Notes under the pieces: model-generated | Told to the model about the DNA's origin: nothing | The model's input: the letters and a program-made list of their open reading frames with translations, nothing else | The model's database searches: none | Origin: Paracyclopina nana | Lineage: Eukaryota; Arthropoda; Copepoda; Cyclopoida; Cyclopettidae | Length of the DNA: 64,000 bases | Assembly (NCBI GenBank): GCA_019096065.1 | Contig: JAGUCH010000001.1 | Coordinates: 5,952,001 to 6,016,000 of the forward strand | Reading direction: 5' to 3' | Program-made: the position numbers and the translations under genes | Shown: piece after piece, positions 1 through 64,000 of the stretch | Layout of the letters: every line of letters begins with the position of its first letter | How positions within the stretch are numbered: the stretch's first letter is position 1

Positions 1-883
1 AGCCTTCAGAGGCTGCCAAGATCTCAAGCATGTTACCATTAGCCTCAACAGGGCTCTCGTGTTCATTGACGCTCAAGCTTTTGACCCGACCATGATTGGC
101 CTGCACAGCCTTGATCTTGCCGACAACGGGCTTCAAGCTTTGCCGGCGACTTTGGTGCCGTGGCAGCGCCTCCGAAGCCTCGATCTCAGCGGCAACCCCT
201 GGCATTGCAATTGCGACCTCGGCTTTGTGTCCACAGTGCTTGGCCATTTGGCAGCCAAGGCCAATAGCAGCGTTGACAAGGTCATCGCTGGGCAATGTGC
301 CAGCCCTGAGGCCTTCCGAGGCCAGTCTCTCCACAACTGGAGGCAAGAGTGCAGCCAGAACGATGTCCTCGAGAAAGTTGAGGAGAAGCCAGTGCTCACT
401 GCCAAAGAAGAAGTCAACACCAAAGATGCCATTATGCAGAGGCACGAGGCCTCGAACGCCACAGCTGTGATAGTGTCAGTGAGTATTGTGGTCACTGTGG
501 TCTCCCTGACCATCCTCGTGTTTGCCTACTTGAAGTTTTGCAAGCACCAAGCTCAAGACTGGATCAAAGAGCTAAAGTGGAGAAGGCACGATGCTGCCTT
601 AGCAAGGAAGAGTGGGCCTTACTTAAGCGGAGATAATTACATTTACACTTCTCCGAGGCTCCACCACACTTATGTGTATCATGGTCAGAGTCCATTACAT
701 CAGCAATACCTTCAGAATAACACTACTAGCTCCACAAACACTGACTCCAACACAGAGGAGGAGTACTACTACGTATCTCACTACGGCCAACATTTACCCC
801 AATGTGACACTGCTGTGGTCATGGCCAATGGCTTTGGCACGGTGGGCACCGTGGGCAAAAACATCCCCGTCACCGTGCTCTAA
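1..883 (+). CDS. LRR transmembrane protein, 3' part of gene
   Basis: The frame is open from base 2 to the TAA at 881-883, so this is the C-terminal part of a longer protein whose 5' exons lie outside. It starts inside leucine-rich repeats (LHSLDLADNGLQALP, LRSLDLSGNPW), followed by a cysteine-rich LRR C-terminal cap (WHCNCDLGF and later cysteines), a spacer and one hydrophobic membrane segment (about 465-540). The cytoplasmic tail of about 115 residues is rich in tyrosine, with an EEEYYY cluster. It ends in VTVL, which fits a class I PDZ-binding motif (T-x-hydrophobic). This architecture is typical of neuronal or epithelial adhesion and signalling LRR proteins such as the capricious/tartan type. 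The tail does not let me name the orthologue. An internal GTG or ATG is not a real start, because the LRR reading continues upstream to the window edge. Confidence 0.85.
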   Translation, partial: AFRGCQDLKHVTISLNRALVFIDAQAFDPTMIGLHSLDLADNGLQALPATLVPWQRLRSLDLSGNPWHCNCDLGFVSTVLGHLAAKANSSVDKVIAGQCASPEAFRGQSLHNWRQECSQNDVLEKVEEKPVLTAKEEVNTKDAIMQRHEASNATAVIVSVSIVVTVVSLTILVFAYLKFCKHQAQDWIKELKWRRHDAALARKSGPYLSGDNYIYTSPRLHHTYVYHGQSPLHQQYLQNNTTSSTNTDSNTEEEYYYVSHYGQHLPQCDTAVVMANGFGTVGTVGKNIPVTVL

Positions 884-3800
884 TGAAGCGTGTCTGCTCA
901 ACCGAAAGAGAACTAAAAATTCAAAAGTGCTGTGAACTCATTTTCTCTCTATCTCCTTATCATCATTATTATTGCTTATTATTAATGAATTCGATACTAA
1001 TGTAACATAGACCATTGAAATATCGCTAAGCTATGTTTGAAAGATTGTTTCAAAGTGTCTTTCAAGACTCGAATGAAATTAAAAAGTGAAATTAAAAATG
1101 AAATACACTCATGGTAATTCATCTTTTTTATTGTGACTATTCTCCTTCTTGGTCTTATTACACTACAACTTGGGAAATGAGAACTTTTTACAACTTCTCT
1201 CTGGAGGCTTGCGAAGGGAGGAACATGTGTTGCTTACATGAAGAGTTTGTACGAGCTACTTTTTGAGGAGCAATCATGTGGCCGGCTACTATAACGTGCT
1301 GCTGCTCCTCCTCGTGATGAGACTCTAATAAAGTGCCTTTATTGTGGAGGTGTCCCCTCGCTATTAGCTCACTTTTATTGCGCTTGTACCTAGTGAATAT
1401 TTATGTGAGAAGTTCGGGGCATGGTAGCAAATCTCCCAAGTAGACAACTTAGACACTTCTTCTCGAGGAGCAGCAGAAAACTTTCAAATCTTGCTCGATT
1501 GTCGCATGTAAAACTTCTCTTCCCTATTCAAGCCTCTCTGGTAGTGTGTCTAAAATTAGCATATTTGCCGGAGATATCCTGGTGGTCTAATTTACTCCAC
1601 TCTATGCATGACTTTGGTATCATTAGTCAATCAAAGTCAATCAAAAATTCACCCCTTTGCTACTATAATTAACTCGGCGAAATCATGAGCTAGCGAATAA
1701 CCAATATGCTTCACAAGTAGGCTATGTGGTTAATTAGCACGAAAATTAGGCCAATAGCAAATTGCGGTTGTCAAAAGGATTCGCCATGATGGCGTGAAGG
1801 TAAATGACAATTGAGCATAAATTCGCCCTGTATGACTTTTATGACCCCCGTGCCATGATAGCAATTTTTAGATGGACGCCGCCGACAGATAGACATTGCA
1901 ATTTCATACTTTCACTTGGTGCCGCTTTGTATTTTATGCGCGCAGAATCGTCACAGACGATTTCCCCGCTGCACCAGCCTTGCTATACGGCCTATGTCAA
2001 TAAAACAGTGGGTATCATCATGCATAACGAAAACATTATTTGAGCTAGGTCACCATCATCATCATCATGAATTCAGTAGTGGCTCAACAGTCGATGAAAT
2101 ATCTTAGTTTACCAAGTCGTCATCATCTCATGACAATGCCACTTTAAGACTTCTTTGAAGCGCCACGATCAGATAAGGGCTATTAGAGGGAAACGTAATG
2201 GCTTCAAGTATTTATGGCGTTCGTTTTAAAAAGAAATGACGCGGTGCTCTTAGTGGAATGGAGAAAAAGACTCGGTTTTTTATTCTTGGCGTTGTAATGA
2301 GTTCAATTTGAAATTCCTACCACAAGACTAGCGCTGCTGCTGCTGCAGTCTTGACCTCATTCCATTCCTCATCGAAAAAAGTTGCGCCATCACGATTCAT
2401 AACTCAAAATTAGCTTCAATTCAGCGCCGCGAAGTGAGTCACCTTTTCAAGCAACGTAGATTTCAGCAGATGTGGCGTCTAAGCAGTCATTATCATCATC
2501 TTGGTCGTCGTCTTCATCATCTTTATGATATGTCAACTGGAAATGGCCGCAAAGTATGTTTTTCCCCACGCTTCTATCATAAAAAAGTAAAGCACACGTA
2601 ATACTATGAGCACCACCCACTCAGCAGCGCGCGCCCACAGTGAAATGAAATTTGCACTTTTGAATATGTAATATACAACCTCACGTGAGTTAAATCTGCT
2701 ATGCTAACATGGTGGAGAATATGGAGGGTTCCTTTTTTCCGTGAGAGAGAGCCCATCTCATATTCACACTGGGTGGTCAGCAATAAAATGACACACATAC
2801 CACGACGAGAATTCCTTATGACTGTCAACCCTATCCGTAAGTTTTATGAGCCTGAACTTTAAAAATAGGGGTGGGGGGTTTCTCCCTTCACGGCGCAGCT
2901 CTTCCCAGAAGTGAAGTTTTAATTGCTGAAAAATCCCCATATTATTCGCAGTAGTCCGAAAAAAGCCCCCCTACACATTTCAATGCAGCCAAAGCAGTAA
3001 ACTCATTCATCATTTGCCTTGGTTTCGTGCTTGACACGAGGTTTCAGCAGTTGCTTGAAAAAAAATACTGCTGCTAAAAGTCCACCTCGCGCGTTGGCCC
3101 AGATATTTAGCATTTACTGCAATATCCTCGTTATTCCAGTACGGAGAGGTGTATATAGTGGGTGGCTCAAAGTCTGGCTTTTTGCCGCAGTGCTGGTATA
3201 GAAGATCCCCCAGAGGCCAGAATCTTATTGAAGGTTCTCACCAAAGAACAGTTGCTCGTCCTGCTCACTTTATTGTAATGAAGGTCGTCGTGCAGCTACA
3301 GTATTATACTGTAGAACGAGACCCCAACTTCCAAGAAAGGACATGATGAAGTATAGTCAGTCTACCATGCCAAGAGCTGTATTGTATCGGGGAAACTCAC
3401 GTCCGGTGCTAAGAAAAGTGCCCGGAACTTCAGTTCTTACACATCATGGCTTCGTTGAAAGGCTGATGCAATGTCGGCTGTTAAGGGCCTCCCAGGAGTC
3501 AGGAAAACGGCACTGCCATGCCCTGGTCTTGAGAAAAATGTGCCTCTACATCCTGCACAAAGTGGACACTTCATTACGAGGAAAGAAAGCAAAAGAGTCT
3601 TCCTAGCACAATAGCAGGAATTGGAGGAAAACGAGATTGCGTGACTGGCCTGATTAAAGTAGCGACAGGTTTTCACGCGATGAGCAAAATTGCAGGGCTT
3701 TCTGACTAATACAGTTTCATTTCGTGGTGACATTCGAGAGAAGGGGAGCTTTTTTGCCCCAAAGCTACACGTAGAGCCCCATGGTTAGAAAGCTTATAAA

Positions 3801-6800
3801 TGAATTACCACTCAAAGACGAGAGGGGACGAAATCAAATTGTGGCTTTTTTCATGAGAAGTAGTAGTAGCCTTTCCCCCAATTTGCTAATAGCCATGAAA
3901 ACTCAGGGGAATGGGTCGACAAACGCGCATACATAAATGCATGACATTGACACGGCCACGAGTGTGTGTGTGTGTTAAAAGGTAATTTATAAGAGGGCAA
4001 AGGGTTTCTTCTACATGTTTGCATTTGCGAATAAGTGGGAGGCCATGTTCAAGTTCCGTTTGTCGCAACCTTGAATTGCGGCGAATGATTTGTCTGTAAA
4101 CCTAATTTACGGCTTATTTGTTAAAAGTGTGGGCTGAATTATGGATCAGCTTTCTTGCGTACAAAAAGCAGTCCTCACTGAGGCCTGTGATTAACTATCT
4201 AATTATATACGTGGTTTCGGCCCAGCTATGGCCGAAAGTCAGACGACGTGGAGCTATTAATATTCTGCCATGTGAGCAGCTAAGCTCAACTGCAATTTAA
4301 TTAACGGCCTTTTTGCAGCTTGCTCCGCGTTGTGAGCTAAAGTGGCAATTTTAATCCTTGTAACTTCGCAGGTAATTAATAGCCACCCACTGCTGTGATG
4401 AAGACACGAAAGCTTAACCATTATTTATTGTTTGTTGTAGCACACCCTGAAATGGGCCAATTCTGATATGTGAGTGCTGGTGGCTAACTTTGCCAAAGTT
4501 CTCATTAGTCATGACTGCTGCAGCAGCGGAGAATATCTGCATAAAATGAGCTCCCCTCTCACCTTAATTGGCGTTGCAGAATAACTTCGTTGCTGCTTTC
4601 GCCAAGCTCGAAAAAACATGAACGCTGGTCTCCTTATACTTTGCATGGCCTCCACTTTTTTGTGAGGAGTGGTGTGGCCAAAAATGAGAGGACAAAGCTC
4701 ATATTGAGGGGAGGAAATGAAAAGGGTGTCCGCTTTTTGCCTCCTCTATTCTTGCTAGCATGTAGTAGTACTATGCTAAAAAAGTAATCTTCTCCTACTT
4801 TTTGCTTTCTTTTCAAAAAGTTGCATACACTGGACCTTGTCATACATAGAGTACTATGCTATTTTCCACCTAGCTAGCTAGTTTACTAGCAGAGATAAGA
4901 TATGATAGCAGAAGCTTCGTTCATTTTCCAGCATAAACTGTCAACTAGACATTTTAACGATGTGCAGCATTCGAGGAGACAGCACCCAGTACAAATACGA
5001 CGCATCCATTTAAACGGTGCAACGTGATGCATCGCATATGGTGAAAGCAACTGACCATATAATTTCTTTCAGCCTGAATGCAGAGCAGCGATTGTGAATT
5101 AGCGCCATGGTGCTGGTGCGCTAGCTCTTATTTATTTACGCTGCTGAAATTCTGTTAATATCAAATGACAAAGACAGTCTTGAATGGCTGTCACGCGAAA
5201 CGGAAGCTCTCAAGTAAATATTATGGTCAACTTTGTTGTCTCTCCACCTTTCCTTCGTCATTTCTTTCTTGAATTCTCCACGGTGGCCATGGAATGTTTT
5301 TGCATTTGAAAAAATTCCGTTTGCTCTCCTTGTTGAAGGCAGTGTACGGCTATCTCAATTCGGCTGTATTCGTAAAAAGGAAAGATATTACAAACGTGCC
5401 ATTATTGTGGAAAGTGTGATGGTGCAAGCAAAAAAAGAAATATTCGATTCACTGCTGCCCTTCTCAATTTACATTTTGCAACTGACCTTTCAGAGTATTC
5501 TGTTGGTAATTTGATCAGGCGCAACCCTGCACAAAACCAATAGAGTATCCCAATTGAGTGGTGTTGGCTTGACACAAAAGCAAATAGTAGGAGGAAAAAT
5601 TCCTCCTTTACGAGTTAGTTGTCTTAGCCACAGCACAAAAGCTAGGCTGTTGCTACTGATAGTTACTTTTTTAATTAAGAAATGGCAGCAGTTATCTCAG
5701 GGCACTAAATTCTTTTTTGATAAGAGCGCTCAATTTTATGGTACACCCTTTTTAAGTAAGGGTTAGCCTCTCACCTTAGCTTAATTAATCTGGTGAGATC
5801 AAATGAATGTAAAGATACGCGTGCATCCTAGCAGCACCAAAGAGGGTTTGAATGTTTGCTGGAGCTTCTGTAGGGTTTCCCTAATTTCGCTACTTTACTC
5901 TGGTTGCACATTTTGCAAAGTATCAAAGTTTTGCGAGCGCCACACTCATTGTGCACACATATGGTCATAATTATTGGCCGAAATGCATTGTCCTCCTTAA
6001 GTACTGTGTTATCTATCGATCTGAGTACAAATTTCTTGTTAGCATTCGAAAAGTTTGATCGGATCAACACTTTTTTCGACACCATGATCCACAGTGTGAG
6101 TCATAGTAGTTGGCTGGAAACTTGAAGCCAACGGCAGCAAACAATGGAAAAGATTAAAGCAAGGGAAGAACTCTGAATTAAATTGTTCCCCAGCTCTTCG
6201 TCCAATTTGCATGGAGAAGGAGACTTGAGCAAAACTTTTTGACACTTTGTGTACAGCAGTGTGGCCAAAAACGGGCAAACATGCGAAAAGATCCGCAGAA
6301 AATATTGTTCTTACAAAGCCATCGACTCAATAACAGCAGATGTGCTGATTTTAAAAGGATATGTCATTGCTTGATATTGCTATGATCCATGCGAAGAATG
6401 GTGCATAGTATTCAAATGTGCATTTCACGCTTATTTTGCAACAAACCAACATAATGCACTTTCTGACATGTTTTTGATTCTTTCATGCATGTTATACATC
6501 GTCAGATTCGTCCTCTATTATAGAGTTTCAGAAATATTTCGAGATAAAGCAGTGTGGGTCAGGGCTCCTCAGAACAAGGCTAATATTTACAATTTTCAAT
6601 TTATCCAGCACTTTTGTTGTCTTACTGAGATTATTTGCCCAAGGTTTCAGGTGTCAACTAACTTTTAAAATCTTGTTTTTGTAACCCTACCTTGCTCAAA
6701 TGGTCAGTAATTGGTAAATATGAGAACGTGAAGCTACAAAGGCTGCTAAACAAATTCCAATGCTGTTTTTGTTTCCGCTTTTTTGCTCAAATCCACCACA

Positions 6801-7064
6801 CGCATTTTCGTGTCACTTCCAATAAATCAAATATATAGTTTATGCTTAACTGCAAATGTCCACTTCATGCTTACGTGCAAAGTTGACACAAAATATGGAC
6901 TCTCTAAATATGGCTGATATAGGCGTTTGCTCGATGTGTGGGTTTTAAAGCCATTAAAGACGAGCAAAGCAGCTGGCCAATTTTATGGTTAAAGGGCAGG
7001 ATTAATGCCATTTCACCGAATTAGCCATGGCTCCACTGTTTCATAGGTGAAGGATGTTCAGCAA
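884..7064. other. Intergenic stretch without recognisable gene
   Basis: This AT-rich stretch starts with the presumed 3' UTR of the LRR gene; an AATAAA at 1327-1332 is a possible polyadenylation signal. It holds a short CAT microsatellite (2052-2069) and a GT microsatellite (about 3961-3975). Open frames here stay below about 100 codons, show no familiar motif and no consistent splice pairing. I see no RNA gene, but weak or unusual ones would escape reading by eye. Confidence 0.6.
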
Positions 7065-7076
7065 CCCCACCAATAT

Positions 7077-7852
7077 TCCTAGTGTAGTAGATAGCGTCTG
7101 ACTAGCTCATTTTTTTCGTAATGATTTTATTGGTCTATGTATGAAGTTTACATAACCTAGTAGATAAGTCTTAGTAAAACCAAAACCTAATTATTAGTCT
7201 ACCTACAGCTTGTACTTAGAGCAATAAATTCATTTAAAACTATAGGAGGGATTTCACTTTGACGTAATAGTTGTAATCAAGTTTATGATCCTATGTACAG
7301 CCTGTGCATAGACCAATAAGCTTTGTTTAATTATCTAATTTTTTGTTATTGGTCTATGTAAAGGCTTTGTTTAAACCAATAATCTTTCTTCCAATAATTA
7401 GGTTCAGTTTCAAAAATTATTTTTTCTACTGCCTTGTTACTATTCGAGTAATAGTCTGTACCTAGGGTATTGAATACCTTATACTTTTCTCACATTATTT
7501 TTGTTTGTTTTTCTAGATACGCAAAGAATTGTGCTGGACAACAAGATATACGACGCTTCAATAATCAATCTGTCTACGAGCTATCTACACTTGTTATGCA
7601 TTATATTTCTATATCTGTAATTTATCTGTTTCTCCAACTTCACTTTAATGCAGTACAAGATATAAGTGTAATAGTTTTATTGCTGACCAAATAAAGTTAT
7701 AACAGCTACAGGACAATCATTAATTCATAATTATGCATAGATGAAGTAATTTTTCAAGTAAGTCATGTACAACTGTGAATATCATCATTGTTTTTGCGAA
7801 TGCATTTTTTTTGCACAGCTATTGGACAGCTTATAGATACGACAAAAAGTCT
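7077..7852. repeat. Left subterminal repeat region of the transposon
   Basis: This non-coding end holds many copies, in both orientations, of a motif built from (A)TTGGTCTATGTA, CTATGTACAGCCTGTGCATAG and AGCTTATAGATAC. Examples are near 7131, 7149, 7195, 7289, 7348, 7451 and 7831. Dense subterminal motifs of this kind are the binding sites for the accessory protein in plant En/Spm; that role here is inference. Confidence 0.6.
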
Positions 7853-10680
7853 TTAGGCCTTTAGTGCGTCACAGGTGACGCTCAACAAAATTTTTCCATC
7901 TAGCACGGCCTTGCCTTTGACCTCAGATGTTTGGACCACATAAGTTTCAGCTGAAACTGCCTCCTTGTAAGCCACTCCAATTAACTCATAGTTGAGGAAA
8001 GGCAACTCTTCTCTTTTGTACTTGGACGTTGTAATCCGGCGGCAAACATAACTGTATGGCAATTGCTCAACAACCTGATAGAAGCTTCTGTCTTGCGTAT
8101 AGATGTAGTCGTCTTTTGTGTTGGCTCTCCGGTCTCCGATTTTGACTTTCATGACACTTTTGCATGAATGAGGGCCTAAACTGGCTATGTATGCTCTACG
8201 CATAAGCTGCTTTCCAACTGACATCGTGTTGTTGTTCAGAATGACTTTAATGTACGAGAAGAACGATTCCACAGGCTCAGCACTCACTTCGCTCAAAGTA
8301 AACCTCTTTCTTGTCTCACGTAGGTGAGAGAACTCGTGTACAGTAAATGTACAGTGTTCTAGGCCAAAAACTTCTTGATAAAGGGCATAGAAGATTTTGT
8401 GAAACTCTGCCATGGGAACTTTTTCACACAGCTCCTTGTAATGCTCGTCATCAAGCAATGCAGCCCTTACCAAGTAGGAAAAAATGAGCCATGCCTTTTT
8501 CATGTTATTGTGGCTATCTCCAATCACTGATCTGGCAAACATGAATGGGGCACAAATGACAATGGCAGCATATTCTCCAGATTTGAAGTGCAACAGGCAT
8601 TCCTCCATAGATCTTGGGCGGCGATTGAAATCGCTTGGGATGCACATTTTTCGCCATTGCGCATCAAAGAGCTTCATGATTTTCTCCCTTTTCTTGGACG
8701 TCTTCAAAATGAGTGTGATCATAGCCTTTGTCAAGCCCAAGAATAGGTTATGCATAGGCTCGATTGGCACCTGCTCAACGATATCAAATCCACGCAAGAC
8801 CAAGAATGGAGAGTCACCAGTAATGCCTAGGCAATCATTGTGAGAAAGCTGCTTCTTGTATTCTTTGCGCCTTTCACATACTTTCACCCATTGACTATGA
8901 GTGCGATGGCTGTAGTTGACTGAGCTGTAAGGAAATACAAGCTTTCCTCTCCTCAAAAATTCCCCAGGGGCAAAACATCTGTCACAGCTGTAATTGCCAG
9001 CATGGCCTTTCAAGCATTTGAGCTTTGCACGCATCGGACTGTCGCAAATCACAACACGAAGTGTAAAGCCCATGTTCTGGCCATCTATAAGCCACTCACG
9101 TATTTTTCGGCGAAGATCTGTAGTATTCTCCTTTCTGTAGATGTGCACCCCTGCCAGGTAGAGATTCTCACATTCTTCAAACCTTACGACAGCAAGTGTC
9201 ATCTGTGCTGCACCACTCTTAGAGAGAGGCACTCCATCTACGGCGTAGTCATAGCCTCGTCTATAAGGTGCGACACCAGGAGGAATCTTTTCGATCTTTG
9301 CATGATACAACCAAATGTCTTTGAGCGGACAGTATGTCCATTCTGACAAGCACTCATACCTTCTCCTGGGATATTTCTTTTTTGGATATTTTGGACCGTC
9401 CACAAAAATCCGTTCACCGGTAAGCTTGTCTCTGATTTCATAGGCTATGTATGAGGTAGGTAGAACCTTTTCCCATTGCTTGCGAATTGTTTGATAGCTT
9501 TTCAGTTTTCGTCCCGGTTCATACGCTTGGATAATTGCTCGAACGACATTCCAAAAGAAATCAGTCTGTGATTCTTTCAGGACCAACTTAGCACACATGG
9601 TGAGACAAAACGTTTGAAGTGCCTCATCTTTCTCTGTTTGTGTCTTCAATGTTTTATGATGAACAACAAATGCAAGAATTTCATCATATGGCATTTTCCT
9701 AGTGCCTTCACCACTTGAAAAGAAGCCAAACGGATCATTCTTGTCTTCAATGTCAGCAATTGCAGCATCACTGTCAGATGCAGACTCCAATGTTGATTGC
9801 TGTAAATAGTAAATGATGATAAAATATATTTGCTTATTCAGCTAATACATAGCCAGTAGATTGTCTATGCAAGCGTAAAACTTACATTTGAAGTGAGTGA
9901 TTTCTCATTGTAGTCAAGAGACAATGCGTCGATTTGTTGGGCTAGCTCATCAACTCTGAACTCCAATTCATGGACAACCATTCTATTGGCCGTTGGAATC
10001 ATAGTATCAGGCTCCTTTAGTGGAGGTACTTCAGTTGGCGCTATATCATGGATAATGTCCAATGCTTGAGCTCTCAAAATGTTGTCATCCTCCTTTGACG
10101 TCTTGTACATGTCATTAATATCCGATAGATGGACAGAAGACGAGCCAGAATCTTGCGACCATGATGCATTTGTGTCTTCCTCATAATTGATGAACTTGGC
10201 AATAGGATTTGCCACTTTTTTGGCAAAACGCTCATATTTACGTTTCAGCCGATGGTTGTTGCGGCGCTCATCAGGAGAATATAGACCAGCAAAGGAGTCA
10301 CTGTCCTCAGAAGTTGGTGGCACAGAAGTTGACTTGTTCAAGTCATTGATGTCTTGATCAATCAATGGCAACGGCAGCAATGATGGCTCCACATGCTTGT
10401 ACTCTTCCCAAAGCAAAGGATTCTCCTTCAAAACACCCATTCCAACTGATGTGCAGATGTTAATGACATCACATTCAAAATGATTTTTCCCACTTCTTAG
10501 ATCCTCAATGACCTCCTCGTCTATAGGCTGTCTAGGGCCTTTGTAAGGGTAGACACGCTGTTTCTCGATCCGAATTTTTGCCTCCAATTCGTGCAAAAAC
10601 TTTTCACATGTTCGTATCTGACGTCTCTTACGTGAGCGTTCGGCTGCACTCATTATAGCAACCTTTTTCTTTCGTGGCAT
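7853..10680 (-). CDS. Tnp2-like (CMC superfamily) transposase, two exons
   Basis: Exon 1 is 10680-9886 and exon 2 is 9799-7853, joined in phase 0 across an 86-bp GT-AG intron, giving about 913 residues. I start at ATG 10680 (MPRKKK); a good 3' splice site (TTTTTCAG) lies 8 nt upstream, so a 5' UTR intron is likely. The N-terminus is basic (RSRKRRQ) and then low in complexity. The catalytic part has the hallmarks of this family: VDGVPLSKSG near residue 453, VVICDSP near 518, KGHAGNYSCDRC (CxxC near 537-540), VPIEPMHNLFLGL near 612, FTVHEFSHL and AEPVESFF near 776. The acidic residues in the first, second and last of these are candidates for the DDE triad. It would cut and rejoin element ends in the nucleus. 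The frame has no stops. Confidence 0.85.
9800..9885 (-). other. Transposase intron carrying the element's motif
   Basis: On the minus strand this intron starts GTAAGT and ends TTTACAG. It contains GCATAGACAATCTACTGGC and TATGTA, a variant of the motif found at the transposon ends and in the accessory-gene introns. Confidence 0.75.
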
Positions 10681-11229
10681 TTTGATATCTGAAAAAGTAA
10701 CGTATAAGCTATACAAACGTTAGACAGACTAATTGCCTCTTGCTATTGATACTCTAATTATAAGTTTTGTGTTCTGCTTGATATTATACCTTGTTCGTGA
10801 TTTTATTTTGATTTCTGCAATTTGACGAATTTTTTCCTAGTTACTTTTTAAAGATGTGACGATAGATCATTCAAGTAAGTCAATCTGTCCTATTTATGCC
10901 TGTGTTAGTAGAAAAAATAATTTTTAATTTTTAATTTATATTGCTGTAAAAGTGATTATTATGTAGCCCTTACTTTCATATTATTTTTTCCATTAAATAT
11001 AAAAATTAAAAAAAAATCCGTCAAATTAAATAGCGTTAAATGCCTCAGTTAGCTACGATCGCTTGACGCGAGCAGACGTGCCGGGCCATACATACAAGTA
11101 GTACATACGTCACATACAAGTACAACGGGCTGGCCAACTATTGTTGTTGCGTGCGCCATTACTGTCTGAGCGTAAGTGCTTCGGCATCAGCTGAATCGGC
11201 GACAAAAAGAAGCAACGTCAAAAAACGAA
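10681..11229. promoter_or_regulatory. Divergent promoter gap of the two transposon genes
   Basis: The two start codons (10680 minus, 11230 plus) face away from each other across 549 bp. The gap holds an AT-rich core (about 10910-11030), a GC-richer part from 11040, and near 11090-11125 a short repeat of ACATACAAGTA and TACATACGTCACATACAAGT. One copy of the element's motif (GTATAGCTTATACG read on minus) lies at 10696-10712 beside the presumed acceptor of a transposase 5' UTR intron. No clear TATA box is visible. Confidence 0.5.
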
Positions 11230-14200
11230 ATGAGTGGAAAGGAGCAAACAGATGAGGAACTGTTCCTCAAAACAGACGGTTTATGGCGTTACCAGTACTT
11301 GCTCTTTGCCAATTTGGACGCCGACCCCATTTTTCAACTAATGCCGATTGATGTGAAAGATGACGTCAACCGGACTTTGTCTGACATTTATGGAATAGAT
11401 TTGCATAGATCAATGTCATATCAGACAAGGATGATGCAAATGCCGTTCACCAAAAAGGGAAAAACAGTGCACCTGTCAGTTTTTGCTCGCGTGGAAAAAG
11501 GTAAGATCGATTTTTAGACACAGTCTGAGTAGCGTCTACATAGACTATCCAAACAGATAAAGACCAGCGTGAGCTCAGTGGATACATCAAGAAGCTGAAC
11601 AGTCGTCTACGCAAAGTGACGGGTCTTGAGCGTATAGATGAATACAACAAGATGGTGAAACTGTTCTACGACAAGATTCTATGTGACTTCAACTACCCTG
11701 AGATTGGAAAGGATGAGCTTGTCAGCTACAAGCAACGTGCATCTCGTTCAAGCAAAGTCGAGATGCCAAAATCAACTGATGATGAGAGGCCAAGTTCTCG
11801 TTTGCCGTCTCCTGCTAAAGAGATGCCATCAAAGTCTACCGCTGATGCAGCGAAAATTGCCAAAAAGGTATGCATTCATAATTGGCTGTACATAGCTTAT
11901 AGATACCTTATGTAATTATTATCTAGATTTTGACGGATAAGACAAGACCCGATGATGAGCCATCTCAACAGCAGCTAGAAGCTGCAGGAGTTAAAGCCAA
12001 GGAGACCAAGAAAACTGCAGCGTCTAAGAAGGAGACTCCTACTAAGAAGACGACCATCACTCATCATGCTGAGGTTCATCAAGCTCCTAAGAAGGTTCCT
12101 CCGCCACCTAAGAAGGATGCACCCAAAAAAGATGCAGCAAAGGCTCCTAACCCACCCGTTAATACGCTACGTAAAAGCACTCGACAGACCAAGCGTGCTA
12201 TCAGTCCAGTCAGCATTTCTGACTCTGAGAGTCAAGGCAGCGTGTCAAAAAAGAAAAAGACAACCGCTTATGATGCTCCAGCGACATCAAGAGGGTCATC
12301 TAAGGTGCCAAGTGCTCCACCATCTGAACAGCAGTCATCAGATGATGATTTCGTCACTGAGAAGGAGAGGACTAAGACAACAGAGAAGGCAAGGTCTAGA
12401 GAGGCCATACCTAGACGATCCACGAGCCCAACAAGAGAAACATTGAACCAAACTTTCGGGAATGAAATTGAAACTGCTGACGAATTCAATGTTACTTTTG
12501 GTGATGATCCCTCAACATCTACAGCAGTCACCTCTGCTGATCAAGATCGTCGGCTTTATGCTCATTTGGCCCAATTTGCAGTGAAGTATCAAGCTGAATC
12601 TGAGACGTCTATGAGAAAAATACTCAAAGAGTTCAATGATGCATCGGCTAAGGAGGACAAAGACTCGAAAAAGATTATTAAAGAGCTGAAAGAGTTCTAC
12701 AATGATCCAGAAAATCCAATTAGGAAGGATGTCAAGAAGCTGGAAACTCGACTAAATACTCAGTCGATTCAAATTGGAGTAAGTTAACCTTATCTATAAG
12801 CTACGTAATGGCTACTTAGTATAGTTTACTTTTTTCAGAAACTTGTTGCTTCTATGAGCCAAATGACAAGCAATTTCAACCTACTCACCAATCAAATGTT
12901 AAAGGCTTTGAGCTCAATGAAGCAGATGGGTGACTCTCGAGCTGACATGGAATCTAGAGGCGCTTTCATCATTGGTCAGCTATTTCCATTGGATGTTATG
13001 GGCAAGTGTGCTGATGTCATCTTTGCATCACACTTTGCTCAGGAAATGGTGTTTGCTTTCCTCAAGCAGCACCTTACTGGATTGGCTAGCGATGTGACGT
13101 TGCGTCATATTGCAAAAATCATCTTTGAGAGCTGCTTCAATCAAATTGCTAGAGGACACCTTATTATAGGTGAACAAATTGGGTAAGTAACGTATCTATA
13201 CGCTATGTAAACTCTTGTCACTAAAAAGAATTTTAACTTTATTTGCAGTGCTTGGAAGCAAATTGATTGGTTTAAGAGGCCGTTGCCTTTTGGATTCATG
13301 GACATGATGAAGTTCAAAGTTATGCCTTTCATCATTGCTTACCTTAAATCTCTTGGGAGAGAAATGATTGAAAACTTTGCCACATTCAAGACTGTCATCT
13401 CAAACCTGTGCAGCAATGGCCGTACTCGAGTGGAAGAAATTGCTGCTTTGGGTTCAAGTGATGATGACGACTTCATAGACAAGCTGCTAGCACTTGACAC
13501 ACTCTACCATGACAGAAATAAGGTAAAAACAAATAATTACATAGCCTGTAAGTAGCTTATAGATAAGGTAATTCTTTGCAGCACTCTTTGCCAGCAAACA
13601 AGCAAACAGCTCCATCACGTGAAGATTACATCAAACGGATTGGTGCACGCACACTACCAAGAGGTGGTAAACCAGTGCTGCTTGATTACCCCAAATGCTT
13701 TGACGTTGTCCGTGACAAGTCCATGCAGGATGATTTGAGTGTCTATGATACTCTTTGCGTTCTTTGCGTCAGTGCAAATGAAACCGGACGTAATTGGAGG
13801 AAGCTGACTTTTGAGAAGACAAAATTTGTCGAAGAGGTACGTTATGAATAGCCTATCTACTGCCTAGGTAAACCGTGTTTTTATAGTTACCGGATGAATA
13901 CCAACGACTGCTCCGTGATCATCCAACAATTGCTACCATTGTTGACCACCTCAAAGACTTGAATATCTACACTGGAAGTGACGGAAATACAAGAGACTTT
14001 GGACAAAAGTCAAGTCAACCAGCTAATACACAGCCGAGGCAAAGCCAGTCTAGTGGTAGTGTTGAGGAAGGAAATCTGCCTGGAGCAAGCACTTCACAAA
14101 AAGATGAGATACGCCCTCATTTTTCATTGAAGAAAGCACTTAGAGGTTTTCAATCTCAACAAGTGTCTCCAATGAAGAAAGTATATTCACCATCTGTTAG

Positions 14201-15110
14201 CCCTGACGACATAGACAAGAAGGGAAAGACACAGCCCAAGACAAAGAAGCCGGTAAGCAGATATTTAGCGTATACATAGTCTATGAATAGATGATATAAG
14301 CGTTTATTATAGGCTACTCGAAAGAAACGACAGGCTAAAAAAGTTGATGAATCTGACACTGAGACTGAGGAAGAAACAACTACTGATGAATCGAGAGTAA
14401 TGCCAATCGCTTTTCTGGAAAGTGAAGGCGAAGAGAGTGGAAGTGACATACTATATCTTGAAGAGATTGAACTTGAGAAGCGAGCAGCTGAAAAAGCTTC
14501 TGCCGAGGCAGTAGATAAGCAGTCCAAAGAGATAGAAGCTGAGGAAGAAGAAAAGGAGGACGAAGATGAAGAGGAGAAGGAAGATGAACAAGAGAAAGAT
14601 CAAGAAGAAGATGAGGAAAATGAGGAAAGGAACAATGACAAAGATGATGATGATGATCAGGAAGGAGGAAATGCAGCTGAAGGGTCTGAGCCTCCTCAGG
14701 AGGAACATGAACAGGATGATGGCAACAGAGAGGCAAGTGCTGAAAAAGAAGATGAATCATCTAACAAGGAAGTAGATGAACAGCCACCGCTTGCACAAGA
14801 TGACTCTGAATATGATCCTAAGTTAAAAGAGGCTGACTTTGATATCAATCCGATCAATGATACTTCCAATTTCGTAAAGTCCGATCAGCTACTAAGCGCT
14901 TGCAATACTACCCGATCTATCGGCTATGAAGGAGACATTTTGACCTTGGAGGATGTTTCATCTTTCCTCATTGAAGCCAGCAAGGACTATCAACCCCCAG
15001 TAAGTCCCTATTCTACAAATCCTACTCATATGCATACATCCTTATAAGATTAGCCAATTTCCTTATACCTTAAATAGTTTGACTTTTTATTTCAGCATGA
15101 TGGATTTTAA
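11230..15110 (+). CDS. Nine-exon transposon accessory protein, unknown family
   Basis: Exons: 11230-11500, 11557-11867, 11927-12778, 12839-13182, 13249-13522, 13582-13836, 13887-14252, 14313-14999 and 15096-15110. All eight introns are GT-AG, 50-96 bp, and keep one frame of 1125 codons (1124 residues plus TAA). The start is ATG 11230 (MSGKEQTDEE); upstream sequence in frame does not look coding. Residues 1-90 form a compact domain I do not recognise. Exon 3 (about 195-478) is rich in K, S, T and P, with basic clusters that could be nuclear signals. Exons 4-7 (about 479-890) look globular. Exon 8 has a long acidic run (about 966-1010). No zinc finger, BEN or HTH pattern is obvious. By position it matches the TnpA-type partner of En/Spm, which binds subterminal repeats; that function is inference. 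Confidence 0.8.
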
Positions 15111-15864
15111 AATGATTTGGAATGAGCATGGCAATCCTATAAGAAAATCAACTGTGGAAATGGCAATGAAGAAGTAGTACAAACAGCTACTAGATCAACA
15201 TACAAGAAACAATCCAGTGAAGCGACGATTGCCTTAATATTTATTATTTCTCTAATCAATTATCTATGCAATTATTTACTTCTGAAACAGCATTTATGGA
15301 TATATTTTTGGAAAAATAAAGCTTATTCATACTCTATACAGACTCTATGTAACATGCGATCGATGATGAACGTAGCTTATAGTTGCAATCAATCTATTGG
15401 AAGACATCTATTTGCTTGTCAGCAAGCCCAGCGGCAATCTTGTATAGCTTGTCATCTTCAACTTATGTATTGCCTGAAAATAATAAGGTATGTAGACATG
15501 TAGGAAATGAAAAATTACTGTCTATTATCAAGGCTTATGGTAAGAGAATTGAAAGAATCATCGCTAGAGTCTATTTAATTGTTGGCAGACATAAACTGTA
15601 CTTGATGATAATCAATATAGCCTATTTTTGTAACTCTCAATATACTGTATGCAACCAAAAAAATAAGACCCTATCAAGACTGTATAAAAAATTGATTGGC
15701 CTCTCAGAGGGATAAATTGGGGCCGAAACACAAATAGATATTGATTTTTGAGAGGGGGTACATAGACCAGTAAACGTCACATTTTGGGAACATGGTATTG
15801 GCTATGAACCTTCTAATGCAAAGCTGATACATAGCAACTTAATACCCTATCTAGTAAAGTGATT
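15111..15864. repeat. Right subterminal repeat region of the transposon
   Basis: Motif variants like those at the left end recur here, for example CTCTATACAGACTCTATGTAA near 15330 (about 20 nt), GTAGCTTATAGTT near 15371, GTACATAGACCAG near 15760, GATACATAGC near 15823 and CCTATCTAG near 15847. AATAAA at about 15316 could end the accessory mRNA. A 110-codon open frame (15383-15715) overlaps the repeats and has no family signature. Confidence 0.55.
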
Positions 15865-16214
15865 ATATTGGTGGGGAAATGTAGTTGGAAAATCAGATAA
15901 ATAAAACAAAGCCCACTAACGCTAAATTGCTGGCTAGATTAAAATCACTTTTTATGGTGAGCAAATAAAGTGCAATGGGACACTTGTCATTGTCAAGTCA
16001 AGTGCAAAAGTCACAGTAACTATTCAAGTGTGAGGAATCCAAACCATTTGCTGCAAAACTTTTTGCAAGTAGCTAATCGGGCCTCGCCTTTGATTTATGC
16101 GGCTAGGACTGCATACCCAACCTTCAAATACTCCCAAAACAAGATTATACAAGAATACATTAACAATAAATAAGTAGTCAAAGCATTGTTCATAAAGATT
16201 TGATGCACATAAAA

Positions 16215-17700
16215 ACAATCTGAACAATCTGAACAAACTGAACATTCTGAACAATCTGAACAATCCGAACAATCTGAACAATCCGAACAATCTGAACAAT
16301 CTGAACAATGTGAACAAACTGAACATTCTGAACAATCTGAACAATCCGAACAATCTGAACAATCCGAACATTCTGAACAATCCGAACAATCCAAACATTC
16401 TGAACATTCTGAACAATCCGAACAATCCGAACATTCTGAACAATCTGAACAATCTGAACAATCCAAACAATCTGAACATTCTGAACAATCTGAACAATCC
16501 GAACAATCTGAACAATCTGAACATTCTGAACAATCTGAACAATCAGAACAATCAGAACAATCTGAACAAACTGAAAATTCTGAACAATCCGAACATTCTG
16601 AACAATTTGAAGAATCTGAACATTCTGAACAATCTGAAATATCTGAACAAACTGAACATTCTGAACAATCCGAACAATCCGAACAATCCGAACATTCTGA
16701 ACAATTTGAAGAATCTGAAGAATCTGAACAATCCAAACATTCTGAACATTCTGAACAATCTGAACATTCCGAACAATCTGAACATTCTGAACAATCTGAA
16801 ATATCTGAACAAACTGAACATTCTGAACAATCCGAACAATCTGAACATTCTGAACAATCTGAACAATCCGAACAATCTGAACAATCTGAACATTCTGAAC
16901 AATCTGAACAATCTGAACAATCTGAACAATCAGAACAATCTGAACAATCTGAACAATCTGAACAAACTGAAAATTCTGAACAATCCGAACATTCTGAACA
17001 ATTTGAAGAATCTGAACATTCTGAACAATCTGAAATATCTGAACAATCTGAACAATCTCAACAATCTGAAGAATCTGAACAATCTGAACATTCTGAACAA
17101 TATGAACAAACTGAACATTCTGAACAGTCCGAACAATCTGAACATTCTGAATATTCTGAACAATCCGAACAATCCAAACAATCTGAACAAACTGAACATT
17201 CTGAACAATCTGAACAATCCGAACAATCTGAACATTCTGAACAATCTGAACAATCCGAACAATCTGAACAATCTGAACAATCTGAACATTCTGAACAATT
17301 CTGAACAATCTGAACAATCCGAACAATCTGATCATTCTGAACAATCTGAACAATCCGAACAATCTGAACAATCTGAACATTCTGAACAATCCGAACAATC
17401 TGAACAATACGAACATTCTTAACCATCCAAACAATCTGAACAATCCGAACATTCTGTACAATCCAAACAATCTGAAAATTCTGAACAATCCGAACATTCT
17501 GAACTATCCGAACAATCTGAACAATCTGAACAAACTGAACATTCTGAACATTCCGATCATTCTGAACAATCCGAACAATCTGAACAATCCGAACAATCTG
17601 AACATTCTGAACAATCAGAACAATGCAAACATTCTGACCAATCCCAACAATCCAAAAAATCTGAACATTCTGAACAATTCAAACATTCTGAACAATCCGT
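16215..17700. repeat. 9-bp minisatellite in left foldback arm
   Basis: About 1.5 kb of a 9-bp unit in three main variants: GAACAATCT, GAACAATCC and GAACATTCT. Because 9 is a multiple of 3, long open frames appear on both strands and in several frames at once. They encode only short-period peptides and are not genes. A few one-base slips (for example near 17299) break the period. Confidence 0.95.
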
Positions 17701-17859
17701 TTCTTCAAAACTAGAAGATTTTTGACTTTGTTTACCTATTTTATTTTTAGTTTTGCACTTTTCAGCTCAGAGATGGCGCTGCTGTAGCAGGCAAAATGTG
17801 CTTTTCTACTCACAAAATTTTTCATAAAATAAGAAATGTGTACAATGCTCAAATATTAA

Positions 17860-18714
17860 CATTAACAATGTGCAAATTGTTTATAATGTTTGCAATGTTC
17901 GCATTGCTACATTTTTAACTACAATAGCAGTCATCCCACATTTTTGTAGTTTTTTAGTAGTTACTAAAACGGGCGATATCAATTTCACCTAGGTTCGCCT
18001 ACAAATTACGGCATAATTTACTACTGAATATAGATAACTTCAGGGTTTTGGGCTGAATATTTTTGATTGGCCTTAATTTAATAGCACAAAGAAAAATGTT
18101 TTAAATTTGTTTTGTCCCCTCTAAAATTGGCAAATATCAATGTAATTTTGCTTTGTGTATTTTTTTTAGTTATGTCATAATTTTGTAGGTAATGAAAGAT
18201 ATTTCACAATGCAAGAAATGCTTAACATTCTTCTTGTAAGTGAAAGAACTATGGCATAATTTTGGCTGTAACTTAATTAAGGTAAACATATGGAGCTCTA
18301 TCATTGAAATGGTTACAAAAAAAGAATAACTAAGAATCAATAATAGAAAAAAATATTTTCGGAAACCCGTCATGCCCGTGCATGTCGCGCATTTTAGAAG
18401 TCGCACATGTCCCAACCAGAAATTCTGAGCCTGAGCCCTCATACGCCAAAAAACCCTATGTCATCCTACATATAATTTACAAAGTAAGAATACATGTATT
18501 GAAAGTATGAGTAGATTTTTTATTCAGGAAAAAGTTTTGGTAGTTAAGCTGCAAGCGTACTATATAAAAGAGAAAATTACAGAAATCAAGTTTGTGATGC
18601 CTTGCCAAATATTGAAGGGATTAACTATCAGGGGCCGCGACTGCATAGGCAGGGATCAAATGCAAGCAAAACTTAGATTTATTTTCACAAAAAATATAGA
18701 TTACGCCGTGTGAA
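17860..18714. other. Foldback interior, no gene seen
   Basis: AT-rich sequence between the left arm and the second array. Near 18372-18415 it contains CATGTCGCGCATTTTAG and a decayed partner, the same motif as the ends of the Mutator-like element at 29408-30882, so a relic of that family sits here. No coding region is supported. Confidence 0.5.
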
Positions 18715-19562
18715 CCTGTGTGTGGTGTGTTTGCCATGTTCGGTGTGTTCATCATGTTCGGTGTGTTCGCCCATGTCCGCCGTGTTCGCCGTGTTCGCCG
18801 AGTTCGGTGTGTTCGCCGTGTTTGCTGTGTTCGGCCGTGTTTGGTGTGTTCGCCCGTGTTTGGTGTGTTCGCCCGTGTTTGGTGTGTTCGCCCGTGTTCG
18901 GTGTGTTTGCCCGTGTTCGGTGTGTTCGCCCGCGTTCGGTGTGTTCGCTGTGTTCGCCGTGTTCGCTATGTACGCCGTGTTCGCCGTGTTTGCCGTGTTC
19001 GCTGTGTTTGCTGTGTTTGCTGTGTTCTCTGTGTACGCCGTGTTCGCTGTGTTCGGCCGTGTTCGGTGTGTTCGCCCGTGTTCGGTGTGTGTTAGTCCGT
19101 GTTCGGTGTGTTCGCCCGTGTTCGGTGTGTTCGCCCGTGTTCGGTGTGTTCGCCCGTGTTTGCCGTGTTCGTTGTGTACGCCGTGTTCGCCGTGTTCGCT
19201 GTGTTTGCTGTGTTCGCTGTGTTCGCTGTGTACACCGTGCTTGCTGTGTTCGGCCGTGTTCGGTGTGTTCGCCCGTGTTCGGTGTGTTTGCCCGTGTTCG
19301 GTGTGTTCGCCCGTGTTCGGTGTTCGGCTGTGTTCGCTGTGTTCGGCCGTGTTCGGTGTGTTCGCCGTGTTCGCTGTGTTCTCCATGTTCGCTATGTACG
19401 CCGTGTTCGCCGTGTTTGCCGTGTTCGCTGTGTTTGCTGTGTTCGCTGTGTTCTCTGTGTACGCCGTGTTCACTGTGTTCGGCCGTGTTCGGTGTGTTCG
19501 TCCATGTTCGGTGTATGTTCGTCCGTGTTCGGTGTGTTCGCCCGTGTTCGGTGTGTTCGGTG
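18715..19562. repeat. Second 9-bp minisatellite, GTGTTCGCC family
   Basis: Units GTGTTCGCC, GTGTTCGGT, GTGTTCGCT and GTGTTTGCC follow each other with occasional extra bases. The array is interrupted by the Gypsy element and resumes for about 70 bp at 28801-28870. Open frames across it are products of the 9-bp period. Confidence 0.9.
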
Positions 19563-19807
19563 TGTAGCAGGGAGCGTGTCGGCCTACGGGTCGACCGCTC
19601 GCTGCGCGCGCTCGCCTCGGGCGCGCGGTAGTATAACGAGTAGTATAGTGTGATCATCAGTAAAGGAAATAAATTCACCGCATTGACACGTGTTGTCTGC
19701 GGCCCAAAGACTGACCTCTGCTAGCCTCCAGGCCCGTCCCCGCTTGACATAGCCTAGATACGAGTAGTGGCTTGATAAGTCACAGTAGTATATCTCGACC
19801 TACTACA
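19563..19807 (+). repeat. 5' LTR
   Basis: 245 bp, TG...CA ends. An initiator-like TCAGT at 19657-19661 is followed by AATAAA at 19668-19673, so transcription start and poly(A) signal sit close together in the middle of the LTR. No TATA box stands at a suitable distance upstream. Confidence 0.93.
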
Positions 19808-19809
19808 GA

Positions 19810-19827
19810 TGGCGCGGGTCGTTGGAC
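19810..19827 (+). other. Primer binding site
   Basis: Two bases after the LTR the sequence begins TGGCGCGGGTCGTTGGAC. It starts with TGG, the complement of tRNA CCA ends, and should pair with a tRNA ending CGCGCCA. I cannot tell which tRNA from the window. Confidence 0.65.
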
Positions 19828-20631
19828 CTGTGATTTCATCACTCCACTACCCATTAAGTACATCCTGCCGGAAGCTATAAGTGCTAAGTATACACGATAA
19901 GTATAAAAGGGATAATAGTGCTGCTCAAATAATATCATGCTCGAGTCAACTGCCAAAACATGAACCTACGTGCAAGCCACGAAGTAAAGAGAGATTAATG
20001 CTGAAAGCATGAAAGGCAGTTGACTATAAAAAGTAAAATAGTGGTGGCTAAAATGTAAAAATGTAAAGCTCAGACCAGAGCAAAAGGGCAAAGATCACTC
20101 TGCAATAGCTGCAGCTGCAAACAATCAGAAAGCTATCAAATAACAATCAAAGGGATTGTCCGTGAGAGCCAGCGGCCGAATGGTCAGCCCGGCCAACGCT
20201 GGTGCAAATCATTGTAGATCCTAGTTAAGCTAGGGCCGGTCAACTCACGGGCAAATTCCAACTGCAGGTGATCAAATAGTAATTGTTATGGGGGGACAAT
20301 GGCCGAATGGTCGGGGCTGCTAACACCAGTCGCAAATCATTTGGATTCCAGTGAATGCTGGAGCCGGCCACCCCATGACAATGTACAAATAAAGGGGTGG
20401 AGAAGGAGGATAGAAGCTCATGACCACGTGGTGACCACATGACCGGTAGCGGATCAACAGCTGCGAGCTATCAGGATTCCACTGAAGCTAAAGCTGGTCA
20501 CCACGTGCGGTCACGGTCAAATAAACGATAAGGAGAAATGTGACACCAGCGTGGCATTTTCGGTGGTCAGTAAACAATCAATAAATGTCACGCCACAACC
20601 CTCTGCAGTGACCTGCGAGCGCGTTGGCGGA
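19828..20631 (+). promoter_or_regulatory. Long Gypsy leader with three tandem structured modules
   Basis: Three related modules follow one another: 20160-20250, 20283-20382 and 20425-20507. Each is closed by an inverted pair: CCGTGAG with CTCACGG; TTGTTATGGGG with CCCCATGACAA (one mismatch); CACGTGGTGACC with GGTCACCACGTG (perfect). Modules 1 and 2 share GGCCGAATGGTC, which resembles the A-box and D-arm of serine or leucine tRNAs. All three share a GATYCYA-TGAAGCT-like core near the 3' side. Possible roles are RNA packaging, IRES activity or a tRNA-derived insert; none is shown. Confidence 0.55.
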
Positions 20632-20666
20632 TATATAAGACCGCTGGTGGGGAATAGCTATCAGTT
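20632..20666 (+). promoter_or_regulatory. Internal TATA box plus initiator upstream of gag
   Basis: TATATAA at 20632-20638 is followed by TCAGTT at 20661-20666. The spacing of 31 nt from the first T to the initiator A is canonical for RNA polymerase II core promoters. A start here would give a 68-nt leader before the gag ATG at 20731 and would skip the structured modules. Confidence 0.5.
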
Positions 20667-20730
20667 CCTTTCGGCTTTCCCTCAGTTAACAGTAATCACA
20701 ACTCACTTCATTGTTGAATCGTAGACCACC

Positions 20731-21781
20731 ATGGTAATTATAATAGCACATTCTCACAAAAGACCGAAAGCTCACTCTTCTCCCCCACGCATAGGCCCAG
20801 CCACCACAAGATATAGCTGCTGCGGTGGCCCTTGAGGTCAACCGCCAAATGAGAGCCAACGCTGCTGTTCAGCGTCGGCCTCAACAACTCCAACTGCTCC
20901 GCGAGACGGATAGCCGCTCCTTCCAGCAATGGCGGATGCATATCGAGTCCCAATTCGAGGACTCGATAGAGCCGGAAGTCACCAAGAAGATGCTGATCAA
21001 GGCATCTATTGTCGGCCTTGCGTTGGAAATGATCAATTCCATCGACAAGAAGTCGAGCAATGACACGTACACCTACAAGCACTACCTCGACGACCTTGAA
21101 AAGGCCTTTGTGGACGAGTCGGCCCAAGAGGCCGCCAGGGTGGCATACGACACCGCCGCGCAGGGTCCCCATGAATCCGTAATGACCTGGGCGGCACGCA
21201 TCAAGTCGCTCTACCTGAGGGCTTTCGCCAATGACGCACTGCGGTGCGCCAAGGTCGACAAGGATCCAGAGGTCATTAGGAAGTTCACTATCAATCTGCG
21301 GGACCCTCAGACACGTTGGCTGGTAATCGCCAGCAAATATGATACGCTGACGGAGGCCGCTTCCAATGCATCCTCCAAGGAGTGCCTGGTAGGATTAGCC
21401 GGCGGCAAGGCCAACCCCCTGGGGCAAGGGGGCATCATGCAAATCACCCAAGAGGGCACCTCAGATCAACCCGACGTCGCCAAGATCATCGCCGCTCTAG
21501 GCGACAAGGCTAACATGAGATGCTACGGCTGCGGCGGCTACGGCCATCTCAAGGCTCAATGCACCAACCAACGCCAAAACGGCCAACGAGGGCGAGGAGG
21601 ATTCCGGGGCCGGGGACGTGGCGGCCGCGGGCGTGGCAGTAACAATCCATACCACGCCGCCCCGCCGGTCTCGCCCCAAGAATATAATAAATATCGCAAC
21701 GCGGCCATCGCACATGTGGCCAGTGCCCCCACGGACGCCTACACCTGGGAGGCGCCAAAAAACGGAGCCAGCCGGTCCTAA
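20731..21781 (+). CDS. gag: Gag with an intron after the start codon
   Basis: The open frame begins upstream of 20825 but has no good early ATG. An ATG at 20731 is followed at once by GTAATT, and a polypyrimidine tract ending GCATAG closes at 20794. Removing 20734-20794 (61 bp) puts the ATG in frame with the rest (20795-21781, TAA at 21779). The alternative is ATG 20849 in the same frame. The C-terminal part has one CCHC zinc knuckle (21521-21562, C-x2-C-x4-H-x4-C) and an RGG-rich tail, both for RNA binding and packaging. The frame ends 16 nt after a slippery heptamer that leads into pro. The upstream ATG also matches the leader-ATG style of retroviruses with spliced messages. Confidence 0.85.
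21757..21763 (+). promoter_or_regulatory. Slippery heptamer A_AAA_AAC for -1 frameshift
   Basis: In the gag frame the codons read CCA AAA AAC, so the heptamer is in the right phase. Pro lies in the -1 frame, open across this site, and gag stops 16 nt later. This is the textbook signal for programmed -1 frameshifting. Confidence 0.8.
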
Positions 21782-21795
21782 GGGACCGGCCATCA

Positions 21796-22899
21796 ATGGA
21801 ACCATCCATCACCTCACCAAACACGTTCACATCTGACAAGGCCCGATCATTCCTCGCCCATATTTCCAACATTAATAAATCATACGTATCTGAAGTTCCA
21901 ATACGCCTCAACAACGTCAAATCAAGAGCACTCATCGACAGCGGTAATACGTGGAGGTCGGTCATCTCCTCCACGCTTGCAACCAAATTGGGGTTCACAA
22001 AAGCTCAACTTGCGCCCCTGATAGGAGAAACTGTCAACACAGCGGGCCAAAATCAATCTCTAGAAATACTCGGCGAGGTACCGAAACCATTGATGCTTCA
22101 CATCGGCACCTACCCGCAACCTTTCCCATTTCGACCAGCTGTCATAGCTAACCTCACCATGGACGTCAACCTGTCGGGGCCCTTCATGAAAGCCCACGAC
22201 ATAGACCAGCTACATAGTGCCAACTCGCTCCGCATTCGAGGACGAATGATCAAGTTGGCAGGGGGGACACTTAATGAAAATGACAGTCGCGCAATCAACG
22301 GCCATGCCGTCTACACACGGGGTGAAACCACAGTGGGGCCAATGTCTTGTTGCGCCATTCCCGCAAAAATCCCCACCTGGGCCCGATCGCCGCACATCGA
22401 TGGGATTGTTGAAGGATCAGGGGACTTCATGGAGGCCACTGAGCTGCACCCCTGGCAGCGAGCCCTCATCCGACCAGATGAAAAGGGCAACTGCGTTGTC
22501 GGGGTTATCAACACTACCGCAGAGCCTCTCATTATCCGCAACAACACCCGGTACGGGCAAGTTGAAGGCTTGAGGCGAGTACCCACCGTGGCCAAGCTGG
22601 CAGCTGGAAGCTACGTAGCCAAGCTCGAGGGGGCCCAAACCCGGCCGCAGGGCCAGTACACGGCCGAGATGGCCCAAACCTTCATTCAAGAATTCGACCT
22701 AGAAAACAACGACATCTTGAACACCCCTCAGCTAAAGCTCGCACCTTGGCCCTGCTGCTACAATACCAGGACACCTTCAGCCTCGATGGGTCCTCGGGCC
22801 AAACCGACTTGGCCGAGCACCGCATCGATATCATCCCGGGTACTCAGCCCATTAACATCCGCCGGCGGCCCATCAACCCGCACTTGCAGAAGTCGCTAG
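21796..22899 (+). CDS. pro: Aspartic protease frame of the Gypsy element
   Basis: This frame is -1 to gag and is open through the slippery site upstream, so it is probably made as gag-pro fusion; ATG 21796 is only its first methionine. A retropepsin active-site motif DSG lies at residues 48-50 (21937-21945) in the context ALIDSGNTW. The rest (about 300 residues) is a linker region before the reverse transcriptase. The homologous reading leaves this frame near 22730-22745 and continues in the pol frame; the remaining 150 nt of this frame look non-coding. Confidence 0.8.
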   Translation: MEPSITSPNTFTSDKARSFLAHISNINKSYVSEVPIRLNNVKSRALIDSGNTWRSVISSTLATKLGFTKAQLAPLIGETVNTAGQNQSLEILGEVPKPLMLHIGTYPQPFPFRPAVIANLTMDVNLSGPFMKAHDIDQLHSANSLRIRGRMIKLAGGTLNENDSRAINGHAVYTRGETTVGPMSCCAIPAKIPTWARSPHIDGIVEGSGDFMEATELHPWQRALIRPDEKGNCVVGVINTTAEPLIIRNNTRYGQVEGLRRVPTVAKLAAGSYVAKLEGAQTRPQGQYTAEMAQTFIQEFDLENNDILNTPQLKLAPWPCCYNTRTPSASMGPRAKPTWPSTASISSRVLSPLTSAGGPSTRTCRSR

Positions 22900-25800
22900 A
22901 AGAACAAGTCCAGAAATGGCTCCAGGAAGGCATCATCGTCCCTATTCAGTCGCCCTGGTGCGCGCCGCTGGTTCCGGTCACCAAGAAGAATGGGAAGACC
23001 CGGTGGTGCGTAGATTACCGCGCACTGAACAAGGTAACCATCGTCGACACGCATCCCATTGGCGACATTCGGGATAACCTCAATCGGCTGGCGCACTCGC
23101 AAGTATTCTCTACCCTGGATACGACGGGAGCCTTTCACCACGTTCCCGTGAGGGCCGAGGACATCCCGAAGACAGCATTCGCGGCCAATCACTCAACGTA
23201 CGCATTCGCCTACATGCCGTTCGGCCTCACCAACGCGCCCCGGACGTATGCGCGCCTCATCCAGCGGGTCTTGGAAGGGATCCCATACGACATTGCCTTG
23301 CCATACCTCGACGACGTGCTGATCCACAGCCGCGATGTAGAATCTCACTTCGGCCACCTGCAACGGGTACTGGACGCCCATCAACGGGCTGGCCTCAAAC
23401 TGCAACCATCCAAATGCCACCTGTTCCGCCGTCGCATCACGTACCTGGGGCACGTCATCACCCCTGAGGGCCTCTCTGTGGTCCCCGAGTACATCGACGT
23501 GGTCAAGAAGTGGCCCCTGCCACGAACCCGGCGGCAGCTACGCATCTTCCTGGGAAAGTGCGGCTATTACCGGTCCTTCATCAAGGATTACCAGAAGGTC
23601 GCCAAGGCGTTGACGGACAAACTCAGCCGGGAAGAAGATGTTCCCGACACCGCCGAGTTCGAACCCCCGCTGGAATACGTTGCCGCTTTTGAGGAGCTTA
23701 AGAAGCGGCTGTGCATGGCGCCCATCCTGGCTTTCCCCGATTTTGAGAGCCCGCAGCCATTCATCCTGGATACCGACTGGAGCGGGGACAACCAGTGCGT
23801 GGGGGCCGTCCTGTCGCAAGTACAAGGGGGAAAGGAGCGAGTCATCCTCTTTGGGGCCAAGAAGCTGACCCGGAGCCAGGCTAACTACTCCGCCACCCAA
23901 GGGGAACTCGCTGCCGTCATCATCTGGCTGCGCAAGTGGCGGTATTACCTCCAATATCGGCCTTTCATCCTCCGCACGGACCATGCCGCCCTGCAATGGA
24001 TTCGCACCATGGAGGAGCCCCGTAGCATGCTTGCCAGGTGGCTGGAGACCATCAGCCAGTTTGACTTCAAGGTCGTCCACCGGGCCGGAACCAAGCACGC
24101 CAACGCCGACGCCCTGAGTCGCGCCGAGCACGTCACCGACACCGAGGGCACGGACGTGTCCAATGAGAGCTGCGCGGGCGTCCAAGCGATGATAGCCTCG
24201 GCCGAGGCTGCCCTGGACCTGGCCAACCCCGCCGAGTGGATCCAGGGGCAAACAGAGGACGAGGATTTGCAACTGGTGCGGCGACTGATCAGCCAGCAGA
24301 GCCGACCGAGCCCTGAGCACAAAGAGGCCGCCTCCCATCGAGGCAAGATCCTGCTGGGCCTCTTTGACAGCCTCTACCTGGATGATCAAGGTCTCCTTCG
24401 GTACAAGAAGGAAGAAGGACAAGGCCGAGAGGCTCGCCACCTGGTCGTGGTTCCTCGATCCTCGGAAGAAGGGCTAGTGAGGCACATTCACGAAACCATG
24501 GGCCATCAGGGCAGAGACACCACTGTTGACCGGGTCTCCCGCCGGTTCTACATGCCCAACGCCACCCGAGTTGCCGCGGAGGTCGTGGCCACCTGCCGCA
24601 CCTGCCAGAAACATCAGCCGGAGACTGCGGACCAACGTCACTCACTACATTCCCACCGGGCGGGCTATCCCTGGCAAAGGGTTGCCATCGACTACGTGGG
24701 GCCCCTCAAGCCCCCTGTCGACGGACATCAGTACCTCTTCACCGTACGTGACCTCTTCAGCCGATGGATCGAGGCTTTCCCATGCGCCTCGGCCAACGCT
24801 GACACCGCCGTGAGGTTCCTGACCTCAGAGATCATCCCGCGATATGGGCTAATGGAGAACCTCCATTCTGACCGAGGCACCCACTTCACCGCCGCCCTGT
24901 TCCAGCAAGTAGCCAAAGCACTAGGTGTCAGGCACTCTACCACGCCGGCCTACAACCCTAAGTCTAACTGGGTTGAACGGGCCCACCGGGACCTCAACGG
25001 CCTCCTGGCCAAACTGGTCTGCGGGCGACCATCCCGCTGGAAGGAAGTACTGCCCGTCGCCCTGTTTATCATGCGCACCACCAAATGCCGCATGACCGGC
25101 TACGCCCCGTATGAATTGCTATTTGTGCGGCCTGCCACCTCGCAACTGGACCTTCTGTTTGGAGACCCCCAACCACTTCTGAGAGAGGCCTCTGAGGCCG
25201 GGCAAGTTGCCCAGGCCCTCAAGGCTCGAATCCAGGCAGCCCATGAATGGGCCCGAAAGAACATGGCCACATCGATCCACCGACAAAGGATGGCCTACCA
25301 CAAGGACAAAACGACGTATGTCCCGGGGCAACAGGTGTGGCTGTACACGCCCACCGTGGCCCGCCACATCTCCAAGAAGCTCCAAACCTTCTGGTCAGGC
25401 CCCTGGACCATACTTAGGAAGGTCAACGACGTGACCTTCGAGATCTTGCCTGACCCCTCATGGATTCGAAAGAAGTCCGAGGTCGTCTCGATCGACAGGC
25501 TCAAATTGTACCGGGCAACGGCGGAAGATGCCCACGATGGCAATGCCGGCAACCCGCCGCCAGCCAATGCAGATCTATCCATGCGAGGTGATGAGTTTGC
25601 TGAAGATGTTGCGCTCCCTTCCGATGATGAAGGCGACAGTGAGAACAACATCGAGCTCCCAACAACCGGCCACGAAACGGTATCAGCACCGTCACCTCGG
25701 GAAACACGGTACCGCAAACGTAGGACCCAGGCGGAAATGCTGCAACAAGAAACAGCAGATTTCCTGGGGGCCGAAGTTGAGGTTGCCCATGGAGCATCAT

Positions 25801-26021
25801 CTCCTGCAACCAGAACCAGATCACGCTCAGGCCAAAAATCAGATCAACCAGACCCAGAGCTACCTCCGCTGGCACCAATCAATATGCCGCCATACAGACC
25901 CCTGGTAGCACAGCCTACGGTCACGATGCCACAATTCAGGCCACTGCCTGAAATGAGCGATTCTGAGAATGATGATTTTGCTACACCAACAAATTCGAGC
26001 AGTGCTTCAAGCACAGAATAA
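22746..26021 (+). CDS. pol: Pol: reverse transcriptase, RNase H, integrase
   Basis: From the first Leu (TTG 22746; the frame is open further upstream) the order is RT, RNase H, integrase, about 1091 residues. RT has FSTLDTTGAFHHV and the catalytic YLDD at 187-190. RNase H has ILDTDWSGDNQCVGAVLSQ, TQGELAA and RTDHAAL. Integrase has an HHCC zinc module (HIHETMGH ... CRTCQKH), then AIDYVGP (D649), HSDRG (D709) and NWVERAH (E744), a DD35E triad. A GPW module follows near the C-terminus. The order RT-RH-IN defines Ty3/Gypsy. The tail after about residue 930 is acidic and proline-rich. It is in the -1 frame relative to pro. Confidence 0.93.
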   Translation: MALLLQYQDTFSLDGSSGQTDLAEHRIDIIPGTQPINIRRRPINPHLQKSLEEQVQKWLQEGIIVPIQSPWCAPLVPVTKKNGKTRWCVDYRALNKVTIVDTHPIGDIRDNLNRLAHSQVFSTLDTTGAFHHVPVRAEDIPKTAFAANHSTYAFAYMPFGLTNAPRTYARLIQRVLEGIPYDIALPYLDDVLIHSRDVESHFGHLQRVLDAHQRAGLKLQPSKCHLFRRRITYLGHVITPEGLSVVPEYIDVVKKWPLPRTRRQLRIFLGKCGYYRSFIKDYQKVAKALTDKLSREEDVPDTAEFEPPLEYVAAFEELKKRLCMAPILAFPDFESPQPFILDTDWSGDNQCVGAVLSQVQGGKERVILFGAKKLTRSQANYSATQGELAAVIIWLRKWRYYLQYRPFILRTDHAALQWIRTMEEPRSMLARWLETISQFDFKVVHRAGTKHANADALSRAEHVTDTEGTDVSNESCAGVQAMIASAEAALDLANPAEWIQGQTEDEDLQLVRRLISQQSRPSPEHKEAASHRGKILLGLFDSLYLDDQGLLRYKKEEGQGREARHLVVVPRSSEEGLVRHIHETMGHQGRDTTVDRVSRRFYMPNATRVAAEVVATCRTCQKHQPETADQRHSLHSHRAGYPWQRVAIDYVGPLKPPVDGHQYLFTVRDLFSRWIEAFPCASANADTAVRFLTSEIIPRYGLMENLHSDRGTHFTAALFQQVAKALGVRHSTTPAYNPKSNWVERAHRDLNGLLAKLVCGRPSRWKEVLPVALFIMRTTKCRMTGYAPYELLFVRPATSQLDLLFGDPQPLLREASEAGQVAQALKARIQAAHEWARKNMATSIHRQRMAYHKDKTTYVPGQQVWLYTPTVARHISKKLQTFWSGPWTILRKVNDVTFEILPDPSWIRKKSEVVSIDRLKLYRATAEDAHDGNAGNPPPANADLSMRGDEFAEDVALPSDDEGDSENNIELPTTGHETVSAPSPRETRYRKRRTQAEMLQQETADFLGAEVEVAHGASSPATRTRSRSGQKSDQPDPELPPLAPINMPPYRPLVAQPTVTMPQFRPLPEMSDSENDDFATPTNSSSASSTE

Positions 26022-26209
26022 CAGACGAATGAGCAGCACAACAAAAAGACGGCCGCAAAATTTTGGGGGCCCCCCTAAGTATACTTTGAAAATTCTGCGG
26101 CTTGAAAGAAAGCGCAATTAATAAAGAAATAATAGCAGCACAAACCGGCAGGTGTACAATAATGAGGCAGCATGTCAACACGTTTCCTTTACTCTCTTTT
26201 CCAGAAGCA

Positions 26210-28537
26210 ATGTACTTCACAATACTGATGACGTTCACACTACTACTCGAGGTGCCAAGCGCACAACCCCGGCCTCAACCTGCTCTACAGGAAGGAGGAG
26301 ACGGACCACCTGAGGACCCGGCTGCCACCTTCACGGTGTTTGACTGCGAGTCACCAAAATCAACCCACGAGAGCGTCGACTTGAATGACCCGGACGAATG
26401 CGATGATATCGGCACCACCTATGAATCGGCTGTCAACATCACCGTGCAGGTGCTGCAGACTGCGACGACCAAACCCGTCGCCGCCCACCGTTGCCACGTG
26501 ACCCTGACCCGCGAAGTGACCAGATGCGGGTTCGACAGCGTCAGCTATGGGACCCAGATCGTTGCTTACCACCAGCCCTATACCGTGTCGCCCCAGGCCT
26601 GCCGCAAGGCGGTGGAACGGGGCTACCTGATCGTCGAGGGCCAACGGGTGAATGTGACCCTCAACGTGCCCGCCAACCTGGCTTACTTCTCTCGAGGAGG
26701 TCTTGACGGAGACCACCGATGCAGGACCATGTCATTCAGCCACAACGGTGTCATGTATCACCGCTCTTACGAGCAGACCCGGATCGACGCCCTTGTCACC
26801 GCTGTCTATGGAAAACTGCACACCAGCTCTGGACGAGTGGTGTTCGATAATCACATCGTGGCCAACTACCGGGACAAGATCGTCCACGACACGCTCGAAG
26901 GCACCATGGTATGGGAAGCTCATGACACCACCTGCATGGAAGAGACCTCTGAGGTCTATCAAGGGCCCGCTTCGCTATACCCGCACCAGAACTCCACCAT
27001 GCTAGGTCAGGTGGGGGATCTGCTCCTGATTGCCCGCGAAGAGGAATCCAGATACGCAGGATTTGTCCTTAAGGGGGTCCAGTCGACCTGCCAGCGGCGG
27101 GTCTTCCGGACTCAGCTGAGGGACTTTGCAGTCGTCCTTCTCCGCCCGGGCGAGGCTCCCATCGCCGCGTCGACCCACCTGACGGAAGAGGTCCACCACG
27201 CTCACGTGCAAACCCAACTGGCTTTCCTGCACGCCGAGCACGCCCTGCATCTCGACGACCGGTTCAAATTCCTGCAGGACCTCATCTGCAAGAATGAGCG
27301 GAGCATCCTGCACACCAAGCTGCAGGACATGGCCAGCGGTGGGTCCTCCTACGCCACGCTTGACTCCCACGGGCCCGGCCATTTGGTCACCCGGGCTGGG
27401 GCGGTCGCCTACATCACCAGCTGCTACCCGATGCAGGCCATGACGCGTGCCTTCCCTAACTGCACGCAGGAGATCCCCGTGTTGGTCGGGAACCACTCCC
27501 GGTTCGCGGATCCCCTCTCCTTCATCTTGGTGGACCGGCCCAGCATCATACCCTGCGACGCCATCACGCCTGTGAAGTGGAGGATCCAGGGACACTGGAT
27601 GTGTGCTACTCCTAGCATCCACTCCTGCACGCCGCCATCGCAATTGGACCCCACCTCAGATCGACAACATGGACGCCCCTACGAGATCGGTCGGGGCCTA
27701 GGAGGTGGTATCTACTCCGCCCAGCAGCAGGCTGAGCACGCCCTCTACCTGCAGCTGTACCACGCGCGCGAGGCCGTGGTCACCACTCTGACGTCCAACG
27801 TCCTGAGGAACAGCTTCGCACGCGGATCGGGGGCCACCACCCTCTGGTCCGAGGACGACATCGACATGATGGTTGACCAGGTGGGCAACGCCCTCATCCC
27901 CTTCTTTTCGACCGTGGGGAAATACTGGAGCTACATGACCGGAGGTTTGGTGATCCTGGGCCTCATCAAGATCATCCTAGGCTCTATCATCCGTATGATT
28001 ATCCTGTATCGTCGCCGGGGACTGGGGTGGTGGTTGATGTATGGCCTGTGGCACACTGCCTTCATGGCTGTCGAACTCCCCTGGCGCATGGTAGCCAACC
28101 TGGGTAACGACGGACCCTTGTTCCCTGGCGACGACGATGAGGATGATGGCCACCCGGATTTCCGGCGCCGACCTCGCTGGAAGCGAGACCACCGAGAACG
28201 AGCGGCCACCGAGCTCAGTGACTTCACTGTGCAAGATGGTTCGGAAGCGGGAGAGAAAGACCCTTTGGATGCTCCAGACAAGTCGACATCGCCCCTCAAG
28301 GCTCTCCGCCGGTGGACGCGGCCCGACAAGGAGACCCAAGCATATCAGGACCTCCAAGCCCAGATCCGTACGATTCACCAGCAATACACGGATCTATACG
28401 GGGTCCTTCAGCAGACCCTTCCCCAGGCACGCATGGTTGACGCGAATGGGACCCAGCCCAGCGCTCCCGCCATGGAGGGTCCCCCTCGAGGCTCCCTGCT
28501 AGACCTGACTCAATCCGTCACTGCGAGGACACAGTAA
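26210..28537 (+). CDS. env: Envelope-like glycoprotein of the Gypsy element
   Basis: The open frame begins before 26162, but ATG 26210 gives the best start: it encodes a typical signal peptide (hydrophobic run, then SAQP). It lies 5 nt after an excellent 3' splice site (polypyrimidine tract and CCAG, ending 26204), as expected for a spliced env message. The product is about 775 residues: a cysteine-rich ectodomain with several N-x-S/T sites, a glycine-rich GRGLGGG stretch, a strong membrane segment near residue 575-600, a second hydrophobic stretch, and an acidic charged tail. I see no clear RxKR furin site. It is not obviously the baculovirus F-like env of insect errantiviruses. The N-terminal FDC...C pattern recalls Jingchuvirales-type glycoproteins known from arthropod LTR elements; that is a tentative impression. 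Confidence 0.8.
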   Translation: MYFTILMTFTLLLEVPSAQPRPQPALQEGGDGPPEDPAATFTVFDCESPKSTHESVDLNDPDECDDIGTTYESAVNITVQVLQTATTKPVAAHRCHVTLTREVTRCGFDSVSYGTQIVAYHQPYTVSPQACRKAVERGYLIVEGQRVNVTLNVPANLAYFSRGGLDGDHRCRTMSFSHNGVMYHRSYEQTRIDALVTAVYGKLHTSSGRVVFDNHIVANYRDKIVHDTLEGTMVWEAHDTTCMEETSEVYQGPASLYPHQNSTMLGQVGDLLLIAREEESRYAGFVLKGVQSTCQRRVFRTQLRDFAVVLLRPGEAPIAASTHLTEEVHHAHVQTQLAFLHAEHALHLDDRFKFLQDLICKNERSILHTKLQDMASGGSSYATLDSHGPGHLVTRAGAVAYITSCYPMQAMTRAFPNCTQEIPVLVGNHSRFADPLSFILVDRPSIIPCDAITPVKWRIQGHWMCATPSIHSCTPPSQLDPTSDRQHGRPYEIGRGLGGGIYSAQQQAEHALYLQLYHAREAVVTTLTSNVLRNSFARGSGATTLWSEDDIDMMVDQVGNALIPFFSTVGKYWSYMTGGLVILGLIKIILGSIIRMIILYRRRGLGWWLMYGLWHTAFMAVELPWRMVANLGNDGPLFPGDDDEDDGHPDFRRRPRWKRDHRERAATELSDFTVQDGSEAGEKDPLDAPDKSTSPLKALRRWTRPDKETQAYQDLQAQIRTIHQQYTDLYGVLQQTLPQARMVDANGTQPSAPAMEGPPRGSLLDLTQSVTARTQ

Positions 28538-28555
28538 CCTTCTAGCGTGGGGTGA
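28538..28555 (+). other. Probable polypurine tract region
   Basis: The 18 nt between the env stop and the 3' LTR include AGCGTGGGGTGA next to the LTR start. It is the only purine-rich stretch in the right place for plus-strand priming. Confidence 0.5.
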
Positions 28556-28800
28556 TGTAGCAGGGAGCGTGTCGGCCTACGGGTCGACCGCTCGCTGCGC
28601 GCGCTCGCCTCGGGCGCGCGGTAGTATAACGAGTAGTATAGTGTGATCATCAGTAAAGGAAATAAATTCACCGCATTGACACGTGTTGTCTGCGGCCCAA
28701 AGACTGACCTCTGCTAGCCTCCAGGCCCGTCCCCGCTTGACGTAGCCTAGATACGAGTAGTGGCTTGATAAGTCACAGTAGTATATCTCGACCTACTACA
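28556..28800 (+). repeat. 3' LTR
   Basis: 245 bp, identical to the 5' LTR except G at 28742. The AATAAA at 28661-28666 would serve polyadenylation of the element's transcripts. Confidence 0.95.
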
Positions 28801-29407
28801 GGTGTGTTCGCCCGTGTTCGGTGTGTTCGCCCGTGTTCGCTGTGTTCGGCTGTGTTCGCTGTGTTCGGCCGCAATTTTGCTCTTGCAATTATTCACGTTA
28901 TGCGAGTTTTGCTCCTAGCTCAAAAAGTTGCAAAAAAAATATGCTAGTTTCAGTTCTTATTTTGCACTAGGAGACCAGTCATGTCAAAATTAGATGAAAA
29001 AAGGCCAAAGTTTAGCCTTTGTCAAAAAATGCAATTTTGCTCTTGCAATTATTCACGTTACGCGAGTTTTGCTCCTAGCTCAAAATGTTGCAAAAAAAAT
29101 ATGCTAGTTTCAGTTCTTATTTTGCACTAGGAGACCAGTCATGTCAAAATTAGATGAAAAAAGGCCAAAGTTTGGCCTTTGTGAAAAAATGCAATTTTGC
29201 TCTTGCAATTATTCACGTTACGCAAGTTTCGCACCTAGTTTTAAAAAATGTCAAAAAATATGCTAGTTTCAGTTCTAATTTTGCACTAGGAGACCAGTCA
29301 TGTCAAAACTAGATGAAAAAAAGGCCAAAGCTTGGCCTTTGTGAAAAAATGCAATTTTGCTCTTGCAATTATTCACGTTACGCGAGTTTTGCTCCTAGCT
29401 CAAAAAG

Positions 29408-30882
29408 GGGATATACTAAAATGCGCGACATGCGCGACTTACGCGACAAGCGCGACATGCGTGACAAACTACTAAAATGCGCGACATGCGCGACTACTAA
29501 AATGCGCGACAAGCACCACAGGTTACTAAAATGCAAAAACTTCTTGAAATATTTTTTCTATTTACTGTTACTAATTAATTGTTATGCTTTTTCATAAATA
29601 TTAGATTGAAGGGTAGTGTCTAAATAGGGCAAACAAGGCAAACAAGGGCAAACAGAGGCAAACAAGGGCAAACAAGGGCAAACAAAGGCAAACAAGGGCA
29701 AACAAAGGCAAACAAAGGCAAACAAATAGATTTATGCTTAATTTATGCCTTTTGGCTTTACCTTGGTGTGGAAGGCCAAAAAGGCCAGAAAAAGTTGACT
29801 TGACCAATATTGCAGCAGTTTTGCACCTTTTGCTTTTTACGAGTAAAACCGAAAAGTTGATTTTGGGCCAAACAATTTTCAGGATGCTTTAATGGCCCAA
29901 AAGTGACTTTATTGGACTTCTATCATGTCCAATTAATTGAAATTAATTGATTGAAATTAGCTGATTCATATTACCATATGTCTTTCTTTTAAGCCTTTCC
30001 TTGTGTGTCGTTGAGTGCGTTGCAATTTTATTTTGTTTGCCCTCGTTTCCAAAACATAATTATTTTGTTTGCCCCTGTTTGCCTTTGTTCGCCTTTGTTT
30101 GCCCTTGTTTGCCTTTGATTGCCCTTTTTTCCGATGCATTTTTATTTTGTTTGCCCTTGTTTGCCTTTGTTTGCTCTTGTTTGCCTTTGTTTGCCCTTGT
30201 TTGCCCTTGTTTGCCCTTGTTTGCCCTTGTTTGCTGCTGTTTGCCCTTGTTTGCCTTATTGAGACATGCCCCATTGAAGTAGCTCACTCTGCACTGTTCA
30301 CCTATAGTTATGGCCAAAATTATGGCATAGTTTTTTATCAGAGAGGAGATAAAACAATGCAAAATTTTTAGAATTGCCAACAAAAAAAGACTACAAGCCT
30401 ATTATTCTAGGTACGCCGTGTGTACCTTCTGATATAGCAATTATAGCCTAGATTTGCTGTATCATGAGCATTATTATTATACAGTCTGTACTCGTCCGTT
30501 CAATATTGGACGGTGTGGGAATCTAAACTTTGGGTTTCATAATCCAGAAATACTGGACTTAAAAAATCTCATTGGAAAGCTGGAGCCTTTTCCCATCTTT
30601 TTTGTCAAAATAGAAAAAAATCCTTTAAATTCAGTACAGCACTGTCCAATTTTGAATGGACAGACTGTATATTATTAATAATGGATTAATAATCCAAGTA
30701 CTTTTGGTTGTCTCATAATTTAATAGTCGCGCATGTCGCGCATTTTAGTAGTCGCGCATGTCGCGCATTTTAACAGTTTGTCGCGCATGTCGCGCATTTT
30801 AGTAGTCGCGCATGTCGCGCATTTAAGTAGTTTGTCGCGCATGTCGCGCTTGTCGCGCATGTCGCGCATTTTAGTATATCCC
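29408..30882. mobile_element. Non-autonomous Mutator-like element, 9-bp target duplication
   Basis: Inverted ends GGGATATACTAAAATGCGCG (left) and its complement (right) are followed by runs of CGCGACATG-type repeats. The 9-bp CTCAAAAAG flanks both sides (29399-29407 and 30883-30891) and is present once in the uninterrupted satellite monomer, so the insertion is certain. A 9-bp duplication is typical of the Mutator superfamily. The interior has GGCAAACAAG minisatellites in opposite orientations (about 29623-29730 and 30056-30256) and no transposase. Confidence 0.8.
30480..30669. mobile_element. Mariner-like MITE nested in the Mutator-like element
   Basis: Ends TACAGTCTGT and ACAGACTGTA are inverted and flanked by TA (30478-30479 and 30670-30671). 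Inner parts (TTCAATATTGGAC and GTCCAATTTTGAA) also pair with mismatches. TA duplication and length of 190 bp fit a Tc1/mariner-type MITE. Confidence 0.65.
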
Positions 30883-30945
30883 CTCAAAAAGTTGCAAAAA
30901 AAAATATGCTAGTTTCAGTTCTTATTTTTCACTAGGAGAATGATG

Positions 30946-31871
30946 GCTTTTTGGAATCACATTTTGTAAAGATTCTATTATCATAGTAGCTCAATCACGA
31001 ATTTCGGTGCCCAATTCAGTTTGTTCTCTGGTTTCCAAAACTGTAAATAGATCAAAAATCGGAGCATTTGTCGAATTTTGGTGCTGAATACAAGATTAAA
31101 ACAGCAGCCTTAGTACAATGCACTACATAGCAGCCTGTCAGCTGAGATTTACGGAGGCAAGATGCTGAGATGCTGAGTTTGCTCACTAATAAAAAGTGTT
31201 CAGTTTGGTCTCTAGATTCCAAATCTGTAAATAGATCCAAAATCGGAGGATTTTTCGAATTTTGGCATTGAAAACGATTGATTTGATTAGAATGCCTTTA
31301 AAGGGATAAGGCTCTGTTAACCTGCAATATTATCAGGAAATTAACGAATGATATTATGCTGATATTTGCAAATATTCAGTATTAGTAAGATGTAAAACAC
31401 AGTCATCTAACAAAAATTGAGCTCATATGGTTGAGGTTAACCAGAGATCTAGCGAAAATACAAAAAGTACTAATAAACAGCCACACTAAAAAGTCATTGA
31501 GAGGAAAAAATCACATTTAAAAATTGTGAGGAATGCAAAATCACGATTGTTTACAAAAATTCAGCTCATTTGATTGAGGCTTACTGGAGATATAGCGAAA
31601 ATACAAAAAAACGCTCATAAACAGATGCCTTTTAGATTCAGAAACTGAAAAAAGTTAAAAATAAAATTGTAGCCCCAGCAAAATGGGAGCCACACACAAA
31701 AATTCAGCTCATTTCGTTAATTGGGAGCGGAGAAAATGGAAGTCTGTCATTTGGCAAAAAATCAAAAAATCCCACTTATAAAGATCATGCATGATGGGGA
31801 GAGGAATGCACGCCAAACAGATTGATAGCTCTAATTATGTGCACAGGGCTCCCAAATAATCGTACTAGTTT
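30946..31871. repeat. Foldback interior with imperfect long repeats
   Basis: A block with CTGTAAATAGATCMAAAATCGG recurs at about 31020 and 31203 (spacing about 183 bp). Another, AAAATTSAGCTCATWTG, recurs at about 31412, 31556 and 31700 (spacing about 145 bp). No coding region is supported. Confidence 0.55.
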
Positions 31872-31874
31872 TTA

Positions 31875-32142
31875 TATGGCCATTCCCTTTTGTAGGCCTT
31901 TCTCATATTGCCGGAAAAAGAAAAGCTAAGGTAAAAATAGCTAAGCTAAGATAAAAATAGCTAAGCTAAGATAAAAATAGCTAAGCGAACGCTCAACATT
32001 TCAAGCAAAGTAGCTGCTTATTGTGAATGTTGAGCGAAATAACCGGTTTTCGTTGTATAATTTTTACCATAGCTTAGCTAATTTTACCTTAGCTTTGCTT
32101 TTTCCGGCAAAATGAGAACGGCCTAAAAAGGGAATGGCCATA
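31875..32142. mobile_element. Foldback MITE with 3-bp TTA duplication
   Basis: Inverted ends TATGGCCATTCCC and GGGAATGGCCATA are flanked by TTA on both sides (31872-31874 and 32143-32145). The arms extend inward through CTTTTTCCGG-type sequence to AGCTAAGSTAAAA. The left arm holds three copies of a 20-bp AGCTAAG/ATAAAAAT repeat. No open frame. Confidence 0.65.
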
Positions 32143-32399
32143 TTAATTTTACTTCTGCTTACTTCTGTCATTTTAGTCAAATTGCTTTTGAAAAACCTAA
32201 TTTATGAAATTCTCTCCAAACAAGCCATTTTTCAACCAATTAAAAAATGCAAAAGGCAATCTTAATATTTGAGCATTGTACACATTTGTTATTTTATGAA
32301 AAATTTTGTGGGTAGAAAAGCACATTTTGCCTGCTACAGCAGCGCCATCTCTGAGCTGAAAAGTACAAAACTAAAAATAAAATAGGTAAACAAAGTCAA

Positions 32400-34345
32400 A
32401 AATCTTCTAGTTTTGAAGAAACGGATTGTTCAGAATGTTTGAATTGTTCAGAATGTTCGGATTTTTTGGATTGTTGGGATTGGTCAGAATGTTTGGATTG
32501 TTCTGATTGTTCAGAATGTTCAGATTGTTCGGATTGTTCAGATTGTTCGGATTGTTCAGAATGATTGGAATGTTCAGATTGTTCGGATTGTTCAGAATGT
32601 TCAGATTGTTCGGATTGTTCAGATTGTTCAGAATGTTCAGAATGCTCAGATTGTTCGGATTGTTCAGAATGTTCAGAATGCTCAGATTGTTCGGATTGTT
32701 CAGAATGATCGGATTGTTCGGATTGTTCAGAATGTTCGGATTGTTCAGCATGTTCGGATTGTTCAGAATGCTCAGATTGTTCGGATTGTTCAGAATGATC
32801 GGAATCTTCAGAATGATCAGATTGTTCAGAATGTTCAGAATGTTCAGAATGTTCAGATTGTTCGGATTGTTCAGAATGATCAGATAGTTCGGATTGTTCA
32901 GATTGTTAAGAATGTTCAGAATGTTCAGATTGTTTGGATTGTTCAGAATGTTCAGAATGCTCAGATTGTTCGGATTGTTCAGAATGATCGGATTGTTCGG
33001 ATTGTTCAGAATGTTTGGATTGTTCAGCATGTTCGGATTGTTCAGAATGCTCAGATTGTTCGGATTGTTAAGAATGATCGGATTGTTCAGAATGATCGGA
33101 TTGTTCAGATTGTTAAGAATGTTCAGAATGTTCAGATTGTTCGGATTGTTCAGAATGCTCAGATTGTTCGGATTGTTCAGAATGATCGGATTATTCAGAA
33201 TGATTGGATTGTTCAGAATGTTCAGAATGTTCAGATTGTTCGGATTGTTCAGAATGTTCAGATTGTTCGGATTGTTCAGAATGTTCAGATGGTTTGGATT
33301 GTTCAGAATGTTCAGATTGTTCGGAATGTTCAGATTGTTCAGAATGTTCGGATTGTTCAGCATGTTCGGATTGTTCAGCATGTTCGGATTGTTCAGAATG
33401 CTCAGAATGTTCGGATTGTTCAGAATGTTCAGATTGTTCAGATTGTTCGGATTGTTCAGAATGTTCAGATTGTTTGGATTGTTCAGAATGTTCAGATTGT
33501 TCGGATTGTTCAGATTGTTCAGAATGTTCAGAATGTTCAGATTGTTCGGATTGTTCAGAATGTTCAGAATGTTCAGATTGTTCGGATTGTTCAGAATGTT
33601 CAGAATGTTCAGTTTGTTCGGATTGTTCAGAATGTTCAGATTGTTCGGATTGTTCGGATAGTTCAGAATGTTCAGAATGTTCAGATTGTTCGGATTGTTC
33701 GGATAGTTCAGAATGTTCAGATTGTTCGGATTGTTCAGAATGTTCAGATTGTTCAGATTGTTCAGAATGTTCAGAATGTTCAGATTGTACGGATTGTTCA
33801 GAATGCTCAGAATGTTCAGATTGTTCAGAATGCTCAGATTGTTCAGAATGTTCAGATTGTTCAGATTGTTCGGATTGTTCAGAATGTTCGGATTGTTCAG
33901 ATTGTTCAGAATGTTCAGATTGTTCGGATTGTTCAGATTGTTCAGATTGTTCAGAATGATCGGAATGTTCAGAATGATCGGATTGTTCAGAATGTTCAGA
34001 TTGTTTGGATTGTTCAGAATGTTCAGATTGTTCGGATTGTTCGGATTGTTCAGAATGTTCAGATTGTTCAGAATGTTTAGAATGTTCAGATTGTTCGGAT
34101 TGTTCAGAATGTTCAGAATGTTTGGATAGTTCGGATTGTTGAGAATGCTCAGAATGTTCGGATTGTTCAGAATGTTCAGATTGTTCAGATTGTTCAGAAT
34201 GTTTGGATTGTTCAGAATGTTCGGATTGTTCAGAATGTTCGGATTGTTCAGAATGTTCAGATTGTTCGGATTGTTCAGAATGTTCAGAATGTTCAGATTG
34301 TTCAGAATGTTCAGATTGTTCAGAATGTTCAGATTGTTCAGATTG
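32400..34345. repeat. 9-bp minisatellite in right foldback arm
   Basis: About 1.9 kb of the complement of the left-arm array (GATTGTTCG, GATTGTTCA, GAATGTTCA). Long open frames in several frames are an effect of the period, not genes. The array is about 450 bp longer than its partner, as expected from slippage. Confidence 0.95.
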
Positions 34346-34468
34346 TTTTTATGTGCATCAAATCTTTTTGAATAATGTTTTGATTACTTATGTTTTGTTA
34401 ATGTAGTCTTTTATGATATTGCTTTGGGAGTATTTGAAGGTTGGGTATGCAGTCCTGGCCATTTATGC

Positions 34469-37467
34469 AGTCCCAAAAAACTGACCTGGCAAAACTAGAA
34501 GTAGCAGCATTTTTGCCAAAAAGCACCCTGGGGCCAAAGTATGAAAAAAATCCACTGGCCAACCACTTTGGAAGGAACGTTTTCAAGATATTGTGGAGAA
34601 ATTGGGAATCTTATTTTTTGAAGGAGAGTGAGAAAAACTCAGCATGTGCGGTCGCCTACTTTCTAATGTGACGTTATCAACGAGTGACAAACGTAATACA
34701 TTAGTAGCTTTTAAAACCTGGAAGGCTGAAAACAGTCGAGTGAAGAAGTTCTTGGAGAAGTTTTTTTCTCTTCACAACCTAATTCGAATAAAAAGAGACC
34801 CCACCTCCTACGGAGTGTGGAAAACCAGACACTTCATTAAACCAGCATAAAAACCTTGGAATGTTCTTGCCGAAAAAAGTGGTGTTGTATGGCCTGGCTT
34901 CAAGTGTGAAGTTTGCTTATCACAAAGTCCATATTTACACGCAATCACATTAGGTGAATGGCTAATTTGCAAACATAGGACCGGCGTTGCATTTCAATGC
35001 AAAGCTTGCTGCTATGCTATGAAAGTAGGGGGTCTTTAAAGGTCACGAGGCTATTTGTCCTTGTTTGTAAATTGCAATTCACTGCTCATATCTAGAATGG
35101 CGAGTGGCCAAACTACTAAATGTAATTTTGGTCTAGCAACAAGACAAGCTAAAACGAATGATTTTCGAACAAAGCTCTGCTCTGCTAAAAATCATGCTTA
35201 CTTAGAAGTTTATGGCTATGATAAGGGTTGAAACCTGACACTTGATTGCAGATTGAAGTTTGAAATTCCTGACAACATCAAGAACATGAAAAAAGTCCAC
35301 TCTTTTAACGACGTCACGCTCATTTGCTAATGCGGCTTAATATCCGCTTTGCAAGCTCAAAAATGCACTAGCTTTAGGAACTTCCCCGAGCGAGGTAAGT
35401 TTTGTCTTTCTTTCCAGGTGAGCTTTTTAATAAGAAAGCTAATGCTGGGCTTCTTTTGCTGATCATTTCAATTTGATATGGCAACACAGGCTAATTCAAA
35501 GGAGGATATGCAGAGTTGTCGTTGAAAAATTGTTCTCAATAAGGCAAAAAATTCTTATTGGCTTATTTTTTGCTTCCATTAGACCAAGTTAATGTCATGA
35601 AAGATATTCCTGCGGTCGGGACAAATTGACATCATTAATCAGGGGAAAAGCCTCAGATCATCATCTCCAAATCACCTTCTCACGAACGGTATTCAAAGTT
35701 GCTTGATTTCAGCCAAGGAAACATCACTTCAATTTGCTATTTTCTCTCTTTTTTACGCCCAAGCACATTGCAAGTACTTTGGGCATTTTTTACGATCCAA
35801 AGTAACCCTATAACGTAACATATGGACTAGCGCGGGCGCGCCAGATATAATGGAATTGGGGAAGGAGAAATAGGAGTCTTCCGGATCGACCCTAACTTGC
35901 CAGTCCAGTGTCCAATGAGGGGAGTTCTAATTGCGTTACTTTTGTGTGTGTCCTGCTAAAATACTGCACTTTTATCTTTGTGCACGAGATGTACCCCTGT
36001 ATCTCCCCCAAGAGAGTCGCTTTTTGCTCTTTTAGCACTTGCCACTAGCCTTTTCTGACAATAGCAGTTAATGCACGTACTATGGCAATGCTAAAATTGC
36101 TAATGACGGAATTCATCGATCCCCTTTTGGCGCATTCTGTCTTATTTGAGCAGAAAAGCTGGAGGCGGAATAGTATTTACTTTCAGTCTGACAATTCTGG
36201 TGTTAATCCTCTCCGCCGATTTGCCAAAATAGACTGACTAACTTAATCCTTTCCTGATCAGGACAATTGAGCGGATAAGTGTCCCTCCATGCGCAGGTGT
36301 GGGGGTGTGTCCCCTCAGGCAAAGCTCCACTAGAGACATCGCTGAAGGGACACAATTTGAATTGCTGTTATATATAGTCGGCTTTCTTGCTTGAAATCAG
36401 CCACCAAGAGGGTTTGGATACGTCAAAAATCGGTTTCATAGAAAAATAATGGCCTCGTTATTCAGAATGAGGGATGGTGGCACCATTTTCTGCATAGCTA
36501 TAAAGGAAGTGTAGCAGTAGTATTAAAAGAAAAAAATGGTTTCCCATAAGCTTGAATGTAAGCAAAGCATGAGCAGTGGAAATCCCACAAACAACAATCA
36601 TTCATTTCAAACTTTATTTTTTACAGCTAAACGCCCCCCATTGTGGAAATGGCTGTAAAAGGAGCATCCTGAATGGAATAGCAATAAACCGCAGCTGACA
36701 ACAATGGGAAAGACCTCAATTCAATCGGGATTTGCACTTGCAGAGTAAATAAAGTCTGCAAAAATACTACGCCGTATACCAACCACTTTGGTGGAATACC
36801 GCATTGTTGTCACCTCAAGAGCCGCTCTTGACAAATTTTCCCACAAATCGCGCGCAGTGCAAAAAATGCAAATTATGTTTGTGGCGCCACTCAACATGTG
36901 ATTCGAGTTCATTTGTCGCGCAAATTCGAAATTTGAACCTACTTCTCCTGGGGAAGACTTATTAGCGGTGAGGAGTGCCCAGCAGTTGACGAAAATCCGC
37001 CAGAATGAGATCCTAATCAGCCAATATTGCCATTGCAGCTGCCAAGATTCGAGCCAATTTGTGGTCTCTTCGTTTTTCTGATTTGAGCTTAGCATCAAAA
37101 GCTGGTTCCCAACTGACATCTGTTTCATTTGCATCCTTTTCGGATAAATAATTTGAGATTGCGAACCAGAGCAGTTGCGAGCCGTTCAAGAACTTTTCTA
37201 AAAAGCTGCAGGTAGGTTTAGAGACTCGTAATTATATTCTACATTGTTCCGATAGTGTGAGCAACCACACTTTGAATACATTACGACCATTTTTAGCTGG
37301 GTTACAAGCATTGTTAATTTTCTTAAAATGTATTGAATTGAAATTTACATTGAAGCCTATTTCCAAAATGATAAGCTCGTTGCGTTATCAATGGTTGGAT
37401 ATAACGGAGCTCTACCACTGTAACTGTATATCTTGTTGCAACTAAGCTCTATTTGGTGCGGAGGAAC
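34469..37467. other. Intergenic stretch without recognisable gene
   Basis: Between the foldback element and the PHM-like gene I find no supported gene. The longest open frame (minus, 36721-37134, 137 codons) has no family motif, no obvious splice partners and no convincing start context. The last part before 37468 is presumably the PHM-like promoter. Confidence 0.5.
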
Positions 37468-38445
37468 ATGTATTTTCGGGGCTTGCAAAGTTTTGCTATT
37501 TATTTGCTTATTTTTGCTGTGACCGATGGACAAGATACCCGATTGCTAAAAATAAGGCTACCTAAGGAGTTGCACGATTGGAGGAATGTGGACAGCGAGA
37601 CAACCTTGTGTACTTCAGTAGACATTGCCGAAACAATCTACATAAAAAAGTTGACACCAGCATTAACTAAAGATACCAATCATATCATCTTGGCCGGCAT
37701 CGGACTTTCAAACACCTTCAAGTTTGACCCCAAAAGTAATGAGAGCTTGAGCAAATGTTCCAACTTGGTAGCAAACGCCTCGGATTTGTGGCAGTCCGGA
37801 AGTGGCCTTAATGACCAAGTGGTTGCAACATTATTTGTAGCTGGCAATAAAGGCGGACAAAGTGTGACCTTACCTCCAAATGTGGCCTTTGAAGTGGGTG
37901 GAGAGGCTCCAATTAAAAGGCTGATTCTGCAAGTACATCTTCAACCCCTGAAAAACTGGAAAGCTAAACCCGATTCCTACGCTGGCGTTGATGTCTATTT
38001 CACCACAGAGAGGCAACCGTTAAAGGCCGGAATTTTGTCCCTGCACGCTGGTGGCCAAATTCTTCCCGGGGCACGTTCTTTCTTGGAAGCTTCATGTGCT
38101 CTTGAGCAAGATATTTGGGCCTTATCCTATCTAGGCCATGCTCACGACTTGGGTAAAACCATTTCTTTATGGCACATAAATAAGAGCCAAACGCAATGGA
38201 GCCTTTTGGGAGAAATTAACCCACAGTTGCCCCAACAGTTCAGGCCAGTGCAGAGCGTGATGCGCTGCTCCCAAGGCGACGTACTTGCAGTAAGGTGCGG
38301 ATATTACAACGATACTCCCAACCTTGTTCAAACTGGAGCTACACGCAAAGACGAAATGTGCGCAATGTACTTGCTTTATTACAGCACAGATAATGTATCC
38401 GCAAAGCCTTATTGCATGGGAGGACAAACTCTGGTGCCACTTTGA
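37468..38445 (+). CDS. PHM: PHM-like copper monooxygenase, single exon
   Basis: 325 residues from ATG 37468, which opens a signal peptide (IYLLIFAVTDG); a TTG 15 nt upstream is not the start. Peptidylglycine alpha-hydroxylating monooxygenase hydroxylates glycine-extended peptides in the secretory pathway as the first step of C-terminal amidation. Matches in order: FEVGGE...LILQVHLQPL (H157 at the third CuH ligand), ALSYLGHAHDLGK (H224 and H226, CuM site), LIG-like SLLGEINPQLPQQFRPV, GDVLAVRCGY and RKDEMCAMYLLYYS (Met ligand region). At the HHM motif the protein reads DTNHIILAG, so the first histidine is Asn71; only H72 remains. The Cys of the HHMLLFGC context is also missing. Length fits PHM alone, without the lyase domain. 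It may be inactive or have altered copper binding. It converges with RASA1, 209 bp apart. Confidence 0.85.
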   Translation: MYFRGLQSFAIYLLIFAVTDGQDTRLLKIRLPKELHDWRNVDSETTLCTSVDIAETIYIKKLTPALTKDTNHIILAGIGLSNTFKFDPKSNESLSKCSNLVANASDLWQSGSGLNDQVVATLFVAGNKGGQSVTLPPNVAFEVGGEAPIKRLILQVHLQPLKNWKAKPDSYAGVDVYFTTERQPLKAGILSLHAGGQILPGARSFLEASCALEQDIWALSYLGHAHDLGKTISLWHINKSQTQWSLLGEINPQLPQQFRPVQSVMRCSQGDVLAVRCGYYNDTPNLVQTGATRKDEMCAMYLLYYSTDNVSAKPYCMGGQTLVPL

Positions 38446-38654
38446 ATAGGTTAATGATACGCTCATCATTTATTCCGGTACAAAACGCCACATTTTGAAA
38501 TATACGTAGTACGTCATTTTAGTTAATAATAATAATAATAATTGGATATCAATATCTTCACCACCTTTGACTAGTTTGTTAAACTGTAGGAGTGTCATGT
38601 ACAAATTGCAAAAATTGGTCTTCTTTTTTTTAAATCCAGGAATGATTATAGATG

Positions 38655-41600
38655 TTAGGCGATAGTGAGTGCCGAAAGGGCATTCGAATTGATGGTGTGA
38701 GTGTTGGAGATCATCTCAGTGTACTTTTGCTTGTGCTTCGACAGCATCTCCGTGACTGTGACTAGAGTGCGCAGCTCCGGCTAAAAAATCTCAATTCTAA
38801 GTGAGCTCCATTTATCAAAAGCTAAAATAACTTACCACACTCCGAGCAAAACTTTGCAAGTCTTGAAGGTTGGTTTCGCACAAATGATGAACAATGGCCA
38901 AGTCCCTTGCTGGATCTCCCTTGACCCGTTCTTCATCAGGATAAGGCTTTTCTCGAACACTCTGCAAAAGCCAATTCACTAAGAAAGCCAGTCAGAAAAA
39001 TATATTAAAAGCTTACCGAAAGGTGATCCAGGAAGACTACCATTCTTTCCTTGTTTTTAAGAATGAATGGGTTGACAACCTCCATGTAAGATTCTTTGGC
39101 TCCGAACTCCACCAAATTGGCAAGGTTTTGCAAGCATTTGGCAATCATTACCAACGAGCGAGCAGCAGCAGGAGGAGGGGGCTCTAAGCACACAAAAATA
39201 ATAGATCACAATTTTTCGGATGATAAATAATAACGACTGAATACCTGACAGCAAATTAAAAGATCTTGGATTGAGAATAGCGGGGCAAAGCAGCCTCAAG
39301 AATATGAATCCGGAGACGGCTCTTGTTTTGACAAATCGTTCGTTAGGCCACTTTTGCATCACGTTACGTTGAAGGCAAAAGCAAACGTACCTAAATCACA
39401 AGGATCGCACACATGTTAGAGCAAATCTTTTAAATTATTGAGAAAAATTACCTAAGCGTTCTTGGGCACGCTTCGGAGGACATGAAAATCGATTCGGTAA
39501 TGTCGTCGAGGATTTGAAGCAAAAATTCGGCATTAGCACACGCTTCAGTTGCTGACTCAATTTTGTTGGGGTTGAGCTCACAAGATTGCCGAGATTCAAT
39601 AATTCTGGAAACAAAAATATGATTCACAGCCTTTGATAAAACAATTAGAAGCTTACTTGTGAACTGTGGGAAAAATTGCAGAATGCAAAAAATCCGTGCA
39701 GACGCTCTTCATGTAGACATCCATGAGGGTAGCACTCAAACTGGCACCCCTGAAAAGAGTACTTGTCTCTTCCTCACGCTCCACTTCCAACTGGTTAAGC
39801 GTAGACAACAATTCCGCCTCTTTCTTATCAAATCTGAAAACCCTCAAGAGAGAATTCGCCAGCTGGATTCGGTCTGAGTGGCACAATTCAGCAAGGGCAC
39901 GAACGACCTCCAATTTAGAATCCAAAATCAACTCTTTGAGCGGAGAGTATTCTTCAGCAGGCATGATTAGGTCATGGAGGTAGCGAAGCCTGAGCCGAAT
40001 TGATCCCCATTCACCAATAGGGGTGACTCCGCGAAGGTTATACCATTCCTCAGTCTCAGTTCCACTTTTGAGGCCGCTCATATCGACCGTAACTTCGGCC
40101 ACTTCAGCATCCTTGGCACGCTTCCCTCTGTTCATAACAGTCACTGTGAAGGTGAGCACGTCTGGTGGGATGTCATCGAGATCAAAGGTTTCATCAAACA
40201 CAGGCTCCTGTCCGGATTTCACTTTGGTCCGTGCAACTTTGACCTGAGATAAGCTATTGCAGCTCGCGTGCGATTTTTTAGCTCAGATGTTCCGCTTACC
40301 TGGTTGAGAGAAATGATGCAGTATGGATTAGGTACCAATTTGAAAGGCAATCGGTGTGCTTCAGAAATGGTCAGTTGCAGGGAACGAACTTCGCGCAATT
40401 TGGCAACTTTGGGCGCCCTCACCATTTGCGGAATACACATGGGCTTTAAAATTGAAAACCAATCCTCCAGCTCTCCTGTAGCAAAAGAAATGCACTTCTA
40501 ACCGAATAAAAAGCATTTGATTTTTTTTGCATACCAGCATCGTCAGCAGCAAGGTAAGTGACGGTTGCCAGGCATGGCAAAGCCTTTTCCACCAATTGGA
40601 AGCAGAACCGTTTGTCAAAGAAAGTCTCATGAACGGCATATAAAAAGGCACAATTCAGATCAATCAATCCTTTGGGCTTGGTACGCTTCGGGTGCTCATA
40701 GAAGTAGAGGTGTGAGTCAGCTCCGTCCTGCTTCAGCACAAAATAGAGCTGTTTCCATTTGCCAATCTTCTCCTTCTTTTTCAGCAAGTAGCCTTGCATT
40801 TGAACGCCTTTTTGCTTCTTGGGATCGGCTTGCTCGCGACATTCTCTAAGCGTGGCGTAGATTTTCTCAGCAGCCGACTCTTCTGGTTCTTCAGCTCTAG
40901 TCGGCAAAATCGTGTCATCCTCCGAAGCTTGCTGAAATCGGAAAAATACAGTCTCTGTAGAGTCTAACCAATTTATCCGAATTTACCTTCATGCAAGCAC
41001 ATGTGAGAAGAAATTTCATCATGCAAAGTAGAATGAATGAAATACATGGCTCAACTGAAGTTGTTGCCTCGAATTTTGCTATCGCATAGATGCACATTAA
41101 GTTATCAGCCCGGCGTGAATCGGCTTAAGGGCTACCGTGCAGCAACCCATCAAGTAAGCTCTTTCATTCGATTGCATCATATTCTTTAACTTGATTTTAA
41201 CATTTGTATGCTTTAATTGGACACAGGTTTTCTTTGTCTACTTTCTTTGTATAAAAAACTACAGCTATAAAAGTCGGACAATAGCACGATTTGTCCTTCC
41301 CTTTACGCGTCTTGCTCTGTCAATATTTGCCCCTAGTTGCGTGCGACTGCACAAGATAAAACATGCATCAAGGGAGATTTAGCGAATTATTACACATCAT
41401 ATCAGCTCGCAACGCGCGTGACAAGTGATCAGACTACAGATAAGCCCTGTGGATGAATCACAAAGAGCCTTACCCTCTTTACTGGATGGCCCAAAGTATG
41501 CCCTTCCACTATTTGCTCAGTTTTATAGCGATTGATGACAGCATCGAGGCATTCGAAAGTACGACCTCCCATCACATAGCGAACGCCTTTTTTCTCCACC

Positions 41601-42856
41601 CGGAACCGCTGAATTTGATTGTTGATGTGGAAAAATAGACTGTAGTCGCCAGGAGAGTTGTCGCTCGGTCTCACCAAGTAACTGCCAGGACCAGCTGAGA
41701 AGAACCACATTAAATGTTAGGTAAAAAAACTAAACTAATACCAGTTTTGCCACAATCGATTAACAATTTCACGTTTTCATGAGGCATAATAACTCAATCG
41801 TAAAAGACGCATGAATGCAACTGTTATTACCTCTGACAAGCAGTTTTACAGCTTCGTCCTTGCTCAGGTTCCGATGGAACCAAGGGAAAACCGCATTGGG
41901 ATCGATGTTCTGGTCCAGGTCAGTCAGCAAGTCCTTGAACACCAAGCCTTGGTCTCCGGTTCTGTGGGCAGTGACCCAGAGCCAACCATCGCCCAAATCG
42001 TTGTGAATGAAGAAAATATCGCCTTTCTGGAAGGTCAGCTCATCTGTGTCAGGCATTTTCGTGTAAGGTAGTATGGCAATGGCTCGTTTCCGGTCATTCA
42101 CTGGTTCAGGAGGAGCCACCGGGTTCCTCAGCCGTTCCAGTTTGAGCAGATCACTTTTGTGAGTGTAATATCCAATGAGGTCCTGCAGGGAATCAAATTG
42201 CCTGCCGCCAATGTAGAAGTCTCCACACACGGCAGTCACCCTGAAGTGGTTGATGCCGGTCTTTCCAAGGTAAGAGAGGACATAGGAGCCTGGTTTTCGG
42301 TCCGATTCTCTGACCAAGTACGAGCCCAGATTCGTTCCGTCTTGGCCGCGAAAACTGCGCAGCCTTTCTTCGGCTCCCAGTCTGTCCAGCCTGCCATGGT
42401 ACCACCTGCATGAAAAATGAGTTGATTTTAGGCGCAATGAACGACACTGATATCACCTAATAGGGCCCATGTTGCTCTGCCGACAGAATAAAGTGTAATA
42501 ATGAGTAAGCGCGTTATCGCGAGAAAATTGCTATTTTTCCTCCTCATACATTAGAGGACAATGGGAGAAACGCACTGTGGGAAAGTGTCAAGATTGACGA
42601 GATTTACAGACATTGTGTCCAACTCTAGGAAAGTAGCGACTGAACTCGAATCATCAAAGTTTGCAAATGTAAACAGAGCAATTAAGATAATAAAAAGGTC
42701 AAATGTCAACGCTACTTACGCGCTCTCAGGGGGCGCCATTAAGACCTCATTATTTTTTTCCGGATTGTTTTCGTAATTTTCACCGCTGCCGTTCTTTTCC
42801 GGGTTGTTGTCGGGGTGTGGCGCTGGCGGAAGAGGCCGGTCACTGCGACGTGACAT
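38655..42856 (-). CDS. RASA1: Ras GTPase-activating protein 1, 12 exons
   Basis: Exons (minus): 42856-42720, 42474-42457, 42405-41831, 41694-41474, 40931-40535, 40475-40300, 40243-39657, 39604-39452, 39390-39245, 39183-39017, 38961-38836 and 38780-38655. These give 943 codons with one frame and GT-AG throughout. The 942-residue product has the complete RASA1 order: proline-rich N-terminus, SH2 (53-148, YLVRES with R84), SH3 (about 160-215), second SH2 (227-312, YLVRPS), PH (about 363-470), C2, and RasGAP. The GAP domain has the arginine finger in LFRGAS (R673) and FLRLLCPAILNPR. It binds phosphotyrosine receptors and switches off Ras at the membrane. It is shorter than the human protein (1047) at the N-terminus and close to fly RasGAP. 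It is divergent from the PWWP gene. Confidence 0.95.
42457..42474 (-). other. 18-nt microexon of RASA1
   Basis: It encodes six residues that join the N-terminal exon to the first SH2 domain. Exon 1 ends with two bases of a codon, and exon 3 must begin G|TGG to give WYHG. Only an 18-nt exon from the AG at 42475-42476 to the GT at 42455-42456 keeps this frame without a stop. Confidence 0.75.
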
Positions 42857-43729
42857 TTTTCAGACCCTTGGAAACACACCAACCAAAATTGAACAAAAAA
42901 TGGCGGCTTGAGGCCCTACAATCACTTTCTGAAATTTTCCTTTATTTGGGGTTTCAGGGTGACCACTCGGGGTGTCAGAAGGGTCGCAATAAGAAAACCA
43001 TCGAAAGTTACGAATTTTTCCGCCAAATATTTCGTAATTTGGCCAGTGATTGCAAAGTAACAGACACCGGTCCAAATGTGCGGCAATAACTCTGTTGTGA
43101 TGATTCAGAAAGAGCTGACAGATCGAGAGAGACTGAGCAAGAGAAAATCAAGTAATATCTAAATAACATCAATATTGCGGCGGTTTACTAAGTTTTTGAA
43201 GGTTTTGATATTAATTTATAAATCGTGGTTTGCTCATTTATTTCGGTTTCAATCCATGCCATTTTATTTTCGTGCGATGGAAGAATATCAAGGAGCCTTA
43301 TTTTTTGTTACAACATTCTTCCAACACGAATATTGGGGCATTATTGCAAAAAGGATTCCTTGGAATTATCTACTGTTTTTGGAATTCCGAACTTTATCAA
43401 AGTTGATTCTTTGAAAACGCACCCATTCTGGTGATTCGTTGGTTTTTGCAAATATCAATAAGTTTCTGCGTGAAAATGCTTAGAATCTCTTATTGAAAGG
43501 AACATAAGAAATGTTATAATCTATATCATTTGTTAATTATACTACATAAAACAACTTGATCCAACTTCACGAGAGCAAAATCACCGAAAACTTGGTAACA
43601 TTTGTGGCTTTTTTCAGACATATCTGCATGATTTAGTGATCTTGAAAGCCATTCACTCTTGAATTGTTTGTCCCGGAGAAACTGAAGCTGATTTGAGAAC
43701 TTTGCAAATTTTCTGTCATAGAACTGAAA
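42857..43729. promoter_or_regulatory. Divergent promoter region, RASA1 / PWWP gene
   Basis: The two genes face away from each other with 873 bp between start codons. No TATA box at a plausible distance is clear. A 387-nt plus-strand open frame (42703-43089) overlaps RASA1 exon 1 and has no family signature. Confidence 0.5.
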
Positions 43730-46023
43730 ATGGCTACCAAACTCAAGCCAGGGTCTGTGGTTTGGGCCAAGTGCGGCTCTCTGTTTTGGCCTGCAGAACT
43801 TGTTGATTTTGACTCTCTTGCGAGTGATATCAAGGAGGACTTTCCAGACGGCAAAAAGCCGATGTTTGTGGTCAAATTTTTCGATGAAGATGGATAGTAA
43901 GTTTATAGCCGATTGATCTCATTGACTTGCTCGTAACTTATATTTTCCAGCGAGTTCTTGAAAAACGACAAGAATATTTTCCCCTACAATTGTGACAAGA
44001 AAGAAGAGTTTATAAAGAAGGGCATAGGTATTTCAGAACCTTTTATTTTTGTGAGCTTATCAAAAGTTAATATTTTTATGCTTATAATTCAGTAAAAAGT
44101 CGCAGCAAGTCGAAAGAGGGCGCGACAAGTGGTTGGTTTGCAAAGTTTCCCAACGACGTTGTTCGCTCTGAAAAATTAACTGGAGGAGATTTGAAGATTC
44201 TTGAAAAAGATCCATACGTTGAGAAAAATGATCGGATCAACTATAAGGAAATATTTGGCGATCCCAATGAGACCGCCAAGGCTACTACAGGCAAGCGCAA
44301 AGCGGGTGCCTCTGCCAAAGCATCACCGACGAAAAAGTCCAAAGCCGCCGAGGCCAAGAGTGAGCCTAAAAGGCCAATTTCGCATCCCAGATTCAAGCCT
44401 GGTGGAGAGCAGCATCAAGTTCGTATCATGCAGCAACCATCTACTCCATACCATCTTGACCTTCAGAAAAAGGAGGAGAGCAAGGCCGCAAGCTCACAGG
44501 GGAATTACACCTGTCAAACGTGTGGTTTTTCAGCCTCTAGGTTGAACGTAATCATTTTGCACAACAAGAGTCACAGGTAAACAGTTTTCTCGTCCTGCTT
44601 CTTCTTACTGGTTATTTGAGATTGTATTTTTAGTGAACCATCAAGAGCTGCCTCGCAGTCATCTTCTTCAGCAAAAGGTGGTCGCAATGCAAATACTCCG
44701 TCAAGAGCTGCAGCTGTGACACCAACTACAGGTCGAGGAAGAGGTAGAGGTCGTGGAGGCTCTTCTTCCACCGCTTCAAGCCCTGCAACCAAAACTAAGG
44801 CCACTCCCGCGAGTCCTGCCACTTCAGCAACACCCAAAGGAAGAGGCCGCGGCCGACCCCCGAAGGCAAAACCGGCAACTCCTGCTCCAGAAGTCTCCGA
44901 AACTTCTCCCAGGAAGCAACGAATGACCAAGAAAAAGAAGGATCAGCTTGCAAAGGAGCAAGAGAAGAAACTTGCTGAAAGGGAAAAAATCCTTGATGAA
45001 TGGAACGAAGAGGAGGATGGCGAGGCTGAGGTTGCTGAGAAGAAGAAAATTAAAGGGAGCCAGGGCGATGATGAGTCGGACCTCTCCGAGCCCGAATCTG
45101 ATCAGGAAGCCTACTTCCAGGATGACAATATTCAAGGGAACACCTATATGGATGAGGACGACGAAGAGGAGTTTTTCGAGGACGAAAGAGATAAAGCAAA
45201 GAAAGCAGAAGCTAAGAAAGAGGAGGCAGCGAAAACTGAAGTCTCGAAACCGGCAGAGAAGACCGACAAAGCTGAAGGCAATGGGGCCGCCGCCACCACG
45301 AAGCAGGATATTGATGTTGCCAAAGTTCTTGAGGAAACAAAGGTGCCTGATTTACCCGATGATCTCGGGAGCCTTGACGTTGTTAGTAGGAATAAGAAGT
45401 CGGTCAAGTTTTCTCCACAAGTGGCCAAGGAGATCGCTATCACGAAGATCGCTCTTGTCCAACCCACATCCAACATGGCCGGCCCCATGGACGTTGAGGA
45501 TGAGTTTCTTGAAGCTGAGTCCGAAAAGGCAAAACCAGCAAGCAAAACCATTTTGAAGAAACAGCGCCAGAGGTCACCCCCTCCACCTCAATTTAGTAGT
45601 GAGTCGCCAACGTCCACTGAGCCTGACCAAGTGACCTCGACAGCGGCCTCAGACGACACGGAAGTCACATCCACTGAGGGTAGTGAAATGGTTTCCTCAT
45701 CTGAGACTCCGGTGACCTCTTCGTCTGAAGACAAATCAACCTCGGAGGCTGCAGCTAATTTGCTAGCACTAGGTCAGCCCACAAACGCAGCCTCGGAGGG
45801 CAAGGAAAGCAATGACACTTACCTGTTGGTCGTTGATGAGGCCAATCAGCTCGAACAGCTTAACTCGCAAACTTTCTACATTGACTCAAACTCCTTGGCA
45901 AATGGAGATTTATCCAACATGGTTCTAGCGACAGGCCCACCTGCTGGTCAAGCTTCAGAGGCATCAGCCAATGGGCATCAGGGCGGCGAAGAGCCCAAAT
46001 CGGCTGAGGCGGTCAATGCTTGA
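43730..46023 (+). CDS. PWWP, C2H2 zinc finger and AT-hook chromatin protein
   Basis: Exons 43730-43896, 43951-44027, 44093-44576 and 44634-46023 join in frame to 706 codons. Residues 1-90 form a PWWP domain: SVVWAKCGSLFWPAEL, then FVVKFFDEDGYEFLKN and FPY. This domain reads methylated histone H3 (K36) on nucleosomal DNA. A single C2H2 finger (C222, C225, H238, H242) sits at the end of exon 3. Exon 4 encodes an RG repeat, an AT-hook (GRGRGRPPK near 312-320), a lysine and glutamate-rich coil, and a long acidic, serine-rich tail. The protein is likely a nuclear chromatin adaptor, in the broad HDGF/LEDGF or JASPer style, but I cannot name an orthologue. Without splicing the finger would appear to end in Arg; the intron changes that residue to Ser. 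Confidence 0.88.
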
Positions 46024-46603
46024 AATTATCCCTTGATCATTATTATGCGACGACAAGTGTAATGACTTCGTTTATCCAATTATTAGTTTTTGTGGCGCGC
46101 GCAATTTGTGAAGACATGATTTTTTCGCTGCGCCGTAATTTATATCGTAGCTTCTCTGCAAAAGCTTTCGTCTGAAATCTGTACTACTTTATTTTTGTAA
46201 AACACAAACAACCGATTCTGTCTGTGAGCGAACACCCATCCCCAATATTATCTGATGATGATGATGAAATAATGTTATTTCGAACAATTACATTTTGAAG
46301 CCTAATGTAAAGCACTTTATCATTATTGCCAACAGTTGTACTTGTTCATGCATCAATTTTTCTAGTTATTTATAAATATCACTTGGGAAATTGTCTTCTT
46401 ATGTCGTTTCGTGTGGAAAAAATACTAGCAGTATATTAATGTGCTGGCCATCCTGAATTGTAGTCCATCATGTTTAGCCGCTGCACTGGCAGGGTAGGTA
46501 GTTCAGTGAGATAATGAGTATACCAGTCTGGGGCATGAATCGCTACCAAAGCTTTCTTAGGTAAGCGGCTTCATTGGAATTCTTGAGGCAAGGGGGGAAT
46601 TTT
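46024..46603. other. Convergent 3' region, PWWP gene / SERP1
   Basis: 580 bp separate the two stop codons. The stretch holds a short ATG-type microsatellite (about 46254-46266) and AT-rich 3' UTR-like sequence; no gene is seen. Confidence 0.5.
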
Positions 46604-47132
46604 TCAAACTTTGGACATCCAAATTGACTGAATGATTTGAAAAATGGCTGAAACATGAGGAGCTTATTAGTGACAAATTGAAAGCTAATAGGGGCAAGTA
46701 TTGATTATGCTGTCCGTTTCATTGATTAAAACGCTAATTGGCATTTTTAAAATCATTACCTGAACCAACGACAACAAATACGAATAGACCCAGAAGCCAG
46801 GGGCCAACAGGGTTTTTCTCTTCTGGTGCCTTCTGCAAAAACAAAATAGGAAATGCGTCCTTATCTGAATAATTATATGCAGCATCTTAATTTTATGCTG
46901 TTGCAGCTAGTGCAAATGATAACACTTTTTAATGCAAACCATTACGTAAATGTTCTCTATAAGCACAGCTTTAGCTTTGTAAAGCAAACAAGTGCACTTT
47001 TTGTACATTTCAAGTAATGATTGCATTTTGCTTGCTTGCAGAACTACTTACTGGTTTGACGACATTTCCCCTTTGTGTAATGTTTTTGCTGGCTTTTTCA
47101 TTAGCCACTTTCATTCGCTGCTGAGCGGACAT
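46604..47132 (-). CDS. SERP1: SERP1/RAMP4 stress-associated ER protein
   Basis: Three small exons: 47132-47052, 46832-46760 and 46647-46604, 66 codons in all (65 residues). The protein begins MSAQQRMKVANEKASKNITQ and continues RGNVVKP, then KAPEEKNPVGPWLLGLFVF. It ends in a single tail-anchor membrane helix followed by IFQIIQSIWMSKV. This matches the conserved KxxNEKxSKNITxRGNV and GPWLLxLFxFVV blocks of RAMP4/SERP1 almost end to end. The family member binds the Sec61 translocon and ribosome in the ER and stabilises nascent membrane proteins under stress. Introns are 219 and 112 bp. Length is one residue less than human SERP1. The gene is too small and split to stand out as an open frame. Confidence 0.95.
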
Positions 47133-50100
47133 TATGCAGTGGACTGGCTAATCTCCGCGAAATAACCATTCAATAAAACTGTAGTTTTTTGGTTCCTTCT
47201 TAATATTAGAGGATTAGTTCAAAGCCGGCTATGTAGCGATGAAACAGCTGAACACTTTTTGGAAAGCAAGACTTTCCTAAATGACTTTCTTTTCGGCTAT
47301 TTAACGCTGTCGAAGTCCGGGACGATACGAAAAACGAAAGAAGAGTGCTCACTTCTGATCTGCTCTTTTTTTCCGTTTCCTCTTTTGAAACATACCATTG
47401 CAAAACTAAATAAAACCGACTTGATAGGAATAATTTACGTTTATTCTCAAAATCACATCGCATAGGAAGGAGTTATACGAAATGATGATCTTTAGATGTA
47501 GCATCTAGTATCATACTCCTGTGCAGCCCAAGTCACTTTTTTGCTCAACATTGAAAAGCTTCCTTATGAAATTTTCTTTTTGTCCGGGAAATCGTGGGAA
47601 ACCCATTGCTGGTGCAATAAGCAAACTGAGACAAGTATTGATGGTAAGCCATACAAGAAGAAAGCTGACCAACCGCAATAATCATAGAATGCCAATCGTT
47701 AGGTAGTTGGTAGGCATATATCTCTCCATTCTTATATATGTTGCAGCCCAAGATGCACACAATATGCCTCAACTTGATGAAAACAATGCTGAAGCCTTCA
47801 AGCTATTTTCTGGGTAGAAGTGTGATTGGAAACTGCTCGGCCAAAGAGTTTTTCGTAAGCAAAACATATGAATTGGCACGTGAGATGTTTTGCTAAATTG
47901 TAGATGCACTTTTGTGCAATGCAATTTCACGGAAAAAATACACGGAAAACATGCTACTTTTTGCTGTCTTGGCAGAAAATTGGTCGCCGCATCGGGATTT
48001 TGGGGCTGGTGGAGCATGAAAATTGATTAATTTCTATCATACTCATCGTAAACAATAAACTACTTATTTGTTTTTTAGGCCGGTTACCCTGTCCTTATTC
48101 TAAGACAATTAATTATCTTTTCCTCGTCAAAAAGGTAGGAAATTGAGCCCAGCAGGACTTCTTTTTCTTGAGAGCCTAACTGAGCACTGTCGGCTATCAT
48201 AACAGCGGAAGCCATCAGGAAAGTGGCTTTTTTATGATTCCTGAACTCGAAGGTCAGTTTGGTGATCTCATGGGAAAAGATTTTTTTTGGCGTTTTTCAT
48301 CAGAATTCTGGCCTCAATCGAGCATTTCATCCGCTTGGCACTCCCACAATTTTGCCATTTCCAGCAATAAAATTACAGACATGAAGTGCTTTCAGTTAGC
48401 GACAAAAGAGCAACAAATATTGAACCATAAAGTCGGCAAACTTGAAAGTGTATCGATGCCATTGATCCATAACTTCAAGGGGAGCAGGAGACATTTTTGT
48501 TTATTTCCCCCAGCTTTTAGCGTCCCATGAGAGTTTGGAGGGGAAATTTATGGATAAAATTCACCCCACACAATATGGAGAATCAAGCGAGTGTGCATGC
48601 AGCAGCAGGAAGGAGAGAAAAACGCCAAGTAGACTAGGTCAATCCACTCTAAAAAAGCCTTTTTCTTGTCAGGAATGTTCCCTCTCAAAAGGGAACTAAA
48701 TTTCACAACCCTTTGTGCATGATGAATGTGGGTTTATTTGCATTTTAGAGCCTCATCATGAAATCTCAATTTACCCAAGATCTTCTTCGCCGCTACTTTG
48801 AATTTTCCCGCCACGAATGAACCTGCCATATCAAGTTAACTCTTTTAAGGGTGGTAAAAAGAGAGCGCCATTATTCTTGATCTCGCCTCTTTGTGAATAA
48901 GCTAGGACGGAGGATGTCTTGATAATGTAGATGCATCGATTTAGTCCTGAACGTGACCAGACTTGACACAAAAAGTATCGGCTACATAAAGATTGCGTTA
49001 GTCGGTGCCATGTTTTAGTTAACGCACGAGCTGTGATGCATCCTTCTAAGAATTCTAGCATGCCACCATAGTGATAGCGGGTGGTTCCTGTCTCCGAGGA
49101 ATAAGTCATTTTTATTGCAGCTTTTATTTCGCCCATCAATATAAAGTAGCGAGAAAGTGAGGAAATATCTGCAAGGCCTGATTCTGGGCCATTTTTTTGA
49201 ATTACTGACTGCAAATCTCGCTGCAGTTTTGCCGGCCACTCTTTTGCAGTTACTTCTCCTCCTACACAATGGGTGAACTAGAAAGGCAAAAAATACGAGG
49301 AGAAAAAGTGTATCATAAACGGATTGGAGCCATGCATAAAAAACAATGACCTGAATAGCCCAAATTCAGTTCAATTATTATCTGATTTGAGTATGGAACG
49401 CAGAGTTCCATTTCTTATGATACTTGGGGGGGATGGAGTTGAATATGCTTTAGTAAATTGGCGATGTGACGTCAGCAGCCAAAGCTCAGTAAAGCTTATT
49501 TGTAGCGATTTGTTATTTCAATAGCTAGCTAACCTAATAAACCCTCCGAATAGGCTTTAAAAGCACGAAATTAAGGGATGGGTGCTCACCCTCGATCCCT
49601 TTGGCAAAATCAACCTACTGCTCGTATGAAAATCCGATTACTCGTACAACTTCGAATTCGTGAATTTTGCTGCATGCATCCTCCAGATTTAGATCATGTC
49701 ACGATAATTTTTCTTTGTGCCACTTTCACTAACTGAAAGCGAAAGGCGCATTCTAGAATATCAAGAAAAATGGCCTTTGCTTGAGTTAGTGCTCATCATC
49801 TCAACGAGCAAGGTATGCGTACTCACAATTTTACTCACCGGGATTTATAGGGTGTTCACCTATGTCTCCTTTCCTTAAAATCTTACGACAGCCTTAAAAG
49901 AAATGCTTAAGTTTTCGTACTTCTGATTAACCAAAACACTTCAAACTGATATGACCAAAAGAAGTGGGAAAAGTGGTCTACTTGAAGCTATGAAAAGTGA
50001 GTAAAAATGATCAGTTCTGAAATAGGAGGCTTAAGTAAAACGCAATTTAACGGAAGGAAAAAATTTCCTTTATAGTTGAACACAGCATTATTCTTCCTCC

Positions 50101-50760
50101 TTTTCAAGCTCCTCTAGCTTGTGTAAAAAGGTAGCCAGTCCGAAGTTAGTGCAGACTATAATACCATATTATTTACGTTTCCAGACAGTTGCTTTCCAAC
50201 ATCCACTGAACGAAAATAAATTCAAAACGCTTGTATTCCTACTCATTGGTTTTGGCTAGCCATTGAGAATTCACTCCATTTTTCGAAGCAAAGTACAGTG
50301 CTTCAAACTTTTCTCCCCAATTTATCTCCAGGATTGAGTTATAAATAGCTACTAAAGAAAATATGAAGCCACAATTATATCGACGTGACCACCTTCTCTT
50401 CCCAAGAAGATCGTTTTATTTTGCTCAGCTCAGATAAATAGTGATTTAACACACCATTGACTTTATAGAGTGCAACACAAAGAGGAAAGAGATCAATAAG
50501 CATCTTCAGGGCTAACAATGGGTTGCATCTGCGAATTAAGGCCAGTATAAGCACCTATCTAACATGATGAGAGCTTTTATGAAGGCCTTCTGGTTCGAAA
50601 TGAGTTAGTGACGTTGATGGTCAATTTTTTCCTTGTGTGGTTTTAGAGCCAAATTGGCAGGAGATGCATTTATGCAATGGTCCAAGATTTGTCCCTCTCC
50701 CCTCTTTTTTATGGCCGATTCAGAAGGCCCTTTATAGCCTTTTTTGTTTCACCTGCTCGG

Positions 50761-50901
50761 GCTTAGTCTTTCGTAACTTTTGTATATTCACGCCATTTAA
50801 ATAGCTCATAGCATAAAATTTAAATAGCTGCTATTGAAATACGTTTTATGTTATGAGCTATTTAAATAGCGTGACTATGCAAATAGTGCGAAAGACTAAG
50901 C
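50761..50901. mobile_element. Hairpin MITE, 141 bp, with CTCGG duplication
   Basis: Ends GCTTAGTCTTTCG and CGAAAGACTAAGC are perfect inverted repeats. The arms pair over about 60 bp with some mismatches, sharing AGCTATTTAAAT. CTCGG stands directly outside both ends (50756-50760 and 50902-50906), consistent with a 5-bp target duplication. Confidence 0.6.
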
Positions 50902-53900
50902 CTCGGTTGATGGTAAAAAAGCAGTATTTAGTAAATGCCACATCTCAACGAATATCATGAATAATGCTGAACTAATTGCCTGATATGAAGAAGATCTTTG
51001 TTCTTTTTTGGCTTGGAAGAGCGCGAGCACTGTGGGAGAAATGAGCCTGAGCGTTTCACTTTCTTTTTAGTGCTGCGCCATAATTTCCCCTTGTGGAGAT
51101 ATTGCATACATACTTTTTTAATGAAATGCAACAATAGAAATGTTGTCATGCATGCAAATACCACTGAAGAAAATTGGACGCATTTCCACCATATTATCTG
51201 CCATTGTCAGACTCAAATGATCCTGTATATGTTGATGCCATGCAAATGAATTTTTTCCCTCGAACAAGACAAAGTGCTCCACTCTGGTAGCCATTCTTTA
51301 GCATCATTTTTTGCATTTTTTGCTTTTATGGCACCAAACTTTGTTGATACAACTTGAATTAACAACATCCATCACCTATACGTATAGCAGTAAAAATGAA
51401 ACTTGGCATCGTTAAAGTAAGCATAGAAATGCTTCCTCTACACGGCACTGACAAATGAAATACAGCCAGCTTTTTGTGTTAATGAGAAAATGGAAAGCTT
51501 CTCTTTGTAGGAGCCGCCAAAATAAGTTTTATGCTTGAAGATCCTTGATATATGTCAGCCAATGTCACACGATCAATCTTCGGCTAGAAAAAATTAGTGA
51601 AAAAATCTAAAAAAAAACCTTGCTAGCTTCCGCCGTTAATGCCCGTGAAAGCACTTTTCAAGCATAGTTGTTTAGATAGCATAATGAAGAATTTTAAAAC
51701 GGTAAAGTAGAGGCTATCTTATTTTGTTGCAGTGGAGTGGCAATAATGCTTATGACGAAGATTCATTCATGAACTTTCTTGACAGCCAGTTGACAGCCTG
51801 GAAAAGGTTTTTCTTGCTTATTGGTTCCTCGTCAATTTTTTTACGGGCTTTTGGGGCAATTAAAAATCCTAACAGGCTGATCATCAAGACTAATTATGAA
51901 GGTGCTCAAACAGCTTATAAAACACATTTTTTTAAAGTATGACATCAGCGGCAACGCTCAAAGTTTTTGCCGCAGCTAGTGGGTACGTCGTAGTCCTGCA
52001 GTTTGAGGCCCATAAATTCGTTGTGAGGAAGAGCACTCTTGGAAATATACTTATTGAAAAAACTTTTGAGACATGCCCCACTCTAGCCTTACTTTATGCC
52101 ATGTTCATCTACTCTACATTTTCTGAACTTTCCTGTCATACCTTTTACGCAAAAAGTTGGTGCAACTCCCTAAATTTCTTTGAGCTGTAAGTACTAGTTC
52201 ACATTCCCCAAAGAGATCGTTGATGAACTGAGTATTGCTTACGTCTGATTATGTCGTTGTAGATGAATAGGGCTCTAGTTCTACAAGATTAAAAGCGCGA
52301 AAAGGCAACATTGCTGCTTAGAAAAACCTACCTTTGTGTCAGGTCGCACGCCTCATTGTGCCTTTTTAAAAGCATCGTGAGAAATTGCTTCTGGGATTTG
52401 CATGTGAAAATGACGAAAGATGTTGCGAATAAATGTGCCAAGTTTTTTGCTTAGATCTCTTATATGGGGAAAAAATAAATTAAATAGTGTCTAGCGAAGA
52501 AAAATCAATGTTCAACTCGTTTGTGTTTTTGTTGCATTAGAAATTCTAATGAGGCTTTATTTCTACCCCCTCACACTTTCAGCTTTTTTGTCCTAGAAAA
52601 ACATTTCCGAAGAAAGAGCCCACAGACCAGTAATTGAGGGTTTAAACGAAAGTGCAACTTTTGAATAACAATCTATTTTTTTCGGTTTTTTCCTGCTAAA
52701 ATGGCCCTCGTTTCCCAGGCTCAGCTAAGGCAGTGTATCCCCTTTTTTTGCAATTGACAGCGAGGTCTCGGATTCCAAATAAAAATGTGTCAATGAAAAA
52801 TGCACTGGCGTCAATCTACAACGAAGTTTATGTGTAGCCTATACCATTTTAGATCAAAGAAAAGAAGCATCATCTTTCCTTTCTCAACCCACACCCTAGC
52901 TAGTCTAGAGTCACAGCCCTCTTTGTTTGTGGAAGAATCTGTGTTCGATTAAGTGCCACGCTGGTGACATTTGGGCCCTCTTCATCTATACTAATTGAAG
53001 GAGCTACAGGAGGATAGTCCCATTTTCCTCGAGTCCTAAATGATTTGATTGAGGAAGAAAGAAACTTCCTTCATTTCATAGTTTGCCTCGTTTTGGTATT
53101 GCAATTTACGTCAATTGTCGTTAAACGAGTCCATATCCTTTCAAAAAACGTTGACGTCTATCAAGTATCTTAGAGAGCACGTTTAATAAGCTCTACTTTA
53201 ACAATGAATAAAGCCGATTTAGCCAATTTTTTGTTCACGAATATTGGAAGCAATTACTTAATAGCTTCCATCAAAGAGTGGCAGGTGATTGCCTCCTTTA
53301 TCACTATAAGCAAAGTGTGCCCAAGAAGACTTTATTCGGTGTAGACAAAGAACTTCAGGATACTATATAATATAGGTACGTGCTACAGCATAAAAGCCAA
53401 GATGAATGGGTTTCGCACCCTTTCTTAATGGCTTTCAAAGCCACTAGGCCAATTTTAGAGCCAGATAAGCGAAACTCTTGTGCCTTGGGTGTGTATGTAA
53501 TTGTCAGACAAAAAAAGGAAAATTACCGCGCCGGAAATTCAATTTATAGCCTTGAAAAGCAACTTTAATTTCTGCCAGGTTTTCTGCAGCCAAGAGCAGA
53601 AAATAAAAACCATGGCTTACGCCTCATTATCAAATGGTTACTTGAAGGCTACCCATTTTCCAGTGGTACAATGTATCTTTAATTGAAATGTGAGAAATCT
53701 TTACGTCAAAAGAGCTGATTTGCCAAAGTTAGTCAAAAAGTAAGAGACAATCACTACATGGAAGCCAATCCATTTATTTGTCGCACAGAAAATAGTTTGG
53801 ATGATGCCTTCCTTTCTTCGTGTATGAAGAAGGTAATTAATGAACAAAAATGGCAGCAATTGTAATCAAATCACAATACGAGTTAAAGGATGTTGCAGCG

Positions 53901-54278
53901 TTGTCAAGAATAATTGTAAAAACAAGATAAAAGTCTTCAAAGGTTTATGTAATTTGTGAGAAAACAAGGTTTCCTACGAAAGGGCAAATCAGCTCCAACA
54001 AATTAACGCTTTCACAAGCGAAGTTTATAATGAGCTTTTTTGTGCTTTGACAAATCACGATCTTTTAAAGGTGAGGCAAAGAAAACGAAATGTACTTGCT
54101 AAATCACTACTAAGCAAGAAAGTACATTATCATACTACCAGCAAGCTGGATATTAATATATGGTACTAGATACGGGCATAATTACTTAGACCAGAGGGAT
54201 ACATTTGTTAGAATTACGCCACAATGTGGTATAAGCTGTGATGGAATTGAAAAGCAGCATTTTAACAATCATAATATG

Positions 54279-54423
54279 GGCTCATTATCTTCCGCGTCTT
54301 TGATCGTGGCTTGGTTACGGTTGTTATCGCTTCTTATTTACTGACATCGCAACCTCGTCAGTAAATAAGAACCGATAACAACCGCAACCATGCTACGATC
54401 AAAGACGCGGAAGATAACGAGCC
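54279..54423. repeat. Near-perfect 145-bp hairpin
   Basis: Two arms of about 67 bp (from GGCTCATTATCTTCCGCGTC, and the complement ending GAGCC) pair with only a few mismatches around an 11-nt loop (ATCGCAACCTC). Flanking duplication is not clear. It may be a MITE or a long hairpin RNA source. Confidence 0.7.
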
Positions 54424-55505
54424 ATAGATTCGTCCTTTCTGTACCTTTGGTTGCATGTGAACGTGATTAAATTTGAAAAGAGCATAATAGCAGCTACAAA
54501 ATAGGATAAAATTGTGGCATGTCCCGCTGGAAGCCATTTAAATTCTTGTTCCATAAAAATGCGAAGAGGAAGACGAGAGCAACAGCAGCAAATACATAAG
54601 AAGGTCCATAATCTTTGTCCCTCAAAATTTCACCATAAATAGGAAAAGTTTGCAAGCATACAAATGAGGCCTAAAGCGACAAAAATAAAAAGTTTCCAGT
54701 AATTCAAGGCACAGCGGGGATGTTTTTAAAAAAATGTTGCTCCAATGTTAATACAAATGAAATCATAAAAGCTAATTTATGGAATAGAAATTCAGGCATG
54801 GTGAAAATGCCTCTCAGTTCACAGCTGCCTTCGAAAAGAAAATCTTAGCTCTTGAGCTTCTTCACTACAAAAGGAGGAGGAAAAAAGCTCATACCATCAG
54901 TTAAGTTAGAATATAACCTTGGCATTTTTATGCTTCCAAAGTTACTTCATTCAGATCCCGGAAGAAAAGTAGCACAACGGTTTTTTCATTCTTCTGCCCG
55001 GCATGTAAAAAGCAAAGCATAAAAAAGTTGGCACAAAAGCCTCAAGGAGCACTTCTCATGGAATTAGCAATCGGATACAAAATTGGGCCAGCAATGACCA
55101 CTATACTAGCTTTAGAGAGAGGAACTTCTCTTGCAAATCAGTCTGTTTCAACCAATTACGAATTTGGAAAAGTGTATCAGGTTCCCAATTTTCGCAAAGA
55201 TTAACCCATCTTATTTGCGGTTAAGCCCAAGAGTAGCCAAATGTGCAGTGGCTGTTTTTCAACGAGTGACCTCTAAACTGAAGATAAGAAGAAATCGGAT
55301 AAGTTGGCAAGTAGGCCAAGCTTACTCCATTGCTACAGCTGGCTGGGAGAAGTCATGGTGTAGGAAATTAAGCAGATCAAAGTCAGAAACTGCTTTGACT
55401 GTGACATATTAGTCAGGCTTCCCGCGGAAGAATCGGTAATTTAATCAAAAGGCTTGAAATGATCTCACAAACTGCGCAACTCTATGACCAGCGTCGTCAT
55501 CGTAG

Positions 55506-56008
55506 CACGCGCGCGCGCGCCAGAATCAAATATAAGGCCAAGATGTATAAGGCCTTTAAAATGGCTTCACCATTCATGAAACTTTAAAGAATATCTGAAA
55601 AGCATGTTTTATTCAGGGCATGTCTCAGCTTGAGAATGAAGTTTGTTCATGTAACTAAATCCCGAAAGGCATGAGGATAATTCGGTGTACCCCGTTACAC
55701 CCCACTTACTTTCAAAGGCTAAAATTTTCATGCACTTCCCTCCACGCTGTAGCACAATAGTCCTCAGTGAGTAATTTGTAGGCAACGCGCAACGTTACGG
55801 TCACGATTACATAAAGATTTGGTCATCATAGCAGCTAGCACCAATTGGCTTTCATTAAAGATAATCGTGGGTGAGCACTAAAGCATGGCGGCTTCCAGCG
55901 CGAAAAAACTCGAGCGATCATCGGAAATGTGAGGCAACTTTTGGGGATATGCAACATTTCTAATACATCTTGGCCAAAAAAGAGCAAGATTCTTGCACGC
56001 GCGCGCGC
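55506..56008. repeat. Inverted repeat with alternating CG tracts
   Basis: A left arm (55506-55548: CG alternation, AGAATC, GGCCAAGATGTAT) is repeated inverted at 55964-56008, about 415 bp apart. The arms are about 45 bp with small indels. It looks like the ends of a decayed foldback element; no target duplication could be fixed. Confidence 0.45.
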
Positions 56009-59004
56009 CTTCTTCCTTCGTAAATCCCCTTTGGGCCATCGCGAATGCATAAAGTAATGATTACGGGCAAGGCCGTTTATACAATTAACACCAATGTATG
56101 TCACATGTGCATCAACAGATTCCTGGGGGAAAATCTACTTACAATATGCATTTTTGATGTGGTGACAATCTGCTTACTACCAGTATAGTATGCGTAATTT
56201 TCTTTAATTCTCCTTCCATTCTAAGTGGGGTTGTGTATCAATAAAGAGCTCTTTGTTACAAGACGTAATTTCTATTGCAGTCAACACGGAAAAGGGCATA
56301 AAGTAATAACCTCTTCCGACACCAACTCGTCCCATGTGATTAGTCTGCCATATGCTTGTAAACGAGCTCTCGTATTCTACAAGCAGCATCATAATCTTAA
56401 TTACCATAATAATGATCTTGGTTCCATAAGGGCGTCCTTGACACAACGCATATGAAAACCTTGTAGGCCAAAAACATTTGTCGATGCCAAATGCTTTCTT
56501 ATCGTCATTTGGAGTCACAAAAGAAGTAAAATGAAAATTACTCTCATATGAATAATAATAATATGTAGCACGACACATGAATGACGTGGGTGCATATTTT
56601 TACGCTGATAATTAGGATCTTATCAGGACCAAAGTAGACTGACTTGCTTAATAATACGTCAAGAGCAGAAGAAAATGGCCAAATGCACAATTGTATTCCC
56701 GACGATGAAAGCTTACTAAAAACAAGTTTTTTTGCCAAAAGCAGAGAAAGCTTTCTGTTCGTCACGAGCGTTTTTGATCATATCAAGGAGTGCTCGCATG
56801 AAAATTCTGATTGTAAATCAACTACCATCCCTATACATGATATCTTTTTTGCATAGAATGCACACAAGATAGCCAACATAGGGAGCCATTCATGGGGGAA
56901 AATGCAAATTGGGGCTAATCACTGCTGCGACCCCCTTGGAGACTGACACTTTCACTGCTACGTCGACACACTTTTTTCGAGCTCACATGACGCAGAAGCA
57001 TAGCAATAATACTCATGATGGCGCTCCATGTCAAAATCTAACCAAACGACCCAGTTGAACCCACATAATGTTGAAACTTTTTCCTATGGCTGACATTAAA
57101 ACTTTTGCTCGATCCTCGGGAAAAATGAGCCCTCAAAATGGGCCTGTAAATGCGGATTTTTTCCCCTCCAAATCGCAGCAGTAAATAAAAGTGACAACCA
57201 TCTTGTGCCAACTCCCCTTCATCCAAAATGTAGTTGTATCTGACGTGCATAAATCCCTTTTAGAGTGGTAGCGGCTGCAAAAGTGAAAGCATCCCTGCAG
57301 AATTGCTTCCAAATCAATTGTACTTGCGAATGAGCTCTTCTGTTTGAAAGCTGGTGGCTCGCACAATGACACAAATTGCATTTCCCTTCAATCATGGAAA
57401 TTAATTTTTTGCCAGACATATGTGCGTGACAATTGCTTCAATTTCCGTGTATTTTCTTCCAAAAATACTAGCAATGATTCGATCAATCGTTGCTCTTGAC
57501 ATAAAGCTAGACTGATTAGTTTTTTATGGGTCTCGAATTTTTACTCAGGCTACATCTTTTTGTGTGGAATGGGCTCTAAAAGCAAGAAGTTCAATTCTTC
57601 TCATAAGGCATGGATAGTCCACAGAGATGATGTGATGACCAGGGTCTTTGCAATGACAGCTCTGAGTTCATCACGGATGAATGGAACATCAGAGCTCACT
57701 GAACAAAAATTCAAAGGCCCTACAGAGAGTTCTGGATATAACCTTAACAAACAGGTAGAGCTCTAGGCTGCGCAAATGTACTAATTTTGCAGAGAGAAAA
57801 ATAGGTCAAACTCATGGGCACACAGCCATTTTATGGCCCTTAAGTAAGGTTTGTATGGCTGGTAATGACTGTAGCTCAAGGGAAATCTGATCTCTTTCTA
57901 GGACTTTGTTTGTGTACTGCTGCCCCCAAAATAATGGGCCACATCTGGACTTGGGCTAGAACAATGCAGAGCCAGAACAAACTACACAGATTTTTATCCT
58001 GGGATTTCCCCCTCTGCTAGAGAAATACGATCTAGGGACGATGACAACCTACGTGATAAAATGTTTGACTTTCCAAAACTTGCTAGGCTTGTTTTTTGGT
58101 ACTACTCAAACATTCTTGGCCCATATGTTTACTAGCAAGATTAAAGTTGAGGTTAGCTCGAGAGACAAATTACCTTTTATGTGATCGAAATGAAATAAAT
58201 GATACCGAATTATTCATTCCTTACTTTGACCGTGGCAGCTTAATGTACGCAACTGACGCTATCGAGTTACCTAATTTAACAGGGGGGAAAGTCCACTGGA
58301 AACCTCTTTCGCTCTACTTCTTGTTTGGGATGTAAGATGGAGCAAAAAACGATCCGTATCAAGCGTATAAAATCCCTATGGTATATTTGCTTAGCAGGAA
58401 AAGTTGTGCTTGGCGCTTAGCGAGATTTATGAAGTTGGAAAGTGTTCGTGACCACTAATAAATGCTGTCCACGCGAGCATGTAACCAGTTCCTCCTTAGA
58501 CAAGGCAAGGTGACAAATTGCTCAAAATTGCCTACAATTGTGACTCTGAAATGGCGCTCAATCTGTAATTTGACTCGCAACTACGCACTATTGCAAGTTG
58601 AGCAGCACTAATAATTTGCGGTTTCCAGTGTTTTTGGCGTTAATGTGGCTGCAAAAAGCAATCTGTAAACAAATGGCTTTTGAGGTTTCATTCAAGTGCA
58701 TGGTACTGCTGAGTTGAAAAAAAAAAACATTTTGACCGCATAACAATCATGTTTTAAGGGTGGAGCTTTTATCTAGTGCAAACTACACTGGTGCACCCAT
58801 GAACGGTGGGGGAAAGCTTTTAAATACTGATAAATTATGCTGAAAGGAAAAAACGAAATGCAACTCCCAACTGTGCAGCTGTGGTTTGAATTTTATGGGG
58901 GTTGATAGATGCCACGAAATATGGGATATCAGTCAATATTAGTTCAGTAACAGAAATCAGGCCGTGTCAAGCACTTGACACATTAACAGAGGGTATTATA
59001 AAAG

Positions 59005-62000
59005 ATGATAGTACAAAAACCGAGCACATGGCTACTATTGGTCACGACTCTATGCTGCCAACGTAAGCAAGTACATTTTATCAGCATTTCAACTAATTGA
59101 ATAGCTGTTTTCAACTACGAGCATATTTGTGAGTGTAAAAAATTCAAATCTTACCTCAGCCTTCACCGTAGCTCCGGAAGCATGAAATCAAGCCATTATG
59201 CTTGTTGATATTTCAAACAACAGCTTAAATGACTCTCTCTCTCAAGTTTAGAAACACACATTTATTAAACTCACTTTCACGATCAAATCGACCTGAAGTA
59301 ATCGCTTGCGTAATGACTGCTGCTCTTAGAGCTAATGAGCTTGCTCAGTCATGAGTAGGTTTCTCAAGCTTGCAGCAAGCTGGCGCCAGTCTGGCCGGTC
59401 AACCAGTGCTGCCAGATTTTTTTCACAAAAGACGCCGCACAAAAAAAGTCGGAATCGGCGCGGTCGAAAATTGGGCTTTAAATAGCCGGGTTTTGGCAAC
59501 TTTGCTCGAAAAAACGCCGCTGAATATCTGAACATATATGTCATGAATCCGAAAAAACACCGCAAATTCGTCGAATGGCAGCACTGCGGTCAATTCTCAA
59601 ATGCAACATTGACTGATCGAATAATGAGTCGACTGCTTTGAAAGCTTAGTTTTTTTGCCAGGGACCTTTACAGTTCAACCAGAGACTTAGATTATAAGAG
59701 AAGCGAAGTAAAAATGTAAACATTCCACTTTTCTGCTACGCGTCAATAAGTTATCTTTTTCATCACTTTTATGTAGACGTATTATTTCAAAAAATGCCAC
59801 ACTCGGCATTTGTTTGACAATAAAAATCCAATTTAGAGTAACGCCAAAATCAGTGCTATATCAGAAAGAGATTAGACATACTGCCTTGGTTTCCTTAGAG
59901 CCGAGATTTTCTGTCAAATGGTAACAGAGTAACCAGATTCGCAAGTTTGATCATATATGTTAAAAAATCGACTTTTTCTGAAAGTGTTTGGCCATTTCCA
60001 GGAACGCTCAGCCGGGAACGATAAAATGGCTGTACCATAAAAATGATTCTTAAATAAATTGAAACTTTCAATAAGAACCTTAAAACTGTCGAAAATAAAA
60101 GTTAGAGGCACTTGGTCAACTTACATTCAAACTATACTTGACATTGATCACAAATGGATCATTTCTGAAATATTTGGAATGAAAAGTCAGCCCCAGCCCA
60201 AACTCAGGCAGCCAGCGCCAAAAAGCCATTGTATTCTCTTTTGGAGCGTCCCAAAAAAGAGGCACGCACCCCCTATGACGTCACGTAATTTCGCTTCTCT
60301 AGTAATCTAAGTCTCTGAGTTCAACGTAATAATAAAATTCCGTTGCAGCTTACAATTTTGTATATCTTTGTTAGGGGTTTGGAGCTACAAAATATCATGC
60401 GATGAAGGCTGGACTGGTTTTAGTGAATCAACGTCATGTTATCGTGTGATGAATCGAGTCGATGAAAGCTTCACTGATGCCGAACAAATATGCAAAAATT
60501 ATGATGGAAACCTCGCAATAATCAATACAGTCTCCGAAAAGGTTAAGTATTATGACATTATCTTAAAAAGTGGTTGTTTACGTAGCAACTTGGCTTTTTC
60601 TGATTCATGCTGTCTGGTTGCGGTTTTAGAATGTAAACAAAAACACAAAAACGTTGCGCTATCAACTTGTTTTGATATAGGATTTTATTACGAAATGGGC
60701 TGGAGAATTATCCAACAAAAATGTATGGATTGGCCTCAAGTACGACGCAAAAGAAGGGTGGAAATGGTTGGACAATACCGACGTCGACTCGGGAATCATG
60801 TAATTATATTCAAACCGCGTGGGCATGGCCTTTAAAAGTCTGTAAATGAACGACTTGACTTAACTTAGCTCTAAAAGTCCTGCGGCCGGCATTTCGTTAT
60901 CTCATCTTTACGCCAGTTCAAAGTTGGATAAGAGGTTAATTACTGTGCGGCCGTCACACATGTCCCTAACTTTTGGGCTTAACTTTTTCAAAGTCACGCT
61001 TTAAGTGAGGCCTTAATTCAAATCTGTCAAATGCCACGAAATAGCCCTTGTCTAGGTTGTCTTGGATTCGCAAAGATTTTCAGCCTTGTTTGATGTAGAG
61101 AATGGGCCAATAAAACAGATGAAGGATGTGGCTCTCTGAGATTAGATGGAAAACTTGAAGGTTTGGCATGTGAAAGGCCTTTGCACTACATTTGTGAGCA
61201 ACCTTTGGGAAAGCCAAAAAAATGTGGTGAAGGCTGGGAAAAATATGGAAATTCCTGCTACAAGGTAAAAGTTCTGATCAGACAACTTTTCGTGTAGTGC
61301 GAGTGTTTGCTGAGAGATAGTATTTGGATGTCAAACTGCTTTCTTTTTGCAGCGATATCATCACGAAAATCGGCCTTGGGATGAAGCCTCTCATATTTGC
61401 CAAGACGATTTTGCTGATTTGATCGTGGTGAACTCTGAACATGAAAACCGTTGGCTGTACGAATTTGCCAACAGGGATCAAGTAGACATTTGGCTTGGTA
61501 TCGTCGAAAATGTATGAGCTCAAATCAGTTTGACCTTGCTTGTGCTAATTTCGAATCCTTCTAGGCCACTCTAAGTGGGGATAAAAAATATGTCTGGATT
61601 GATGGTACAATCGATGGAGGCGAAAACGTCATTTCCAAATGGGAGACTGATCAGCCAGGGTAATGTGGGAGCGCCAATGAATGATTGTATTAAGATGACA
61701 TAAATCACCTCCTTTGCAGAGAGATGAGTGGCAACGGAAGAGGAATGATGTCTTCAAATGCAAATGGAAAATGGAGCACCCGATCGTTCGTCGAAAGTTT
61801 GAGCTTTGTCTGCGAGCGGCCAGTGGGGGGTGAGCCTGTATAATGCTTATTAATGTTACCCCTCATGTTCCTCTTTCTGCCATCATAGATTTCTGCGTGT
61901 TTGATCTGATTGATGTTGGTGGTGACAATTGCTACGATTTCTACCTTGAATTTGATCGTGTCACCACACTTGGATTCGACCTAATCAGCACCTGGGATGT

Positions 62001-64000
62001 GGCCAACACCACTTGCTCTCAATCAGGAATGACCCTTTTGAACTTGATGGACCATGACGAAGACAATGCAGTCACCAATTACTTGTACAGCACAGGGCAG
62101 TTTTCAATGGTTTTTGGCCGAGCTGGTGTGTGGCTTGGATACAGAGGTAACACGAACATTGATTGCTCGAATGTAGTTTTTGGATTTGTCCATTTATAGA
62201 AACTGCACCGGACTCCAATCACACGATCAGAATTAGTGACCAAAAACCAATTGAAAGTGTCTATAACGGGCTGAATGAGAGTCCTTCATATCATGCCGGA
62301 GAGCTTGATTGTTTATACTTGCTTCCATGTCCTCCGAACAGTACAGATTGCAGTGTAGCAGTCCCCGACGAAAATCATAGATGGAACGCTGATAAGTGCT
62401 TCAATCCTGTGGACACTCATGCAATTGGGTGCAAGATCAAGAAAGGAGAGTCCCTTGATGTATCTGGGCTAATGCATCGTAAGCGTGTGAAAATACGACA
62501 TTGAAAATAGAATACCTATGGAGTTACATTTTCAGCGAAGGAGTTTTGCCCCGAAGGTTGGGGATCGCCGTTCGCTGGAAACTGTTACCTTCTCGTGGCT
62601 ACTGAGGTAACGTTTGGAGATGCTCAGGCTTTCTGCAAGAAAAATCAATCCTCTTCCGACGTCGTCAGTATTTTGTCCGTGTATGAGAACGAGCATATCA
62701 AGCAATTTGTGGCTGAGCTAGGCAACTCGGATATCTGGATTGGCCTGCGTGACATCTACACTGAAGGCAATTGGGAGTGGGCTGATGGGGCTCCAGCGAC
62801 CTTCTTAAATTGGGCTGATACCGAGCCGAATGGTGGTCGCAACGAAAACTGTGCCATCATTAATGTGGATGGGTGGAGCGACTATAATTGCGGATCGAAG
62901 AAAAATTTCGTCTGTAAAACTCGAGCCAGTACAGACCCAAGTGGAGACCCTGTTTTGCCTGACACCTCTACCATGCCACCTACCTCCAATTGCGGCTTTA
63001 ATGGGCATAAGTGGATCGAAAACCCAGATACTGGCATGTGCTATGCCCTCATTACCGAATCCCCGTTGGGCTGGCAGGATGCGCGAGAACACTGTAAGGA
63101 GTACGGAGGTTTCAGGGAAAACGGAGACTTGGCATCAATAGGAAGTGAAGAAGAGCAAGCGTTTTTCAACTGTAGGCTCTTTTTTTGGAGGCATGCATTA
63201 TGCCGATTTTCACAAGATCTCCAACTCCATTTCAGCTTGGTTCACCATTGTTCAGCACTTCCAAAGCACGTGGATAGGCCTCAGCGATTTGAACAGGGAT
63301 AGTGCGTTTGAATGGGCAGATGGAACCCCGTTTGCCTTTATTAACTGGAGAGACTCGGGTACATACATGAAATTATGCGATTTCCTGTGCGGACAATAAG
63401 GGCTTCTTTTATGGCATTCTAGAGCCCAATGGGGGCAATAATGAAAATTGCGGTGAAATCAATTTCGGCGAATCTCGCGGAGAGTGGAACGATTACATAT
63501 GCACTCAGTCTTTGCCTTTCGTTTGTGAGAAGCAAGGTGACAATTACGTTGAGCCCCCGACTCCAGTCCCGCCTAAGCCAACTTGCCCTGATGGTTGGCG
63601 TGAAGCGCTTGGGCGATGCTTATATTACAGCCAGGCATTTGAAGACAAAGCTCACAATTGGACCGAGGCAAAGGCAAAATGCAAGGCTTTAGGCACTACT
63701 CTAGCATCCGTTCGTGACGAGGCCGACCAGGACGAGATTTATTGTAAATTAGCCTCGAAATAATTGTCCATTGGCTCATCCATTTTTCTAATAGATCAAG
63801 TGCAGTACACTTCTTATTTGGGTGCAAGCGATGCCGTTGAAGAGGGCAAATGGGTGTGGGAAGATGGGACGACATTTGCTTATAATCATTGGGGCGATGG
63901 AGAGCCCAATGGAGGTACGGAGGAAAATTGCCTTGAGATTGACTACTATGGCATTTGGAATGATGTCGCATGCGGCGGCGACCAGCTCCAGCCGTTTATT
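59005..64000 (+). CDS. Multi-CTLD C-type lectin receptor, 3' end missing
   Basis: Exons: 59005-59062 (signal peptide), 60375-60541, 60681-60799, 61099-61264, 61353-61511, 61565-61659, 61720-61829, 61889-62146, 62200-62478, 62536-63171, 63236-63358, 63423-63743 and 63795 to beyond 64000. All junctions keep frame; 899 codons are visible. The product has at least six tandem C-type lectin domains, as in mannose-receptor-like proteins. CTLD4, 5 and 6 carry the EPN motif for mannose-type sugars, with WSD, WND and WND calcium partners. CTLD1 and 2 have the WIGL-type core and cysteines but no EPN; CTLD3 is divergent with a long insert. The first exon is the weakest call, chosen because it encodes a signal peptide and ends in the required phase 1. 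Likely a surface or secreted glycan receptor in immunity or adhesion. Confidence 0.85.
59404..59586. mobile_element. hAT-type MITE in the lectin gene's first intron
   Basis: Inverted ends CAGTGCTGCCA and TGGCAGCACTG, the typical hAT pattern, enclose 183 bp. An 8-bp target duplication flanks it: CGGTCAAC (59396-59403) and CGGTCAAT (59587-59594), one mismatch. No coding capacity. Confidence 0.8.

Follow-up and report, generated by a model that had tools for sequence, protein, structure and literature searches.

The window, a stretch of 64,000 nt from the genome of the copepod Paracyclopina nana (92 Mb in ten contigs), contains a transposon that carries two genes, a predicted CMC-type transposase and an accessory protein, on opposite strands. 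Host-type genes with SH2/SH3, C-type lectin, and monooxygenase domains also occur in the window. The element and its genes are as follows.

7065–15876, unstranded: whole transposon, with termini CCCCACCAATAT...ATATTGGTGGGG and AA on either flank as a 2-bp target duplication
7853–10680, minus strand: CMC-type transposase gene (913 aa), with a single intron of 86 nt at 9800–9885
11230–15111, plus strand: accessory protein gene (1125 aa), with eight introns

The element ends in 12-bp inverted repeats. The alignment of two near-identical copies from elsewhere in the genome (L011 and L012) breaks at GGTGGGG, and the window element has these same two termini. In all five copies for which both ends were found, the termini are CCCCAC..GTGGGG and the target duplication is 2 bp. 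Overall, the genome contains at least 63 transposase matches (50 of 237 candidates were scored), and because five copy pairs are 99.4%–100% identical across 3.8–4.1 kb, some families have probably moved recently. A genome search with the left end of the window element returned only the element itself, which therefore has no direct siblings for comparison.

Transposases from 20 elements were aligned, and all 20 conserve D184/D188, D253, C272-x2-C275, H488-x3-H492, and E511 (numbering of the protein encoded by the big exon). This set excludes three elements with stops (L023, L025, L026) and six dropped as near-duplicates (L012, L017, L021, L030, L035, and L038; the first five are 99.4%–100% identical to a retained copy, and L038 does not match L037 at the DNA level and was dropped needlessly). 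The residue order, D, D, C(2)C, H(3)H, E, fits a placement of the transposases with the CMCT clade of PMC12730594, and the order is also our guide to which D and E would be catalytic. The transposase has no Pfam match above cut-off, and a single-sequence structure prediction of its exon gave a mean pLDDT of 34, too low to use. For the accessory protein there is no Pfam match and no convincing PDB match, accessory profiles searched against both gave chance-level matches only, and no known DNA-binding domain was detected by sequence in either resource. It should be noted that the gene models come from reading frame and alignment alone, in one genome.

The first-pass annotation had reported variants of one 17-nt motif in accessory introns 1–7, in the transposase intron, beside the presumed 5′ UTR acceptor, and repeatedly at both element ends, and all of these placements hold. 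The best matches in accessory introns 1–7, all of which are GT..AG and frame-consistent, are 12, 17, 16, 16, 15, 12, and 13 of 17, and the transposase intron reaches 13 of 17. The eighth accessory intron (15002–15094), missing from the annotation's list, reaches 11 of 17. At a threshold of at least 12 of 17, there are 14 matches per 589 nt in the nine introns and 13 per 1521 nt at the ends (five per 772 nt on the left and eight per 749 nt on the right), compared with five per 6121 nt of exons and 10 per 53,200 nt in the remaining window. Eight of the nine introns have such a match, and the maximum was four in 500 mononucleotide shuffles. Genome-wide, the exact 17-mer occurs once (in the window), and with up to two mismatches it occurs 31 times versus 19 times for the reversed control pattern. 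The 17-mer alone is thus a weak genome-wide marker, and it is the local density that is special.

Paired matches 11 bp apart led to recognition of the motif unit, which is 11 bp long and occurs in runs of about three units, for example TACATAGCCTG TAAGTAGCTTA TAGATAAGGTA in accessory intron 5. Models of 33 bp were trained on introns, family by family. The sites in the window element are listed below.

7065–7852, unstranded: left noncoding end, sites at 7087–7119, 7288–7320, 7447–7479, and 7811–7843
8077–8294, unstranded: transposase coding-exon sites at 8077–8109, 8171–8214, and 8262–8294, with 8171–8214 at the exon place found in seven of nine families
8717–8766, unstranded: transposase coding-exon site (33-bp model)
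9425–9474, unstranded: transposase coding-exon site (33-bp model)
9800–9885, minus strand: transposase intron, site at 9840–9877 (recognized, when held out, by the accessory-intron model at z 4.3, one of 300 shuffles equal)
10514–10546, unstranded: site in transposase coding exon 1 (33-bp model)
10695–10727, unstranded: site directly upstream of the transposase start codon (17-mer and model matches)
11501–11556, plus strand: accessory intron 1, site at 11514–11557, extending one base beyond the intron; its held-out p of 0.114 is the weakest among the seven introns
11868–11926, plus strand: accessory intron 2, site at 11877–11920, with the perfect 17-mer at 11889
12779–12838, plus strand: accessory intron 3, site at 12787–12819
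13183–13248, plus strand: accessory intron 4, cluster at 13172–13221, starting 11 bases ahead of the intron
13523–13581, plus strand: accessory intron 5, site at 13537–13569, made up of the units given above
13837–13886, plus strand: accessory intron 6, site at 13839–13882
14253–14312, plus strand: accessory intron 7, site at 14261–14304
14015–14942, unstranded: weak accessory coding-exon sites at 14015–14047, 14495–14527, and 14910–14942, with one more at 12391–12423
15002–15094, plus strand: accessory intron 8, without a convincing site (zero model matches at the chosen threshold)
15112–15876, unstranded: right noncoding end, sites at 15320–15352 and 15816–15848

At the chosen threshold, the 8.8-kb element holds 25 site clusters, their mid-points spaced 85–824 bp apart, versus five in the 52.8 kb of other window DNA. 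The accessory-intron sites score highest, partly because the same introns trained the model. Elsewhere, the right end reaches 15.9, the left end 10.9, the transposase intron 9.6, and the best exon site 8.6.

The 11-bp period is not peculiar to the window element. Motif-model self-correlation peaks at lag 11 in all 10 families examined (mean 0.48, versus at most 0.07 at the other lags from 5 to 17). In raw sequence, lag 11 is seen in introns (z 11.5) and at the ends (z 4.2), raw exons show the codon period, and other window DNA has no lag-11 peak. When the left ends of 11 copies that were not used in training are pooled, lag 11 ranks top (z 3.6), and taken one by one, a single left end of the 11 has it as the best lag; in the introns and ends of C6 it ranks fourth. 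The motif is carried on both strands in nine of the 10 families, the introns of D47 having it in a single orientation. In some cases the units are tandem copies, as for GGATAAACTCA in D44 intron 1, and in most sites they have diverged yet remain in register. Such a register suggests a protein that reads one face of the helix.

Nine further copies of the accessory gene were found in the genome. Eight adjoin a related transposase, and the ninth, the relic C7, has an in-frame stop and lacks a transposase in the stretch retrieved. Over its central region, the accessory protein of the eight (C7 excluded) is 18%–53% identical to that of the window. Introns were placed by splice-aware alignment, which recovers those of the window gene, with the last intron one or two bases off. 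All 10 copies keep the residue and phase of introns 4 and 5, all nine that reach intron 1 keep those of intron 1, and nine of 10 keep those of intron 6. Introns 2, 3, and 7 lie in poorly conserved stretches, in which the phase mostly agrees and the place agrees roughly (intron 2 of C7 and intron 7 of C6 are uncertain and shifted). The first-pass annotation had proposed comparing other copies for presence or absence of introns, and the outcome is retention at shared residues and phases rather than gain. Because these positions are kept in much diverged copies, the accessory introns are old and not introners.

Several choices define the intron set used below. For introns longer than 75 nt, the end was moved to the first acceptor that keeps the frame. 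Window intron 8 was left out of the counts, as were predicted introns that could not be assigned to the seven positions (three in C1b, two in C3, three in C7, two in D44, and one each in D45 and D46), some of which may be real. Introns 1–3 of C3 and intron 7 of C7 were not recovered. C7 was also excluded from the tests of ends and exons, as its ends are not known and it has no transposase.

All 10 copies share the 11-bp period and differ in the sequence of the motif. Among 66 introns from the 10 copies, similarity is 12.22 within copies and 8.28 between copies, the latter equal to that of dinucleotide-shuffled introns (8.28) and close to that of same-position introns of different copies (8.27). 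When family labels were permuted 2000 times within positions, the maximum was 9.32. The weakest within-copy signal is that of the relic C7 (9.11). Models built from sister introns recognize 55 of 66 held-out introns at p < 0.05 (two of six in C7). For transposase introns, none of which were used for training, the model of the same copy ranks first of 10 in five of seven cases and second in the other two (introns of C2, D44, and D45 were trimmed to a shorter inner GT..AG, and C3 and D46 had no usable intron). A family's own noncoding ends are the best match to its introns in eight of nine families. The exception is C3, whose introns fit the ends of C1b and D46 better, with its own ends third. 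At a threshold giving about one match per 5 kb of other window DNA, the left ends of C3, D46, and D47 contain a single match each. Thus, the introns, intergenic DNA, and terminal noncoding DNA of the element carry a motif specific to its family. By eye and from cross-matches, C1b is related in motif to C3, D45 to D46 and D47, and W to C2, and by eye the 10 copies fall into about four motif groups.

The annotation had also raised the possibility that host introns carry the motif equally often. This was approached through a proxy for annotated host introns, and within it the specificity holds up: The match rate in 53 kb of other window DNA is low, and sets of seven neighboring host GT..AG segments have a median similarity of 7.99 (seven of 73 sets exceed 9.5, and all seven overlap a minisatellite at 32423–34348).

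One claim of the first-pass annotation, that exons lack the motif, does not stand. With the 33-bp model, the window transposase coding sequence has 14 weak matches, versus 1.3 in synonymous-codon shuffles (none of 200 reach this number), and the accessory coding sequence has five versus 1.1 (one of 200). These shuffles preserve the protein and codon usage, and a stricter version also preserves next-base context. In eight of nine families the big transposase exon is above the context-preserving shuffles; in D46 it shows no excess (31 of 200 shuffles equal). The signal depends on the model used, with a mean z of 3.9 for own-family models and 0.65 for those of other families. The own model ranks first in six of nine families. 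In C6 and C1b it is second to the C3 model, and in D46 it takes fourth place after the models of D47, D44, and D45. When the four best exon sites per family are compared, there are 34 coincidences at homologous alignment places, versus 17.5 under the null (0 of 400), most clearly at columns 560–571, where seven of nine families have a site. Between motif groups the coincidence is marginal (19 vs. 12.6, with 19 of 400 equal). A model-free comparison, which covered 17 of the 20 elements, looked for 14-mers shared by the transposase exon and the left end and saw no signal specific to the own family. It is blank also for families where the trained model detects the signal, and we read it as insensitive, though still a negative. 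Overall, the exon sites are probably real, and the evidence for conservation of their positions is suggestive.

In our view, the best overall explanation, to which we give a probability of about two in three on the sequence comparisons above, is that a DNA-binding protein encoded by the element, probably the accessory protein, reads sites tiled along the element. Coevolution of sites and a DNA-binding protein would predict specificity in three compartments, use of both strands, a single register, and retention of sites through turnover of the motif. Under this explanation, a sequence-specific protein would recognize runs of about three 11-bp units in double-stranded DNA, and such runs would be kept along the element at its ends and in its introns and, with less strength, also in coding exons by way of synonymous codon choice. 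Protein and sites would change together, so that the motif comes to differ by family while the 11-bp register, the intron positions, and some exon positions stay. Given a protein reader, the 1125-aa accessory protein is the strong candidate, being the product of the additional gene and the faster to diverge (in C6, 53% identity vs. 64% for the transposase), and the transposase itself is an unlikely one. As to role, protein coating along the length may mark the element as self and keep it accessible, in the style of VANC on VANDAL elements. Again given a protein reader, such coating or anti-silencing seems somewhat probable, and we favor it over mere end pairing because the sites run the whole length; assembly of a transpososome or autoregulation is a possibility that falls short of probable. 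The same binding may also bring the ends together when the element transposes, in the manner of TnpA on En/Spm. The first proposal of the first-pass annotation, in which an element protein would act through the intronic sites to regulate or coat the element, fits the motif being family-specific, common to introns, ends, and exons, and present on both strands.

Taken to its full extent, this explanation would amount to a self-address code for the whole element, in which a protein reads steps of 11 bp (about one helical turn), the sites cover the entire transposon, with coding exons included by synonymous choice, and their places stay fixed while protein and motif coevolve, so that one genome holds a series of codes. 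We put this fuller version at even odds.

The alternative that survives best is that the protein acts much as TnpA does, mainly joining the ends and controlling its own promoter, with the internal sites being by-products or sinks. Sites at both ends and beside the transposase start are what it would lead one to expect, and En/Spm, as presented in passages of PMC2613891, is itself of CMC type and has a separate protein for DNA binding. However, the spread of sites over the whole length, including places in the middle of exons, exceeds the needs of end pairing or promoter control, and we regard this alternative as rather unlikely. A passive cause that involves no reader (local gene conversion, 11-bp repeat slippage, or the base composition itself) is a good deal less probable still. 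Slippage does yield tandem 11-bp units such as those of D44 intron 1, but dinucleotide shuffles fail to reproduce the signal, the units of most sites are diverged and nonetheless in register, exon sites arise via synonymous choice, and the host segment sets that score high all overlap the minisatellite. The motif could instead act in RNA, as a splicing or transcript-retention signal for a protein of the element or the host, in keeping with its strength in introns and with the single orientation in D47 introns. We consider this very improbable, because both strands are used in nine of 10 families and the ends and coding exons also carry the motif, the sequence of which is moreover family-specific. 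Finally, the second proposal of the first-pass annotation, that the introns arose as introners, from short mobile units out of the element ends, can appeal to the sequence common to introns and ends but can hardly be credited, and we rejected it: Introners are whole introns, nearly identical to one another, that were recently gained at many unrelated positions, whereas here old positions and phases are common to much diverged copies, homologous introns show no similarity beyond that of different copies in general, the motif varies in place and strand inside introns and occurs in exons too, and within a copy only the inner motif is shared.

If the reading by an element-encoded protein is correct, VANC-type self-recognition would have a counterpart outside plants and in a different kind of transposon, independently arisen as far as is visible. 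One genome would then offer a comparative series of protein–motif pairs in which change in a DNA-binding protein and its target could be followed, and the coding-exon sites held by synonymous choice would make this a mobile element with two codes in one sequence. In a limited literature search we found no animal case of such a pattern, and no precedent for the non-plant CMC setting, the fixed register, or the exon-embedded sites. The plant precedents are close.

Compared with known systems, the element resembles introners (PMC9860276) in having repeated sequence within introns, and differs from them in the age of those introns, the positions of which are common between copies, and in sharing only an inner motif per copy. 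The CMCT clade, according to the relevant part of PMC12730594, has the residue order D, D, C(2)C, H(3)H, E, target duplications of 2–5 bp, and usual termini of CA..TG. All 20 transposases here have that order and the 2-bp duplication is in the stated range, but the termini are CCCCAC..GTGGGG instead and no Pfam match exceeds the cut-off.

By element type, the closest system appears to be TnpA of En/Spm. In En/Spm and other plant CACTA elements, as described in the corresponding passages of PMC2613891, TnpA binds subterminal repeats, and the motifs vary by family and have been suggested to coevolve with the protein. The element studied here is likewise of CMC type, with a separate protein (in this case, with predicted binding) and repeated motifs near both ends. 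Unlike the plant motifs, which those passages place subterminally, the sites here also run through introns and exons, the target duplication is 2 bp rather than 3 bp, and the termini are CCCCAC.

The closest working model would be VANC21 and its element VANDAL21 of Arabidopsis. In the passages of PMC5735166 that deal with binding, VANC21 binds introns, intergenic DNA, and terminal parts of VANDAL21 through a short motif, and the coding-region probes of VANC21 lacked it (PMC5735166, PMC10398659). The transposon in the window differs in its CMC-type transposase, its non-plant host, and an accessory protein without a known match and, as far as the same portions of these papers go, also in the 11-bp register in 10 of 10 copies, the shared intron positions, and the weak coding-exon sites. 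VANC proteins are encoded by Mutator-like transposons, whereas the transposase here has the CMCT hallmarks. In VANC-type self-recognition the element's protein binds the motif and removes silencing marks, a role that is only predicted for the putative binder here. The likeness lies in a motif that is specific to the family and occurs in introns, intergenic DNA, and terminal noncoding DNA of the element itself, in motif differences between related families, and in tandem repeats (PMC5735166 and PMC10398659, in part). We claim no membership in that group, and propose that what the two systems may share is the mode of working.

The first-pass annotation listed introns 1-7 of the accessory gene as carrying the transposon's motif. 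An eighth intron, absent from that list, lies at window 15002-15094, where a search for the motif (runs of about three 11-bp units) found no convincing instance. Among the ten copies of the gene compared, the motif is weakest in the relic L043 (C7:5918301-5925800), which carries an in-frame stop and mostly keeps the intron positions. No transposase was found in the stretch fetched around this relic, and the sequence upstream of it looked, by eye only, like a membrane-protein gene. More distant relatives, which match the central region of the accessory protein at ~23-37% identity, occur elsewhere in the genome (e.g., C2:12187750, C4:467369, C3:6287392, and C7:5772498), and their inclusion would widen the family test.

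Alongside the transposon is an LTR-type element (window 20795-28537), typed here from its coding frames. It is flanked, one on each side, by two long minisatellites (16214-17697 and 32423-34348) with similar 9-bp units in inverted orientation (AACAATCTG vs. GATTGTTCAG-type units); further look-alike inverted pairs occur in the window at 29421/30726 and 29626/30065.

Coding frames of the LTR-type element
within 20795-28537: gag-like frame, PNMA match
within 20795-28537: pol frame coding for RT, RNase H, and integrase
within 20795-28537: third frame, Monjiviricetes_fusion match (viral fusion glycoprotein), E 4e-72

By its Monjiviricetes_fusion match, the third frame is an envelope-like gene of negative-strand-virus type.
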